From the NCBI GenBank assembly GCA_014905825.1, contig JACGCN010000003.1:620001-684000 (forward strand): a DNA stretch of 64,000 bases. Direction: 5' to 3'. The translations under genes were made by a program, and so were the position numbers. This DNA comes from Lyophyllum atratum (Eukaryota; Basidiomycota; Agaricomycetes; Agaricales; Lyophyllaceae). Positions 1-64,000 of this stretch are shown piece after piece. A model generated the notes under the pieces. That model made no database searches and was not told the origin of the DNA. It worked only from the letters and a program-made list of their open reading frames with translations. How positions within the stretch are numbered: position 1 is the first letter of the stretch; the number at the start of each line of letters is the position of its first letter.

Positions 1-382
1 AAAAAGTGCTCTCAGTCTCGATAGCGTGCAGAACTGTTGTCGACAATGTCAACTCCACAGCAGAATGTGCAGGGGACACGTCGCACGCGGCAACCGGGGT
101 CTCTCTGGTCTTCCAGGCCCTCATCTGGATGCGTTCCCATATCCTAGGGCGCGTACAAGTTATATATGCCATACGTGATCATACCGCCCCCTGCTTATCG
201 GGACACAGGTGCTAAAGCAAGACTTACGCCACGATCTCTAGAGTCAAAGGACGGAGCCGTGACATTGCATCCATGCATAGGGTACACACTTCGATCTCCT
301 TGACTCTAATTGGAACGACTACGGATACACCTGATCTCGAACTCGCTCCCCAACGCCATCCAACGTGTCCCAAAGCCCAATA
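1..382. other. intergenic, no gene seen
   Basis: Left edge of the window up to the stop codon of the first hydrolase. One short open stretch on the plus strand (6-215) has no recognisable motif. I see no supported feature here. Confidence 0.5.
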
Positions 383-1578
383 TTAATATCTCTTCAAATA
401 CTCCAAGAACCACTCAACCGTAGCTCCGAACGCGCCCTCCTTCCCCGCCTTAACCTTAGGATCGCCCAGATCGCCCCGGACGGCAAACCCATGCGTACAC
501 CCCTCGAAATATTCCCTCCTATACCCAGGCGCGAACTTCCCATTGCCCAGGATCTCGTCTGCTTTACTCTGAGCGTCCAGGGGGAATTGAGCGTCGACGA
601 TACAGCTGTTTATCAGGAGAGGCGCTTTCAACGCCGATGCGTATTTCTAGAATGGTGCGGAGTCAAATTTCAAGGCTTATGGTAGATGGTGAGGAGACTC
701 GCCTCGAGGTCGGCGGGGATCTGGAGGAGGGAGGGGTGGGAGGTGGCTGCGACCTTGATGATGTTCTCGAATGCAAGATCGAATACGTACCGGCCTAGTG
801 GATCCAGCCATGAGCACAGTACACGAAAGTCTCGCCTCGAAAATGGTAAACACAGCACTACACACCTCCGAAGCAGTACCCAGTCGCACCAAATGCAACG
901 ACACCCTCCTCTTTCAACGCCTCCACGACCTTGTCAAGAACCGGGCGCGTCTGGGCGGGGCCGTGGCTGTTGATCCATGCCGCGAAGTCGAAATTGACCT
1001 GTTGGAATACGGGTTGGTGTACATGTAGCCTTCTTCGTATGGAATAAGAACAGGTACACCAGGCTCAAGCGCGTCGATGGGGACCCTGTCGCCGTTCAGA
1101 TAGTCTGGCATGACGGTCTACCAAACTCCCCAATCAACGTCCACGTCTCCTCTCATGAACAACATGATCAGGCGCTACCTTGAACCCATTGCGCGCAAAA
1201 TCGTCCACCAAGAGCTGTAGTACCGTACTCGGCATCAGGACTATGACACTCGCTGCAAACCCATAGGGAATTCAAGCGTACTTGTGAATTGGGGAACTCG
1301 ACTCCGAAAGCGTCCGCCAAGAAGAGGATGACCTTGTCTGTTGGGTAGGGGATGGTCGGAATGGCTACGTAGGATTTGACGCCTCCGATGAGATCCCATG
1401 TTCCTGTTTACGTATACAGTGAGCGTGTTATCTTGAAGTAGCCTCAGGTTCTGAATACCTTGGGGAGTTCCTTCGTGGGTAACGCCTGAGCCCAAGCATT
1501 CATGATCAGTTCACTCGAGAAGGTGGTAGTATGTGTGAACGATGCTTCACCTGAAATGCAATCCTTGCACAGACTCAT
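383..1578 (-). CDS. dienelactone hydrolase family protein, copy 1
   Basis: Alpha/beta-hydrolase of the dienelactone hydrolase (DLH/AIM2-like) family, which opens lactone or ester bonds; the substrate cannot be told from sequence. The start at 1578 gives [10 protein letters not shown], followed by [10 protein letters not shown], the usual fungal N-terminus. Later exons encode the strand with [10 protein letters not shown], the nucleophile elbow GATGYCFGG (catalytic Cys), and the C-terminal [11 protein letters not shown] with the catalytic His. At least seven exons are joined by short introns. One intron (647-702) has a GC donor (GCGAGT) and contains an in-frame stop, so it must be spliced. Copy 2 at 4339-5490 is a clear paralogue with the same gene structure, and a GST lies between them. 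I see no disabling lesion. The family call is firm; the physiological role is unknown. Confidence 0.85.
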
Positions 1579-2174
1579 GATGAGAAGTGGAGTTGAGTCA
1601 ACCCCGGTGCTTCTGAGGCGCTTTAGAGGATTTTGACCTCACGCTTGGGTCGGCACGGCATTCTTACGCACACCACTCGGCGAGGTGGGACATGGGAATC
1701 TTGATCGAGGCGTCGCATGATTTGATAGGACATGTAACTTGAATGTGTGCTTCGGAAGTCTAACCGCGTCGACCATGAGCTTTTGACAAATATCATCTGA
1801 CATGGTTAGTATGGGAAGGAAGAGCGAACTTGGGTGCACCGTGGACGTACGCAAAAGTGATGCGTTTCAGTTCCCAGCAGATGCAATCTCTTCAGAAGCT
1901 GACCGTGAATGAAACGCAGTCGCAGTCATTTTGGCGGCGAGAGATGATTGGAGAGATCGCCAGTGCATGCGGATTCAAGGCATACCAAACTGATCGTGCC
2001 ACAGCAATGAATCATGTAAACCTGAGTCCCGTGGGTTAGGATTCCATGGCGCTGCAAAGTATCAACTTCCTAAGCTCGAACCTCACGTCGATCAACTGAG
2101 TCCTATAGGAAATGATAGAACAGAGATGAACCCCCGTTAAGATACACACTACGGTACATAGACAACGGGTAAAT
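1579..2174. other. intergenic between DLH copy 1 and GST, no gene seen
   Basis: Only short open frames without family resemblance. It probably holds the promoter of the minus-strand hydrolase and the 3' region of the GST. Confidence 0.45.
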
Positions 2175-3050
2175 TCAAGCAGTGCTCTTGACTCCAGCAT
2201 TGGCGGACACCCAAGACGGCCTAGACGATATATCCTTGAACCATCTGCGAAGAGGGACTCGATTTCATAACCGGACAAGGCGAATTCATGATGTCACTCA
2301 CCTCGCGACATTAGGCTTTGTCTCCATAATGTTGCTTCCGATGTCTCCAAGCTTGGTGCCGTAGGGCAGGTGGAATAGATCAGCCAGTGTAAGTTCCTAG
2401 AGCTCGATATAAACGATTGGACGCTGGATGGAACGAGGCGTGACGTACATCGCCGGCGAGGTATTTCTGCTTGCTTAAGATCACGTCGTACGCGTCCAGC
2501 TTAGCATCGAGCTTCTTGAGGTTGTCCTCGTAGACAGCTTCGGCGGGGTCCTGCCCAAAATAACTGATACCAACAGCGTACCATCAGGGTCGAATTATTT
2601 GGATCGAACTTAATGTACTTACGGTTTGATCAGCTTCTCGGAGATTGCAGCTCCAGCGTAGGGATCGAAGTTATTCTGTTCAATGGAGGCAGCCTGTTCG
2701 AAAATGGCTCTCTCCTTGAAATTCGTAGGGATTAACTTCGTTCCTTGGTCCGCATACTTCGTGGCGATGTAGCGGCAGATAGCGCGGCTTTCGTACAAAA
2801 TGAAGCCGTCGTCGTCCTGTAGTCGTGAGGCATTTGTTCGTAGCTGTATAACCATCTAAAGAAACCACGTGCCACTCACGATGACAGGAACTTGGCCGAA
2901 GGGCTGCTTCGCTCGGAATTCAGGAGACTTGTGTTCGCCGTTCGCGATATCGGGTACGATCAACTGGAAAGGTACTCCCTTCTCCATGAGCACAGTTCCA
3001 ACGCGCTGCGTGCAAGAGAAAAGTGGAGAGCCGTAGAGTTTGAGGACCAT
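2175..3050 (-). CDS. glutathione S-transferase
   Basis: Cytosolic glutathione transferase that conjugates glutathione to electrophiles. The start at 3050 gives MVLKLYGSPLFSCTQRV, a thioredoxin-fold N-terminus with the typical Ser/Cys region. It is followed by the cis-Pro segment FGQVPVI and the glutathione-binding DGFILYESRAICRYIA. The helical C-terminal domain includes KLDAYDVILSKQKYLAGD, LADLFHLPYG and WFKDISSRPSW, ending VKSTA at the stop at 2175. I count about five exons with standard introns. The length of roughly 215 residues fits the phi/theta-like fungal class. It sits between two dienelactone hydrolases, an arrangement that could suit detoxification of aromatic breakdown products (inference). 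Family confident, class less so. Confidence 0.88.
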
Positions 3051-4338
3051 TGTGAGAGGATTGAGGCGATGAGATAAGAGGCGTATCCGTTGGGATGCCA
3101 TTACACTGTCGTTTGGTCGAGTCTTTATACCTCACAGACCGCTGGGGTCTCATTATCCGGAAGAACGCAGGTTTCGATTCTTCTGAGTCAATGTAAGAGC
3201 GTAAGCGTTACCAATGACCACGATTTCCTCCTGCGGCGTTGAATCAAGTCCGGGAAAGAAGCACGCGAGGATTTGTATTGAGTCCCGCAGCCACCGGGAC
3301 CCGTCCAGGTCCTAGGGGATGATCCCCAATGAACGAGCGAAGCGTAGTGAAGCACCCATTCAATACCAAAGTTCGGGAATACTTCTCACAGCCTAACCGT
3401 GAAAGCCGTTCCAAAAAGCAGGAGTCGTAACGGAAGAAACCGGAGAGGCATCCTGGGGACCGTGCTTAGCGGGGAATGTGAGTCACGTTGCTAGCGACCC
3501 AAGTACGAGTCGATGCATGTCTGGGGCGGAAGAACGTTTCAAGTCAGCGAGGTACTGGCCGGGTGCTATCGCAGCTGGCTTCGTAGGAGGACGTTGGGGG
3601 ATGGTGGAGATGTTGGGGTGATTGGCGCTCAAACGCAGGGTCAGCAAATGCCCGTGAGCGACGGACGAGGCGCAAACATTTGACGCAGCTTATGTCTGCT
3701 TGGGAGCCTGCTTCATACGTTTTCGGTCTGGAGGTTTGGTTTGCCAGGGAGACGTCAAACAGCTGGATGAAGGAGGCTGAACTTTTCGGGGTCGGATATG
3801 ACAGGTCGAGGTCGTCTGCAGATCGTGGAATGGCCAGAAAGAGAGAATCCAGGACTCATGAGACCGTGGGTTTGACGATGGGCCTATCGATGGCTCTGGT
3901 TGACCAGTTACCAGCCTCTAGCCAACAAAAACAAGTGCAACCAGACATGAGTACAGGTTTGACATAGATTGATCATGTAACCAGCCTAGGGCTACTGGTG
4001 GTATGATTGACATATCGAGAAGTGGTATCGGGTCCGCTGATACAAAGAGATCGCTGAAGCGGACCAATTGTGCAGAAAGGGAGAAGAACGCTGTGGGGAC
4101 AAGTGGCACAGGATGCAAGGGAGGGTTGGATTGAAATGGCGCAAGTCCGTTTCGGGACTGCCCGGAATCGTGACTATCACCAATTTCGAGTCGTTCACTG
4201 TTCATAATCATGTCAGGATACATGTCGTATGTCTGGTTCATCGATCTCTCATGCATTCGCACCGTTGGATTGATCCAATGGGTAGTTCATTCTGCAATAA
4301 TATATATCCGGGATATAGCTTCCGTTTATTTCTTCCCT
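3051..4338. other. 1.3 kb without a supported gene
   Basis: Several open frames of about 95-115 codons occur on both strands, but they overlap each other, lack motifs and look like chance. I considered a relic of rRNA or a transposon around 3240-3900 and could not support either. It holds the GST promoter at its left end. Confidence 0.4.
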
Positions 4339-5490
4339 CTACAAATACTTCATGAACCACTCGACGGTGGCCTTGAATGCCCCCTCCTTTCCAGCCTTGA
4401 CCTTGGGATCGCTCAAGTCGCCACGGACTGCAAATCCATGAGTGCATCCGTCAAAGTACTCACGTTTGTAACCAGGTGCGAATTTCCCGTCGCCGAGGAT
4501 CTCATCAGCTTTGGTCTGGGCATCCGGAGGGAATTGCTGGTCGACGGTGCAGCTGTTGATGAGAAGAGGCGCTTTCGAGGTCGCCGCGTATTTCTGGATT
4601 GGCGTATTGTCAGTGGGAAAAAATATACTGAAGTTTTTTGATAGGCTCGCCTCAAGATCAGTGGGGACCTGGAGAAGTGAGGGATGAGAGGTGGCTGCGA
4701 CTTTGATAATGTTCTCGAAGCCCAGATCGAATACATAGCGACCTATTGGGCGCGCAGAAATCATGTAAAATTTCCTTGTCAGAATAGCAAAAGTGATACA
4801 CACCTCCCAGGCAATATCCAGTAGCGGCGAATGCAACAACACCCTCCTCCTTCAACGCAGTTATAACCTTCTCGAGAGGTGGGCGAGTCTTGTCGGCTCC
4901 ATGGTTTACGAACCATTTACCGATGTCAAATTCGCTCTGTTGAGAATCGAGACTTAAGACTTCGAATGTTTGCAATACATGACATAAAGCTTACGCCGGG
5001 GTTCAAAGCATCGACAGGGATAGGGTCATCGTTCAAGTAGTCTGGGACGATGGTCTATGAAGCGCTCCATTTAGTCACAAAACTACTTCCAATGAACGAT
5101 ATGCATACCCTGAAACCATTGCGAGCAAAATCATCAGCCAAGAGCTGTAGGGCCCTGGATCAGAGTTAAGGCGACAGATCTATAGGATGTTAGATACTTG
5201 TGCATTGAGAAGTTGGACTCCGAAGACATCGGTCAAAAATAGGACGACCTTGTCCTTAGGGTAATCGATGGCGGGAGTGGCAACGTAGGATTTGACACCA
5301 CCAATTTCCTCCCATTTTCCTGTTCGTAGCATCAATCTTATCAGATCATCGCTTTCAGGGTGTAGTGCGACTTGAATACCTTCGGGAGTTCCGTCGTGGG
5401 TGACGCCTGCACATTATTAGTCGATAGAAACTTGGAAGACCGTAGAATGATCGCAGCTTTACCAGAGATACAGTCTTTGCAGAAACTCAT
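4339..5490 (-). CDS. dienelactone hydrolase family protein, copy 2
   Basis: Paralogue of the hydrolase at 383-1578. The start at 5490 gives MSFCKDCISG; the next exon starts GVTHDGTPEGI. Conserved blocks are LVPDYLNDD-like strand residues, SEFDIGKWFVNHGADKTRPP, the nucleophile elbow AATGYCLGG (Cys) and [11 protein letters not shown] (His), ending KATVEWFMKYL. The intron at 4594-4650 matches the GC-donor intron of copy 1 in position (donor GCGAGC). It is 57 nt with no in-frame stop, so an unspliced read-through isoform is possible on paper. The gene appears complete. Divergence from copy 1 is moderate, so the duplication is not recent. Function within the family is unassigned. Confidence 0.87.
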
Positions 5491-6193
5491 GATGGAGATG
5501 GGGATATAAGATGGGGATATATGGGACGATAGTCTGCGAGTTCTGACTTTTTAACTAATTTTCCACTTTTGTAAGCTTGCTTACAAAAATACGGAAACAA
5601 AATCAGAGGATGTGAACGCGTGAACTTAGAGCACTGGAAACGCCATAATCGCGCGTTTCTCATTGGATAGATGATGGATGCAACGGGGTGGTCGGCATAT
5701 CTGCCGACGACGTCACTGTGATTTGATGAAAATAGGTCAGCAACAGAGCTCGAGCTCGGTAATGCTTCCGTCAAGCCATGGCAATACGCGATACTGCATC
5801 GTTATCTGACTAAACTACTGACAAACGTTCTTTGCACTCTTGGAGGGAACGTAGAACTTGAAGCGTTGAAGGGAAGAGAATGAACATGTCAAATAATGTA
5901 CTGTACAGCCCGGCCAATAAGCAACGAAAAAATGGATGAACCATTTTAGAGTCTGGTAGTAAATTTAGATATAGCCGCTGGCAAATGTCTGCGTGATATC
6001 TTTGACATAGATGAAGGTGTCACTCAAGATGTGATTCCGCGAAGCATTTACATTACTTGGCAAACCACCAAATCCATAGAATATCCGCCTTGACGTTTCT
6101 AACGATCATCATTTCGACATACAGTAACAGCTAAAGCGAAATGTCACAACACATAGTACGTTGTTGCAGGTATCAAGCAAGTATAGTGCTTAA
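5491..6193. other. intergenic, no gene seen
   Basis: About 700 bp between the hydrolase promoter and the 3' end of the decayed reductase. AT content rises near 5880-6190. No motif or repeat recognised. Confidence 0.45.
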
Positions 6194-7768
6194 TTAGTCG
6201 TTCGCCACAAGGATGACACTCTTTCCCATATTTTCACCTTTCTGAACAGCAAGAATGGCCTCTCCAGCATGTTCCAAGCCTTCCGTGACGTCTTCCAAAT
6301 ATCGGAATCGCCATGAGCAACCATCGCCGGAATCCGTTTCTTCGAAATTGGACCTATGTTTCTCCTGCAGGCTGGAGACCATGAAGCCGAACAGATGTAT
6401 TTCTTTGATACATATGTTCCATAAATTCTAGAAGGGCTATCAGCATCAATATCGCAGGATATCTATAGTAAAGACTTGCTGCGATCGGCCTATGCCCTTC
6501 GTTGTACCAAGATCATGCCGCATTCTATGAATCGAGCATGACGGGCCGCAAAATCCAAGGCTATTTCTAAAGTTTCTCCCCCGACGTGGTCCCAGTATCT
6601 ACCATAACTTGGGGTGACGAGCATCCGGTAAGTCTGATATAGAAACTCACATATTGACGGGACCCTCCTTCTCGAGAATTTGGCGCGTGCCGGTTGTTTT
6701 GTAATTGAAGGCGATATCCGCACCAATGTCTTTCATGGACTTGACCTTGTCGTCAAAACCGGCGGAAGCGATTACCTTGAGGCCATCGCGCTTTGCAAGT
6801 TGAATGACCAACCTAACAATTTTCTCAGCGTAAAATGTGCCGTTCAAGTTCCGGGACAATTGTCAACTCACGCTCCGACCGGTCCTGGAAGGTAACAGAA
6901 AGGAGGTGGGTAGATAGTCCCGGACTCAGCGGATTGAACAATACCTGCTCCAGTTGTCACGAAAACTACGTCTCCCTGTCAGATAAACTAGTTAGCATGC
7001 TACTGCACTGGGTCCTTCCTGGTGCTGACCTTGGTTGGCTTGGCATATTCTTTCCACCCATAGACTGCCGGTCTGCCCTTCACATCGAAACAAATCAAAA
7101 AAACCATCGCAGCAAGGCAAGTGATCCGCATACCTGGCATTCCAAGAATACCGACATACAGAGACCATGGAAGTTTTTCTTCGTCCTTAATCAGGCGCAA
7201 CGAAGATACGTCCTTTATGACATCATATTCTTGGAATTCTAGGTCATCGCCGTGAGCGACAATTGTAGATGAAGGTAAAATCATGGACGAACCATAATAT
7301 CCATAAAGATGATCTCCGGCGTGGAAGGCGAGATCCTCGGAAGGGATGACAACACCGACTCCGAAAGAGGGGATCCTTTTAGATGGGGCATAAGCAAACT
7401 AAACCATGACTGCACACGGTCAGTTGAAACAGACTTACGGCTGTCCTATCGTGAACTTATGCTTAAAACGACATTCAGCTCCGTGGATAAAGATCTTTCT
7501 GGCATGAGCTCCTACATGGTACACAGGACCACTCATCAAGACCCGCATCGCTGGTCAATAGACAAGACAAGCATCTTGATGAGGACTCCACCGTGGAGCG
7601 GAACATTATCCAGATCAATCGTCTAGGTGGCACCATACGTGGTTGTTTTCCCGGGGATGGGGTATCCTGAATCTGGCCATTAGTTTCAATATCAGTACCA
7701 AAACGAATCAGTTTACCGCTAGCCAAAGTTTCCTGGAAGATTAGACGTCCATTGCGAGTAGGAGTCAT
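6194..7768 (-). pseudogene. decayed medium-chain reductase (prostaglandin/LTB4 reductase-like)
   Basis: Homologue of zinc-independent medium-chain dehydrogenase/reductases (PTGR1/LTB4DH, CurA-like), which reduce enone double bonds with NADPH. The start MTPTRNGRLIFQ is at 7768. Recognisable blocks are GYPIPGKTTTYGAT, IDLDNVPLHGGVLIKML, LPWSLYVGILGMPG, GDVVFVTTGAG, DGLKVIASAGFDDKVKSM, YWDHVGGETLEIALDF and a good C-terminus, GFMVSSLQEKH...GKSVILVAND. Three lesions break it: an in-frame TAG at 7623-7625 where Gln is expected, a one-base shift near 7551-7557 within the LSIDPAMR region, and another shift near 6507-6514 after CGMI. Splice signals are otherwise well kept, so decay looks recent. Sequencing error cannot be excluded for one lesion but is unlikely for three. 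Confidence 0.72.
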
Positions 7769-8720
7769 TGAGAGTCAAGCTATCGAATTTAAGAATGGAT
7801 GTTGGACCAGGATCTATGCATTTCCCATAACTTTATACTCCAGCCTTGATGCTGAGTGTCGCATGACTAAACCCATTCCATATTGATAGGTCTGCGTGCG
7901 TGGTTCCGGAGCGGGGGTTATGCTGAGGAACACCCATTCGCGTCACGCTACATCATATGTTTGTATCGCGTACCTCCTGCGTCGTTACTCAGGCTGACGT
8001 TGGGCTGACGCGTAGTAGGCGAACCGGACCGATCCAAAATTCATGTCTAGTGTCCAATGGTGAGAGTATACGCGTTCCTGAAGTAAACCTAGTAAGGCGG
8101 GTCTCCATCGCTATTTTCGTCAGATTGAACGACGTAACCATCAAGGGTCATGACCGGTCATGGCCGGTCGAGAGAGTCAAGGAGGAAACGGATCGTTTGT
8201 AGCAAGTTCGTAGCGGAAGAGCCACTTTGAACCCCCGTTCATTTGAAAGCATTTTGTATTATTTGCTCTCACTGCTTTCCCACAACCATTCAGACCATCA
8301 CATACCACCGCCATCTTGACATCGTCTTTTCTCTGTTACTTACCACCCCTTGCTTATTTCTCGAGGAAAGCCATTCTACGCGAATCATGGGACCCCAGGT
8401 GGGTGCTTCGTTTGGTACCATTCAGCCAAACCCTCAGTCGACCAACTGCCTTCAGTCCCTGAGTTAAGCCCTGTAATATGGTTACTTTCGAAACCCTCGC
8501 AGCGTCTGCAGCACGCGATTGGCGGGAACGACAGCTTTTTCAGAGACTTAGACGCCCGTATCCGCCATAAGTGTCACCATGATCTGCTAGTACTTACCAG
8601 GACCGTATAGTACCCGACAGTAACATTTACCATTCAATACTATGGGCCAGCTAACTCGAAGCGGCTGCAACCACGATAGTGTCACGTACCGTTGCTCTCG
8701 CTCGTCGACGACCCTAGGAT
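7769..8720. other. intergenic, no gene seen
   Basis: Nearly 1 kb with only short open frames lacking motifs. Small imperfect repeats of a GACCGGTCATGGCCGGTC type occur near 8151-8170. Nothing else could be supported. Confidence 0.4.
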
Positions 8721-8999
8721 CTGTCAGACTACTGGAGTGGAAAATCGGGATAAGGATCATGGTCAGATATTAATCCATAGTTGTCTCGTGGAAGTATAAT
8801 CTCAGGGTGTATCCTGTGTGCACCCGGCCACCCTCTGAAAGAGCCTCTGCGTTCGACTCGGATCAGGAACCTGGATTGATTAGATACTGGTCAACGTTAC
8901 CTCAAGCGTTGAAGTTGTATCACCCTTTTTAATCACCACCTCGACCATGCTCGCTTGGATTCTGCTAGTTGCTCCTGCCGTCTTGGCCCCGTCCTGTTC
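8721..8999 (+). repeat. direct repeat copy A: promoter plus signal-peptide start of the secreted gene
   Basis: This block matches 9045-9346 with small changes and indels. It includes the upstream region (for example GAAAGAGCCTCTGCGTTCGA) and a start codon at 8947 encoding MLAWILLVAPAVLAPSC. After that the reading frame departs from the intact gene. It is a truncated 5' duplicate that keeps promoter and secretion signal but no mature domain. Confidence 0.85.
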
Positions 9000-9044
9000 G
9001 GAAACCAGAGTTACAATCCTCACAGGCGTTTTTCTTGGTGGAAC

Positions 9045-9346
9045 CTGTCAAACTACTAGAATGAAAAATCGGGATAAGGATCATGGTCAGATATCAGTCC
9101 ATGCGCCTCCTTGTTGTCTCGTGGAAGTATAATCTCAGGGCGGGTGTATCCTGTGTGCAACCAGCCACCCTCTGAAAGAGCCTCTGCGTTCGACTCGGAT
9201 CAGGAACCTGGATTTACTTAAATACTGGTCAGCGTTTGAAACCTCAAGCGTTGAAGTTGTATCACCCTCACTTGATCCATCACCTCCTCGATCATGCTAG
9301 CTTGGATTCTGCTGGTCGCTGCTGCCATTTTGGCCCCGTCCTGTTC
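9045..9346 (+). repeat. direct repeat copy B: promoter and signal peptide of the intact gene
   Basis: Partner of the block at 8721-8999, about 324 bp downstream. It leads directly into the intact secreted-protein gene with ATG at 9294. Shared sequence ends just after the signal peptide at CCCCGTCCTGTTC. Confidence 0.85.
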
Positions 9347-10015
9347 TGCGAAGCCCGTCGTGACCCCAACGCCTGAGAACTTTGACCCGAAATGCGGAGA
9401 AGGGATGCAGACCGGCTTCGAGATGGATACCTTCCAGTACAATGTGCCGGCCGAGAAATTCTTCGAGAAAATGGGGACGTACTTCAACTCCGAGTGGTAT
9501 GTAAGTATTACCTATTGAGAACTTGCCTATTTTGATGTACATGATGTTCTTTTGCTAACAACGTCGTCAATAGATTGGCCCTCTCCTTGAATCGACCGGG
9601 GAGGATGACACCGTTGGAGCCACACGCAGCGGTGAATTCAATGGCACCTATTTCCGAGAGCGGTTGGTGGACTTTAGCAAGTCACCCGACCGACTGATGC
9701 ACCGCTTTACTCTCGACAACGGCCCAATCGCCTTCGGGACCGTCATGTACGCCTCATACACCGAGGAAATGGTGGTTCTGAGCATCTGCGGGGGGACTGC
9801 GACGTTCATTAGCTTCAACGATGTTTACTGCGCAGAAGATGGTCCCGCGGCGTACAATATCTATCACCGCGCCCGACGTCTGTTGATGGATAAGTTGGCA
9901 GATGATCTGGGGGCGTTGATTTTCTCCGGGACATGCCCAAGCGGTAAGTGTAGTCAGCTCCATGCCATGTCATCGGTCATTTTGCTCATCTTCTATTATA
10001 TGCACAGGACGATGA
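9294..10015 (+). CDS. secreted hypothetical protein (possible SRPBCC-like fold)
   Basis: The start at 9294 gives a clear signal peptide, MLAWILLVAAAILAPSCSA. Exon 1 continues FDPKCGEGMQTGFEMDTFQY to about 9501. After a short intron ending near 9572, exon 2 encodes IGPLLESTGEDDTVGATRSG, EFNGTYFRERLVDF, and later LSICGGTATFISFNDVYC. A second intron (about 9944-10007) would place the stop at 10015; without splicing the frame runs to 10140. Cys residues at both ends of the mature chain suggest disulfides. The GATRSGEF...ERL pattern resembles the ligand-cavity SRPBCC fold, but that is a tentative impression. The promoter and leader are duplicated just upstream. I do not know its function. Confidence 0.65.
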
Positions 10016-10347
10016 TCCGGGACCATCATCGCTTCCTGAAAGAAAAGGAATTGTGGCAAATAACACGAAGACGTAGCTTTAGATATTTTTTGCCGTATAG
10101 TTTGTATGTTGGCGAAGACAATTGGAAGACAAAGCCTTGAGTACTTAGAGCAGATTAGATTAGATCAGTCAAAACGTAATTTCAGCTCCGCAACACCTCC
10201 TCCTTCTGACTCTCCTTCAATTATTATGACTCTCTAACGCTACCTGTGATCCCGCTCTTCATTTGGTTAGACTCTTATTTCGACATCTAATTCTTGACCG
10301 AGCTCCCCACCTTCATCAGCACCCCTTAAGCACTCAGCACGTTGACC

Positions 10348-11466
10348 ATGGAGGTCCCTGTCCCAATTCCCACTCAAAACACAAGTAGCGAGCAGCCTGC
10401 ACCACGCAACACATCAAAGAATCCTCCGAAAAAGCCTGAACAAGGTCAGAAACAGGGTGGTGGTAGCAAACAGAGTGGCGCCGCGAATCAGAAACCAGCT
10501 GGGAAGCTGCGGGGACTGGAGAAGGATTCGCCTGCGGTGCGGCTATCGAAGACACTCTCGTGGCTCCTGCGTCATGGTGCTAAGGGCGAAGGTCTCCCTA
10601 TGCGCCCTGATGGGTATGTCAATGTCACCGACCTCGTAAGTTTGTCTTCTCCCGGGTCTTAGAGAGTGCCCTGATCAGGTGGGATTGCGATCTGGCTAGT
10701 TGGCGAATCCAAAGATGAAGGGCCAGGGGTTGGACCTTGCGGGTTTGCAGGAGATTGTGAAGGCGGATTTGAAGAAGAGATATGATTTAATGGAGGACGC
10801 GGAGGCGGCTTGGTGGATACGAGCTAATCAGGGCCATTCTATCAAGGTGTGCTCATTATTTTCGGCCTCTTCTATAGCTTCCCTAACTAAGTGCTCATAT
10901 AGACGATTAAATTGGATCTCAAGCCGATACTTTCCGTAGCGGATATACCGACAGGCGTCGCCGTTCATGGAACGTCGAAGAAGGCTTGGGAGCTGATCTG
11001 TGAGTGTTTGAACAATCGTCATTTGCTGCTATCCTCATTTCTAGCACTTCTATTTAGCTAAGGAAGGTTTATCCAAGATGAAACGAAATCACATCCATCT
11101 CGCGCAAGGCGTTCCCGGGAACAACGTCATAAGCGGTAAGGACTTAGCGCTTGCCCTTGTCTCCAGCCACCTGATGAGTGTTTCTGCTACATTACAGGCA
11201 TGCGAAATTCATCGCAAATCTTGATCTTCATTGATGTCCAGAAAGCCCTCGACGCTGGCATAGAGTTCCATTTTTCTGACAACGGCGTCGTCCTGACGGA
11301 GGGTAACGAAGCAGGAATCCTTGCTTCTGAGTTTTTCCAGAGAGTGGAAGATGCGAAACGTGCTGCTCTTCCTGGGTGGGAAGGAACGAGCAAAGTGTCT
11401 GCAGAGTCCGTGGAAACCGTGACTATCTCACCAACAGTATCCACACCCGTGTCTGCGTCTGAATAA
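10348..11466 (+). CDS. TPT1: tRNA 2'-phosphotransferase
   Basis: Tpt1/KptA family enzyme. It removes the splice-junction 2'-phosphate from ligated tRNA by transfer to NAD+, the last step of fungal tRNA splicing. ATG at 10348 (MEVPVPIPTQNTSS) opens a low-complexity basic N-terminal extension of about 65 residues. Then come the hallmark blocks: VRLSKTLSWLLRHGA, LPMRPDGYVNVTDL, WWIRANQGHSIK, ADIPTGVAVHGTSKKAWELI, MKRNHIHLAQG and SQILIFIDVQKALDAG. The Arg/His residues expected for NAD+ and phosphate binding are present. At least five exons; stop at 11466. The C-terminal tail is Ser/Thr-rich. Family and role are confident. Confidence 0.93.
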
Positions 11467-11742
11467 GCTGGAAGTACGGCATCATCTGTATTCCTTTCGG
11501 ATTCGGCGTGAACAAAAGACCCCGAATATGCTGTACAACAGGCAACTGCGTTTCCTCAACTTAGAACGCGTCGCCCGTTGTCGTTATCCACAGAATTTGA
11601 ATTTCGATTATCTTGGCGACGAACGTCATGTGACGACTATATTTCTGTTGCCACTGCCGAGCCTCAAGTCAACCACGACGATTACACCAGTTTACACGAG
11701 CAGAGCGGCCTCCGCGCGCTCCTCCGACATTCCTTTAAGTTC

Positions 11743-14700
11743 ATGGAGAACATCGTCGCGAATCCCACCTGGAATAAGACAGTGCCAGTAAACGATCCGA
11801 AGCTACGCCTATTGACACGCCCGACGGCGAATGCGCGACCGGAATCCTCTAAAAGCAACTACCCGAAGGACTCGCGTCGGAAGGGTAGAGCGGTTGAGGA
11901 CTTAGGATCTAGTTTCGCGAAAAACTCATCTCAGGGCAAGAAGAAGCCAGGCTCGAAGCTGAAGTCGAACGGACGGCGGGGCGCCACGGACGACGACTCT
12001 GACAGTGCCGATGAGCTGGATATGCTATCTTCGAACTATGGGTCGGATATGGAAAGCATTGGCGGGAAGGAGAAGAAGAGAGCTATAACAGTTGACGACA
12101 ATCCCAAATATCCATCGAACGGCAACGTCTTGAAGGGGTTGAAATTCAAGAAGAACAAGCGGTCCGATGATGGTGGACAGGATGCCGGCGGGTCTCGATC
12201 CCAGCCTATCGTGCTAAAGGAAAACGGGAATTTGGACGCGTCTGGTAGCGGAAAATCTTCTCCACCACCGCGACCAGTGCACACGGCCCAAACCACTGTC
12301 CGTCGCGCTCGCAGCCCGCGACGCGGCCGCTCGAAGAAGAGCTCGAGCCCAGATGCGCGTCGAGTTCAGTCCAAGACCTCGGAAGTGTCACGATCGGACA
12401 GCAGGTTGGAGAACGCCCGTCCTAAACCGCGGCCAATAGGAGCAGGGAAGGTGTCTGCGCAGCAGCACCCTCAGGCGCTCCCCGAGCTCATCCCACTCGG
12501 AAGCAAATCACGAGGTACTCCAACACGTCGTATGACGGTCTCTGGTGCCAAACCCTTCCCCTCCGCCGGCCGATCACCTCCCCAACCTTCCAAGAGCATG
12601 GATTTTGGGAAGAAGCCTCCTTCTCCGGTGCTGGAGAAGGCGAAGCCCGCGGACTTCCCGCCATTGTCTCCTGTCCGCCCACCGTTGCGTCCAGCAGAGT
12701 TCCCTGCTTTGACTCCCACTGGGTCGCAAGAGCACCCATCCGGGGGAAAGAAAGCCTCAGGGAAGCGCAGCGTCTCGGAAAAGGTGGCCAAGCCGAAACC
12801 TGCGGAATTTCCCATGCCTTCGCCGTCGTCGGGGAATAAGGCGACAAGCAGCAGTGCGACAAAGAAGAAGGGGCGAGGTACCACACGACTCGTGGTGTTG
12901 TCCGATGAAGACTCGGACGGCGATATAACTGAGACGTCGTCCTCGCGTAAAGCTCAGCCGTTCCCCATGAGCACTCAGATGCTCGATGGCATTGGATCAT
13001 CCACGGCCGCTGGACCGTCCAGTCTTGGGAAACGATCATCTCCAGGGAGCGATGATGCGCGGAAGAAGAAGAAACGAAAAGAAGTGGATTCTGATGCGTA
13101 GGATTACCGTTCTTTGCTCCTTTTTCCGAGTCCTGATATCTTCCTCTATTTCAACAGACTAATATTGGCGGATACGGTGTACGATGAGGAGGATACAAGT
13201 GAGTATCCCTTCTGCCGTCTTGGATTGTATGTTCTGCTTTACTAAACTCTCTCGCTAGTCACGATTTCGCCGCCTGTTGACCCCCGCACGCTATGCCCCT
13301 ACTGCGATGCTCCACTTCCCCCCTTCCCCACTCCTCATCTTAAGCGTCTCCTCGCATCCACCGAGAAGAAGTCCCGCCGCGAGCCTCGACCAGACAATCC
13401 TCTCGGGCGCACCGCATCTTTCGCTGTATTCATCGCTGTTTGCCAGCGTCATCGCTTTGAGGACCAGATCCTGCCGGAGGCGGAGCTGAAGGGATGGCCC
13501 AAATCGATTGACTGGACCGAGATGGGGAAACGCGTACGGAGGATGAAGGGTGCGTTGCGGGGTATCATTGATGATGCGCATGGGAAGGGCTTCGATGGCG
13601 AATATGATGGACTCTTCCAGGGTGAGGCGGACGAGCATCCGCGGGCGCGATGTATCTTTTGGAAGGAGGTGATGGCGGAAGTCAAGCAGAAGGGTACGAG
13701 GGCTGTGGCGGGCGTTCGCGGTCAGTTTGCGAGCTTTGAGAAGACGCAGCCTGGATAGTGAGTTGCAAGTTTCTTACCTTGTCAGTTTCACCGAACTAAT
13801 ATTTTGGTGTAGCTACGGCGAGCTTGGATCTGTGATCATCCATCAGACTCTTTACGACTTGTTTCCACCTGCCTCTCTCGATCCAGGCTTGGTGGCACCT
13901 CTGACACCAAACGACTTCATTCAACGAATCCTGGTTCCAGAAGTGGGCGTGCGACTGGTCATGGAGGATATGGGGTTGGACGAGAGTAAGGTAGAAGATG
14001 CGGTGCGGACTCTTAGGGACAGCGCGAACTATGGAGTTGCGATGTTTCCGGCTGATGAAGAAGAGGAGGGCCAGGAAGGGAGGGACGATGAAGAGATCGG
14101 CGTGGCCGATTCTATTGTTATGGAGAGGGCTAGGAAGAGACGGAAGGAGCTGGAGGCCGACGAGCAAGAAGTAGAGGAGCAGCGCCAGATGGAGGAAGAG
14201 ATGAAGGATGCGGCGAAGCAGCGAAAGAAGTCAAGGAAACCAGGGAAGCAAAAGGCCAAGAACGATGAGGAGAAGGAAAGCGATGTCGAACCTCCAGTCC
14301 CAGCTTCGAAAGCAAGGCCGCGACCAAGACCTATTGGCAAGAATTCTAGCATGGCAAGCATCTATACCAACGACGTGGAAATGGCATCCGAAGTCCTGGA
14401 AGCTGATGGTGGCGATACCGATTCAGACGTGGAATTCCCCGCCCAACAGCGTGTAAAACGTCCTCGGCAGCCTTCTCGATCCTCCATCCCTGATCTTCCT
14501 CAACCTTCTCACAATGACATGACACCGCGGAACCAGAAAGTCGGAAAGACACGTTCTGGAGTCGACCTCGACCTCTGCACTAGCAGCGATAGCGACGGCC
14601 AGTGGGATACCGGACGGATGGTTAGCGACCGGCCGAAGCGTGGAATCAAGACCCGGAGCGTAACCAGTAATCAGGAGGGCCTAGCGGAAGTCGATCTACC

Positions 14701-14878
14701 CCCTTCATCGCGGGCATCCACCTCATCTCATTATCCCGTCGAGGCAGATTCTGACCTGGAAGATAGTACGCCGAGACCTCGCCATCGTTCAGGCCACTTG
14801 GAGATATCCTCATCCCAGACAGACGATATGCCTCCCTTACTAAGGGCAAGAGAGAGGAAGGCAAAATCAGCGATGTGA
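11743..14878 (+). CDS. Rtc4-domain protein (restriction of telomere capping 4-like)
   Basis: Large nuclear-looking protein with four exons: 11743-13097, 13158-13198, 13259-13757 and 13813-14878. I chose ATG 11743 (MENIVANPTWNK), because upstream frame has no ATG. The first 450 residues are disordered, rich in Lys, Ser and Pro, with basic clusters and acidic runs such as SDEDSDGD. Exon 3 carries a CPYCDAPLPPFPTPHLKRLL segment. Across exons 3-4 lies the Rtc4-like domain: GRTASFAVFIAVCQRHRFED, YGELGSVIIHQTLYDLFPP, LTPNDFIQRILVPEVGVRLV, LRDSANYGVAMFP. An acidic/basic coiled segment and a disordered tail follow. In yeast the domain is named from a telomere-capping genetic interaction; its molecular role is not settled. 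Domain call confident, function not. Confidence 0.85.
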
Positions 14879-15211
14879 GCATTTGTCACACCGCCGAGAT
14901 TGTCATTAATTGTGTTGTGGTTCGGATAGGTCGACTTCGGCAAGAGGGGAGGAGAGTCATGCCTGGCTACTGAGTGACAATTCGCATTCGTCTATGGAAT
15001 CTATAGCATACTGATGACGAAGGATTGTAATCATGGAATTATAACATCTAGCTAATACACCGCAGTACCAACGTTGCCATACCATATCATGTCCCAAAGT
15101 TGTTGGGACTTGTTTACCTGACAGTCCCAATGCCCGCGTCGCGATGAACACGCGCCTTGATCCTCTGCCAATGACCAGATATCACTTCGTGCTTTATTTA
15201 CTCTCTCCCTG
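14879..15211. other. intergenic, promoter of the F-box-like gene
   Basis: 333 bp between the Rtc4-like stop and the next ATG. No motif recognised. Confidence 0.4.
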
Positions 15212-16524
15212 ATGGTCTCTAGAACCTCTACACTGCTTCTGCGCGCGCCGTCGCGCTCAGAGCGCAATACTAAACTTCCCTCTCCTCGTGTTCCGACCGA
15301 AATCATCGACCAAATCCTGGATTTCGTTCTGGCTCCATCTTCTGATTCTTCGAAGCTATATCAATTCACCTCCATTGCATCGTTTACTCTGGTATCTGCA
15401 AAATTCCGGCAAATTGCTCTGCGGCGATATTTTCGCGAACTTGATCTGATAAGCAATGCTCAATGGACTGGCCTGTACGATTTTCTCGAAGCACAGGAAC
15501 AAAACCTGCCGGGCAGGAGAAGAGGCGGAGGTTTCGCTTGGGTAAAGTGAGTATATGCGTGATGTAAGACGGCAGAGTCTGCTCACGGGGACACAGATCA
15601 CTCTCCGCTTCGTCTAAGATTCTTTCTTTCAAGCCCATCCGACTAGGATCCTTCTCCCATCTTCAAACTCTTTCTATCGATCTGGTGCAGGAAGGCCTTT
15701 CGACTCAACACCCTCTACTATCGAGACTTTTCGGATACCTTGATTCCTCGAACATGACATCCTTGACGCTCTCAAACCTTCCTAGGCTGGATGTTCTTCT
15801 TCTCCGGGTCATTGCAAATACATTTCCTCGTTTGGTTGACCTTTACCTCAGCTGTACAGAGCGCATAGACTTCGGTTGTTGCTGGGCTTGCTTCGAAGAT
15901 AGCCTTGGGTGTACCATTCATTCGCCTATCCCCGACGACTATTCAGATGTTGAAGACATGTCGGTAAGCATGCCTACTGCGGAACAAATACATAAAAGCT
16001 GACCGCACACATATCATGCTCCCTAGGATGCGTTCGCCAGCGCTTTGAAGCCTCTGGGGCACCTCACCCACTTACACCTCGGGGTTTTCTTGTCCGACGA
16101 CCAGCTCTTATATTCTCATATCGCTCATTCTATTGGGGACGGAGAAAACATGGGAATGGTCAAGAATGTGGTTCCATGTCAAGCGTGCTTCGATAAGGCC
16201 GTCGACTCTGTTAGACTACGCGAGCTGGCGGCGAGCATCGTACTTGGCCAGAGGCTCAAGATGCTAAAGACTATCGGGTGGAGCTCTTTCTTCCACGGCG
16301 AGGCTGGACGTGCTCGTGCAGGTCAACCTCAAAATTCCGATGACACGGTTGAAGATACTCATCATGAGTACCGCAATGGCGACGATCTCGAGGACGCTGA
16401 TTCAAACGAGGACGATGCGAGCGACGGCGGCGTGCCCGGAAACGCGACAGACAACGACATGAAGACAACAATTTGGATCTTGAGGAGCAATGGACGGATC
16501 AGGGTGAGGAGAGCACCATGGTAA
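15212..16524 (+). CDS. F-box-like / leucine-rich hypothetical protein
   Basis: Three exons: 15212-15546, about 15597-15963 and 16027-16524. The N-terminus PSPRVPTEIIDQILDFVLAP followed by FTLVSAKFRQIALRRYFREL is the usual degenerate F-box of basidiomycete proteins. It is followed by leucine-rich repeats such as LQTLSIDLV, MTSLTLSNLPRLDVLLL and HLTHLHLGVFL. The C-terminal third is acidic (DDTVEDTHHEYRNGDDLEDA) and ends in a short basic tail. Such proteins usually act as SCF ubiquitin-ligase adaptors, but the target cannot be told. The gene appears complete. F-box assignment is by pattern only. Confidence 0.7.
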
Positions 16525-16972
16525 AGCGTCGGGAATTCCTATACAACATCATGACCGACAATGCGAGTTTTCCCAATCATGCTGAGATTGTACGATGTTG
16601 CCGATTGCGGGATCCAAGGATTAATTATTGGTAGCGACAAAGCAGAGTCCATGTGCATCCTATGTATACCATGCCGCCACATACTATGTTAGGAAGGGCC
16701 ATTGTTATTCTCCATTAGTGGTCGATGGCCAGAGGTCCAGAATAAACAATGGTGGACAATGGAACTAGCCAGTGGCACAGTTTGATCTACACAGGTGTTA
16801 CTGGCCCAAGCGTCCTGGCAGCCGAAGCGAGTGGGTTTATATAGCGCCCCTTTGACTGAGTGACCCCGCAAAGACGAGCTACCAGTCCCGGTGCTCGCGA
16901 TCAAAGTCCTCTATCTGCCACCCAGTTCGTTCCCACCACACTTCTACGGAGTACTTCGCCACTACGTCGACC
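16525..16972. other. intergenic, no gene seen
   Basis: About 450 bp, including the promoter of the single-exon gene that follows. Nothing recognisable. Confidence 0.4.
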
Positions 16973-18001
16973 ATGGCATCCGAATCCAAGACTGCCGAAT
17001 TCGCCAGACTCTTCGATCTGTTTGAGCGCCTCGCTTCACGCAAATCACGAACTTGCCCAGAGGACGATCACCTCGACGATATTCGATCCATGCCCTTGCC
17101 CCCCGACCTCGCACCTGTCATCAACAGCCTCGCCAGCCTTGTCGGCGCAAGAAGAAACGAGGGCGAGATAAATCACAAAACCAAGACGGGCGGTCGCGCC
17201 CGCCGGAACACCGTCACGGCGCTCAGTCGCAATACGAATGATATGGACTCCAGCAACGACGACGACGACGACGAGTCGCTCGCATCTTTCCCTCTAGGAA
17301 AGAAGTACCCGTTCACCTTCAAGCTCATGCTACATAAGCTATACCAACTGGACGACTGGGCGCAGAAAGTCAAGGAGGTGTTGGCGAGATCGCAGATCGA
17401 GTATAAGCCGCTGGCAGAGAGGGAAGCAGAGGATGAGGCGCGGGTTGGGAAGGAGCAGGAGGAGAAGAAGCAGGAGGGGAGGGTGCACTTCAAGGCAGGT
17501 ACCGCTGCAGGCTCGCGCAGGCCTTCCGTCCGACCCCGCAGTCACTCTGTCTTCGCACCTGTGAAGGGCCGGGACGGTGTGTCCCTGACCCCGGCTCTCA
17601 AGTCTCCAAGACTTCGCGTGACAGTCGAGGAGGATGTCCGGGCGGTGAAGAAACGCTGCGTGGGGAGGAGTAGGTCCTTCAGTGGTCCTATGACCGGCGA
17701 GATCGGGAGGATTGGAGGAGGTTGGGTTTACGATGCGACGGTATCTTCCGCCGAATCCACTGGGCGTGGCGAGGTCTCCGAGTTCAAGGCATCTGGAGGC
17801 GGTCTGCCGATGTTGAAATATCCATCGTTGGGGGCAATGCCGACTAGGGTCGGCACGAAGCGTCGTGTCAGCCTGTGCACACCCGCCGCTACGGCTCCGC
17901 AACACCTGGAAAGTGGAATCGCTACGAGAAGGAGAGCTCTGAGTGTCATGAATAATCTGACGCCAGTGCAGGCGCAGCGAAAGCGTCCTTTGGAGTTCTA
18001 G
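16973..18001 (+). CDS. hypothetical basic protein, 342 residues
   Basis: Single exon, MASESKTAEFARLFDLFERL to stop at 18001. The N-terminal third is helical, then an Asp-rich run (SSNDDDDDESL), then FPFTFKLMLHKLYQLDDWAQ-like helical sequence and a Glu/Lys-rich coiled stretch around residues 145-165. The rest is disordered and rich in Ser, Arg and Pro, with repeated SR..SFSGP- and RR.S-type sites that would suit phosphorylation. It ends RKRPLEF, a possible nuclear-localisation tail. No family recognised. Codon use and the long uninterrupted frame support a real gene. Confidence 0.7.
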   Translation: MASESKTAEFARLFDLFERLASRKSRTCPEDDHLDDIRSMPLPPDLAPVINSLASLVGARRNEGEINHKTKTGGRARRNTVTALSRNTNDMDSSNDDDDDESLASFPLGKKYPFTFKLMLHKLYQLDDWAQKVKEVLARSQIEYKPLAEREAEDEARVGKEQEEKKQEGRVHFKAGTAAGSRRPSVRPRSHSVFAPVKGRDGVSLTPALKSPRLRVTVEEDVRAVKKRCVGRSRSFSGPMTGEIGRIGGGWVYDATVSSAESTGRGEVSEFKASGGGLPMLKYPSLGAMPTRVGTKRRVSLCTPAATAPQHLESGIATRRRALSVMNNLTPVQAQRKRPLEF

Positions 18002-20373
18002 ATCTGAGCATTGATTGTTTTTTTAGATATCGGTTTCCCACTCACATCGTTTACATCTTGTTTCCATTATTTGTACTACCACCACCATCATAGATACCAA
18101 TACCCACAATCAGCATCCGTCTCACTTTACCTTGTATTATATACCAAAAACTCGATATTAAACGTGACATCTTGATTTTTATTGAGCCGGACGACGGGCC
18201 CCATGAACGGCGCGCTTCCGGGAAGACACCAGACACCCTTAGCCCCTCGAGGAGTGAATATCAGGCCTTTTTACGAAAGAGATCTGCGTAGACTAGGAAG
18301 CATTGCACCGCCCCGGGGAACACGTGTAACGGGGGAAACGCTAATCCGCCGGCCGCATGAGACGACTGAAGTCGGGGATGTCAAGGGGGCTGTTGCTATC
18401 ACTCCGCATTGAGGAAACCTGAGACAAATGTATGGCGTTCCCAAGGCATCCGCAAATCGCAGAGGGTTTGACATATGTGGAGGCGTAATATTCCCCACTG
18501 GGAGTAAATGGGTCGAGCGTTGAACGAGTCGGAATGGCATGGGAGTGCGGATGGACCGCCCGGATTATGGCAGAATTGACGTTCTCCCCATGTCATTGGC
18601 CGTGATCTGGCGGGATGACGAAGACAACATGAGAAATCAGGTGCCTTCATGAGAATTGAACTGGTTGGGATGAGAGGCGCCTGGTCGAACTGGAAGCCTT
18701 TGAAGTTTGAACAGTCATTCCTGTCGCAACCGCAGTCGAGAGGCGTTCCTAGACGCTCTGGAATTAGGAACCAGGTAACTCTCGTAGAACCCAGCCACAA
18801 ACTCCTCTGCCTTGAGACCCAATTGGTCGTAGAGAAGCTGAATAATGGAGAGAGTCAATCAAGGCTGCGGTCTATCAGAAAGTGAACTAAAATGAAATAC
18901 CATTGCCGAGTTGTCCACAGATACGTGGAGCCTTATGTCTTTTTGGGGATTTAACATAATAACAGATGTATGCAACATAAATCTGGGCTCGCCAGTGATG
19001 AGATTCGCCGATCCTTGAATGATGCGTACCTCGCTATCCGGGCGTTGTCCCAGCCGGCTCTGACGGTGAGGTATGTAATGTACGCTCGTCGCGGAGAGTT
19101 TGGGGATGACTATCCCAACAACCAATTTATCTTGTATGAGACCACGAGTGTATGTCGTCCGGGGAATGATCCAGCGAATCGCTGACTGCGGAAAGCCTCT
19201 ATTAGCTCGTACCACCATCTCTATCAAGAGAAAGGGTTTCACACCATTGATCCATTTCCAAAATACGCGTTCCAGGAGCGCATGGATCTCTCGCAGATGA
19301 GATCGCTCCAGAGAGGCGTATACGATTGACGCCGAAGTCCTAATTGGTCGTGCCCAGTCTGAACTGAAGCCACTTCGTCACTCAGTTCATGGAGTCCGAG
19401 ATGGGGATCTTCTGAATAAGGACGTGATGTTCCCGGATATAGTCATAAGGTTCATGTTTGGAGCGATAGTCGCCCAATCTACTGCAATGGCTGATGAAGG
19501 TGGTGCTGCCCTGGTTCCTTGGAGGCGTGATAGGAACGATATCGCAAATGGAGTTGCCTGGATGCTATAAAGGGCGTCAATAGCCTGGGGTGTGGGTGAA
19601 GGCTCTCAGAAGGTGGAGGGTGAGGCCAGACTGGTTTCGAGGCTTGTGGGTTTATCTGTAGAATCTAGCTCGCCACTTTTCCTGTAGTCGTAAGTTGCAT
19701 AAATAATGAATAGCAAGACATCAAAGAATTGTAGTACCCATATGAACTTCAGCTTGTGCTCCGTTATCGCCGGGAACGTCTCTAGGATTGGCACCTGTAA
19801 TTGCGAGTGCACTGATGAAAGACGACGCTCCAGCCCTTGCCAGAGGTCAAAGAGGTCGACCCTGATGGAACATTCAAATGATGCGGCACATTTACAAGAC
19901 AGCATAGTTGCATTTTATCGACTTCTTTGGCTTTCCGGATCTCCTTGAAGGTTGCCCTCGTCCGTAAATTCATAGTCAACAAGTGCTCTGCCAACCATAT
20001 CTTGGAAGGAGGTGACGCTGAAATCGCCGTTGCCTAGCTCTTTAAGGACGGCAAGCGGGAACGAAAGGATGGAGCATTCTTCAATGGCGAAGCTACCCCG
20101 GAAGGAACTTTTCGGTGTTTGCTGTGGCCACTCTGCTAATGTTGACGGTAATGACACTAATGTGAGAGGGTAGCGATTGGGAAGCCGAGCATTTCTTACC
20201 TTCTGTTTCTTTTCGCCCGCCTTTTCATGTTCACCCCGGTCAAAGCCAGGACGGGCGTTGGACGAAGGGATGCCTTCACCAGTTCAAAACATGCACTGTA
20301 CTGCCCGGGATCGCCGGACCGTTAGATCTCAGTTATTTGGACATGTTGACTCGGCCTGATCCACGTCTTCCCA
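18002..20373. other. 2.4 kb without a supported gene
   Basis: Many short open frames on both strands. The minus strand has patches that read like protein (for example LGLKAEEFVAGFYESYLV near 18780-18840, and a basic stretch around 18860-19240). They lie in different frames, are separated by stops, and I could not link them with splice sites. This may be a decayed gene or transposon relic. No rRNA, tRNA or array recognised. Confidence 0.35.
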
Positions 20374-20980
20374 TTACCCCCCATGACCAAAACAACTGCC
20401 GGAGACGGTTCCAGGGACCGATAGCACTCTTGATTTCAGTGACAAGATGCTGGAGAGAAGGAACACGGTATATCTCCAGATTTCGAATTTTGCGACTGCC
20501 TGCAATGTCAATTTCGTAGCATTGTCATTTTTCCCGCCACTGGAGTCAGTCACTCTACGCAATTCTGTGGTCTCCATCATCGGACAATGTCTCTTGAGCT
20601 TGCTGAATTCATCATGTCTATCTACTAGTACAAACGCAGGTATGTAAGGGAAAAGACTCCTGCGAAGAAAAGGGTCGCTGATGTTGAAAACTTGAAGTTG
20701 AACGAGCGCTCCGACAAGCTTCAACGAACTTTCTGTTCCGTTCACTTCAGTGCCACCTTTCGGATGTGTTGCTGAAGAAAGGTGATGTTCCTTGTCAAAG
20801 CGAGCAGCGAGCTGGTAGTAAAGACATCATGGCCGGAATCACGGTGAATTTCATGGGTTGCCGTGAACGCGTGGTCGTTTGCCGATCCGTCTGTCTATCA
20901 TTATCCTTCTCAAAGCAGCAATCACATAGCTCGAGAATGAGTGCCGATTGACTTACGACAGTTTTGAGATCCTCCGCCAT
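20374..20980 (-). pseudogene. possible decayed or unrecognised multi-exon gene
   Basis: Start-like MAEDLKTV at 20980 is followed by a good GTAAGT donor. After a plausible acceptor the next stretch reads TDGSANDHAFTATHEI and LTRNITFLQQHIRK. The frame then shifts, without a clear intron, into the long stretch GTESSLKLVGALVQLQVFNI, FPYIPAFVLVDRHDEF, which stays open to 20374. NxT/S glycosylation-type sites are frequent. I do not recognise the family. Either an intron was missed or the gene is broken. Low confidence throughout. Confidence 0.3.
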
Positions 20981-21137
20981 CGAAGTCACACTGCGTCATG
21001 ACCCGCGTGATCGCCTACGATGGCTCGCCGCAATGAGACGCGGTCGACCGGCATAGGACGCTCCGATCAGCTTAAAACAACAACTTGCGTTCACAAGATT
21101 CTGTTGTCTCTACTTCTTACATCGCATCCTCTTTATC

Positions 21138-22449
21138 ATGGGAAAGCTTCCACTTACAACTTGGGTCCGAGGACAATGGATGACGCTCCCGCCTGTCGCG
21201 ACCGCTGATTTGGCTGGCAAGACGGTCATGGTGATAGGCGCGAATACTGGCTTGGGCTTCGAAGCCACCAAGCATTTTGCCCGCATGAATCCTGCGCGCC
21301 TCATATTGGCGTGTCGGAGCACGACGAAGGGCGAGGCAGCAGTTCAGAGTACGTAATTTCCCCTGCAAGTTCGTCGAGCCGTTGACTTATATACCACCGC
21401 CCCAGGACTGGAGAAAGAAACAGGCTATAATGCGGCGGAGCTGTGGATTATCGATCTCGCCAAGTTTTCGTCGGTGGTGGCTTTTGCTGACAGGTTCGAG
21501 AAAGATGGCGGTCGCCTGGATATCCTTGTCGAAAACGCGGCATGCGCCCCAGTCAACTACGAATCGACGCCAGACGGCTGGGAAATGATGTAAGTTCTAT
21601 TTCAATCCTCGCGCATATAGCTACTGATCGAGTGCAGATTACAAGTTAATTGCCTATCTCTTTCTCTCCTCGCATTGCGTCTACTTCCTCGGATGATACA
21701 AACGAGCGAGGAGCACGCAACGCGCCCACGACTTGTGGTGGTGACGAGCGAAGTCCATTTCTGGTCGAAAATGGAAAAAAGCGTTTTAGATGGTAACGCT
21801 ATCTACAAGACTCTTGGCAGCAAAGAATACTGCACACCATCGTATGTCACTTAGTCCTCTTCTTTATAAAATACACTCATGTCCTAACGTTCATAGTATC
21901 ATGGGTACTCGTTATGTCGATTCGAAACGTTAGTCTCCGATCTGCGATCCCGTGTCAACCGCGAAATCCAACTGACCCACGCGAATAGTCCTCAATGTCT
22001 TCTTTTACCAGGCTTTAAACGAACGATTACCGCCTTCCTCTGTCATTGTCGACGGCGTGAACCCAGGATACTGCTATTCTGAACTCAGACGATCATTCAC
22101 TGGTTTCCTAGCGGTCTTTGACTGGCTTATGGAGAAATTCTTGGCGCGAACGACTGAACAAGGTGGACGGCAACTCGTATATGCTGCGGTAGGAGATGCG
22201 CATGAGGAGGATAAGTTTCGTGGGGCGTACGTCTCAGCCGCAAAAGTTTCTGAGGCCAGCGATTTTGCTATCGGCCCTGAAGGGAAGGTGATACAGAATA
22301 AACTTTGGGTGAGTTTTCTCTGGACGTGTTTAGGGACAAAGTCTGATCTACTGCTTGAATTTTAGGACGAGATGATGGGAATATTCGCGGGGATCGATCA
22401 TCGCGTTCAAGGCATTGTGGACAAGTATCTCACGGCTCCGGCCACATAG
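21138..22449 (+). CDS. short-chain dehydrogenase/reductase
   Basis: Rossmann-fold SDR, most like the retinol dehydrogenase 12/WW-oxidoreductase group of fungi. ATG 21138 (MGKLPLTTWVRGQWMTLPP). The cofactor motif is VMVIGANTGLGFEATKHFA. The segment after beta-4 reads LDILVENAACAP, so the usual NNAG signature is altered (NAA). The catalytic pair is in GTRYVDSK (YxxxK), with LLNVFFYQAL joined across an intron. The product ends VDKYLTAPAT. At least six exons. The changed NAG motif may affect activity or may be a harmless variant. The substrate is unknown. Confidence 0.88.
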
Positions 22450-22933
22450 ATACGGAGCCACGTTAAGATGGATGCAGGGCCCGGGCCTGGAGCATTAGCT
22501 GGCTCTGAGCTGGTCAGCCATTTTTCCTACGTTGTTTATGCGGATATTAAGTTATAGCTTCTGCCTTCGTCCCTACATCCGATCAAACAATCAGACTCGT
22601 GGTTGGTAAGAGTTATAACACACGGCAGTTGCAAGTTGTGGAGAAGGGCGCCTGATATGATGACGACGAACGATCATTCCAACGTCGAAGACGCATCCCC
22701 TGATCCTTCTGGATGCCTAATAGTAACCGTTGAGTTGGGATAGGTCCTATTTCCGGGAAATGACTACAAATCTGCTATTAGAAGGAGCGCGAATAAGCGC
22801 ATTGCAACCCATTACGGTCCCGAAATGATGTAGTCGTATCCCAAGGCTTTGACATGATTTCTATCATTGATTTTCACGTTTTTCTGACACTTCCTGACTC
22901 GACGTCGAGGTGAGGACTGTATTTATTTCTGCG
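22450..22933. other. intergenic, no gene seen
   Basis: About 480 bp between the dehydrogenase stop and the acetyltransferase ATG. No motif. Confidence 0.4.
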
Positions 22934-23750
22934 ATGGACCTCAGAAGATACGCAATGCATCAACTATACCCACTGGAGGTCAACACTGTGACTGTAGAGC
23001 CTTGTCTCCGTCTTCCCATCCCCCGCAACCGAATCATCATAACCCCGCCACGGATCAGCGATGTCGACGCCGTAGTCGCCACCCTCAATGACCCCAAAGT
23101 ATACCATTGGATGTCTGGACCACCCTTCCCCTACCTCCTCGAGCATGGGATCTCATGGCTCACAGAGCAAATCGCGGAAACCGACGCGATCCTTCGACAC
23201 CTGAGGGAGGCGGACGCTTCAGAAGGGTCGGCGCTCAAGATGGCAACGGGTTGCCCGGTACGGATAATCCGGGAAGTGAATGAAGATGGGACGGATACGT
23301 ATTTGGGATATGTCAGCGTTTATCCCTCCAAGAGGCAGGAGATTCTGGATGAGAAGGAAAGGGAGGCGGTGCTCGCCGAGGACGCTCGGATGGAGGTAGG
23401 GAATCCGAAAATCGTTTGGGAATTGGCGGGCAAGTATTCGCGAGTTTATCGCAAGCTGATGAGTTACTCACCTTACTGTGTTTGTAGATTACATTGTTCC
23501 GGCCCGCCATGGGGAAGGGATAATGAGCGCGGCCATGACCACTCTCATGAACCAATGGGTCATTCCTCGTATGAACGCTCACACAATAAAAGCATCCACT
23601 TTGGAAGGCAATTTCGCGAGCATTAGGGTCTTGCAAAAGGTTGGATTCGTGCTGTGTGTGGAGGTACGTGATCATGAAGAGGTGCGGGGCGAGCTAAGAG
23701 GGGTTCAATGGCTAGAGTGGAATCGGAATGGAGATGCTCAGGAACCGTAG
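22934..23750 (+). CDS. GNAT-family N-acetyltransferase
   Basis: Two exons joined across an intron of about 23430-23488. ATG 22934 (MDLRRYAMHQLYPLEV); a second ATG twenty-one bases on is also possible. The N-terminal part has RIIITPPRISDVDAVVATLN and VYHWMSGPPFPYL, typical of RimJ/RimL-like fungal GNATs. The second exon gives DYIVPARHGEGIMSAAMTTL, where RHGEGIM is the acetyl-CoA-binding R/QxxGxG/A loop. NFASIRVLQKVGF is the classical C-terminal motif. Target unknown. It converges on the chitinase gene, with 73 bp between stop codons. Confidence 0.85.
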
Positions 23751-23823
23751 CGAAGACGACATTTCTTTTCATTCAGTTTCGTTAATGTTAGACACCCCAT
23801 GAAATACACAGTTTTAATTTCCT

Positions 23824-26186
<2,363 letters not shown>

Positions 26187-27533
26187 TCTCGATTGCGGAG
26201 AAAGATGCGGAGCGAGTCTGCGGGAGATTCGACGGAGAGCACAACATACACCCCCCTCTCCTTTTTAAGTCTTGGATGCCGCGATTGCACCGCGGGGGTG
26301 TACCTGTAAGCCAGGGACCCGCGTCACGATGCCGCATCCCACCATGCTGCCACTGTGCGCCTGCACAAGGGGGGCACAAGTACGGTACGCCTGAACGAGC
26401 CGGGGTAGTTGACGAGTTGGATCGTTCGAGCGAATGGGGAACGAAGAAGATGCGCGCCACGCGTTTGGCTCACGCGAACGAGAGGGCAAGCGCTGGTGCA
26501 GCGAGGAAACTGACAACACTGGAAGAAGGTGATAAGAAATGGTCGCCACGCGCACCGCACAGTTGTCCTGATTTATTTAGTCGTGGATTGGATACCTGAT
26601 CGGAAAAGCATCGGCCGGGTTTCCTCGACTTCGATCATAAGGCTCGATCATGGATATCTGTGAGGCATGACGCATGTTAGATGGTGTGGCACGAGGATAG
26701 CACAAGACGCGACGTGACAAAAACTACGCACAGGAACGAACGGACGCGCCAAATTCCATACCGCATCTCCGTGTGACCTCAAGGACACAACCTCGCTCGA
26801 AGTAAGGTTCCGAGGAGGATAGGTCAGGTTATGATGGGATACGAAAGCATCATATGGAACGGACGCAAAATAAGCATCCACATGGCTTGATGTCATATGT
26901 ACTGTGAGATGGTGACTAGAGCGCGAGATGCAGATATACGGCATTCAGACCTATTCAGACTCGGAACCAAGTGGTCAACCGAGGTCAAACGGCGGAATCA
27001 TGCTGGGCACGGCTATGCAATCTCTTTCGTTTACAAGAGTGCGGAGAAAATTGCCCGGGCCGAGGCCAAGCAGTGTGCACGATCAAGTTTTGTACATGAC
27101 CGGATGGATTGCGTTACTTCTTCCTGGAACTCGTTGGGAACTCGGCTGAAAGAACGTTTGCACATATGGACTTGGTCAGACCTAGGTAGATTGAGCGTAG
27201 CATGATAATCGCCTACCTATGATGATAAGAGAGTAACATACGGAAACTTCGAAGATTGTTAGCAGAATCGGAAGGAGGCCAGGAGTTTCGATGGCGGAAG
27301 CATTTAAACCAAAATAGGGATAACGAAACTCCTCAAGTCTCTCCAAACGTCATGGGTAGATAATGCACAGGGTAAAGTTACAAAATGAAGCTACAGCAAG
27401 CGAAAATGAGGTGAGGTATCAGAGACATGGGACGTAGCAATTAGGAGTGGCGGCGTGGATACAAAGAACGTGTGAGTAGGTGTCCATGGGCTGCGATCAA
27501 GCAGATGAAGAGAGAAATGTAAAATGCGAGGAA
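26187..27533. other. 1.35 kb intergenic, no gene seen
   Basis: Chitinase promoter on the right of its start, then sequence with only short overlapping frames. No repeats or RNA genes recognised. Confidence 0.4.
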
Positions 27534-28088
27534 TCAAAGACGAGTTATGGCTTTGGAGTCTAATGGCATGCCTATATGTTCGGCGTGAGTGACGGAAGAA
27601 ACGAGTCCGAAGATGCGAGCTGACCTGACGGGTCGATGCCATTCTGCGCGAGAATCCGATTATGTCGTATCAGCCTCGCCTGGTCAAAGCTACAATACCA
27701 AAGCTCAGTCCTCAAAAACTTGAAGATTCCATTCAACTCACTTCACACGTTGCCGCCGCATGATCTCCATCACCTCCTGCGTCCCCCTCTCATCCAACCC
27801 AGCCCTCGAATCCCCATCCCTCAGGTTCGCCTCAATATCAAACTCGGACGACGTCATCCCCGCGCCAGCTTGCTCCGAGAACGTCGAGAGCGGCGTGTAG
27901 GAGTTCAGTTTTGGGAACATCGATCGCATGCGGTTGGGTATGTGGATATGTGGGAGAATCGTGGCGCGGTAGCGGTACACTGCGGGATTCATCGCGTCAG
28001 TGCGCATTCTTCTTAGAGTTGACTGCTAAGACTCACATGCGACCATTAGGGCTAGAGACGCCGCCGCGAGGGAGTAGTAAAACAACAT
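27534..28088 (-). CDS. small single-pass membrane protein, conserved hypothetical
   Basis: ATG 28088 encodes MLFYYSLAAASLALMVA, a hydrophobic N-terminal segment. After an intron come YRYRATILPHIHIPNRMRSM, SSEFDIEANLRDGD, RGTQEVMEIMRRQRV and, across further introns, FDQARLIRHNRILAQNGIDP and GMPLDSKAITRL to the stop at 27534. The chain is about 125 residues. The last two blocks feel like a conserved short fungal protein I have seen as hypothetical; no function is known to me. Its start faces the Smr-domain gene, with 213 bp between start codons. Confidence 0.68.
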
Positions 28089-28301
28089 GATATATGACGA
28101 GATGGAGGGTTGCGGAGACCTTCTGGCTGTGTGCCCAACGATGGTGGCTGTGCGTTGACAATGCACGTGGGATTTGATCATGACCCCTTTCCACTCATCT
28201 TCATTATCCTGTGGCCTCCAGCACCCTCAGATCTCCACCTTTTCTCTTCACACTATCTCTCAGCGACAAGACTATATTTTTTCTCAAGTCTTCTCGCACA
28301 A

Positions 28302-30406
28302 ATGAGCACCCAACCAACGCTCTTCGATACCCTACAGGTACCAATCGCACCTTTTTGCAAAAGGGAATCTAATCGACATCTCCCTCGGTATAGAGGGAAT
28401 TTTGCCCGCCACTGGACTCGTCGTTGCTCGCTGCGTTATTGGCTGATTTCGAATCGGACGGGCGGGGCAACGAGCTTGTACCGTCGGAGCACCAGATTGA
28501 CGAACTTCGGGGCACGTTGCGGGAGTTGTCCTCGCAGGCTGACGTTGACGAATCACAATCACAACTCTCCGAGTTCGCGGACCTCCGTTTGGCTTCGCAA
28601 ACCGACGACAATGACAACGACACCAGCAGCACCAGCACGCCCGACTTCTATCATGGGAACACCGCCACTAGCAGTTCCCGCACCTCTGATTCCTCCGAAT
28701 CTTCACACCACTCCTTCAGCTCCCCCCTCGGGTTTCTCCAGGCGGCCCTGCCACACGTCTCTATAGGAACCCTCAGCTCGGCGCTGCAAAATCAAAATGG
28801 GGGCGCGGAGGATGGGGGGGACATGTGGGATATCGTGGCTGGGATATTGACGGCTGAATCGATTCGGGAACTGGAAGAAAGGGGATTGGATGCGTCGGAG
28901 GAGGGGTTGGATGATATGCTGAGGGAGGATGAGATTGATTGGGAGACGGTGGAGCGGAAAAATAAAGGGTTGGGAAAGGCGAAGGTGGGGAAACGGAGGA
29001 GTGTGCGCGGGAAGACGATTGCGTTGGTGGATGTAAGGCAACAGCAGCATCTACAATATGTGCCCAAACGGTCAAATACGAACGGCACACGCTGTGTCCC
29101 TGCACCGGATCCATGGACACAACTCACTTCCTTATCATCCCATCTAGCAACTCTAGTCCCTCCGCACGCCCCCTCATTTTTTCAGTCTTATTTCCACTCC
29201 CCGGAATACGCGACACCATACATCGCGCTCCACGCCTGCTTGAAATTGATCTGCAGCAGCCTCCCCCCACTATCCCCAGAGGAATACACCGACACACTGT
29301 TCATCCTCCTCGACATCCTATTCCCAGAGTATGGAGACCTCGACGCGGAGGACCAATCCCGTCTCGTCTCTGACATTGAGGTGGCACTGCAGGTGACGAG
29401 AGGCGGGGGCGATGGCGCTTTAGACCTCGTTAAGCTTCTTCGGGACCTTGATTCCGATTCGACGGGATTTCTCGAGATGGGGGTGTATCACTTCGCCGCC
29501 GCGCCTCAGACCACACAGACGGAAGCGCCTACTAGACCCCCTCTTCCTTCCGGTCCTCCGCAGATCCAACCCCCACCGCAGCCGAAACCAAAGACACCCC
29601 CATCACCCCCAAGCAAACCCCCCTCATGCGGGTGGCAGTCCGTCCCGCAGCGTCGGACCCCAAACAACGGCGCACATCCCCTATCCTCCTACATCCCCGC
29701 GTATGCCAGGGATACCACCAGGCGAACGGGCAACGGTGCTGGTAATGCTTTTGGACAGGGTGGGAAGGGGGATGTGGGGGAGCTGAGGGAACGGAGGAGG
29801 AGGATGGGGGAGAGTGTGAGGAGGAGGAATGAGTTGTTGAGGCAGGCGACGAGGATGTGGCAGCAGGGGAATTCGAGGACGAGGGGTGGGGAGGTGGCGT
29901 TTTATTTTGCGGAGAGGGTGTGCATCCAGTTTCTGATTACCGTTTTGATCTGATCGTGGTTTCGAAACAGGCTAGGGAATTCCAAGAACTCGCGAGGACG
30001 GAGGCGTTGAACGCTGCGCGCGTAATGGTGGAATCTAAGAGGTTGGTTTATCCTATATACCTCTTAGTCGTTGTTGAACGCCTATTGACGATGTGAATAG
30101 GCTGGCATCAAGTACTCAGTGCGAGGTCGACCTGCACGGCACGACAGTTTCCGAAGCCATCATCATCGTGAAAGAGATCCTTGCGGCGCAAGACACTTCT
30201 CCCAGTAAGCATCATCGCTCCTCTGGCCATGTCATCCTGTCTAAAGTTGTACACCAGGTAAACCACTCAAAATTATCACCGGCCGTGGGTCGCACTCTGC
30301 CAACCAAGTTAGCGTGCTCAAACCGGCTATAAAGAAGGCGCTTGTTCAGGATGGGTGGGTGGTGGGAGGTTGGGATGGGGGGCTGGTGGTTAGGGGGAAA
30401 CGATGA
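28302..30406 (+). CDS. Smr-domain protein with DUF1771
   Basis: ATG 28302 (MSTQPTLFDTLQ), then an intron of about 60 bp. The next exon reads REFCPPLDSSLLAALLADFE. A long disordered part rich in Ser, Asp and Pro follows, with a helical middle region (YIALHACLKLICSSLPPL). The C-terminus has the DUF1771 helix (AREFQELARTEALNAARVMV) and the Smr domain: CEVDLHGTTVSEAIIIVKEI, then KPLKIITGRGSHSANQVSVL and WVVGGWDGGLVVRGKR. The DLHG and TGRGxHS motifs are both kept; such domains bind nucleic acid and often cut RNA, as in no-go decay factors (established for relatives). Role here inferred. Four or more exons. Confidence 0.87.
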
Positions 30407-31036
30407 AGAGAAATCAACGTTGTAGCATTGCTTGAATATTCGCAGTTTCATCTAATTTTATATCCTTTATTAGTCCTTGTAGCTATAGCGGCTTATATTT
30501 CTATACATTCAAGATTGAACGTGGCACTTGCTTCCAGTTAGATGGAATTTACGCAGAGACACGCTAAAGAACAAGTAGAAGATGAACACCTTTGGCAGAT
30601 GTCACATCCCAACGTTTTAGGTCATTTTTGTTTGAGATGACTATACCACTCGCCCGTGACGGTAAGCACCAAGCGTTTACATTCTAAGAGGGCAGGTCCT
30701 CAGCGACTGACCGTGGCCAGATTGGCATCCGTAAATCATGTGACCGCGTTATCATAACAAAGTCCCAACACAGGTCCGACTTTTCCTTGGCATGGGACGC
30801 GTCGAACAAGGCTATGGACATCTGGCACGAATGAATGAGTAGAAACGCGCCAGAACAGTGGGTGCAGCAGGAACCGAGTTTGCTGGAAGCTGTGACGTCG
30901 GGTTGACGACAGCGGGGGTGGCAAACAAGGCCACACACTGCACCACGTCATACGGCAGATTTGAGTTTTCGAACCAACATTCGATTCTGCACATCTTCAT
31001 GAACCTCGCAGCCGTCTGACCCGTCCAATCAAAACC
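30407..31036. other. intergenic, no gene seen
   Basis: About 630 bp. Minus-strand frames around 30684-31000 look like chance. It holds the promoter of the next plus-strand gene. Confidence 0.4.
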
Positions 31037-33528
31037 ATGGTCGTAGCCAGAAAAACTCCTGTGGCGCCTGCGCCACCCGCCTCCCGCTCAAACTCCTCCC
31101 AACCCCTGCCTCGTGCTGCAAAAACGAAGACCAATTCTGTTCAAGCTGTCAACAGCAAGACACCTCCTCTTCCCCCAGTCAAGAAATCAAAAGCTCCTCT
31201 AGTGAGAAAGAAGATAAAGGTGCGCTCAACGCATTCTATTTTTTTTTTGGCACCCCTAACTCGCCTTTCCAGCGCGCACGGTCCTCATACACACAACGAT
31301 TGTTCCTGCTCCTACTATCCGCGTTCGGTGTGTACGCAGCGGTAGTGTGTCGTACTGATTTCCCGCGCACATCACCCGTGTGTCGCTCACTCGACGCCTA
31401 CCGCACACACATCCTCGAGCCCTACGTCGTGCCACCGCTCCAATCCCTCCTCCACCACGCCGAGCCCCACCTCCAGCCCCTCAAACCATACGTCGCGCCT
31501 CTCCAACCCTACGTCACCTCCACCGTCACGTTCACCCGCACCCACGTCGTCCCGCGCGTCACTGCCCTCGTCTCCTTTATACTTCAACAATACCGCGCGC
31601 ATGTGGCCCCGCGCCTCTATTGGTTCTTCGTCACGCAGTACTGGAACGGGATCTTCAAACCCATATATCTCAAAGGCATCCACCCGACGCTCGAGTCCCA
31701 GACCCGCCCGTATAGACTGTACTACCGCAAGTTCGTCGTCCCCTTTGCGCAGCGCGCTGCTGTGCATGCCAGAGAGTTTTACACCCGCCTTCGGCCTCAT
31801 GTGGTACATCACCTCAAGGAAGCACGTCGCCATCTGTGCGTGGCTTACAAGACCGTGAAACCCCATGTTGTGAGGGCGTACATCCAGGCTCGCCCCCACG
31901 TTGTTACGCTGCTGGACAAGGCCAAGACCCAGGCGTGCTTCGTGGCACGCAAGGCAGGCGAGGCGCGTCGTGAATTCGTAGATCCACACGTCAGGCGCAT
32001 CTGGGAGAAGGTCGGCGAGTCCTCGTCGTCCCCAGTCGTCGCCACGTCAACCCCGACACCCACCGAGGCAGCCGCGGACGAGCCTACCCCGGACCCATCC
32101 CCCGTATCCTCTGTCCTCGCCGAGCCCATACGCACGGAGACTACCGTATCTGCCGCCGAGCCCGAGACGCCCACTCCGGAGCCCCCTGTGTTTGTTGAGA
32201 CGGTAGAGGTGTTCGAGGAGGCGGTCATCCCACCGCCCTCTGCGCCCGCCCCTATCGCCGAATCCCCGATCCCGGTTAGTGAGCCCGCAGCAGCAAAGGC
32301 AGCGTCCGTCGTCGCGGCGTCTCTCCATGCCACCGAGCTCGAGGACGGGGACCCCGTCGATGACTTTCTGAAGGATATTGGGCTGGACGAGACGGGCGCG
32401 GATATCCATAACGAGACGCCCGACGCGTCTGTTACTTCTTCTGCGGAGGCGGAGCAGGTGACTGATTATGGCGACCCGATGCCGTCCCCTGAGGAGCGCG
32501 AGCGGATCACTAAGGAGAAGCGCGCTGATATAACGGCCAGGCATGAAAGGTGGCAGACGGATCTCCAAGCGCTCGTTAAAGAGGTCACCAACAGCGTCAA
32601 AGGCACTCTGCAAGATCTGCGTGCAAAGGCCGGGGAGGAGATCCAGAAATGGGGGAAGGAGGGCAAGGGCGTCGTTCATGAGGTGGAGACGGAGGCGGAT
32701 CGGCTGGTGCAGGGCGTGGAGGGGTATTTGAAGGGGGTGGAGGCGAAGGGGGCGGCGGTCAAGGAGGGGGAGAAGGAGAAGTGGGAGAAGGTGCTGGAGA
32801 AGGTGGAGGAGAGGTTGGGGGATAAGGTAAATGATGTGCAGAGGGATGTGCATAATTGGTTTGTGGATGTTCAGGCTAAGGAAGCTGCTGCGGTGTGTCT
32901 CTTTCCCACAAGTTCCTGCGTTGATGGTGTGCTGATGGGTTTTCGGCGTATATGTGTAGGTTGATGCGGCGGCTGCGACTGTGAAGGCCTTTGCTGAGCG
33001 CGCACAGGGTGATATTGGGCTTGACTATGCGTGGCTTGATGATGTCACGTACTATGACTGGCAGAAGTACCATGACCTCATGCGGGGTGCGTTCCCCCCC
33101 TTTCCCTTTCCCTCTCCCTCTCCCTCACCCGTCAAGTCTAATCACCTCACCCCATAGCCGCTGAGAACTTCACAGCCGACGCACAAGCCCTCCAAGCCGC
33201 CGTCGACCCGCAAGGCACCAACCCCCTCGTCGACTTGCTCAACGAGCTCGAGGCGGCGGTGGGCGAGGTCGTCGATGGGTTCGCTATTCTTGTTAAGGGC
33301 ATTAAGAGGCGGGCGGAGGCGCCTGGCGGGGTGTTTGACACGGAGCGTCCGTCGGAAGAGGAGAAGAAGGGGAAGGAGGTGGAGAAGGAAAGGAAGGTGT
33401 CGGTGTCGCCGGTTGACCCTGCGCCGACGCCGAAGATTGATGTTGTGATGGGGAGGTCTAAGGAGGAGGTGGAGGCGATGTTGAAGGACGTGCCTGTTGA
33501 GGAACGTGCGGGGAGGGAGGAGCTGTAA
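31037..33528 (+). CDS. large coiled-coil membrane-anchored hypothetical protein
   Basis: ATG 31037 (MVVARKTPVAPAPPASRSNS) begins a basic, Pro-rich head. After an intron a hydrophobic segment, RLFLLLLSAFGVYAAVV, probably spans a membrane. Then come repeated helical units with a Pro-His-Val rhythm (LKPYVAPLQPYV, RLRPHVVHHLKEAR, VKPHVVRAYIQARPHVV). A long Pro/Glu-rich acidic linker follows, then a coiled-coil region with Lys/Glu periodicity (residues about 470-620). Final exons add IGLDYAWLDDVTYYDWQKYH and ALQAAVDPQGTNPLVDLLNE, ending at 33528. Such architecture is seen in basidiomycete proteins of unknown role. Four exons. I do not assign a function. Confidence 0.75.
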
Positions 33529-34040
33529 GTGGGATTGGGGACGTTTCTTTTTCTTTTTTATTTGTGCGGTGCCCGCTTATTTATTCACTCCCCCCCCCAA
33601 GTTGTATTGTGCATTTGATAGTTTAGTTGTTTGATAGGGTGTTGGTGGGCAGAAGGCGCGGTAGATGGTTACTTATATACACAAGGTACTTTACACTTTT
33701 CTCATTTGCACGATCGTATGTTACGTAGTAGAGACCATGTTACCGGCTGATACTTAAGTTATATGCTCTGAACATGACTTTTTTTTCTTTTAGTGGGAGG
33801 ATGTGGCGCAGCTGGAATGGTTTTGTTGCGATGAGGTTGAAGAATGATGTTAGGTGTATTTTAGGGAGTTGAGTAACGGGGCCTGACTTGCCCCGCTAGC
33901 TTTTCATCCATCGTGCGATGTGTAGTACGTGTGATATTGATTCCTAGCTTCCAAAATTGACCTCGTAAGTAAATCCTAGTGAGATATGCTGTCTGCCTCC
34001 TAGAAATGGTATATTATCCCAAAGTCCGTATAAACCCTCG
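33529..34040. other. intergenic, no gene seen
   Basis: About 510 bp with T-rich runs (33550-33600, 33778-33792). Probably the 3' regions of two convergent genes. Confidence 0.4.
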
Positions 34041-34254
34041 ATAGGTGGAAATAGCGAGCTCAGACCTCCAAGCCGAGTTCCACGCCTGCTTCAAAAGTCC
34101 TGCATTCGTCCCACACCTCGCTCACATAGTCAGCCATAATACGACTAGTCTCCTTCGACGGATGCCTGTCACACCATTTCAGCCTTCGGTCTCCCACATT
34201 GTAAGTTACTAGAAAGACACAGGAAGACTCACCCCGCAAACCAGTAAAAGTCGG
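34041..34254. repeat. tandem direct repeat, outer copy of esterase last intron and exon
   Basis: Matches 34255-34463 at high identity with scattered substitutions and small indels. On the minus strand it contains an intron-like stretch and the exon HPSKETSRIMADYVSEVWDE ending at a stop at 34060-34062. It lies downstream of the stop used by the adjacent copy, so it may be a spare or alternative last exon. Confidence 0.85.
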
Positions 34255-34463
34255 ATAGGTGGAAATAGCCAGCTCAAATCTCCAAGCCGAGTTCCAAGCT
34301 TGCTTCATAGGTCCTGCACTCCTTCCAGACCTCACTTACATAGTCAGCCATAATACGACTAGTCTCCTTCGACGGATGCCTGAAACACCATTTCAGCCTC
34401 GGGGATCCCACATCGCAAAACTAGAAAGACACAGGAAAACTCACCCCGGAACCAATAAAAGTA
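34255..34463. repeat. tandem direct repeat, inner copy (exon in use)
   Basis: Inner unit of the 214-bp tandem duplication. On the minus strand it supplies the last intron and the exon HPSKETSRIMADYVSEVWKE with stop at 34274-34276, continuing the GDSL esterase frame directly. Confidence 0.85.
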
Positions 34464-35638
34464 GTGCTCAGGATCCGAACACGCTCCCACAGTCGAGCAC
34501 CCACCCCCGTCCGTACACCGTGTGCACTGTTCGGTGCTCACGTATCCGAACGCCTTGTATCCTGGATCCGGGCCGAGGACGCCGTTCCATATGGTGGAGA
34601 AGTCGACGTAGGAGACGCGCAGTCTGGGGCCGTTTTTGGGATTGCGGGTGTGGAAGTTGTGGAGGCCGGTGAAGATGGTTTGTTTGAATGATTCTCCGCG
34701 CGGGGAGGTTGTGCCGCGGCCGTAGACGTCGAGGACTAGGAAGGAGCGGGCGTTGGTTGGGGGGCTGGCTAGGAGTTCGATTTGGTTTAGGAGAGACTGT
34801 GCGGCTGCTTGCATGTTATCGCCATCGGCTGGAGGAGGGTATATGTGAGAGGGGGCGGTCTTTCGGGAATGTACGCACAGAGAGAGGCGATATAGTCGCT
34901 GAAGATGAGTGATGAGTTATGGATCGAGATTGAGGAAGGGCTTAATTGGTACTTGATACCGAAAAAGATGCTGTAGAGTGTCGTGCTTGGGTCCAGGCTG
35001 TGCCCTTGGCGCAAGAATGTCTGCACTATAGAGCATGTGAGATGACTGTCGGATGAGTGATGGAACAAGCCGATAGACCTTGATGTACGAAATCAGCTTG
35101 TCGGGGGTTGCTGGGCCAGAGTGACAGATCTATACACGCCGCGGATTGCTTTGAACGAAGTGGCATAAGTTGCAAAAGACGATGAGGCCGGGTACTAGTC
35201 AGATAGCTCACAGCGTAGTCTTTCAACGTCGCACCAAGGTCATTCGCTACATGCTCCACCCACGTCAACCCAGTAATAGACCGCCCGCCTGCCATGGGGC
35301 TGGGTGGAACTATAACCGGCGGGTCCAAGGGCCCACCATCGTCGTGCCCGCCATCCGTGTAACTGTCCTGCGGAGAAGCTGGTGTTGAATATCTGCCAAT
35401 GAATGGAAAAACTACCGAACAGCGGTGCTGCAACCCATACCCCGAAAGATACAATGGTCTTGTAGTGTTGCGGGAACACCCCCGCGTTCACGTCCGCGGT
35501 GGGACCGCTCAGGGGTCCACATCTAGGCTTGACAGCGAGGTGGATACCGTTGTTGTCGCCCCTCGTTCTGGTGTTGGCGTAGAGGCCGCTGGTGGATGCG
35601 CAGAGCGTCGCTAGAATGACGAGAGAGGACTTCCACAT
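34274..35638 (-). CDS. GDSL/SGNH carbohydrate esterase-like secreted protein
   Basis: Secreted serine esterase, probably of the fungal acetylesterase type (CE16-like, inferred). ATG 35638 gives the signal peptide MWKSSLVILATLCASTSGLYA. Block I, FGDSYTDGG, is made across an intron and holds the nucleophile Ser. Later exons give GLTWVEHVANDLGATLKDYA, GHSLDPSTTLYSIFFGI, NARSFLVLDVYGRGTT, LRVSYVDFSTIWNGVLG and CSDPEHYFYWF. The last exon begins with HPSKET, which supplies the catalytic Asp/His of block V (DPxxYFYW..HPS). About eight exons. A near copy of the last intron and exon lies just beyond the stop (34041-34254). Confidence 0.82.
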
Positions 35639-36053
35639 TGCGAAGGGATGTACACCTCCATGAATATCGTACCTCAATATCCTTTATAACGCTCAAGACG
35701 CCTGTCGCGTGCTCCCGCAAGAGGTGTCAAATCGGTCGATCACGGACATGGTTGATGGCTAGGGTACCCCCCACCTACCCCCCCAAATAAGGAAGCTGTT
35801 GGTACTTGTGTTGACCAACGGCAGCACGGCAAGTGATGAGCGGCATCCGAACGGCATTAACGTGAGCAAAGGACCCTGGCATCGACCTGACGCGTCTCTC
35901 TCTGCACGGCCTGCTCTTATCTAGCCTTGGAGACGCGTCTGCCCCGACATATCACTCTCATCATGGAGCCTTGATACTGTAAATACTGTATCAGAGCCTA
36001 ACCCTCATTTCTCTGTTCATACATTCTCAAATCTATCTCATAATGCTACACTA
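35639..36053. other. intergenic, no gene seen
   Basis: About 415 bp, divergent promoter region between the esterase and the transposase-like gene. Contains a C-rich run near 35765-35785. Confidence 0.4.
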
Positions 36054-38096
36054 CCAACCGGGACACATTCTGGATTACCACTCGAAAAACTCGACGCCGC
36101 GAGCGGATACCGCCTTGTCCTCTGTAAATTCTGCCACGAATACGTTAATCACGGTCAAGATAGAACTACAACGAATGCTCTTCGTAAGCACGAGCGAAAT
36201 CAGAAGTGTAGATTGGGACTTGCAAGTGCGTAACAATATCATATCATTTCATCTACTATTACTCAACTATTTCCGTGTACTCAGAACGGGTTCTTGAGGA
36301 AATAGATAGATCTGATCTTTCTGTGTCCCACACCGAGCCCTCGCGATGTAAAGGCGCAAGAGTTCAATGGGATCTAGGTTCACCATATGTGACCTATCCT
36401 TTTTCCATCCACGATCCTGCTTCCCGTTTCACCCCAGGGTACGATCTCGTTTCCATCGATCCTCGGGACTCCACTGTTTCTGTTCGGTCACCTCATTGCA
36501 CTGGACTGCTGTCCACCATCGCCGGCCCATGCTTTGCTTGTCAGACTACGAGCTCGCTCGTCGCGGCTGTCAAAGATCGTACGGAAAAGCCTGCAACGAG
36601 GCTCGATCATACCAGTATGAGCAATGGTCAACTTAGAGAGAGGTTGAAAGAAGTAGAGCAGGATCTGAAAGATGTAACTCTCGAGGTGCGTACAGTAGCC
36701 TCACACTGTTAATCGTCATTTCTGATCTTCTCGCAGCGTCTTAACGTCTCTCGGGCACTCGCTCGCCTCCGTGTTCACCAAGATACTTGGAAGCACATTC
36801 TCGACCTTGTCGGCACTCAAGATGTACCCGCCTTACATCGCATCTTCAAGAATTCGAAGCGTCGCAGTTGGAGTGCGGAGCATCTACTCGAAAAGATCAA
36901 GATGGCTCTGGCCGGAGACTATCGTGCTCGAAGCTACTCCGACCTCGAGATTGAACTTGCCACCGTCGTTTATGAGCTTGGCGGTGATGCAGCTCTTCAT
37001 GCGCTCCATAATTCGCCCTTTGTATTCCCGTGTCGCAATACTCTCCTCGAGCACCGCAGAGAGTTCCGTCTGCACATCACAGTCGGGGCCATCACGATGT
37101 CCGACATCCTCGCGAACATTGGGATCATGTTTGCGGATGTTAAGCCTGGACATTCGAGGGCTGGGATAACACTTTCCATGGACGAGATTGCGAGCGATGG
37201 CAGGTTGTGTTACCTTACCATGACTGACGAAATTGCTGGGCTCTGTGAGCATGCCGCGACAGAGTTATCGTCGTTGAAAATGGGAACGAATCTCAATGTA
37301 GTGCGTGCGGTTCGACAGGCATTACAAGAAGGTAAAATACATGTCGGGCAGGAGGTTTTCGTGGCTGCTTTTGCTCGCAACGATGAGGAGGGCTATGGTG
37401 CCAGGCCTGTTTTATTAATCCCAACGTGTAAACGAGGCTCATTTCGAGACTCTGCACTCGTCATGGAGATGCTTCGGCAGGCATGGAAGATTTCGCCATA
37501 CGGAGAGAGCCTTCACGGTCCAATCTGGTCAATAGCGTCAGACGGTGACCCTAAACGAAGGCCTGCTCTATATCTTCACTGTATGACCCGCGAGCTTCGT
37601 CCTACGGATCCACTCTTCCAACATCTCGAAAATCTTCCTGGAATGAACGTGTGGACAGGTCCTAACGGCGAAACACAGGATTTAGATTATAAGCATTGTT
37701 TCAAACGTAGGTACACTAATCTAGCTTCTGTTCTCGAAATCTGCTGACTTCTTTCGAGGCCTATGCAAGCTGCTTTGCGCGCGAGAGGGGATCCTTATTG
37801 GTGATGTTATTATCAACAAAAGTCTCCTCGCGCTTTGGTTTGAGCGTCTGACTGACGTCGATTGGTCGAAAAACTCGATATATTCACTCCTCAACTCTGA
37901 TTCTTCAATTTCCGAACGCATACATGCTCTCCTCAGCCCTAAAGATGCACAGGACGTACCAAGAGCTATTAAGCTGCTGAATATCACTGCTGACATTCGC
38001 AATCTCGACAACTCCGCATTTGATCCCTCAGAACAAAATACCCATCGCGCTCTTTCTCTGCTTGGCGAGATGCTTGATTGTGCTCCCGAACAGTAG
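36054..38096 (+). pseudogene. truncated zinc-finger, THAP9/P-element-like transposase family gene
   Basis: Member of a family I know as widely repeated in Agaricomycetes and usually left hypothetical. Frame 36081-36227 encodes a zinc-finger-like CKFCHEYVNHG...LRKHERNQKC. Spliced exons then give EEIDRSDLSVSHTEPSRCKG, LREREVEQ-type coiled coil, RRSWSAEHLLEKIKMALAGDYRA, YELGGDAALHALHNSPF, RITVG-like HITVGAITMSDILANIG, SMDEIASDGRLCYL and LDYKHCFKR. The last block resembles the D-x-KH motif of P-element/THAP9 transposases (inference). After an intron it continues LLCAREGILIGDVIINKSLL and stops at 38094-38096. The usual C-terminal half is missing. No clear start codon was found in frame. It ends 137 bp before the big palindrome. 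Confidence 0.6.
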
Positions 38097-38248
38097 CAGT
38101 GGACCGGGCTCGGATACCCAGAATAGGATAGTCGCTCGCGGCGGTCCCGAAGAGCCAGCGGAAGGTGGTCGGCAATGTACACTAGCTTTGATCTTGCTTT
38201 GATCGAACCTGATACGGCCCTGTGCCAGACCATTAGGCTCGTGACCAT

Positions 38249-38283
38249 CCGCTATCGGCAATCGTAACCTCATGCGATAGCGG
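38249..38283. repeat. left subterminal stem-loop
   Basis: Mirror image of 50381-50415. Perfect 9-bp stem CCGCTATCG/CGATAGCGG with a 17-nt loop, ending 15 bp from the element's outer border. Confidence 0.85.
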
Positions 38284-38312
38284 CTGGAATGCACGGTCAG
38301 TCACATTGCGGG

Positions 38313-38339
38313 GTCACACGTCTGCCCGCCAAGTGTGAC
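38313..38339. repeat. left inner inverted repeat GTCACAC/GTGTGAC
   Basis: Mirror of 50325-50351: a 7-bp stem with 13-nt spacer, between the DUF6589 stop and the terminal stem-loop. Possibly a protein-binding site (inference). Confidence 0.6.
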
Positions 38340-38408
38340 ACGGGACTTAGCCAAATTTTCGAAATCTGTACAGTGCGCCCAGGCCAAATGAATGAAAAAG
38401 TTGATTTT

Positions 38409-41400
38409 CTACATATCAAACTCAAATACACTGTCGTCTTCATCCTCATCACTTCCTAACTCACTTTCCTCGTCTCCATTGAGATATCCAGCCATATCTT
38501 CGGCATCCATGTCGAGTGAGACGTCGGCGGCACTTTCCAATGCCAAAGTTTCGTCCTCATCATCCTCGAATCCTCGCAAGAACTCTCCCAGTTCTTCGTC
38601 ACGCGGATCATCAATGTCATCGTCATCAATATCCGCTTCGTCCTGTGCGAGAGCCCGTGATTCAGGCAAATGATCAACGTCGTTCGTGTCGAGAAGAGTT
38701 TCTGCCGGTGTTGAATATGAATTGGCCTTGTTGGACATCTCTTCGCCAATGACAAGCGGTCTGAGGCGGCGGCGAGCCTGCAGGTGATTAAAGGCCTTCC
38801 TGTAGTCGGAAAGAGGGCTGTTGGGGCCTGATATGAGGTCTGTCAGGCCCGTGGTGGTGACATCTGGAGCGGGAGGGTCGTCGTCATCGAGGTATCTTCC
38901 TTTCTTGTATTCATAGACCTCGTATTCGTCCAGGCTATCCATGATGTCAGGAATGTCGAGGGATAAGTCCATAGGATGGTGGTCTGTGCCAAGATTGGTC
39001 CCGAGCATTTTTTTGAAGTTTTGTGCGAGCTGCCGGAGGATGTTCACACAGGGCGCAATCATCGCGAGCCATTCCCAGGACGCAGCGCTGCCATGGGCAC
39101 GGTAGAAGTTCTGTAAAACAGAAGTCACGGCCCATAAGTACGCGAAGTAATAGGTATCGAAAACACATACCTTTATCCAAAAGTTCATGTGTTCTTGCAT
39201 AAGGTCAACCTCAACCCATGAATTCGGATTCCCGGTCGGATTCACGAGCCAGTTGTTGAGCACAATTTCACTGTTTGATCTTTGAGTCGAGAACGATAAA
39301 CCCTCAAAAAATCGTACCGTATACTCTTTGGCCAGACCGATGTGATGTTGTGAATGAGATGTAACATCTCATGCGCATATTTCGTGCGGCCATTTCCACG
39401 GAAGCTGAGCGCCCATATCTTCAGAATGAGTACAATACGTCCTGAGTCACCAGCCTTGACCGCATCAGTGAACTCGCGCGACAGCAAGGCGTCACGAAGG
39501 AATAAGATCGCGTTTTCGTAGACCATGTCACCGTCGCGAGGTATTGGCTCTCCTGGTTTGACATTCTGCCTTGCAATCTCACGTCGACGTCGGAGCTCCG
39601 CCACAGTATCGGCATTAGCATAGATATCTATCAAAGTGTGCGCATCGCGCTCCAGCTGTGCCCAGGTGAGGCCTTCACTGTATTCCTCAAGAGTGCCTGA
39701 TTTCGAGATGAGGAGGAAGCACTGAAGCACTCGGGCATACAGCGACACAAAAATGAGGTCTCGACAGGTTCGGAATGGAGGGAGGGAGGTCAGGACAATG
39801 GGTTTTCGTTGAAGGACAGTGTTGTGAAACGAGAGAGAACCCGGGTTTCGTGGACCAGCTGCAGCCTTCCCGAAGTGGGTGACAAAAAAGCCATGCACAT
39901 CAGCCATCTTCGCATGGAAAAGGCCGGGCATCCATACACCCCACCCAAACCCAGTATATCCACCTTCGTGGCCTGCGCGAATATTGACGAGTGATCGAAG
40001 ACGTGCGACTGTGAGTTGGTCACCACAGAATATCTTGACGATGCAAAGCCAATCCTTTATTTTCTTGATCCAAAGGACGTCAAAGACAGCATCGACAACT
40101 TCTGCACCACCTATAATAGTGGATTCATCGATGTCAAAGGCAGGAAGGGGGTGGAGGGGGGTCTTGTGTAACTCGATCTTGTGTTCGCTGCAGGGTAGGG
40201 TACGGTCTACATATTTGACAAATTTATTGAATCCGTCACCTCCGTGAGCTATGATGATGCGTAATATGCAATGGGTCAGGTTGGTTCGTAGCTGCGCGGA
40301 TTCAACGGGGTTCAGAACGACATCATGGATAGCGAGTGGTGCCGCGGCCGTGAAGGCAGCTTCAAGATCGGACACCTGCATATCAGCAACTGCGGCCTTG
40401 AAAAGCGGCCAGATAGTTGCGCATGTCCCGTTTTCTTGTGCATCTATTGTCATTGATCAGTAAGCATGAACGAATAACCAGAAAGTTACTGTTACCTGTC
40501 CGACCGACAATCTGTTCGGCGGCACGGAAGACCATATTAATGTTGTCGTATGAACATGCAAAGAGACCTGTCGATGCAATGACACGGGCCACATCGACCA
40601 TGGATGCGGAAAGTTGGCGAAGGGTCCCCCCTTTCACGTCATACATCACATCATACATCTCTTCAGCAGTCATGTTTGCGAGGTTGTCGAGAGCAGGGGA
40701 GGCAGTGGCGTGGGCGTTTGGTGTTGGTGTGGTCGGCTCTTCAAGAGTCTTCTTCTTTCGCCGACGCTTCTGGCGGATGATTGAATCATAGCTCTCTGCG
40801 ACGCCGATATGTGTCATGACAGAAAGTGCCTGCTTCTGGATTCCTGAGCTGTAAAGGTACAGACCCATGACTTTCTTCGCCCAGTTGTTGCTATAGCTAT
40901 ACTCCCCCAGCAGCGCAAGAGCGGACCAAGTCACAACCTGTCAAGCCGATCAGAGACTTCGCAAAACATTAAACAAGTCATTACTACGCACATTCAGTTT
41001 CTTCGCGAAGCGGGCTGGAGATGCTGTCTTGAGTTGGCGGGTGGATGTTGCGAACGATTCCAAGATTCGCATGAAAGCAGAACCCTTCTGTCGTAGATAG
41101 GATTGGACAGCACCCATCTCGAAGCCCAGAACAAACTGCAAGTCGATAGGCCGCTGCGAAGTTTGAAGCTTCTGGTCAAAGGTAATTTGCCGGGCTTCAT
41201 ATCGTACTTCTTTCGCAACATATTCAACTGCCCAATCATGCACCTGCTCACGCGAGGCAGGAGTGCTTTGCGACGCCCACAAATTGAGCAGCTGTGGAAC
41301 TGTGGTCCGGTCACGAAAAAGGCCTTCCCATCGAGCCTGGCGCTGTTTGTACATGGGGTTTGAAAGGTAGAGGAGGAACTCTCCAACCGTGTAGCCGTGC

Positions 41401-41768
41401 CTCTTGAGAGATGATAATGTCTCATCAAAGAACGTAGACTTCTCGAGAGCCCTGGCTGCGATGCGCGCCCCCTCTTCCTCTTCGAGCCTCAGCCTCGCCG
41501 CTTCTGCCTCCTCTCGTTGAGTCTGAAGAGTGCCGAGGCGCTTACGGACAGACTCCTGCCGGATTAGCGCCGCTCTTTGCGCTTTCGTGCCAACAATGGG
41601 CGTGATCTTCAGCATCTCAAGCCCATCACTCGAAAATGGGGGGAGGGATTGTGCACGAGGGAGTGGAGTGGAAGGTGCACATGCAGGCTGCAGAGTGGGC
41701 GAGGATGGGAGAGAAGTCAGTGGTGATGGTGGTGACGACGGAGGCAATGAAGACTGGTGGTCCATCAT
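38409..41768 (-). CDS. DUF6589-domain protein, left arm
   Basis: About 1048 residues in five exons, identical to the right-arm copy (46896-50255, where I placed the splice sites). The frame upstream of 41768 has no ATG; MMDHQSSLPPSSPP is the start. The N-terminal 110 residues are disordered and Glu/Arg-rich. Then a conserved helical region (YTVGEFLLYLSNPMYKQRQA, VTWSALALLGEYSYSNNWAK) is followed by the DUF6589 core: FCGDQLTVARLRSLV, GHEGGYTGFGWGVWMPGLFH, AKMADVHGFFVTHFGKAAAG, LNNWLVNPTG, DLMQEHMNFWIK. The tail is strongly acidic (DEADIDDDDIDDPRDEE). DUF6589 is widespread in mushroom genomes and has no assigned activity. Asp/His-rich core patches could be a nuclease or transposase site, but that is a guess. 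Gene intact. Confidence 0.8.
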
Positions 41769-41835
41769 TGAAGACTTGTGAGGAGAGTCGTCGGAAGTGA
41801 TCGACAAATTTCTACGATCTTAGACACGGCCGGCC
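41769..41835. promoter_or_regulatory. 67-bp divergent promoter region, left arm
   Basis: Everything between the start codons of the DUF6589 gene (41768) and the helicase gene (41836). Such a short spacing means the two genes share one bidirectional control region and their 5' leaders are tiny or overlap the coding parts. No TATA element is obvious. Confidence 0.6.
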
Positions 41836-44266
41836 ATGCCCGGGCCACCACCCAAGGGCACTCGTCGTCGACAGCGGCAGCACCAAGGAACTATCAATAC
41901 CAGTGACCCACAAGTACCAACAAGAAAAGCTTGCACTGACGAGGAACTCGTTGGCTTAAAAGAAAAGATCACCACCCAATTCAACTGGAAGGACGGGCCC
42001 AAGGACTTTCAAATGAAGGGAATCAATGCGCAGCTACAAATGCGCGACGCACTTGTCCATGCTGGCACTGGATCCGGAAAGACGGGCATTGCGGCAGGTC
42101 CGCATGTGCACCCGAGCATGGAGGGGAGGATCACACTGATGGTGTCGCCACTTATTGCTCTGCATGACGAGATGGTCAGTACTACTTAAGCCTAGGACAT
42201 ATAATTATGCTTACAGCTGTGTATACAAGTAGGTTGAGACATTCCGTGATGAGTTTAGGTTAAATGCCACCGCTGTTAACAGCAGTAATGGCGGATGTGC
42301 ACCCGACAAGCTGAAGGTATGTTTGTGTCAAATAACTTGGCTGAGATCAAACATGCTCACCTTCGAGACAGAAAATCACGCAGGGAAATTGGCAGGTCGT
42401 CTTGATCTCGCCTGAGCTTGTCTTGTCACGGCGGTTCATCCAGGATGTCCTGAAACATCCCGAGTTGAAACGACGTGTACTTTCCGTGGTGGTTGACGAG
42501 GCCCATGTCATCTCGCACTGGGGAAATGGTTTCAGAAAAAAGTACGGCGAGCTGGGGATTCTGCGATCGTTCTTACCGAAATCGACACCCATTGTCGCGG
42601 TATCTGCTACACTTGCTGCTCGTGTCCGTCGAGATGTCCTACGTGTGCTGCGATTTCATCAGAATGAGTATGAGGATATTGATGTAGGAAATGACCGACC
42701 TAATGTCTCCATTGTCATCCGAAGCATACATCATCCCCTGAATTCCTATGCCGATCTCGACTTCGTCATCAACGAAGGTGCACAGGACCGCCACGATATC
42801 CTCAAGACATTTGTATACTGCGACAATATTGCAATGGGCACGGAGATAATAGACCACCTAACCGACATACTGCCTCGTCATCTCCGTAAACTTGGCCTCA
42901 TCCGACCATACAATGCCTGCTTCTCAAAAGAGTACCGACGTGCAGCCATGACAGAGTTCAGAGCAGGTCGAGTCCGGATACTCGTCTGCACAGATGCTGC
43001 GGGGATGGTGAGCTAAAAGTTCAGAAATTATGAGCCCCAAGCTAATGATTGAACAGGGATGCAACTTACCGGACATCGACCTTGTTGTCCAGTGGAAGGT
43101 CCCGAAATCAATATCCGCTTTCGTCCAACGGGCAGGACGAGCAGCACGGGCATTAGAGAAGGGTCTTGCTGTACTTCTAACAGAGCCGTCGGTATATAGC
43201 ACAGTCCTGAACGAGCATGGAGGGCGGTCAAAACCAAAACCACAAGCAAGGCGAGGCAAACCCACCAATGCCACGTCGGTACTGGTGGACAAAGTGACTG
43301 CAGAGGAAACTAAAGCAAAGAGGAACTACGCGATTGCGCGAGGTGTCAAGCGGGGCGGGGCGGACAAGAAACATGATGCAGTGCTCATCCGTGACTGCCC
43401 ACCCATTGACCCGGAAGCGGAGGACGAAGGATTGGTGAGTCTTGTGCAGTCGGGGACCTGTCGCCGAGCAGTTTTAACCAAGGTCTATAATAATAAACCT
43501 GCTGGTAAGTTCGTTGATCGAAACCCCAGGGTTATAGGTACTCACCAAATGTGCAGAGCCGACTGTACCCTGCTGCGATATATGCGAGCCATGGCTTCTC
43601 GACCTAACTCGGCCTGGCGAAGCACCAAAATCAGCTGCGCGACGAAAGAAGATTAAGACTGGTCAGTTGTGCAGCACGGTACAGGACGAGTTACACACCT
43701 GGAGAATGGATATCAAATATCGTGATTTCCCTTATGCACTGTTCAGCTGCGAGGCCATCCTGTCCAACGAGATGATCGCAAGATTATCATCTGTAGGGCC
43801 AATCGAGTCGCGACAAGAATTATCAGCAAAATTGTCCAGTGAATGGGGGTGGGAAGACACTTACGGAGACGAGCTCTTCATGCGCATCTCAAGCCTCAAC
43901 ATACCATCCATGGTACCTCTTCCAACAAAAGCGCGCCAGGTGGGGTTGAAGAAAAAGGCGGTCGACGTGGCAAATGAAGCAGCGGTGGGAAGAAAGAAGC
44001 CTGCGACAGAGAAGGCCATGTTAACTCCATCCGCCGTGTTAACTCCTGCTATGGCCGCGGGTCAGCACGAGTTTCGGATTTCAGATTATCAGCATGTTGG
44101 AGCGCACCTCCAGCCTCCTAGCTTCCTGCAATTCTCGTTCAATGATCCATCACAAGCCTCAAACTCGGCACTCTCTCAGACATCCACATGGGCTCAGGGC
44201 ATTCTCGCGGACAAAGCTGGCAAGGAAGACGAGGAACAGAGTGATGGTAACGATGTAGACTTCTAG
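41836..44266 (+). CDS. RecQ-like DEAH-box DNA helicase, left arm
   Basis: Exons 41836-42174, 42233-42316, 42372-43007, 43057-43504 and 43557-44266, giving about 738 residues. All superfamily 2 motifs are readable: motif I AGTGSGKTG, Ia VSPLIALHDEM, II VVVDEAHVISHWG (DEAH), III VAVSATL, IV TFVYCDNIAMG, V RVRILVCTDAAGMGCNLPDI, VI QRAGRAARA. A Cys cluster follows (CRADC-type frame replaced after splicing by PCCDICEP), as in the zinc-binding part of RecQ proteins. The C-terminus is unrelated to known HRDC domains as far as I can see. A 3'-to-5' ATP-driven DNA unwinding role is expected for the family. RecQ-like helicases are often carried by subtelomeric or mobile DNA in fungi. Gene intact. Confidence 0.88.
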
Positions 44267-44325
44267 TGATATGATAGTTGACTGAATGAATGTTGATAAA
44301 TTCAAGTTGGACGCGACGGACAGAA

Positions 44326-44338
44326 CATACCTCATCAC
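44326..44338. other. palindrome axis, 13-bp unpaired spacer
   Basis: Sequence CATACCTCATCAC is the only non-symmetric stretch between the two arms. The flanking arms are complementary up to 44325 and 44339. Both helicase genes end close by (44266 and 44398), so they converge with 131 bp between stop codons. Confidence 0.9.
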
Positions 44339-44397
44339 TTCTGTCCGTCGCGTCCAACTTGAATTTATCAACATTCATTCAGTCAACTATCATATCA

Positions 44398-46828
44398 CTA
44401 GAAGTCTACATCGTTACCATCACTCTGTTCCTCGTCTTCCTTGCCAGCTTTGTCCGCGAGAATGCCCTGAGCCCATGTGGATGTCTGAGAGAGTGCCGAG
44501 TTTGAGGCTTGTGATGGATCATTGAACGAGAATTGCAGGAAGCTAGGAGGCTGGAGGTGCGCTCCAACATGCTGATAATCTGAAATCCGAAACTCGTGCT
44601 GACCCGCGGCCATAGCAGGAGTTAACACGGCGGATGGAGTTAACATGGCCTTCTCTGTCGCAGGCTTCTTTCTTCCCACCGCTGCTTCATTTGCCACGTC
44701 GACCGCCTTTTTCTTCAACCCCACCTGGCGCGCTTTTGTTGGAAGAGGTACCATGGATGGTATGTTGAGGCTTGAGATGCGCATGAAGAGCTCGTCTCCG
44801 TAAGTGTCTTCCCACCCCCATTCACTGGACAATTTTGCTGATAATTCTTGTCGCGACTCGATTGGCCCTACAGATGATAATCTTGCGATCATCTCGTTGG
44901 ACAGGATGGCCTCGCAGCTGAACAGTGCATAAGGGAAATCACGATATTTGATATCCATTCTCCAGGTGTGTAACTCGTCCTGTACCGTGCTGCACAACTG
45001 ACCAGTCTTAATCTTCTTTCGTCGCGCAGCTGATTTTGGTGCTTCGCCAGGCCGAGTTAGGTCGAGAAGCCATGGCTCGCATATATCGCAGCAGGGTACA
45101 GTCGGCTCTGCACATTTGGTGAGTACCTATAACCCTGGGGTTTCGATCAACGAACTTACCAGCAGGTTTATTATTATAGACCTTGGTTAAAACTGCTCGG
45201 CGACAGGTCCCCGACTGCACAAGACTCACCAATCCTTCGTCCTCCGCTTCCGGGTCAATGGGTGGGCAGTCACGGATGAGCACTGCATCATGTTTCTTGT
45301 CCGCCCCGCCCCGCTTGACACCTCGCGCAATCGCGTAGTTCCTCTTTGCTTTAGTTTCCTCTGCAGTCACTTTGTCCACCAGTACCGACGTGGCATTGGT
45401 GGGTTTGCCTCGCCTTGCTTGTGGTTTTGGTTTTGACCGCCCTCCATGCTCGTTCAGGACTGTGCTATATACCGACGGCTCTGTTAGAAGTACAGCAAGA
45501 CCCTTCTCTAATGCCCGTGCTGCTCGTCCTGCCCGTTGGACGAAAGCGGATATTGATTTCGGGACCTTCCACTGGACAACAAGGTCGATGTCCGGTAAGT
45601 TGCATCCCTGTTCAATCATTAGCTTGGGGCTCATAATTTCTGAACTTTTAGCTCACCATCCCCGCAGCATCTGTGCAGACGAGTATCCGGACTCGACCTG
45701 CTCTGAACTCTGTCATGGCTGCACGTCGGTACTCTTTTGAGAAGCAGGCATTGTATGGTCGGATGAGGCCAAGTTTACGGAGATGACGAGGCAGTATGTC
45801 GGTTAGGTGGTCTATTATCTCCGTGCCCATTGCAATATTGTCGCAGTATACAAATGTCTTGAGGATATCGTGGCGGTCCTGTGCACCTTCGTTGATGACG
45901 AAGTCGAGATCGGCATAGGAATTCAGGGGATGATGTATGCTTCGGATGACAATGGAGACATTAGGTCGGTCATTTCCTACATCAATATCCTCATACTCAT
46001 TCTGATGAAATCGCAGCACACGTAGGACATCTCGACGGACACGAGCAGCAAGTGTAGCAGATACCGCGACAATGGGTGTCGATTTCGGTAAGAACGATCG
46101 CAGAATCCCCAGCTCGCCGTACTTTTTTCTGAAACCATTTCCCCAGTGCGAGATGACATGGGCCTCGTCAACCACCACGGAAAGTACACGTCGTTTCAAC
46201 TCGGGATGTTTCAGGACATCCTGGATGAACCGCCGTGACAAGACAAGCTCAGGCGAGATCAAGACGACCTGCCAATTTCCCTGCGTGATTTTCTGTCTCG
46301 AAGGTGAGCATGTTTGATCTCAGCCAAGTTATTTGACACAAACATACCTTCAGCTTGTCGGGTGCACATCCGCCATTACTGCTGTTAACAGCGGTGGCAT
46401 TTAACCTAAACTCATCACGGAATGTCTCAACCTACTTGTATACACAGCTGTAAGCATAATTATATGTCCTAGGCTTAAGTAGTACTGACCATCTCGTCAT
46501 GCAGAGCAATAAGTGGCGACACCATCAGTGTGATCCTCCCCTCCATGCTCGGGTGCACATGCGGACCTGCCGCAATGCCCGTCTTTCCGGATCCAGTGCC
46601 AGCATGGACAAGTGCGTCGCGCATTTGTAGCTGCGCATTGATTCCCTTCATTTGAAAGTCCTTGGGCCCGTCCTTCCAGTTGAATTGGGTGGTGATCTTT
46701 TCTTTTAAGCCAACGAGTTCCTCGTCAGTGCAAGCTTTTCTTGTTGGTACTTGTGGGTCACTGGTATTGATAGTTCCTTGGTGCTGCCGCTGTCGACGAC
46801 GAGTGCCCTTGGGTGGTGGCCCGGGCAT
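44398..46828 (-). CDS. RecQ-like DEAH-box DNA helicase, right arm
   Basis: Mirror copy of 41836-44266 with the same exons at 88664 minus each coordinate: 46828-46490, 46431-46348, 46292-45657, 45607-45160 and 45107-44398. The predicted protein is identical, including Walker A, DEAH and arginine-finger motifs. Because both copies are intact and identical, either the duplication is very recent or the arms are kept alike by gene conversion. Transcripts of the two copies would be complementary through their 3' ends if transcription passes the axis. Confidence 0.88.
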
Positions 46829-46895
46829 GGCCGGCCGTGTCTAAGATCGTAGAAATTTGTCGATCACTTCCGACGACTCTCCTCACAAGTCTTCA
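46829..46895. promoter_or_regulatory. 67-bp divergent promoter region, right arm
   Basis: Mirror image of 41769-41835, lying between the helicase start (46828) and the DUF6589 start (46896). Confidence 0.6.
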
Positions 46896-49800
46896 ATGAT
46901 GGACCACCAGTCTTCATTGCCTCCGTCGTCACCACCATCACCACTGACTTCTCTCCCATCCTCGCCCACTCTGCAGCCTGCATGTGCACCTTCCACTCCA
47001 CTCCCTCGTGCACAATCCCTCCCCCCATTTTCGAGTGATGGGCTTGAGATGCTGAAGATCACGCCCATTGTTGGCACGAAAGCGCAAAGAGCGGCGCTAA
47101 TCCGGCAGGAGTCTGTCCGTAAGCGCCTCGGCACTCTTCAGACTCAACGAGAGGAGGCAGAAGCGGCGAGGCTGAGGCTCGAAGAGGAAGAGGGGGCGCG
47201 CATCGCAGCCAGGGCTCTCGAGAAGTCTACGTTCTTTGATGAGACATTATCATCTCTCAAGAGGCACGGCTACACGGTTGGAGAGTTCCTCCTCTACCTT
47301 TCAAACCCCATGTACAAACAGCGCCAGGCTCGATGGGAAGGCCTTTTTCGTGACCGGACCACAGTTCCACAGCTGCTCAATTTGTGGGCGTCGCAAAGCA
47401 CTCCTGCCTCGCGTGAGCAGGTGCATGATTGGGCAGTTGAATATGTTGCGAAAGAAGTACGATATGAAGCCCGGCAAATTACCTTTGACCAGAAGCTTCA
47501 AACTTCGCAGCGGCCTATCGACTTGCAGTTTGTTCTGGGCTTCGAGATGGGTGCTGTCCAATCCTATCTACGACAGAAGGGTTCTGCTTTCATGCGAATC
47601 TTGGAATCGTTCGCAACATCCACCCGCCAACTCAAGACAGCATCTCCAGCCCGCTTCGCGAAGAAACTGAATGTGCGTAGTAATGACTTGTTTAATGTTT
47701 TGCGAAGTCTCTGATCGGCTTGACAGGTTGTGACTTGGTCCGCTCTTGCGCTGCTGGGGGAGTATAGCTATAGCAACAACTGGGCGAAGAAAGTCATGGG
47801 TCTGTACCTTTACAGCTCAGGAATCCAGAAGCAGGCACTTTCTGTCATGACACATATCGGCGTCGCAGAGAGCTATGATTCAATCATCCGCCAGAAGCGT
47901 CGGCGAAAGAAGAAGACTCTTGAAGAGCCGACCACACCAACACCAAACGCCCACGCCACTGCCTCCCCTGCTCTCGACAACCTCGCAAACATGACTGCTG
48001 AAGAGATGTATGATGTGATGTATGACGTGAAAGGGGGGACCCTTCGCCAACTTTCCGCATCCATGGTCGATGTGGCCCGTGTCATTGCATCGACAGGTCT
48101 CTTTGCATGTTCATACGACAACATTAATATGGTCTTCCGTGCCGCCGAACAGATTGTCGGTCGGACAGGTAACAGTAACTTTCTGGTTATTCGTTCATGC
48201 TTACTGATCAATGACAATAGATGCACAAGAAAACGGGACATGCGCAACTATCTGGCCGCTTTTCAAGGCCGCAGTTGCTGATATGCAGGTGTCCGATCTT
48301 GAAGCTGCCTTCACGGCCGCGGCACCACTCGCTATCCATGATGTCGTTCTGAACCCCGTTGAATCCGCGCAGCTACGAACCAACCTGACCCATTGCATAT
48401 TACGCATCATCATAGCTCACGGAGGTGACGGATTCAATAAATTTGTCAAATATGTAGACCGTACCCTACCCTGCAGCGAACACAAGATCGAGTTACACAA
48501 GACCCCCCTCCACCCCCTTCCTGCCTTTGACATCGATGAATCCACTATTATAGGTGGTGCAGAAGTTGTCGATGCTGTCTTTGACGTCCTTTGGATCAAG
48601 AAAATAAAGGATTGGCTTTGCATCGTCAAGATATTCTGTGGTGACCAACTCACAGTCGCACGTCTTCGATCACTCGTCAATATTCGCGCAGGCCACGAAG
48701 GTGGATATACTGGGTTTGGGTGGGGTGTATGGATGCCCGGCCTTTTCCATGCGAAGATGGCTGATGTGCATGGCTTTTTTGTCACCCACTTCGGGAAGGC
48801 TGCAGCTGGTCCACGAAACCCGGGTTCTCTCTCGTTTCACAACACTGTCCTTCAACGAAAACCCATTGTCCTGACCTCCCTCCCTCCATTCCGAACCTGT
48901 CGAGACCTCATTTTTGTGTCGCTGTATGCCCGAGTGCTTCAGTGCTTCCTCCTCATCTCGAAATCAGGCACTCTTGAGGAATACAGTGAAGGCCTCACCT
49001 GGGCACAGCTGGAGCGCGATGCGCACACTTTGATAGATATCTATGCTAATGCCGATACTGTGGCGGAGCTCCGACGTCGACGTGAGATTGCAAGGCAGAA
49101 TGTCAAACCAGGAGAGCCAATACCTCGCGACGGTGACATGGTCTACGAAAACGCGATCTTATTCCTTCGTGACGCCTTGCTGTCGCGCGAGTTCACTGAT
49201 GCGGTCAAGGCTGGTGACTCAGGACGTATTGTACTCATTCTGAAGATATGGGCGCTCAGCTTCCGTGGAAATGGCCGCACGAAATATGCGCATGAGATGT
49301 TACATCTCATTCACAACATCACATCGGTCTGGCCAAAGAGTATACGGTACGATTTTTTGAGGGTTTATCGTTCTCGACTCAAAGATCAAACAGTGAAATT
49401 GTGCTCAACAACTGGCTCGTGAATCCGACCGGGAATCCGAATTCATGGGTTGAGGTTGACCTTATGCAAGAACACATGAACTTTTGGATAAAGGTATGTG
49501 TTTTCGATACCTATTACTTCGCGTACTTATGGGCCGTGACTTCTGTTTTACAGAACTTCTACCGTGCCCATGGCAGCGCTGCGTCCTGGGAATGGCTCGC
49601 GATGATTGCGCCCTGTGTGAACATCCTCCGGCAGCTCGCACAAAACTTCAAAAAAATGCTCGGGACCAATCTTGGCACAGACCACCATCCTATGGACTTA
49701 TCCCTCGACATTCCTGACATCATGGATAGCCTGGACGAATACGAGGTCTATGAATACAAGAAAGGAAGATACCTCGATGACGACGACCCTCCCGCTCCAG

Positions 49801-50255
49801 ATGTCACCACCACGGGCCTGACAGACCTCATATCAGGCCCCAACAGCCCTCTTTCCGACTACAGGAAGGCCTTTAATCACCTGCAGGCTCGCCGCCGCCT
49901 CAGACCGCTTGTCATTGGCGAAGAGATGTCCAACAAGGCCAATTCATATTCAACACCGGCAGAAACTCTTCTCGACACGAACGACGTTGATCATTTGCCT
50001 GAATCACGGGCTCTCGCACAGGACGAAGCGGATATTGATGACGATGACATTGATGATCCGCGTGACGAAGAACTGGGAGAGTTCTTGCGAGGATTCGAGG
50101 ATGATGAGGACGAAACTTTGGCATTGGAAAGTGCCGCCGACGTCTCACTCGACATGGATGCCGAAGATATGGCTGGATATCTCAATGGAGACGAGGAAAG
50201 TGAGTTAGGAAGTGATGAGGATGAAGACGACAGTGTATTTGAGTTTGATATGTAG
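46896..50255 (+). CDS. DUF6589-domain protein, right arm
   Basis: Exons 46896-47672, 47727-48168, 48221-49346, 49394-49493 and 49554-50255 sum to 3147 nt, 1048 residues plus stop, with all junctions in phase. Donors are GTGCGT, GTAACA, GTACGA and GTATGT. The protein is identical to that of the left arm. The best conserved DUF6589 segment straddles exons 4-5 (LNNWLVNPTG, MNFWIK, NFYRAHGSAASWEWLAMIAP). An acidic tail ends EDEDDSVFEFDM. The stop is 175 bp from the element border, leaving room only for a short 3' UTR and the terminal repeats. The partner helicase is divergent. Molecular role unknown; tied to the helicase by its arrangement. Confidence 0.8.
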
Positions 50256-50324
50256 AAAATCAACTTTTTCATTCATTTGGCCTGGGCGCACTGTACAGAT
50301 TTCGAAAATTTGGCTAAGTCCCGT

Positions 50325-50351
50325 GTCACACTTGGCGGGCAGACGTGTGAC
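50325..50351. repeat. right inner inverted repeat GTCACAC/GTGTGAC
   Basis: 7-bp stem at 50325-50331 and 50345-50351 with a 13-nt spacer. Further GTGAC-type words occur between here and the border. Confidence 0.6.
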
Positions 50352-50380
50352 CCCGCAATGTGACTGACCGTGCATTCCAG

Positions 50381-50415
50381 CCGCTATCGCATGAGGTTAC
50401 GATTGCCGATAGCGG
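50381..50415. repeat. right subterminal stem-loop
   Basis: Stem CCGCTATCG (50381-50389) and CGATAGCGG (50407-50415) around a 17-nt loop, followed by 15 bp to the border at 50430. Placement close to the terminus suggests a recognition or processing site (inference). Confidence 0.85.
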
Positions 50416-50600
50416 ATGGTCACGAGCCTAGTGTTCACCGTTCAAAGTTCACAGCTCGTTGGGTTCAGTAGACAGCATGCAGCTGTTACTGCTTTGTACG
50501 AGGCTAAAGGAGGGAATGTTCAATTACAGAAACACAGCTTGCGGGCAACTTATACATGACAGTAAATCGACATCTTCATCAATGAAGTCGGTATTGTTGC

Positions 50601-52861
50601 CTACGCATCATGGCGAGCCTGTTTATCAACTTCGAAAGCTGCCTTCACCTACGGGATACTGTAAAGTGGCTGCTTTTGTGAATGGATCTCGGATTGCTTA
50701 CCTTCTCAAAGAAGCTATCATCGGAGAGAACACGGAAGCCCGTCAGCGCCAAACCTTTCGTCACTTTCATCGTCGCGGTGTGCGCCTCCTGCGTCTTGGC
50801 GGACCTGGTGAATCCACTGGTGTGGTTTCCACCATCTGGCTCGGTAGGAATGGCTATTGTGCGATATCACGATCCGAAGTTCAAAAAGGCGTCACGGGTT
50901 GACTGACCGTAAAGAGGATGGAGCGCCGGCAGTTCTACAGCATATTCATCAGCTAAAGATCCGCAGGAGTGCAGAGTGGGTAAAAGTACCGTATGTGACG
51001 TTTCCCTGTTACGAATGTTAGGGTAAAATTATACAGAGTCAAAGGGAAGACTCGCAAAATCAGTGGATGCAGCGGATCCTATGTAGTTGGCGGTCATCTC
51101 ATACCGGCTGGTGACATTATTAGCAAATTCTTCGGCTGAGAGAACGTAAGATTAGCTGGAGTCACATTGCCAGCTTAAGAAAATAAGCTCGAGATCAAAA
51201 GGAGAGTACCTAGGGCAGAGTTCTGGCGTAAATCAAAGTACGGCGGATGCATCTCAAATTTGACCTTGCAACCGGTGGAAGCTGCAGCACCCCTGTCGGC
51301 TACTGTCAGGAGTTAAGACCAAGTCACATTTCAAGGACACTCACAAGAAGCATTGCTTAACACGTTCCATAATCTCCCCCAAATCCGCCTTGGTTGGAGC
51401 TCGAACAATATATGTTAACCTCGCATTATCAGGTATAGCTGAAAAAGGGTTAGTCGGTCGATAGCATTCTAAAAGAGAAACTAGCCGTACTATTTGGGGT
51501 CCAGTTGGTTCCTTCGATGATGCCATGGACGCGGAGATCTGGCTTCATCTGTTGTCGAAGTGAAGAGATAGATGAATAAGCAATAACAGCTGCGTCCAAA
51601 GCGTTCGTCCCCTCCCTGAGCAGTTATCAGTAACTTTTTCTTGCCTCAGGTCCAGAAATACCAACCATGGCGCTGCAGCAGCATGGGCACTAGATACATG
51701 TTAGCTATGACATGCGCTTGGATTGAGGTAGGGAACAACATACGCGTGGCCGGTATAATCAATGTACATGCTTTGTGCAGCACCAGTTGGCCCATTGCTT
51801 ACAGACGCGATTGGTCCCGACATTGGGTGCGACCTGTTTGGGATCGTCATAATTTGCCCAAACACGTATGCAGCCAAGAAATTGACGTACATAAGACAGG
51901 CATCCATCTCTTTATACGCGTCCCTCTCAATGAGAGTGATCTTTCCTCCTAACCCTTCTTCACCTAGAGTCGACTCTCGTCAAATCATACGACTGTGCAG
52001 AGGGGTGGGATACACATACCAGGAGTTCCCAAGAGGATGATCTTTCCGGGAACACAGTGGGCTACTAAGGCGGACTTCACAGCAACCGCGATTCCCAGCC
52101 CGCATATTGCGATTAAATTATGGCCACACGCGTGTCCAATGCCAGGGAGCGCGTCCATCTCAGAATTTATACCAAGGACTCTCCCTCCACTTCCGACAGT
52201 GTACTCTGCACGCCAGGCCGTATCGAGCCCGGCGTAGTGACGCGTAACCTCGAAGCCATGCTTCTCCATGAAATCAGCCATTATATCATGGGCGTACCTA
52301 TTGGGCCCATGTCAGCTTCAGGCCTGAGATAGCTACAATCGCGAATGGTCACTGACGTCTCTTTGAATGCTAGTTCGGGATGGCCTTGGACATGGTCATG
52401 TAAGGGTAAGCCCGAGATAAACGCGAAAAGACACACCATGAATATCCAAGCTCAACTTGCGCAGCTGAGGGTCGAGCTCATCGAGCTTTGATTCGATGGT
52501 CTTAATGATTTCTGCGGCCAATACAGGCGCCTTCTCTCCACTAAGCATATATCCAGGCGGAGAGTACGAGGGCGGTGCCTCAGCGTTCAGTGACCAGTCG
52601 GCTCCAAAATTGTGGGGTAGGAAATGACCATGCTACCCGAACTTCAATATGTGGTATTCGCGGGTCAACAATCGTACTCACCTTGCCTGCAGCATCTTGT
52701 TTGTCCTCCGCTTCGCTATCCTTCTGATGCACCGCTGTATTTCCACCTTGTGAAGACTTGCCCGCACCCAAAATACCTCGTCGACGAAGCAACTTTCCGA
52801 AGTTGAAACTGCTGAAACAGCCTGGCTGCACGTTAGAGTTCGTACCAGAAGGCGTTGCCAT
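50601..52861 (-). CDS. M20-family amidohydrolase
   Basis: Metal-dependent amidase/peptidase (ACY1L2/AmhX-like). ATG 52861 (MATPSGTNSNVQPGC). After a disordered head come LDELDPQLRKLSLDIH, GHPELAFKET, EYTVGSGGRVLGINSEMDAL and PGIGHACGHNLIA with the metal-binding His/Asp/Cys residues. Further exons give GKIILLGTPG, the dimerisation-domain pieces (SMYIDYTGHA, AHAAAAPW) and TYIVRAPTKADLGEIMERV. Across the final introns STDFGNVTYELPALHP, IPTEPDGGNHTSGF and VKAAFEVDKQARHDA reach the stop at 50601. One intron (51006-51055) has a GC donor. About fifteen exons. The substrate is probably an N-acyl amino acid or small peptide (inference). Its 3' end lies 170 bp from the palindrome and is undamaged. Confidence 0.87.
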
Positions 52862-53234
52862 GGAAGTTGGTGCTGGAGCGTGGTAGAGAAATCATTTTGA
52901 TAGAGTGCAGTCTTATGGGATGTCCGCGTGAGCGGTGGGGTCAAAGATACAGATGCCCGACATCATCGGGAGCGTGGGATGCATCATGCACGCATGTCTG
53001 CGGCGCAGCGGCGGCTTCAAGAAGATTGCGGATCACTTCCTGCTGCGGCCATGACAGGTCCTTATGTATACGTTTTCTACTGCCTTCAGATAATTGAAGG
53101 AAGTCAAGAACGAGGTTTTATGACAGAAATGAAGAAGTTACGATAAGGATTATAAGAAGTTACGACAACGTTTACAGAAATATCATACATTCAGCTGCAT
53201 TATTCTGAGTGCCCGGTTTCCAGTTCATCGAAGA
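52862..53234. other. intergenic, no gene seen
   Basis: 373 bp between the amidohydrolase start and the 3' end of the second chitinase. Nothing recognised. Confidence 0.4.
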
Positions 53235-54994
53235 TCAGAGTTTGAAGAACCGAGAAAGAGACCGCTTAGACTGGCCCATCGCGCTTTTCACCGCACGATC
53301 GAAGCGATCGTTTCCTGCAAGACAATCTTAGAAGACCGGAAAAAGATGAAAGAATTCAAGCAGTATCTCACCGTAGGCCTGGGATGCGTCCCAGAGCATG
53401 ATACCTCCAAAGGAGGAGTACTTCGCGCCGGTTTCCTGCGCTATCTTTCCAAGCGTCGCGGCGTCGACATACCCGGATCCGGCGGCAGTCGGCGCAGCAG
53501 GTGCACCGATGAAAACCTTGACGTCCTTGTTGGGAGACTTGGTCTTCGCCCAGTTATCCCTGCAGATGTGTTAGTTGAAGAATTCAGGGGACACTTGAGC
53601 TGGATAATTACCAGGTAGCATAGTTCCAGGCCTACGTTGAGAGGTGGTAAGCAAGGGCTTCCTTCGAGGATACTAGTGACAAATCTTACGTTGGTATTGT
53701 CGTAGTTGCCTACCCCACAGAAGTTGTTATACTGAAAAAGGACGATGAGGTTCAAAGCAGAGTTGAGTTGGTGAGAAACATACACTGTGAAAGATAACGG
53801 CTTTAGTAAGTGGGAATAAGAAGCAGCACAAGAGTGACTTACACTATATGGTAAGGGCAGCGATTTGAAGATGTCAGCAAGGTCAGCATAACTGCACATG
53901 TTGGTTACTTACACTGTCAGACATGGTGAGTCCAGACTCAAACAGTACAAACGAATGTGACATACTTGTACATAGACCGCGTCGAAGGGAACGCTGTTGA
54001 GAACGTCTCCAAGATAGGCATCAGGGAACGGGCACTGGGGCGCGGCAGTGAGGTGGTACCTGGATGAACCGTTCGATCAGCAGATATACCAGAAGAGGTA
54101 AGATGATAGCCCGTACTTCTTGCTTGCTCCCTTGGCAAGGGATTGGATCTTCTTGGCGAACGCGACGTAACCCGGAGCAGAACCGCCCTCGATATCGAGG
54201 TCGACACTGCGTTGAGTTAGCAGATAACTATACGTGAACTAAGTGCGACTCACCCATCAAGGACAGCGTCCCCGAAAGGACGAGTAGAACTCGAGCCCCC
54301 AAGGAAGAGGTTCCAGATTGTATCTGCGAACTTCTCAGCTTGTGCATTGTCCGAGAATCCGTTTCCGCCAGTCGCGCCGCCCAAGCTAAGAGTGACTATC
54401 TTTCCCTTGGCTTGGCAAGCCTTGATACTCGACGCCATGAACTGGCAGTTGGCAAGGCTAGTGCCCGGGAAGACAGGGCTTTCATTGGCGTTGCAAGTCT
54501 GCAGAGAAGATCGTGAGTCGTTCGGCTGAGAGGGATAGGGATGTATCGTTGGTCACGTACATTGCCCAAATTGAGCTCCGGCATTCCACCCGAGGAGAAA
54601 AAGACGTTCAAGAACGCTAGAGGGATCGCGTTGATGGTGTCGTCCTGTTCGAGCGTGAGGTGAGAAGAGTCATTTATTCGAGAGAAACGGACAGCGTACC
54701 TCGCAGTAAGTCGACAAGGCTTTCTGCCATCCAGCTTTGTCTGAATGCGTCGCACCATACGAGTTCTGACCATAGTATCTATAGAACAGTTAGTCCATGC
54801 ATCTTCCAAGCAACGCAGCGCAGCACATACACGGCCAACTAGGAGGCAAGGGTAAGCTGGACATCGTGACGCAGAGAATAGCTGTTACATACATTGTCCG
54901 ACTGGGAGTTGTCGTATGCCAAAGTGGTGCGTACCTCCGCCGCGAAAAGAAGGGATCCGGCGAATAAAGCTGCGAAGCGTCCGAAGGTGATCAT
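53235..54994 (-). CDS. GH18 endochitinase without chitin-binding domain
   Basis: Paralogue of the chitinase at 23824-26186. ATG 54994 gives the leader [20 protein letters not shown]. Exons follow the same plan: [49 protein letters not shown], then [13 protein letters not shown] with the catalytic Glu, [35 protein letters not shown] and [14 protein letters not shown]. The last exon adds [20 protein letters not shown] and RFFKL to the stop at 53235. It has no Thr/Pro linker or carbohydrate-binding module. Both paralogues end RFFxL, so the CBM block looks inserted in, or lost from, one lineage just before a shared tail. About ten exons. Secreted, acting on chitin chains. Confidence 0.91.
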
Positions 54995-56713
54995 GGCTGC
55001 AAAAAGGGAGTAAATTCCTTCGAGGTTAAGAAATCTCGGCGGAGGCTCTCATTCCCTGTCTTTATAGGTTCGTCCCAGCGTACCAAAGGAGGGATGATAG
55101 TTGCGCCGACGGTCTTCATCTCTAAGCTGGGACGACGTCACAATGCGGACTACCCTGATTTTTTTCGAAAAAAAAAAGAAAAAAAACCTTTAATTCAATA
55201 GACGGAGAGATCGCTGAATACCAAGGGCATACCTCTTGGACAGTCGCTTCCGAGTGAGAAGCAAGAACGCAGCAGAGTAGTAAACGTGTTCTGGATGCTT
55301 GCTACAATCAACTCCCGACGATGTTGTGTTCAAAACACGTCAGTTCAATGGGAATTCAAGGGATTTGGAAGGCTAGTGAGTGAGCCCATGGTGAAGCCTT
55401 GCAGCGCGCATGACCTCGCCGAATGGTTTGTTGAAAACGATCAGTGGCTTCGGAGCCGAAAGAGGGGCGGAACTGCGCAGGCAGTGATATATCGGGAGCA
55501 CTGAAAAGACTTGCGGAACGAGAAAGAGAGAGACAGAGAGCGATCACAAGGGATTGAACAGTGGAGATGCAGCCGCGTGAGGATCAAATCACACCCCCGA
55601 AATATTACCATAACAGTGACAATGCTCACTCGATCAGGGGGGGCTGAATTGCAGGAATAAAAGCATGTCATGATCATCCGGATAAACATAGAGTAAAGGC
55701 CATGCAAACCTTCTCCTTGCCATTCCTAATCTCTTGCCATTGCCAGCGTTCAACTTCGAGACTTTGAGCCTTGATATCTGAGTGCTTGCAACATACCACC
55801 CATGATGGAGCTAGTTCGTGACCTGTGGCATTATCACCGAGGCAAAAGACACAAAAAAAAGGAAAGGTATGATCGTGGACGGTTGAATTTGAAATGATAA
55901 TGTCAAGGTTTGTCGGGCTGTAGCCTGCTGTAGCGGACCGTCCTGATCCGCTGTCTTGGCACGGAAATTTTGTGCCGCGTGCCCCGATCGCCGGAGCGGA
56001 GGATATGCCACGTGTCTGCCTCCCCCCTATTTAGGATTCAATCCGCCCTCAGCGAACTGCGCGGGTCTGAACACAAAGTCTATATAGCAGAGGCAGGGTT
56101 TCCTTTCACCCAAGTGTCTGAATTTATCTTCGCGTACACCATTGGTATCCATCCTCGGAGTAACGTCGCTGTGCCCAGAGTAGTGCTGCGCCACACCTAG
56201 ATCAAATGCCAGAGCAAGCACGTCCTACTGTCATTTATGTGAGAGTTCCTCTAGTTTTTGCAGAATTAGGTAACTTATTCCTGTTCTGCTACAATGTTAA
56301 TGTATCTGCAAGTAGTTGATATAAGTCCGGTGATTGAACACGAAAGGTGAGATGAATATCCAAGTCGAATCCGAAAATCAAGTACCGATACGAGCACCAG
56401 ATACCTGGTTGGGAGCCTTCAGCACATATTTGGATCTACACGAGGTTCAAGGACAACAGTGATGCAATAATCAGAGATTTGGACAAATACACTCATAGAC
56501 CACCACTGAATGATCAATAGTTATTACCCTCGCTGTAAATTCGAGGGAAATTATATCCCCTTCATCGTACCAAGAACTTTTGATACCACTATGTACCCTC
56601 ATGCAGGTGCCTACGACAGAGGAAAGCATGTCACATATAAGCCCTCTGTTATTTGACTTAGTTTTCTGTACGCTTAGCCAAATTTTCCTGCAGCAACCAC
56701 GGTATTTTCTCTT
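54995..56713. other. 1.7 kb intergenic, no gene seen
   Basis: Contains the chitinase promoter, an A-rich run at 55169-55187 and a GA-rich run near 55518-55540. Open frames are short and lack motifs. Confidence 0.45.
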
Positions 56714-58103
56714 CTATGGCGATTTTACCTTCCCCAGCCATACCTCAATAGGTGCGCCACCCGCGCCTACCCTCTCCCCAATCTTTTCAAATCTGATTCC
56801 GATTTCTTCCACGAGATCCCACAATGTCCTTTCTGCAGCGTCGCGTTCTTTGTACCCCAAGACGACCAAAGGAGGCTTCGATCCTAGTTGCACGAGTTTC
56901 GAGAGGGTGTTCACGAGCGATGGGAACGATGACGTATTGTACGTCACGTCGGCCATGCTAATTCAATAACTCAGAACTTGAGAGAGATGTAAAGGGAATG
57001 GGTTACTTGCATGATCGCGTCGAAGCCGTCTGGAAAGTCTTCGATGTATTCAGGAAGTGCATCCGCGTCCCAATCCAGGACCGCGGCTTCCAGATGTGTG
57101 CTTTGGAGATGGACGGCGTTGGTGGCAATGTTCTGCTCAAGGAGCGGCATTGCAGAGTCTTCGCGAGGAAAGAATTATTTGAGATAAGGTACAAACTTGA
57201 GAGTAGGAATTGTCGAACCAAGATCAGTCATGATGATGCGATCTCCGACGCCCGTCGAAGGTTGCATGCTAGTCGATCGAAGGGCGGCAAGGCTGAGTCC
57301 AACGATCCCCATCCCAGCACCTGTGACGCCACCGTCGAGTAAATATGGGCGGATGTGCAGCAAAAGCACGTACCCAACTCCAGGATGTTCCGTGACTCTT
57401 CAGAGAATATGGCATTTTTCAATTCGGCCAAGGCCCCCTCGGTATCGGCAGATTGTTCAAGCCCAACAAGCCACGAACTGAGCCCAACACCGCTATCCCA
57501 GACTTTCTAGATATATCTAGATAGCATCACACAGTCCGACCCATAGGATACACGGTAAGGATTATGACAATTACCTTATCAAGATCAAACGATGTCTGCT
57601 CCGTAAGCCTTAACGCGACCTCCGCGTCGTCCTCCGTCCTTGGTCGCAGCCGATACACGCGCTCGATCTGCTCTTGCTTTGGGCCCTTCCTCGGCGCGCG
57701 TGGTCCAACTTGGATGGGCATCGACATGACAGGCAATACCACCTGCCCAACGTCCACTCTGTGTAGATCAATCGCGGAGAAGTCGTCCTTGCTCGCGGTC
57801 GTTCGCGTGCCGAGAACAAGACACCACGCCTGTCCGTCGCGTACGCCAGGAGGTAGTGGAACGGGGATCTCCTTGTACGCGGTTGCCTGCCGCCAAGTCG
57901 TCAGTTTCACGGGTCTCGTGATGACTTCGTGGTTCGAGGAGGTCGAGAAGCCGGCGGATTGGGACCAGGAGTAGTAGATGTCCGCCGTGCCATCGAAGGG
58001 TTCCGTGCGCAGATCGTTGGCGATCTGGGGTGTTATGAGAATGTTGCCAAAGGGCGCACACTGTAGCGGGGGTGGGCGGAGGAAGGAGATGTAGAAGAAC
58101 ATT
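56714..58103 (-). CDS. METTL21-family protein methyltransferase
   Basis: Class I SAM-dependent lysine methyltransferase (Methyltransf_16). ATG 58103 (MFFYISFLRPPPLQCAPFGN). The N-terminal 160 residues form the family's variable beta-rich part. Then KVWDSGVGLSSWLVGL, NILELGTGAGMGIVGLSLAA (motif I), RIIMTDLGS (acidic end of beta-2), VLDWDADALPEYIEDFPDGF and MMADVTYNTSSFPSLVNTL, the DxxY-type substrate motif, are joined over four introns. It ends IEVWLGKVKSP. Relatives methylate elongation factors or chaperones; the target here is not predictable. A second member of the family lies at 60466-61604. Confidence 0.85.
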
Positions 58104-58651
58104 GGCACAATTTGTGGCCCAAATTTTGGTTCAGAATGTGTGGGCGGGCCGAAACTCCGGTTCCACGGGGAGGAAAGTCACGGTTAGCTATAGGCAAGTT
58201 TCGAGTCTCGACTCGCAGCCGTTGCACCTTGCGGAACCTCAACACCCCATGCCGCAAAGATGGAACACAGAACTCGAAGATGGTGCTCAGATATCATGAC
58301 TCCAGACCCGGAAGCGAGCCGCCACGTTGTCCCAGCATTTTAATCCATACGCGACCCAACTTGACCTCGCTTGACCTGCACATGTCAGTACGATATGCTA
58401 GGGAATTAGACAAGCTTATGAGCTTCCGTCGAGCAATGCCAGGCGAGTTTGGGGCGGAAAAAGCCCAAACACCTGTCTAGCGAAACTGCTGAACTGGTTG
58501 GGTACGATAGCAAACGGATAATTTTGTATGGTTTGGATAAGTAGACGTGCTGAAAGCTCGCGGAAGCTCAAAACCGCGACTTCTATTGTGGTGTGTCTGT
58601 GGGGTGAGGGGGGGGGGGAGGGTGGTCAGTGTGTATTATAGCGTAATGTGA
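58104..58651. other. intergenic, no gene seen
   Basis: About 550 bp between a minus-strand promoter and the rhomboid 3' end, with a G-run at 58607-58618. Confidence 0.4.
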
Positions 58652-60309
58652 CTATGTAGTTGCAGCAGGTGGTACATTATTTGGGCCGACAGTCCGTCTA
58701 ATGTTCTGCCAGAAAGCAGGTCCATAAGCGTAGTATGCCACGCCGAACGCTGCACCACCAAGGTGGGCCCAGTGGTCAAAGAATCTGCAAAAGGGTCGTC
58801 TCAGTCGATAAAACAAGTATCAGGATTAGTCTGTTCACGAACCTCCATCCTCTCATTACACCGATGATGTCAAGAAGAACAAGTCCACCAACACCGGTTT
58901 GTATGTTAATAGGATAGGATGGCGGGATAAAAAGCGCGACCTGCGACTCAGGGAACGCCAGTGCAGTCATAGTCACAGCGGCGTAGATAGCGCCTGAGGC
59001 ACCCAAGGATGGCAGAATATCTCGAGTGACAGTCTTAGCAGCAGCGGCAGCTGGCCTTGATGAGGCTGCAACAGCAGCCGCCCAAGTGTCCGTTGTCTTC
59101 AGTGCGTTGACGGGAGAGGCGAGTTGTGCGATCACCCGTGGGTAGATGATTTTGGCCGAAACAACGTGCGATACAAGGCCCGAGAACATACCAGCTACAA
59201 GCGGATTAGCTGCTTGCAGAGGGATTGAAGGAAACAGGGAGATGAGCACCTGAGATAAAGAATGCAAGGAAATGCCAGGCAGAAGTAGATTCCAGTTGTT
59301 TGGGCGCAGCCTTGTCTTGCTCTTTGACCAGATAGTAGTATGCAGCGGAACCTGATTGCCGGTTATATCATGAGTCACGGATTAGCACGTAGGGGAAGGT
59401 GAACAGACCAAAACTTTCCAATGCAAGGCAGTTACAAGCAAGATGAATAAACGATCGATGGCTAAATTATACTTCAGCACAGTCGCGCCAACGTCAGACC
59501 ACACGTTACGCACCTGAACACGCTCGTCAACAGGGTATACGATAGTCCCGACAACGGATGGTGCGCGAAGCTGGTCATCATCGGTGCTTGGAACCGTTTG
59601 ACCTTCCACGCCAACCAGATTGCGGCGTTAAATAGACATATCTTCCAGCATAGCCGTTTTCCTTCCGACGCGTCGGCGTACGGTTGCATCACCGTCACAT
59701 ATGCAGCGCCAAGCCATGGCCTCAACAGGCTTGGGACATCTTGAGCCTGTTGTGTGAGGTAGGCATACCAGTCTCGCAGTTTCTGTGAATATGGTTACTG
59801 TGCAATCAATTAGGCATGCGGGCATGTTTCACGAGCGCACCTTGATCAGTTCCGCGTTTTGGGCCCTCTTCAGATCGACATTCGTGAGGTCTTGGCCAAG
59901 CCAGCTCTGCGCACTTGTGGGCATGAGTTTGTTGACCCAGATTGCCGTGTCGAGATTTGTCCGGAAGGCCGCGTACGAAAAAGCAATGCAGGAACCGGCA
60001 AGGAAGAACTGAGCACCCACCACGCCATCCCGTCATTTATCGCTTGTGAATGGAGAAGTGGAAAGGGCGCACCAGCACTTGGCCCCGAATTCGCGGCTTC
60101 CCAACCCTCTCCGTGAATGACACCTCCGGTCTCGTACGTGCTACCTCTTCACGAAACGATGGAACACTAGGAAACGGTTGTTGCTGCCGCCGCGACGGTG
60201 ACGAGCGGAAATTATTACGGATCGCAGACTGAAACAGAGACCGCGTTGGACATGGTGGTAGGGCGGTGAACGTTCTGGTCGGTAGGCGACATAGGTGTGT
60301 CCGGAACAT
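58652..60309 (-). CDS. PCP1: mitochondrial rhomboid protease
   Basis: Intramembrane serine protease of the PARL/Pcp1 group in the mitochondrial inner membrane, which in yeast processes Mgm1 and Ccp1. ATG 60309 (MFRTHLCRLPTRTF) begins an Arg/Ser-rich presequence fit for mitochondrial import. Then FFLAGSCIAFSYAAF (first membrane helix), LNAELIKLRDWYAYL-type loop, ICLFNAAIWLAWKV, FAHHPLSGLSYTLLTSVF, an exon with SAGMFSGLVSHVVSAK, LPSLGASGAIYAAVTMTAL (GASG, catalytic Ser) and, after an intron, FDHWAHLGGAAFGVAYY (catalytic His). It ends NNVPPAATT. About eight exons. Gene symbol by similarity to the yeast protein. Its start faces the next gene. Confidence 0.88.
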
Positions 60310-60465
60310 CAACGTCACTGAGGGAGAAGCGGAAAACAACGCAAATGGACCCTCTGACTAGGGTTAAGGTTCGCCTGCTTTTCCTTTCTAACCCAATCAA
60401 CCACGGCTGTTCGAGGCTGTTCGTCGCTGCAGGCGTCGCTGCCACTGGCTTGGAGCCTATTACTT
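60310..60465. promoter_or_regulatory. 156-bp divergent promoter region
   Basis: Sequence between the rhomboid start (60309, minus) and the methyltransferase start (60466, plus). No element recognised by eye. Confidence 0.5.
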
Positions 60466-61604
60466 ATGGATCTGGAAAGTAAACGCGTGATGAGGGGATC
60501 GATTCAAGTTTCGAACGACTCTGAACGTGTCACAGATGCGGACGAAGAGGTGAGTGCCGATCTCGTGGTCTCGCTCCACAACTCCTGACCGATTCCTTAG
60601 GTTTTCATTCTTTACTCTGGCTTGCAAAAAGGAATAGAGACGAACACTGATACCTTTCGTGGGCTGGGTCACGTTGACTCTCGCAAGGACACCATGTCGA
60701 TTACATTCGAACTCAAGGCACCTACATATGCGACCACAACAGATACGAAAACAACGAGGTCGACCCGGCACAGGAAAACCCAGAAGCCAAACAAGGGCCT
60801 TGACAAGACGGTGCAAATTGAGCTCTCACAAGATAAAACTGCTCTTCGGACGCGCAAAGGTGATACAGGAAGTGTGTTGTGGAAAGCCAGGTTCGAATCT
60901 AGAACATAATTGCAATATACCCTATCATCTTGACATGATTCTAGCATCGATTTTGCACGTGTGATCCTCCAGCAAATCCATGCTCAGGCCGCCAACAGTT
61001 TCTTCGACCCATCCATCTTAGAGACACAACACGTCGTGGAACTCGGGTTCGCTGATCTCGACATGCGTCTTTAGGCCAGTCCTCACTCACTCTCTTTCCA
61101 TGGTATCGTAGTGCTGGAACTGGTTTGCTGGCGATTGCATTCGCGCCCCTCGTGCGCCGCTATACTGTTACGGATATCAACGACCTCGTACCCCTTCTTC
61201 GCAAGAATGTTGCGTCCAATTTTGATGGTTGGCCTGGTCGATGTGCCCCACCCGCTCCCGGGTCCAATGTATTCGTCGAAGAACTGGACTGGGTTCTTCT
61301 TAGCTCCACAAACGCGTCACAGCGCGGCAGAGTAGTGGATATAGAGCCGGCAGACCTGATACTCGTGGTAGACTGCATCTACCATCCGTCTCTCCTCCCG
61401 TCTCTCATCGAGACGATAAACCATCTTTCTGTTCCTGGGCGAACAGCGGTGCTGGTTGTTGTTGAACTCCGCGCGGAGGATGTCATCCGTGAATTCTTGG
61501 AGCTCTGGCTTTCACGGCCCGGATGGGAAATATGGAGAATCGAGGGATTGCTTGATAGACCATACGCGACGTGGCTTGGGTGGCAGACCGAAAATACCCA
61601 ATAG
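60466..61604 (+). CDS. METTL21/Rkm5-like protein-lysine methyltransferase
   Basis: SAM-dependent methyltransferase of the Methyltransf_16 family, most like ribosomal lysine methyltransferase Rkm5 (inferred from layout). ATG 60466 (MDLESKRVMRGSIQVS), with a second in-frame ATG at 60490. Exons join as ADEEVFILYSGLQ, then TGSVLWKASIDFARVILQQ, VVELGAGTGLLAIAFAPLV (motif I), YTVTDINDLVPLLRKNVASN, DLILVVDCIYHPSLLPSLIE and a C-terminus ending TWLGWQTENTQ. Four exons. All core motifs are intact. Substrate assignment to a ribosomal protein is uncertain. Confidence 0.83.
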
Positions 61605-61978
61605 ATTCGTGTTTTCATTGCTTGTTCCCGTGAATTGAATTCATCGCTCGCGTCTCGGGTGTGGAGCGTTCGATACAGGATTCCAAGATCGCAATCGGCC
61701 CCAATTTCCCAAGTCAAGTCACCGGCGTGCACCCCGCCACAAATCACATATGTATGTTGCCTGATATTCCATTTTCGTCGCGGCGTCTTGTCTTTCATGT
61801 CACATCAAAATTCCTCCAAGCTTCTCAATTCAATTCGGGATTCACAGAAACCATGAGATGTTGCCATGTTGACAGGCCATGTTTCAGGGACCGCTTTCCT
61901 AATCTTATAAGTACTCCCAATCTGCGCCTGCTCTCTTTTCCCCAGGTTGAGCTCATCTTAACCAACGCATCACACCCC
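61605..61978. other. intergenic, promoter of the H3-like gene
   Basis: 374 bp upstream of the histone gene. No clear element. Confidence 0.4.
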
Positions 61979-62618
61979 ATGGCGCGCACCAAAATGACCG
62001 CTCGAAAGTCGGTTGGCGGAGGTACGCGCCTCCTCTTTTCGGGTCTCTATGACTACTAACGCCCTTCCACCCGGCATCCATAGACCCCGCAAAGGCAAAA
62101 ATCCGAAAACCTCGCTTCGATCATCCAACGAATAATTCTGACCTGCCACCCGGGACTGGCTGGAAATCTACTGGTATCCGCAAGCAGGTCTCCATCAAGA
62201 CCTTGAGCGGCAAGGTCATGGTGAAGAAAGATCTCGCCGTCAAACGTCCCCGTCGATTCCGCCCCGGCACTGTTGCCCTGCGCGAGATCAGGCGCTTCCA
62301 GAAGTCCACCGAGCGCTTGATCCCGAAGCTGCCTTTTCAGCGCCTCGTTCGTGAGATCGCGCAAGACTTTCACGTACGTCCTTCTCTGCCTTTCAGTCGT
62401 TCCTGGTTAGTCCGTGAATCATATTGATTCTATTTTTGCCTCAGATGGATCTTCGTTTCCAGTCGTCGGCCGTCATGGCGTTGCAGGAGGCAGCCGAAGC
62501 ATACATCGTTGAATTGTTCGAATGCACCAACCTCGCTGCGATCCATGCCAAGAGGGTCACGATCATGCCCAAGGATATGGAGCTGGCGAGGAGGCTGAGG
62601 GGTGAGCGTGGGGTGTGA
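61979..62618 (+). CDS. divergent histone H3 variant with extended tail
   Basis: Exons 61979-62021, 62084-62373 and 62445-62618 give 168 residues against 136 for canonical H3. The start [14 protein letters not shown] keeps K4, R8, K9 and S10 but has Met for Gln5 and Val for Thr11. Residues 15-72 replace the normal tail with a longer sequence ([40 protein letters not shown]). From [20 protein letters not shown] on, the fold is close to canonical: [54 protein letters not shown]. Loop 1 has no insertion, so it does not look like CENP-A. Changes include ELFECTNLA for GLFEDTNLC. Introns and a lone location suggest a replication-independent variant. Confidence 0.9.
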
Positions 62619-63020
62619 ATGATCGCCGGTGGCTTTATAAGTAGTGTATGAATTGGGGGATTAGGGTGTGACCGTCGCTTTGATATGAAAAGAAATTCTG
62701 GACATTAATAACTGTTTTGTACTGCGTATATTGTAACAAAGACTTCATATATTCGATGGCTGATTATCGGTGTACCGGAGCTTTTGAGGCTGAGCTCCTG
62801 TGTCCCCTGATTGAGCGTTGCAACAGAGCCTGCAACGTTTTCCCATCTTCGTCTTGTAAAACAACAATTGTACCACTCACTGGCAACTGACCACAAAAAA
62901 GAACCTTGGTGTAGCATGGCGAATGTGACCAGGAACTTGCACTTAGATAGATAAATAGCCCTATAATTATTATGATACACACATATCCCTATAAAATTCG
63001 ATTTTACGACCCAGACGGGC
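62619..63020. other. intergenic between convergent genes, no gene seen
   Basis: About 400 bp, AT-rich near 62945-63005. Shared 3' flank of the histone and protease genes. Confidence 0.4.
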
Positions 63021-64000
63021 CTACAGCAACAGCCCGACCATCAAAGAACCAGTCCACACCGCTATCAATGTAATGGAATGCACCCGTGGACCGGGACTAG
63101 ATATTGAGGCATCCGGAATACCGGTGGCCGCAACCGTGGCCGCGATGGATCCGATCGTGGCGCTCGGTGCTGGGATGTTGGCATTATTGAGCGAGAGTGC
63201 CACGTCCGAGAGCTGTGCAAATCCGACTGAGGGGGGATCGTAGCGGAATGCGGAGTACACATTTTTCTGTTCGCCAAGTCGGTGAAAATGTTCATGAGAA
63301 GGGTCTAGAAGAAAAAGGACGTACGAGGAATGTGTCACCCACGATCCAGGTCGGGGCAGAGCGCCCCGTCGTGAGGATAAAAACCGCGCCGAGACACTGC
63401 CGCTGCGACAGCTGTGTAAGTTTGAAGTCGGTCTCGCTGATCGGCCAGCTCCGGCCGCCGAATGCCATCGTGGCGTTAACGACTGTGCTACACGCTAAAA
63501 ATGGTAGGAAGTGTGGTGAGGATGTGTTTCATTGATCAAAAGCTTCGGTTGACTTACGATAGGTGAAGTAACCCTCAAAGTTACCTGTGCCAGGTGCTGC
63601 ACCGGGGATCTTGGAATAGAATTCAGTCACGACATCTTGAGGACCACCAATGAGCGTCGTTCCCGTATCTATGGCTGCATACGCCTCGCGCCCGCTGGGA
63701 ACATCTACAGAATTACCCTGGGTTGTGAGTGCTGTAACGTTGGGCTGAGTTATACAACGCATTGAACGGCAAGATAAAAGGACGACGTACACGTCAAAGG
63801 GAGGATCCAAAACGACGCGGTAGTAGCGAGATCAACGTATTCAATATCGCCCGTATACAGGGTTTTGTTTACGGCACCTGTATTTGGCCCCATGGTCAAG
63901 ACAAAAAGCATGAATGGATAGATTAAGCGGAAAACGTACCCATTGTGAATGTGCCTCCAAACTCGACGCTCTGGGAGTCTGGATCAGCGATATGTCTGTC
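63021..64000 (-). CDS. aspartic protease (A1), C-terminal part; runs off the window
   Basis: Pepsin-like secreted protease, 3' half only. Reading from the right edge: VEFGGTFTM, YTGDIEYVDLATT, then NSVDVPSGREAYAAIDTGTT with LIGGPQDVV (second catalytic Asp in DTGTT). Next come YSKIPGAAPGTGNFEGYF, MAFGGRSWPISETDFKL, PTWIVGDTFLKNVYSAFRYD and VGFAQLS, the typical end of the fold. A Ser/Pro/Ala stretch and a hydrophobic end, SITLIAVWTGSLMVGLLL, point to a GPI-anchored or membrane-bound form. Stop at 63021. At least five exons seen; the first catalytic motif and signal peptide lie outside the window. Confidence 0.87.

Follow-up and report, generated by a model that had tools for sequence, protein, structure and literature searches.

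The window analysed here comprises 64,000 nucleotides of the genome of Lyophyllum atratum, an agaric of the Lyophyllaceae, and corresponds to positions 620001–684000 of contig C75 (2,627,816 bp) in an assembly of 64.76 Mb and 151 contigs. It contains a 12.2-kb palindrome, which an initial annotation had described as two identical arms of ~6.09 kb around a 13-bp centre with sharply defined ends; on re-comparison, these coordinates proved exact. The arms, at 38234–44325 and 44339–50430, are reverse complements that match at 6,092 of 6,092 positions in an arm-to-arm comparison, and non-complementary positions between the outer ends are confined to the centre at 44326–44338. This symmetry is far above chance expectation. 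Outside both borders, identity drops to 18% over the next 50 bp, making the borders sharp to the base. Full identity of the arms points to a recent origin or to continued gene conversion, and the palindrome does look recent, as had been supposed. Judged from its sequence, the 12-kb structure in the assembly is probably real.

A DUF6589 gene (PF20231) and, on the opposite strand, a RecQ-type helicase gene are present in each arm. In the left arm, the DUF6589 gene occupies 38409–40634 on the minus strand (PF20231, E = 9.7e-103 and 5.7e-27), with exons predicted at ~40634–40497, 40444–39317 and 39269–38436 by tblastn with homologues from named fungi. Its mirror in the right arm lies at 48030–50255 on the plus strand, with PF20231 matches at C75:668319–669685. 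A 285-aa open reading frame (ORF) on the minus strand of the left copy (40950–41807) has no Pfam match. The left helicase gene, modelled by inspection with several exons at 41836–44266 on the plus strand, and its mirror at 44398–46828 on the minus strand both read towards the axis of the palindrome. The left gene matches the Pfam DEAD and Helicase_C families, and WRN, RecQ and BLM chains match 42402–43016 (best E = 9.6e-14). Its translation carries GTGSGKT, DEAH and QRAGRAAR, which we take to be motifs of a helicase. The helicase genes stop 59 and 72 bp from the point where the two arms' elements join (44325/44326, see below), the last helicase ORF of the left copy ending at 44266. The earlier claim of intact genes in both copies thus stands in part: the two arms show no difference, and the last helicase ORF ends 59 bp before the join, but both element copies lack their right terminus, and the gene models are predictions.

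A genome-wide search with PF20231 returned at least 40 matching stretches, grouped into at least 21 places. A protein search with a 403-aa ORF yielded 416 homologues; among the 120 listed, those with an organism name come from agaricomycete fungi. No DDE family and no solved structure could be tied to DUF6589 by sequence (best E = 0.12 in a profile search of solved structures), and a term search for DUF6589 in the literature collection used here returned no paper.

The flanks differ from their earlier description. What had been read on the left as a truncated transposase-like gene is a separate 2.36-kb insertion (35718–38079) with its own 9-bp repeat, and its ORFs have no Pfam match. On the right, the proposed M20 gene could not be confirmed: none of the 23 flanking ORFs (3 + 10 + 10, some overlapping) gave a Pfam match, and introns break the reading frames.

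The arms are copies of a DNA transposon that is ~6.28 kb long when complete and generates a 9-bp target duplication. A genome search with the left terminal sequence TAGGCTCGTGACCATCCGCTATCG, allowing up to three mismatches, returned nine matches versus none for the reversed control. The nine include the two ends of the palindrome itself and a match on C119, with three mismatches, that reads as a right-type end. In copies that have a right end, it consists of inverted TAGACTCG... Perfect 9-bp target duplications flank all seven copies for which we located both ends (C61, C64:888k, C122, C1, C119, C76 and C57). The C122 and C76 copies are interrupted by other DNA; the C76 ends are separated by ~17 kb, of which 2 kb went unread, and were paired by their shared terminus types and identical nonamer. 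Two diverged copies (C64:305k and C13:288k) with a left end and no right end in the DNA examined were left out of the seven, and two sequences that loosely match the terminus, one in L012 and one in L041, were not counted as ends. We also considered a Helitron or another one-ended element, as initially the left end, which bears a hairpin, was the sole end to recur; the inverted right termini and the 9-bp duplications ruled this out.

Within the palindrome, the left copy of the transposon (38234–44325, plus strand) comprises element positions 1–6092 and lacks the last ~184 bp, including the right terminus. The right copy (44326–50430, minus strand) comprises positions 1–6105 and lacks the last ~172 bp. 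Both outer ends of the palindrome are left termini, located by the terminus search at 38234–38257 (plus strand) and 50407–50430 (minus strand), and both are exact to the terminal T of TAGG, like those of independent insertions. The adjoining nonamers, CCAGACCAT at 38225–38233 and GTGTTCACC at 50431–50439 (both plus strand), match at only one of nine bases, and no second copy of the left nonamer is present at the opposite flank of the palindrome. The palindrome is thus without a target duplication. Each nonamer is presumably the outer copy of a separate 9-bp duplication, the left from the left insertion and the right from the right insertion.

The origin of the centre became apparent from a single, non-palindromic relative on contig C57 (322626–328728), which differs from the arm by 28 substitutions and an 11-bp indel and keeps both termini, left and right being distinct. 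This copy is interrupted, exactly at the arm's last base, by an LTR element whose 330-bp LTRs show 0 differences and which has a 5-bp CAGAA duplication. Beyond the LTR element, the transposon runs for a further 184 bp past GACAGAA to its right terminus, followed by the second CGTAATAAT of its target duplication. GACAGAA had seemed to be the natural right end, because the arms and C57 appeared to stop there; the continuation past the LTR element rejected this. The continuation starts GTGATGAGTATG, and on the minus strand the centre of the palindrome reads GTGATGAGGTATG. The minus-strand centre is therefore the right copy's own continuation, which places the join at 44325/44326, where left-copy position 6092 meets right-copy position 6105. 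The reported size of the centre was correct, but the centre is no neutral spacer, as its minus strand is the native tail of the right copy. An extra G within it may be a difference between copies or part of the repair. On the other flank of the C57 copy, a match to C112 begins at a distance of 64 bp, and directly beside the element lies a short repeat.

A syntenic site on contig C80 shows the locus without the palindrome. C80 is colinear with the window in the four stretches compared (35141–35717, 38080–38231, 50430–53000 and 60502–63500), with 82–92% identity, and the presumed duplications read CCAGACCGG (left) and GTGTTCATC (right) there. An empty site joining 38233 directly to 50431, as the initial annotation had envisaged, was not found; C80 instead has 273 bp between the two equivalent insertion points. 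Among the matches listed for the genome, the only one to this interval is the interval itself, which speaks against a repeat inserted in C80. The interval may still be a single-copy insertion in C80, and it could represent that contig's own history, because C80 has diverged from the window (82% identity in the 153-bp left piece). Several genome searches returned near-identical match pairs on different contigs, which suggests that two haplotypes are present.

The absence of a target duplication, together with the loss of 273 bp of target relative to C80, leaves the insertion of one bounded palindromic unit, as first proposed, unsupported: the family duplicates its target in seven of seven copies, and here one of nine bases matches. 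Both features fit two insertions followed by a deletion. We consider the best explanation, with a probability of roughly 0.7, to be two tail-to-tail insertions ~0.27 kb apart and then one central deletion. Two ~6.28-kb copies would have entered one haplotype with opposite orientations and their tails facing each other, the second perhaps as a local hop from the first. The resulting long inverted repeat would then have broken near its centre, at a hairpin or cruciform, and the ends would have been rejoined. The deletion would amount to ~647 bp (184 + 9 + 273 + 9 + 172), comprising the left-copy tail of ~184 bp, both inner 9-bp duplications, the 273-bp target and the right-copy tail of ~172 bp. 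The remaining product would be a 12-kb palindrome bounded on either side by an exact left terminus.

Small asymmetric central deletions are described as a known route by which cells stabilise palindromes, and a short spacer, of 12 bp in one yeast construct, as already helping to stabilise long inverted repeats (PMC8701086). The cases presented there (PMC8701086) share with the palindrome a long inverted repeat and a small asymmetric centre; they are transgenes and reporter constructs, whereas the Lyophyllum case is a natural transposon pair. A closely spaced inverted pair is the type of structure that is prone to break at its centre.

Two insertions within 0.3 kb are unlikely to arise by chance. 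For nine random sites in 64.76 Mb, our own arithmetic gives an expectation of ~3e-4, so that a local hop or some other coupling must be assumed; the closeness of the copies and the identity of the arms suggest a local hop. Further points weigh against two insertions and a deletion. Measured along the element, only 13 bp separate the breakpoints, a closeness not predicted for a random deletion, and the C57 LTR element at the very base of the left breakpoint is unaccounted for. The LTR insertion and the end of the left arm share this exact base, a coincidence for which we have no explanation; one guess is that the centre broke when an LTR element failed to integrate at a site it prefers. We observed no intermediate that retains complete right ends together with the 273 bp.

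At the join itself, inspection revealed no microhomology and no pairing that would allow snap-back priming. The centre was also considered as original target DNA, but it has no match to L042 with up to three mismatches. GACAGAA is present once in the 273-bp C80 interval as well, and no single-step join using this occurrence was found.

Alternatively, a palindromic dimer could have been made elsewhere, by end-to-end fusion of truncated or sister copies, and have entered the locus as one unit, either by end joining or through the left terminus at each of its ends, target DNA being lost in the process. Such a dimer would account for arms identical at 6,092 of 6,092 positions despite 28 substitutions in the nearest other copy, for the exactness of both outer ends and for the near-symmetric breakpoints. 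We nevertheless regard it as unlikely: there is no 9-bp duplication, in contrast to seven of seven family copies, the 273 bp of target are gone, and no second palindromic copy occurs among the matches listed.

Long inverted repeats are difficult to assemble, and the true locus might hold two complete inverted copies separated by ~273 bp, with fold-back reads having dropped the central ~0.65 kb. The join, however, is asymmetric by 13 bp and has native sequence on one side only, with no mirror turn-around, which makes an assembly or read fault at the axis unlikely. Even such a fault would leave two real inverted insertions, because each flank joins a left terminus and the flanks adjoin on C80. 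The earlier argument that a fold-back artefact would mirror the flank also held: no mirroring is seen, and two unlike flanks that adjoin on C80 make a simple fold-back artefact of the reads unlikely. A normal foldback-type element, mobile as a unit with ~6-kb inverted repeats, would match the long identical inverted arms and the terminal repeats at both outer ends but is highly improbable, as no target duplication surrounds the inverted-repeat unit (one of nine bases), the closest other copy (C57) is single with distinct left and right termini, and the matches listed include no other palindromic copies.

The formation of the palindrome by two insertions and a deletion would offer a route to a 12-kb perfect palindrome that takes two ordinary insertions and a single deletion at the centre and needs no dedicated palindrome-making machinery; the support for this route comes from the target duplications and the syntenic site. 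In its sequence arrangement, the closest structural analogue is Mu killer (Muk) of maize, described as an inverted duplication of part of MuDR with two termini from the same element end (PMC3440606). Muk carries partial copies of mudrA and is reported to silence MuDR (PMC3440606). The same account questions a long-hairpin model, reporting two short antisense transcripts in silencing plants that are incapable of forming large hairpins, and notes that minor longer transcripts may contribute (PMC3440606). Like Muk, as portrayed there, the palindrome carries the same element end twice and, through two joined copies, duplicates transposon genes in inverted orientation; Muk holds partial mudrA copies in maize, whereas the palindrome holds nearly whole elements with both genes in a fungus.

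Both helicase genes point at the axis and lack their native 3′ tails, so that read-through would give hairpin or double-stranded RNA covering the element. Piwi-domain (Argonaute-type) matches are present in the genome, and the convergent genes and these matches together make a silencing role possible. That the palindrome acts as a natural fungal counterpart of Mu killer, directing RNA silencing of its own transposon family, is a tentative and rather doubtful proposal drawn from this analogy. If it were true, the Argonaute pathway could use hairpin RNA against the whole family, and the double insertion would be a self-made off switch. With its Piwi-domain genes, the fungus provides a clean case for asking whether inverted transposon pairs trigger silencing of their family, as in Mu killer.

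Target duplications are generally 3–4 bp in Academ transposons and TTAA in Kolobok transposons; those of the Lyophyllum element, by contrast, are 9 bp in seven of seven copies, and none contains TTAA. KolobokH elements are described as fungal DNA transposons with a RecQ helicase (PMC9587614), a feature shared by the Lyophyllum element. In that description (PMC9587614), their helicase lies downstream of the transposase domain, whereas the Lyophyllum helicase is divergent, on the opposite strand from DUF6589, here taken as the transposase. Academ is stated to carry a RecQ helicase (PMC3627910), and AcademH elements are presented as helicase-encoding fungal DNA transposons that are said to be low-copy in Basidiomycota (PMC10799480). 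As far as that presentation goes, the Lyophyllum element is alike in being a basidiomycete DNA transposon with terminal inverted repeats and an SF2/RecQ-type helicase. On these sequence features it resembles AcademH, with DUF6589 a candidate transposase. Termini and a 9-bp target duplication are now described for a DUF6589/RecQ transposon family.

The transposon family that forms the palindrome arms has also left short non-autonomous derivatives in the assembly, each with a 9-bp duplication: one of 125 bp (C1:1212645-1212769), one of 929 bp on contig C61 and one of 938 bp on contig C64. A further copy, on contig C122, is interrupted by ~3.7 kb of DNA. The single, non-palindromic relative of the arm on contig C57 carries a recent LTR element (C57:317087-322625), with 330-bp LTRs that show 0 differences between them and an accompanying 5-bp duplication. 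The base at which this element inserted corresponds exactly to the end base of the left arm in the window.

A sequence resembling part of the helicase gene also lies within another repeat. Over 384 bp of the C-terminal helicase ORF (window 43668-44051), the arm shares 91% identity with a segment of a repeat at least about 3 kb long and 98–99% conserved, found at four places (C76, C13 and two on C2), suggesting gene-fragment capture.

To the left of the palindrome, and distinct from it, lies a 2.36-kb insertion (window 35718-38079) with the 9-bp repeat GTGCTCCCG at each side. Comparison with the syntenic contig C80 showed that C80 lacks this insertion. At C119:541533-543608 there is a sequence 99% identical to window 36000-38077. 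A Pfam search with the 344-aa ORF of the insertion gave no match; 81 homologues were among the matches listed, its own record included, and the organisms named were agarics.
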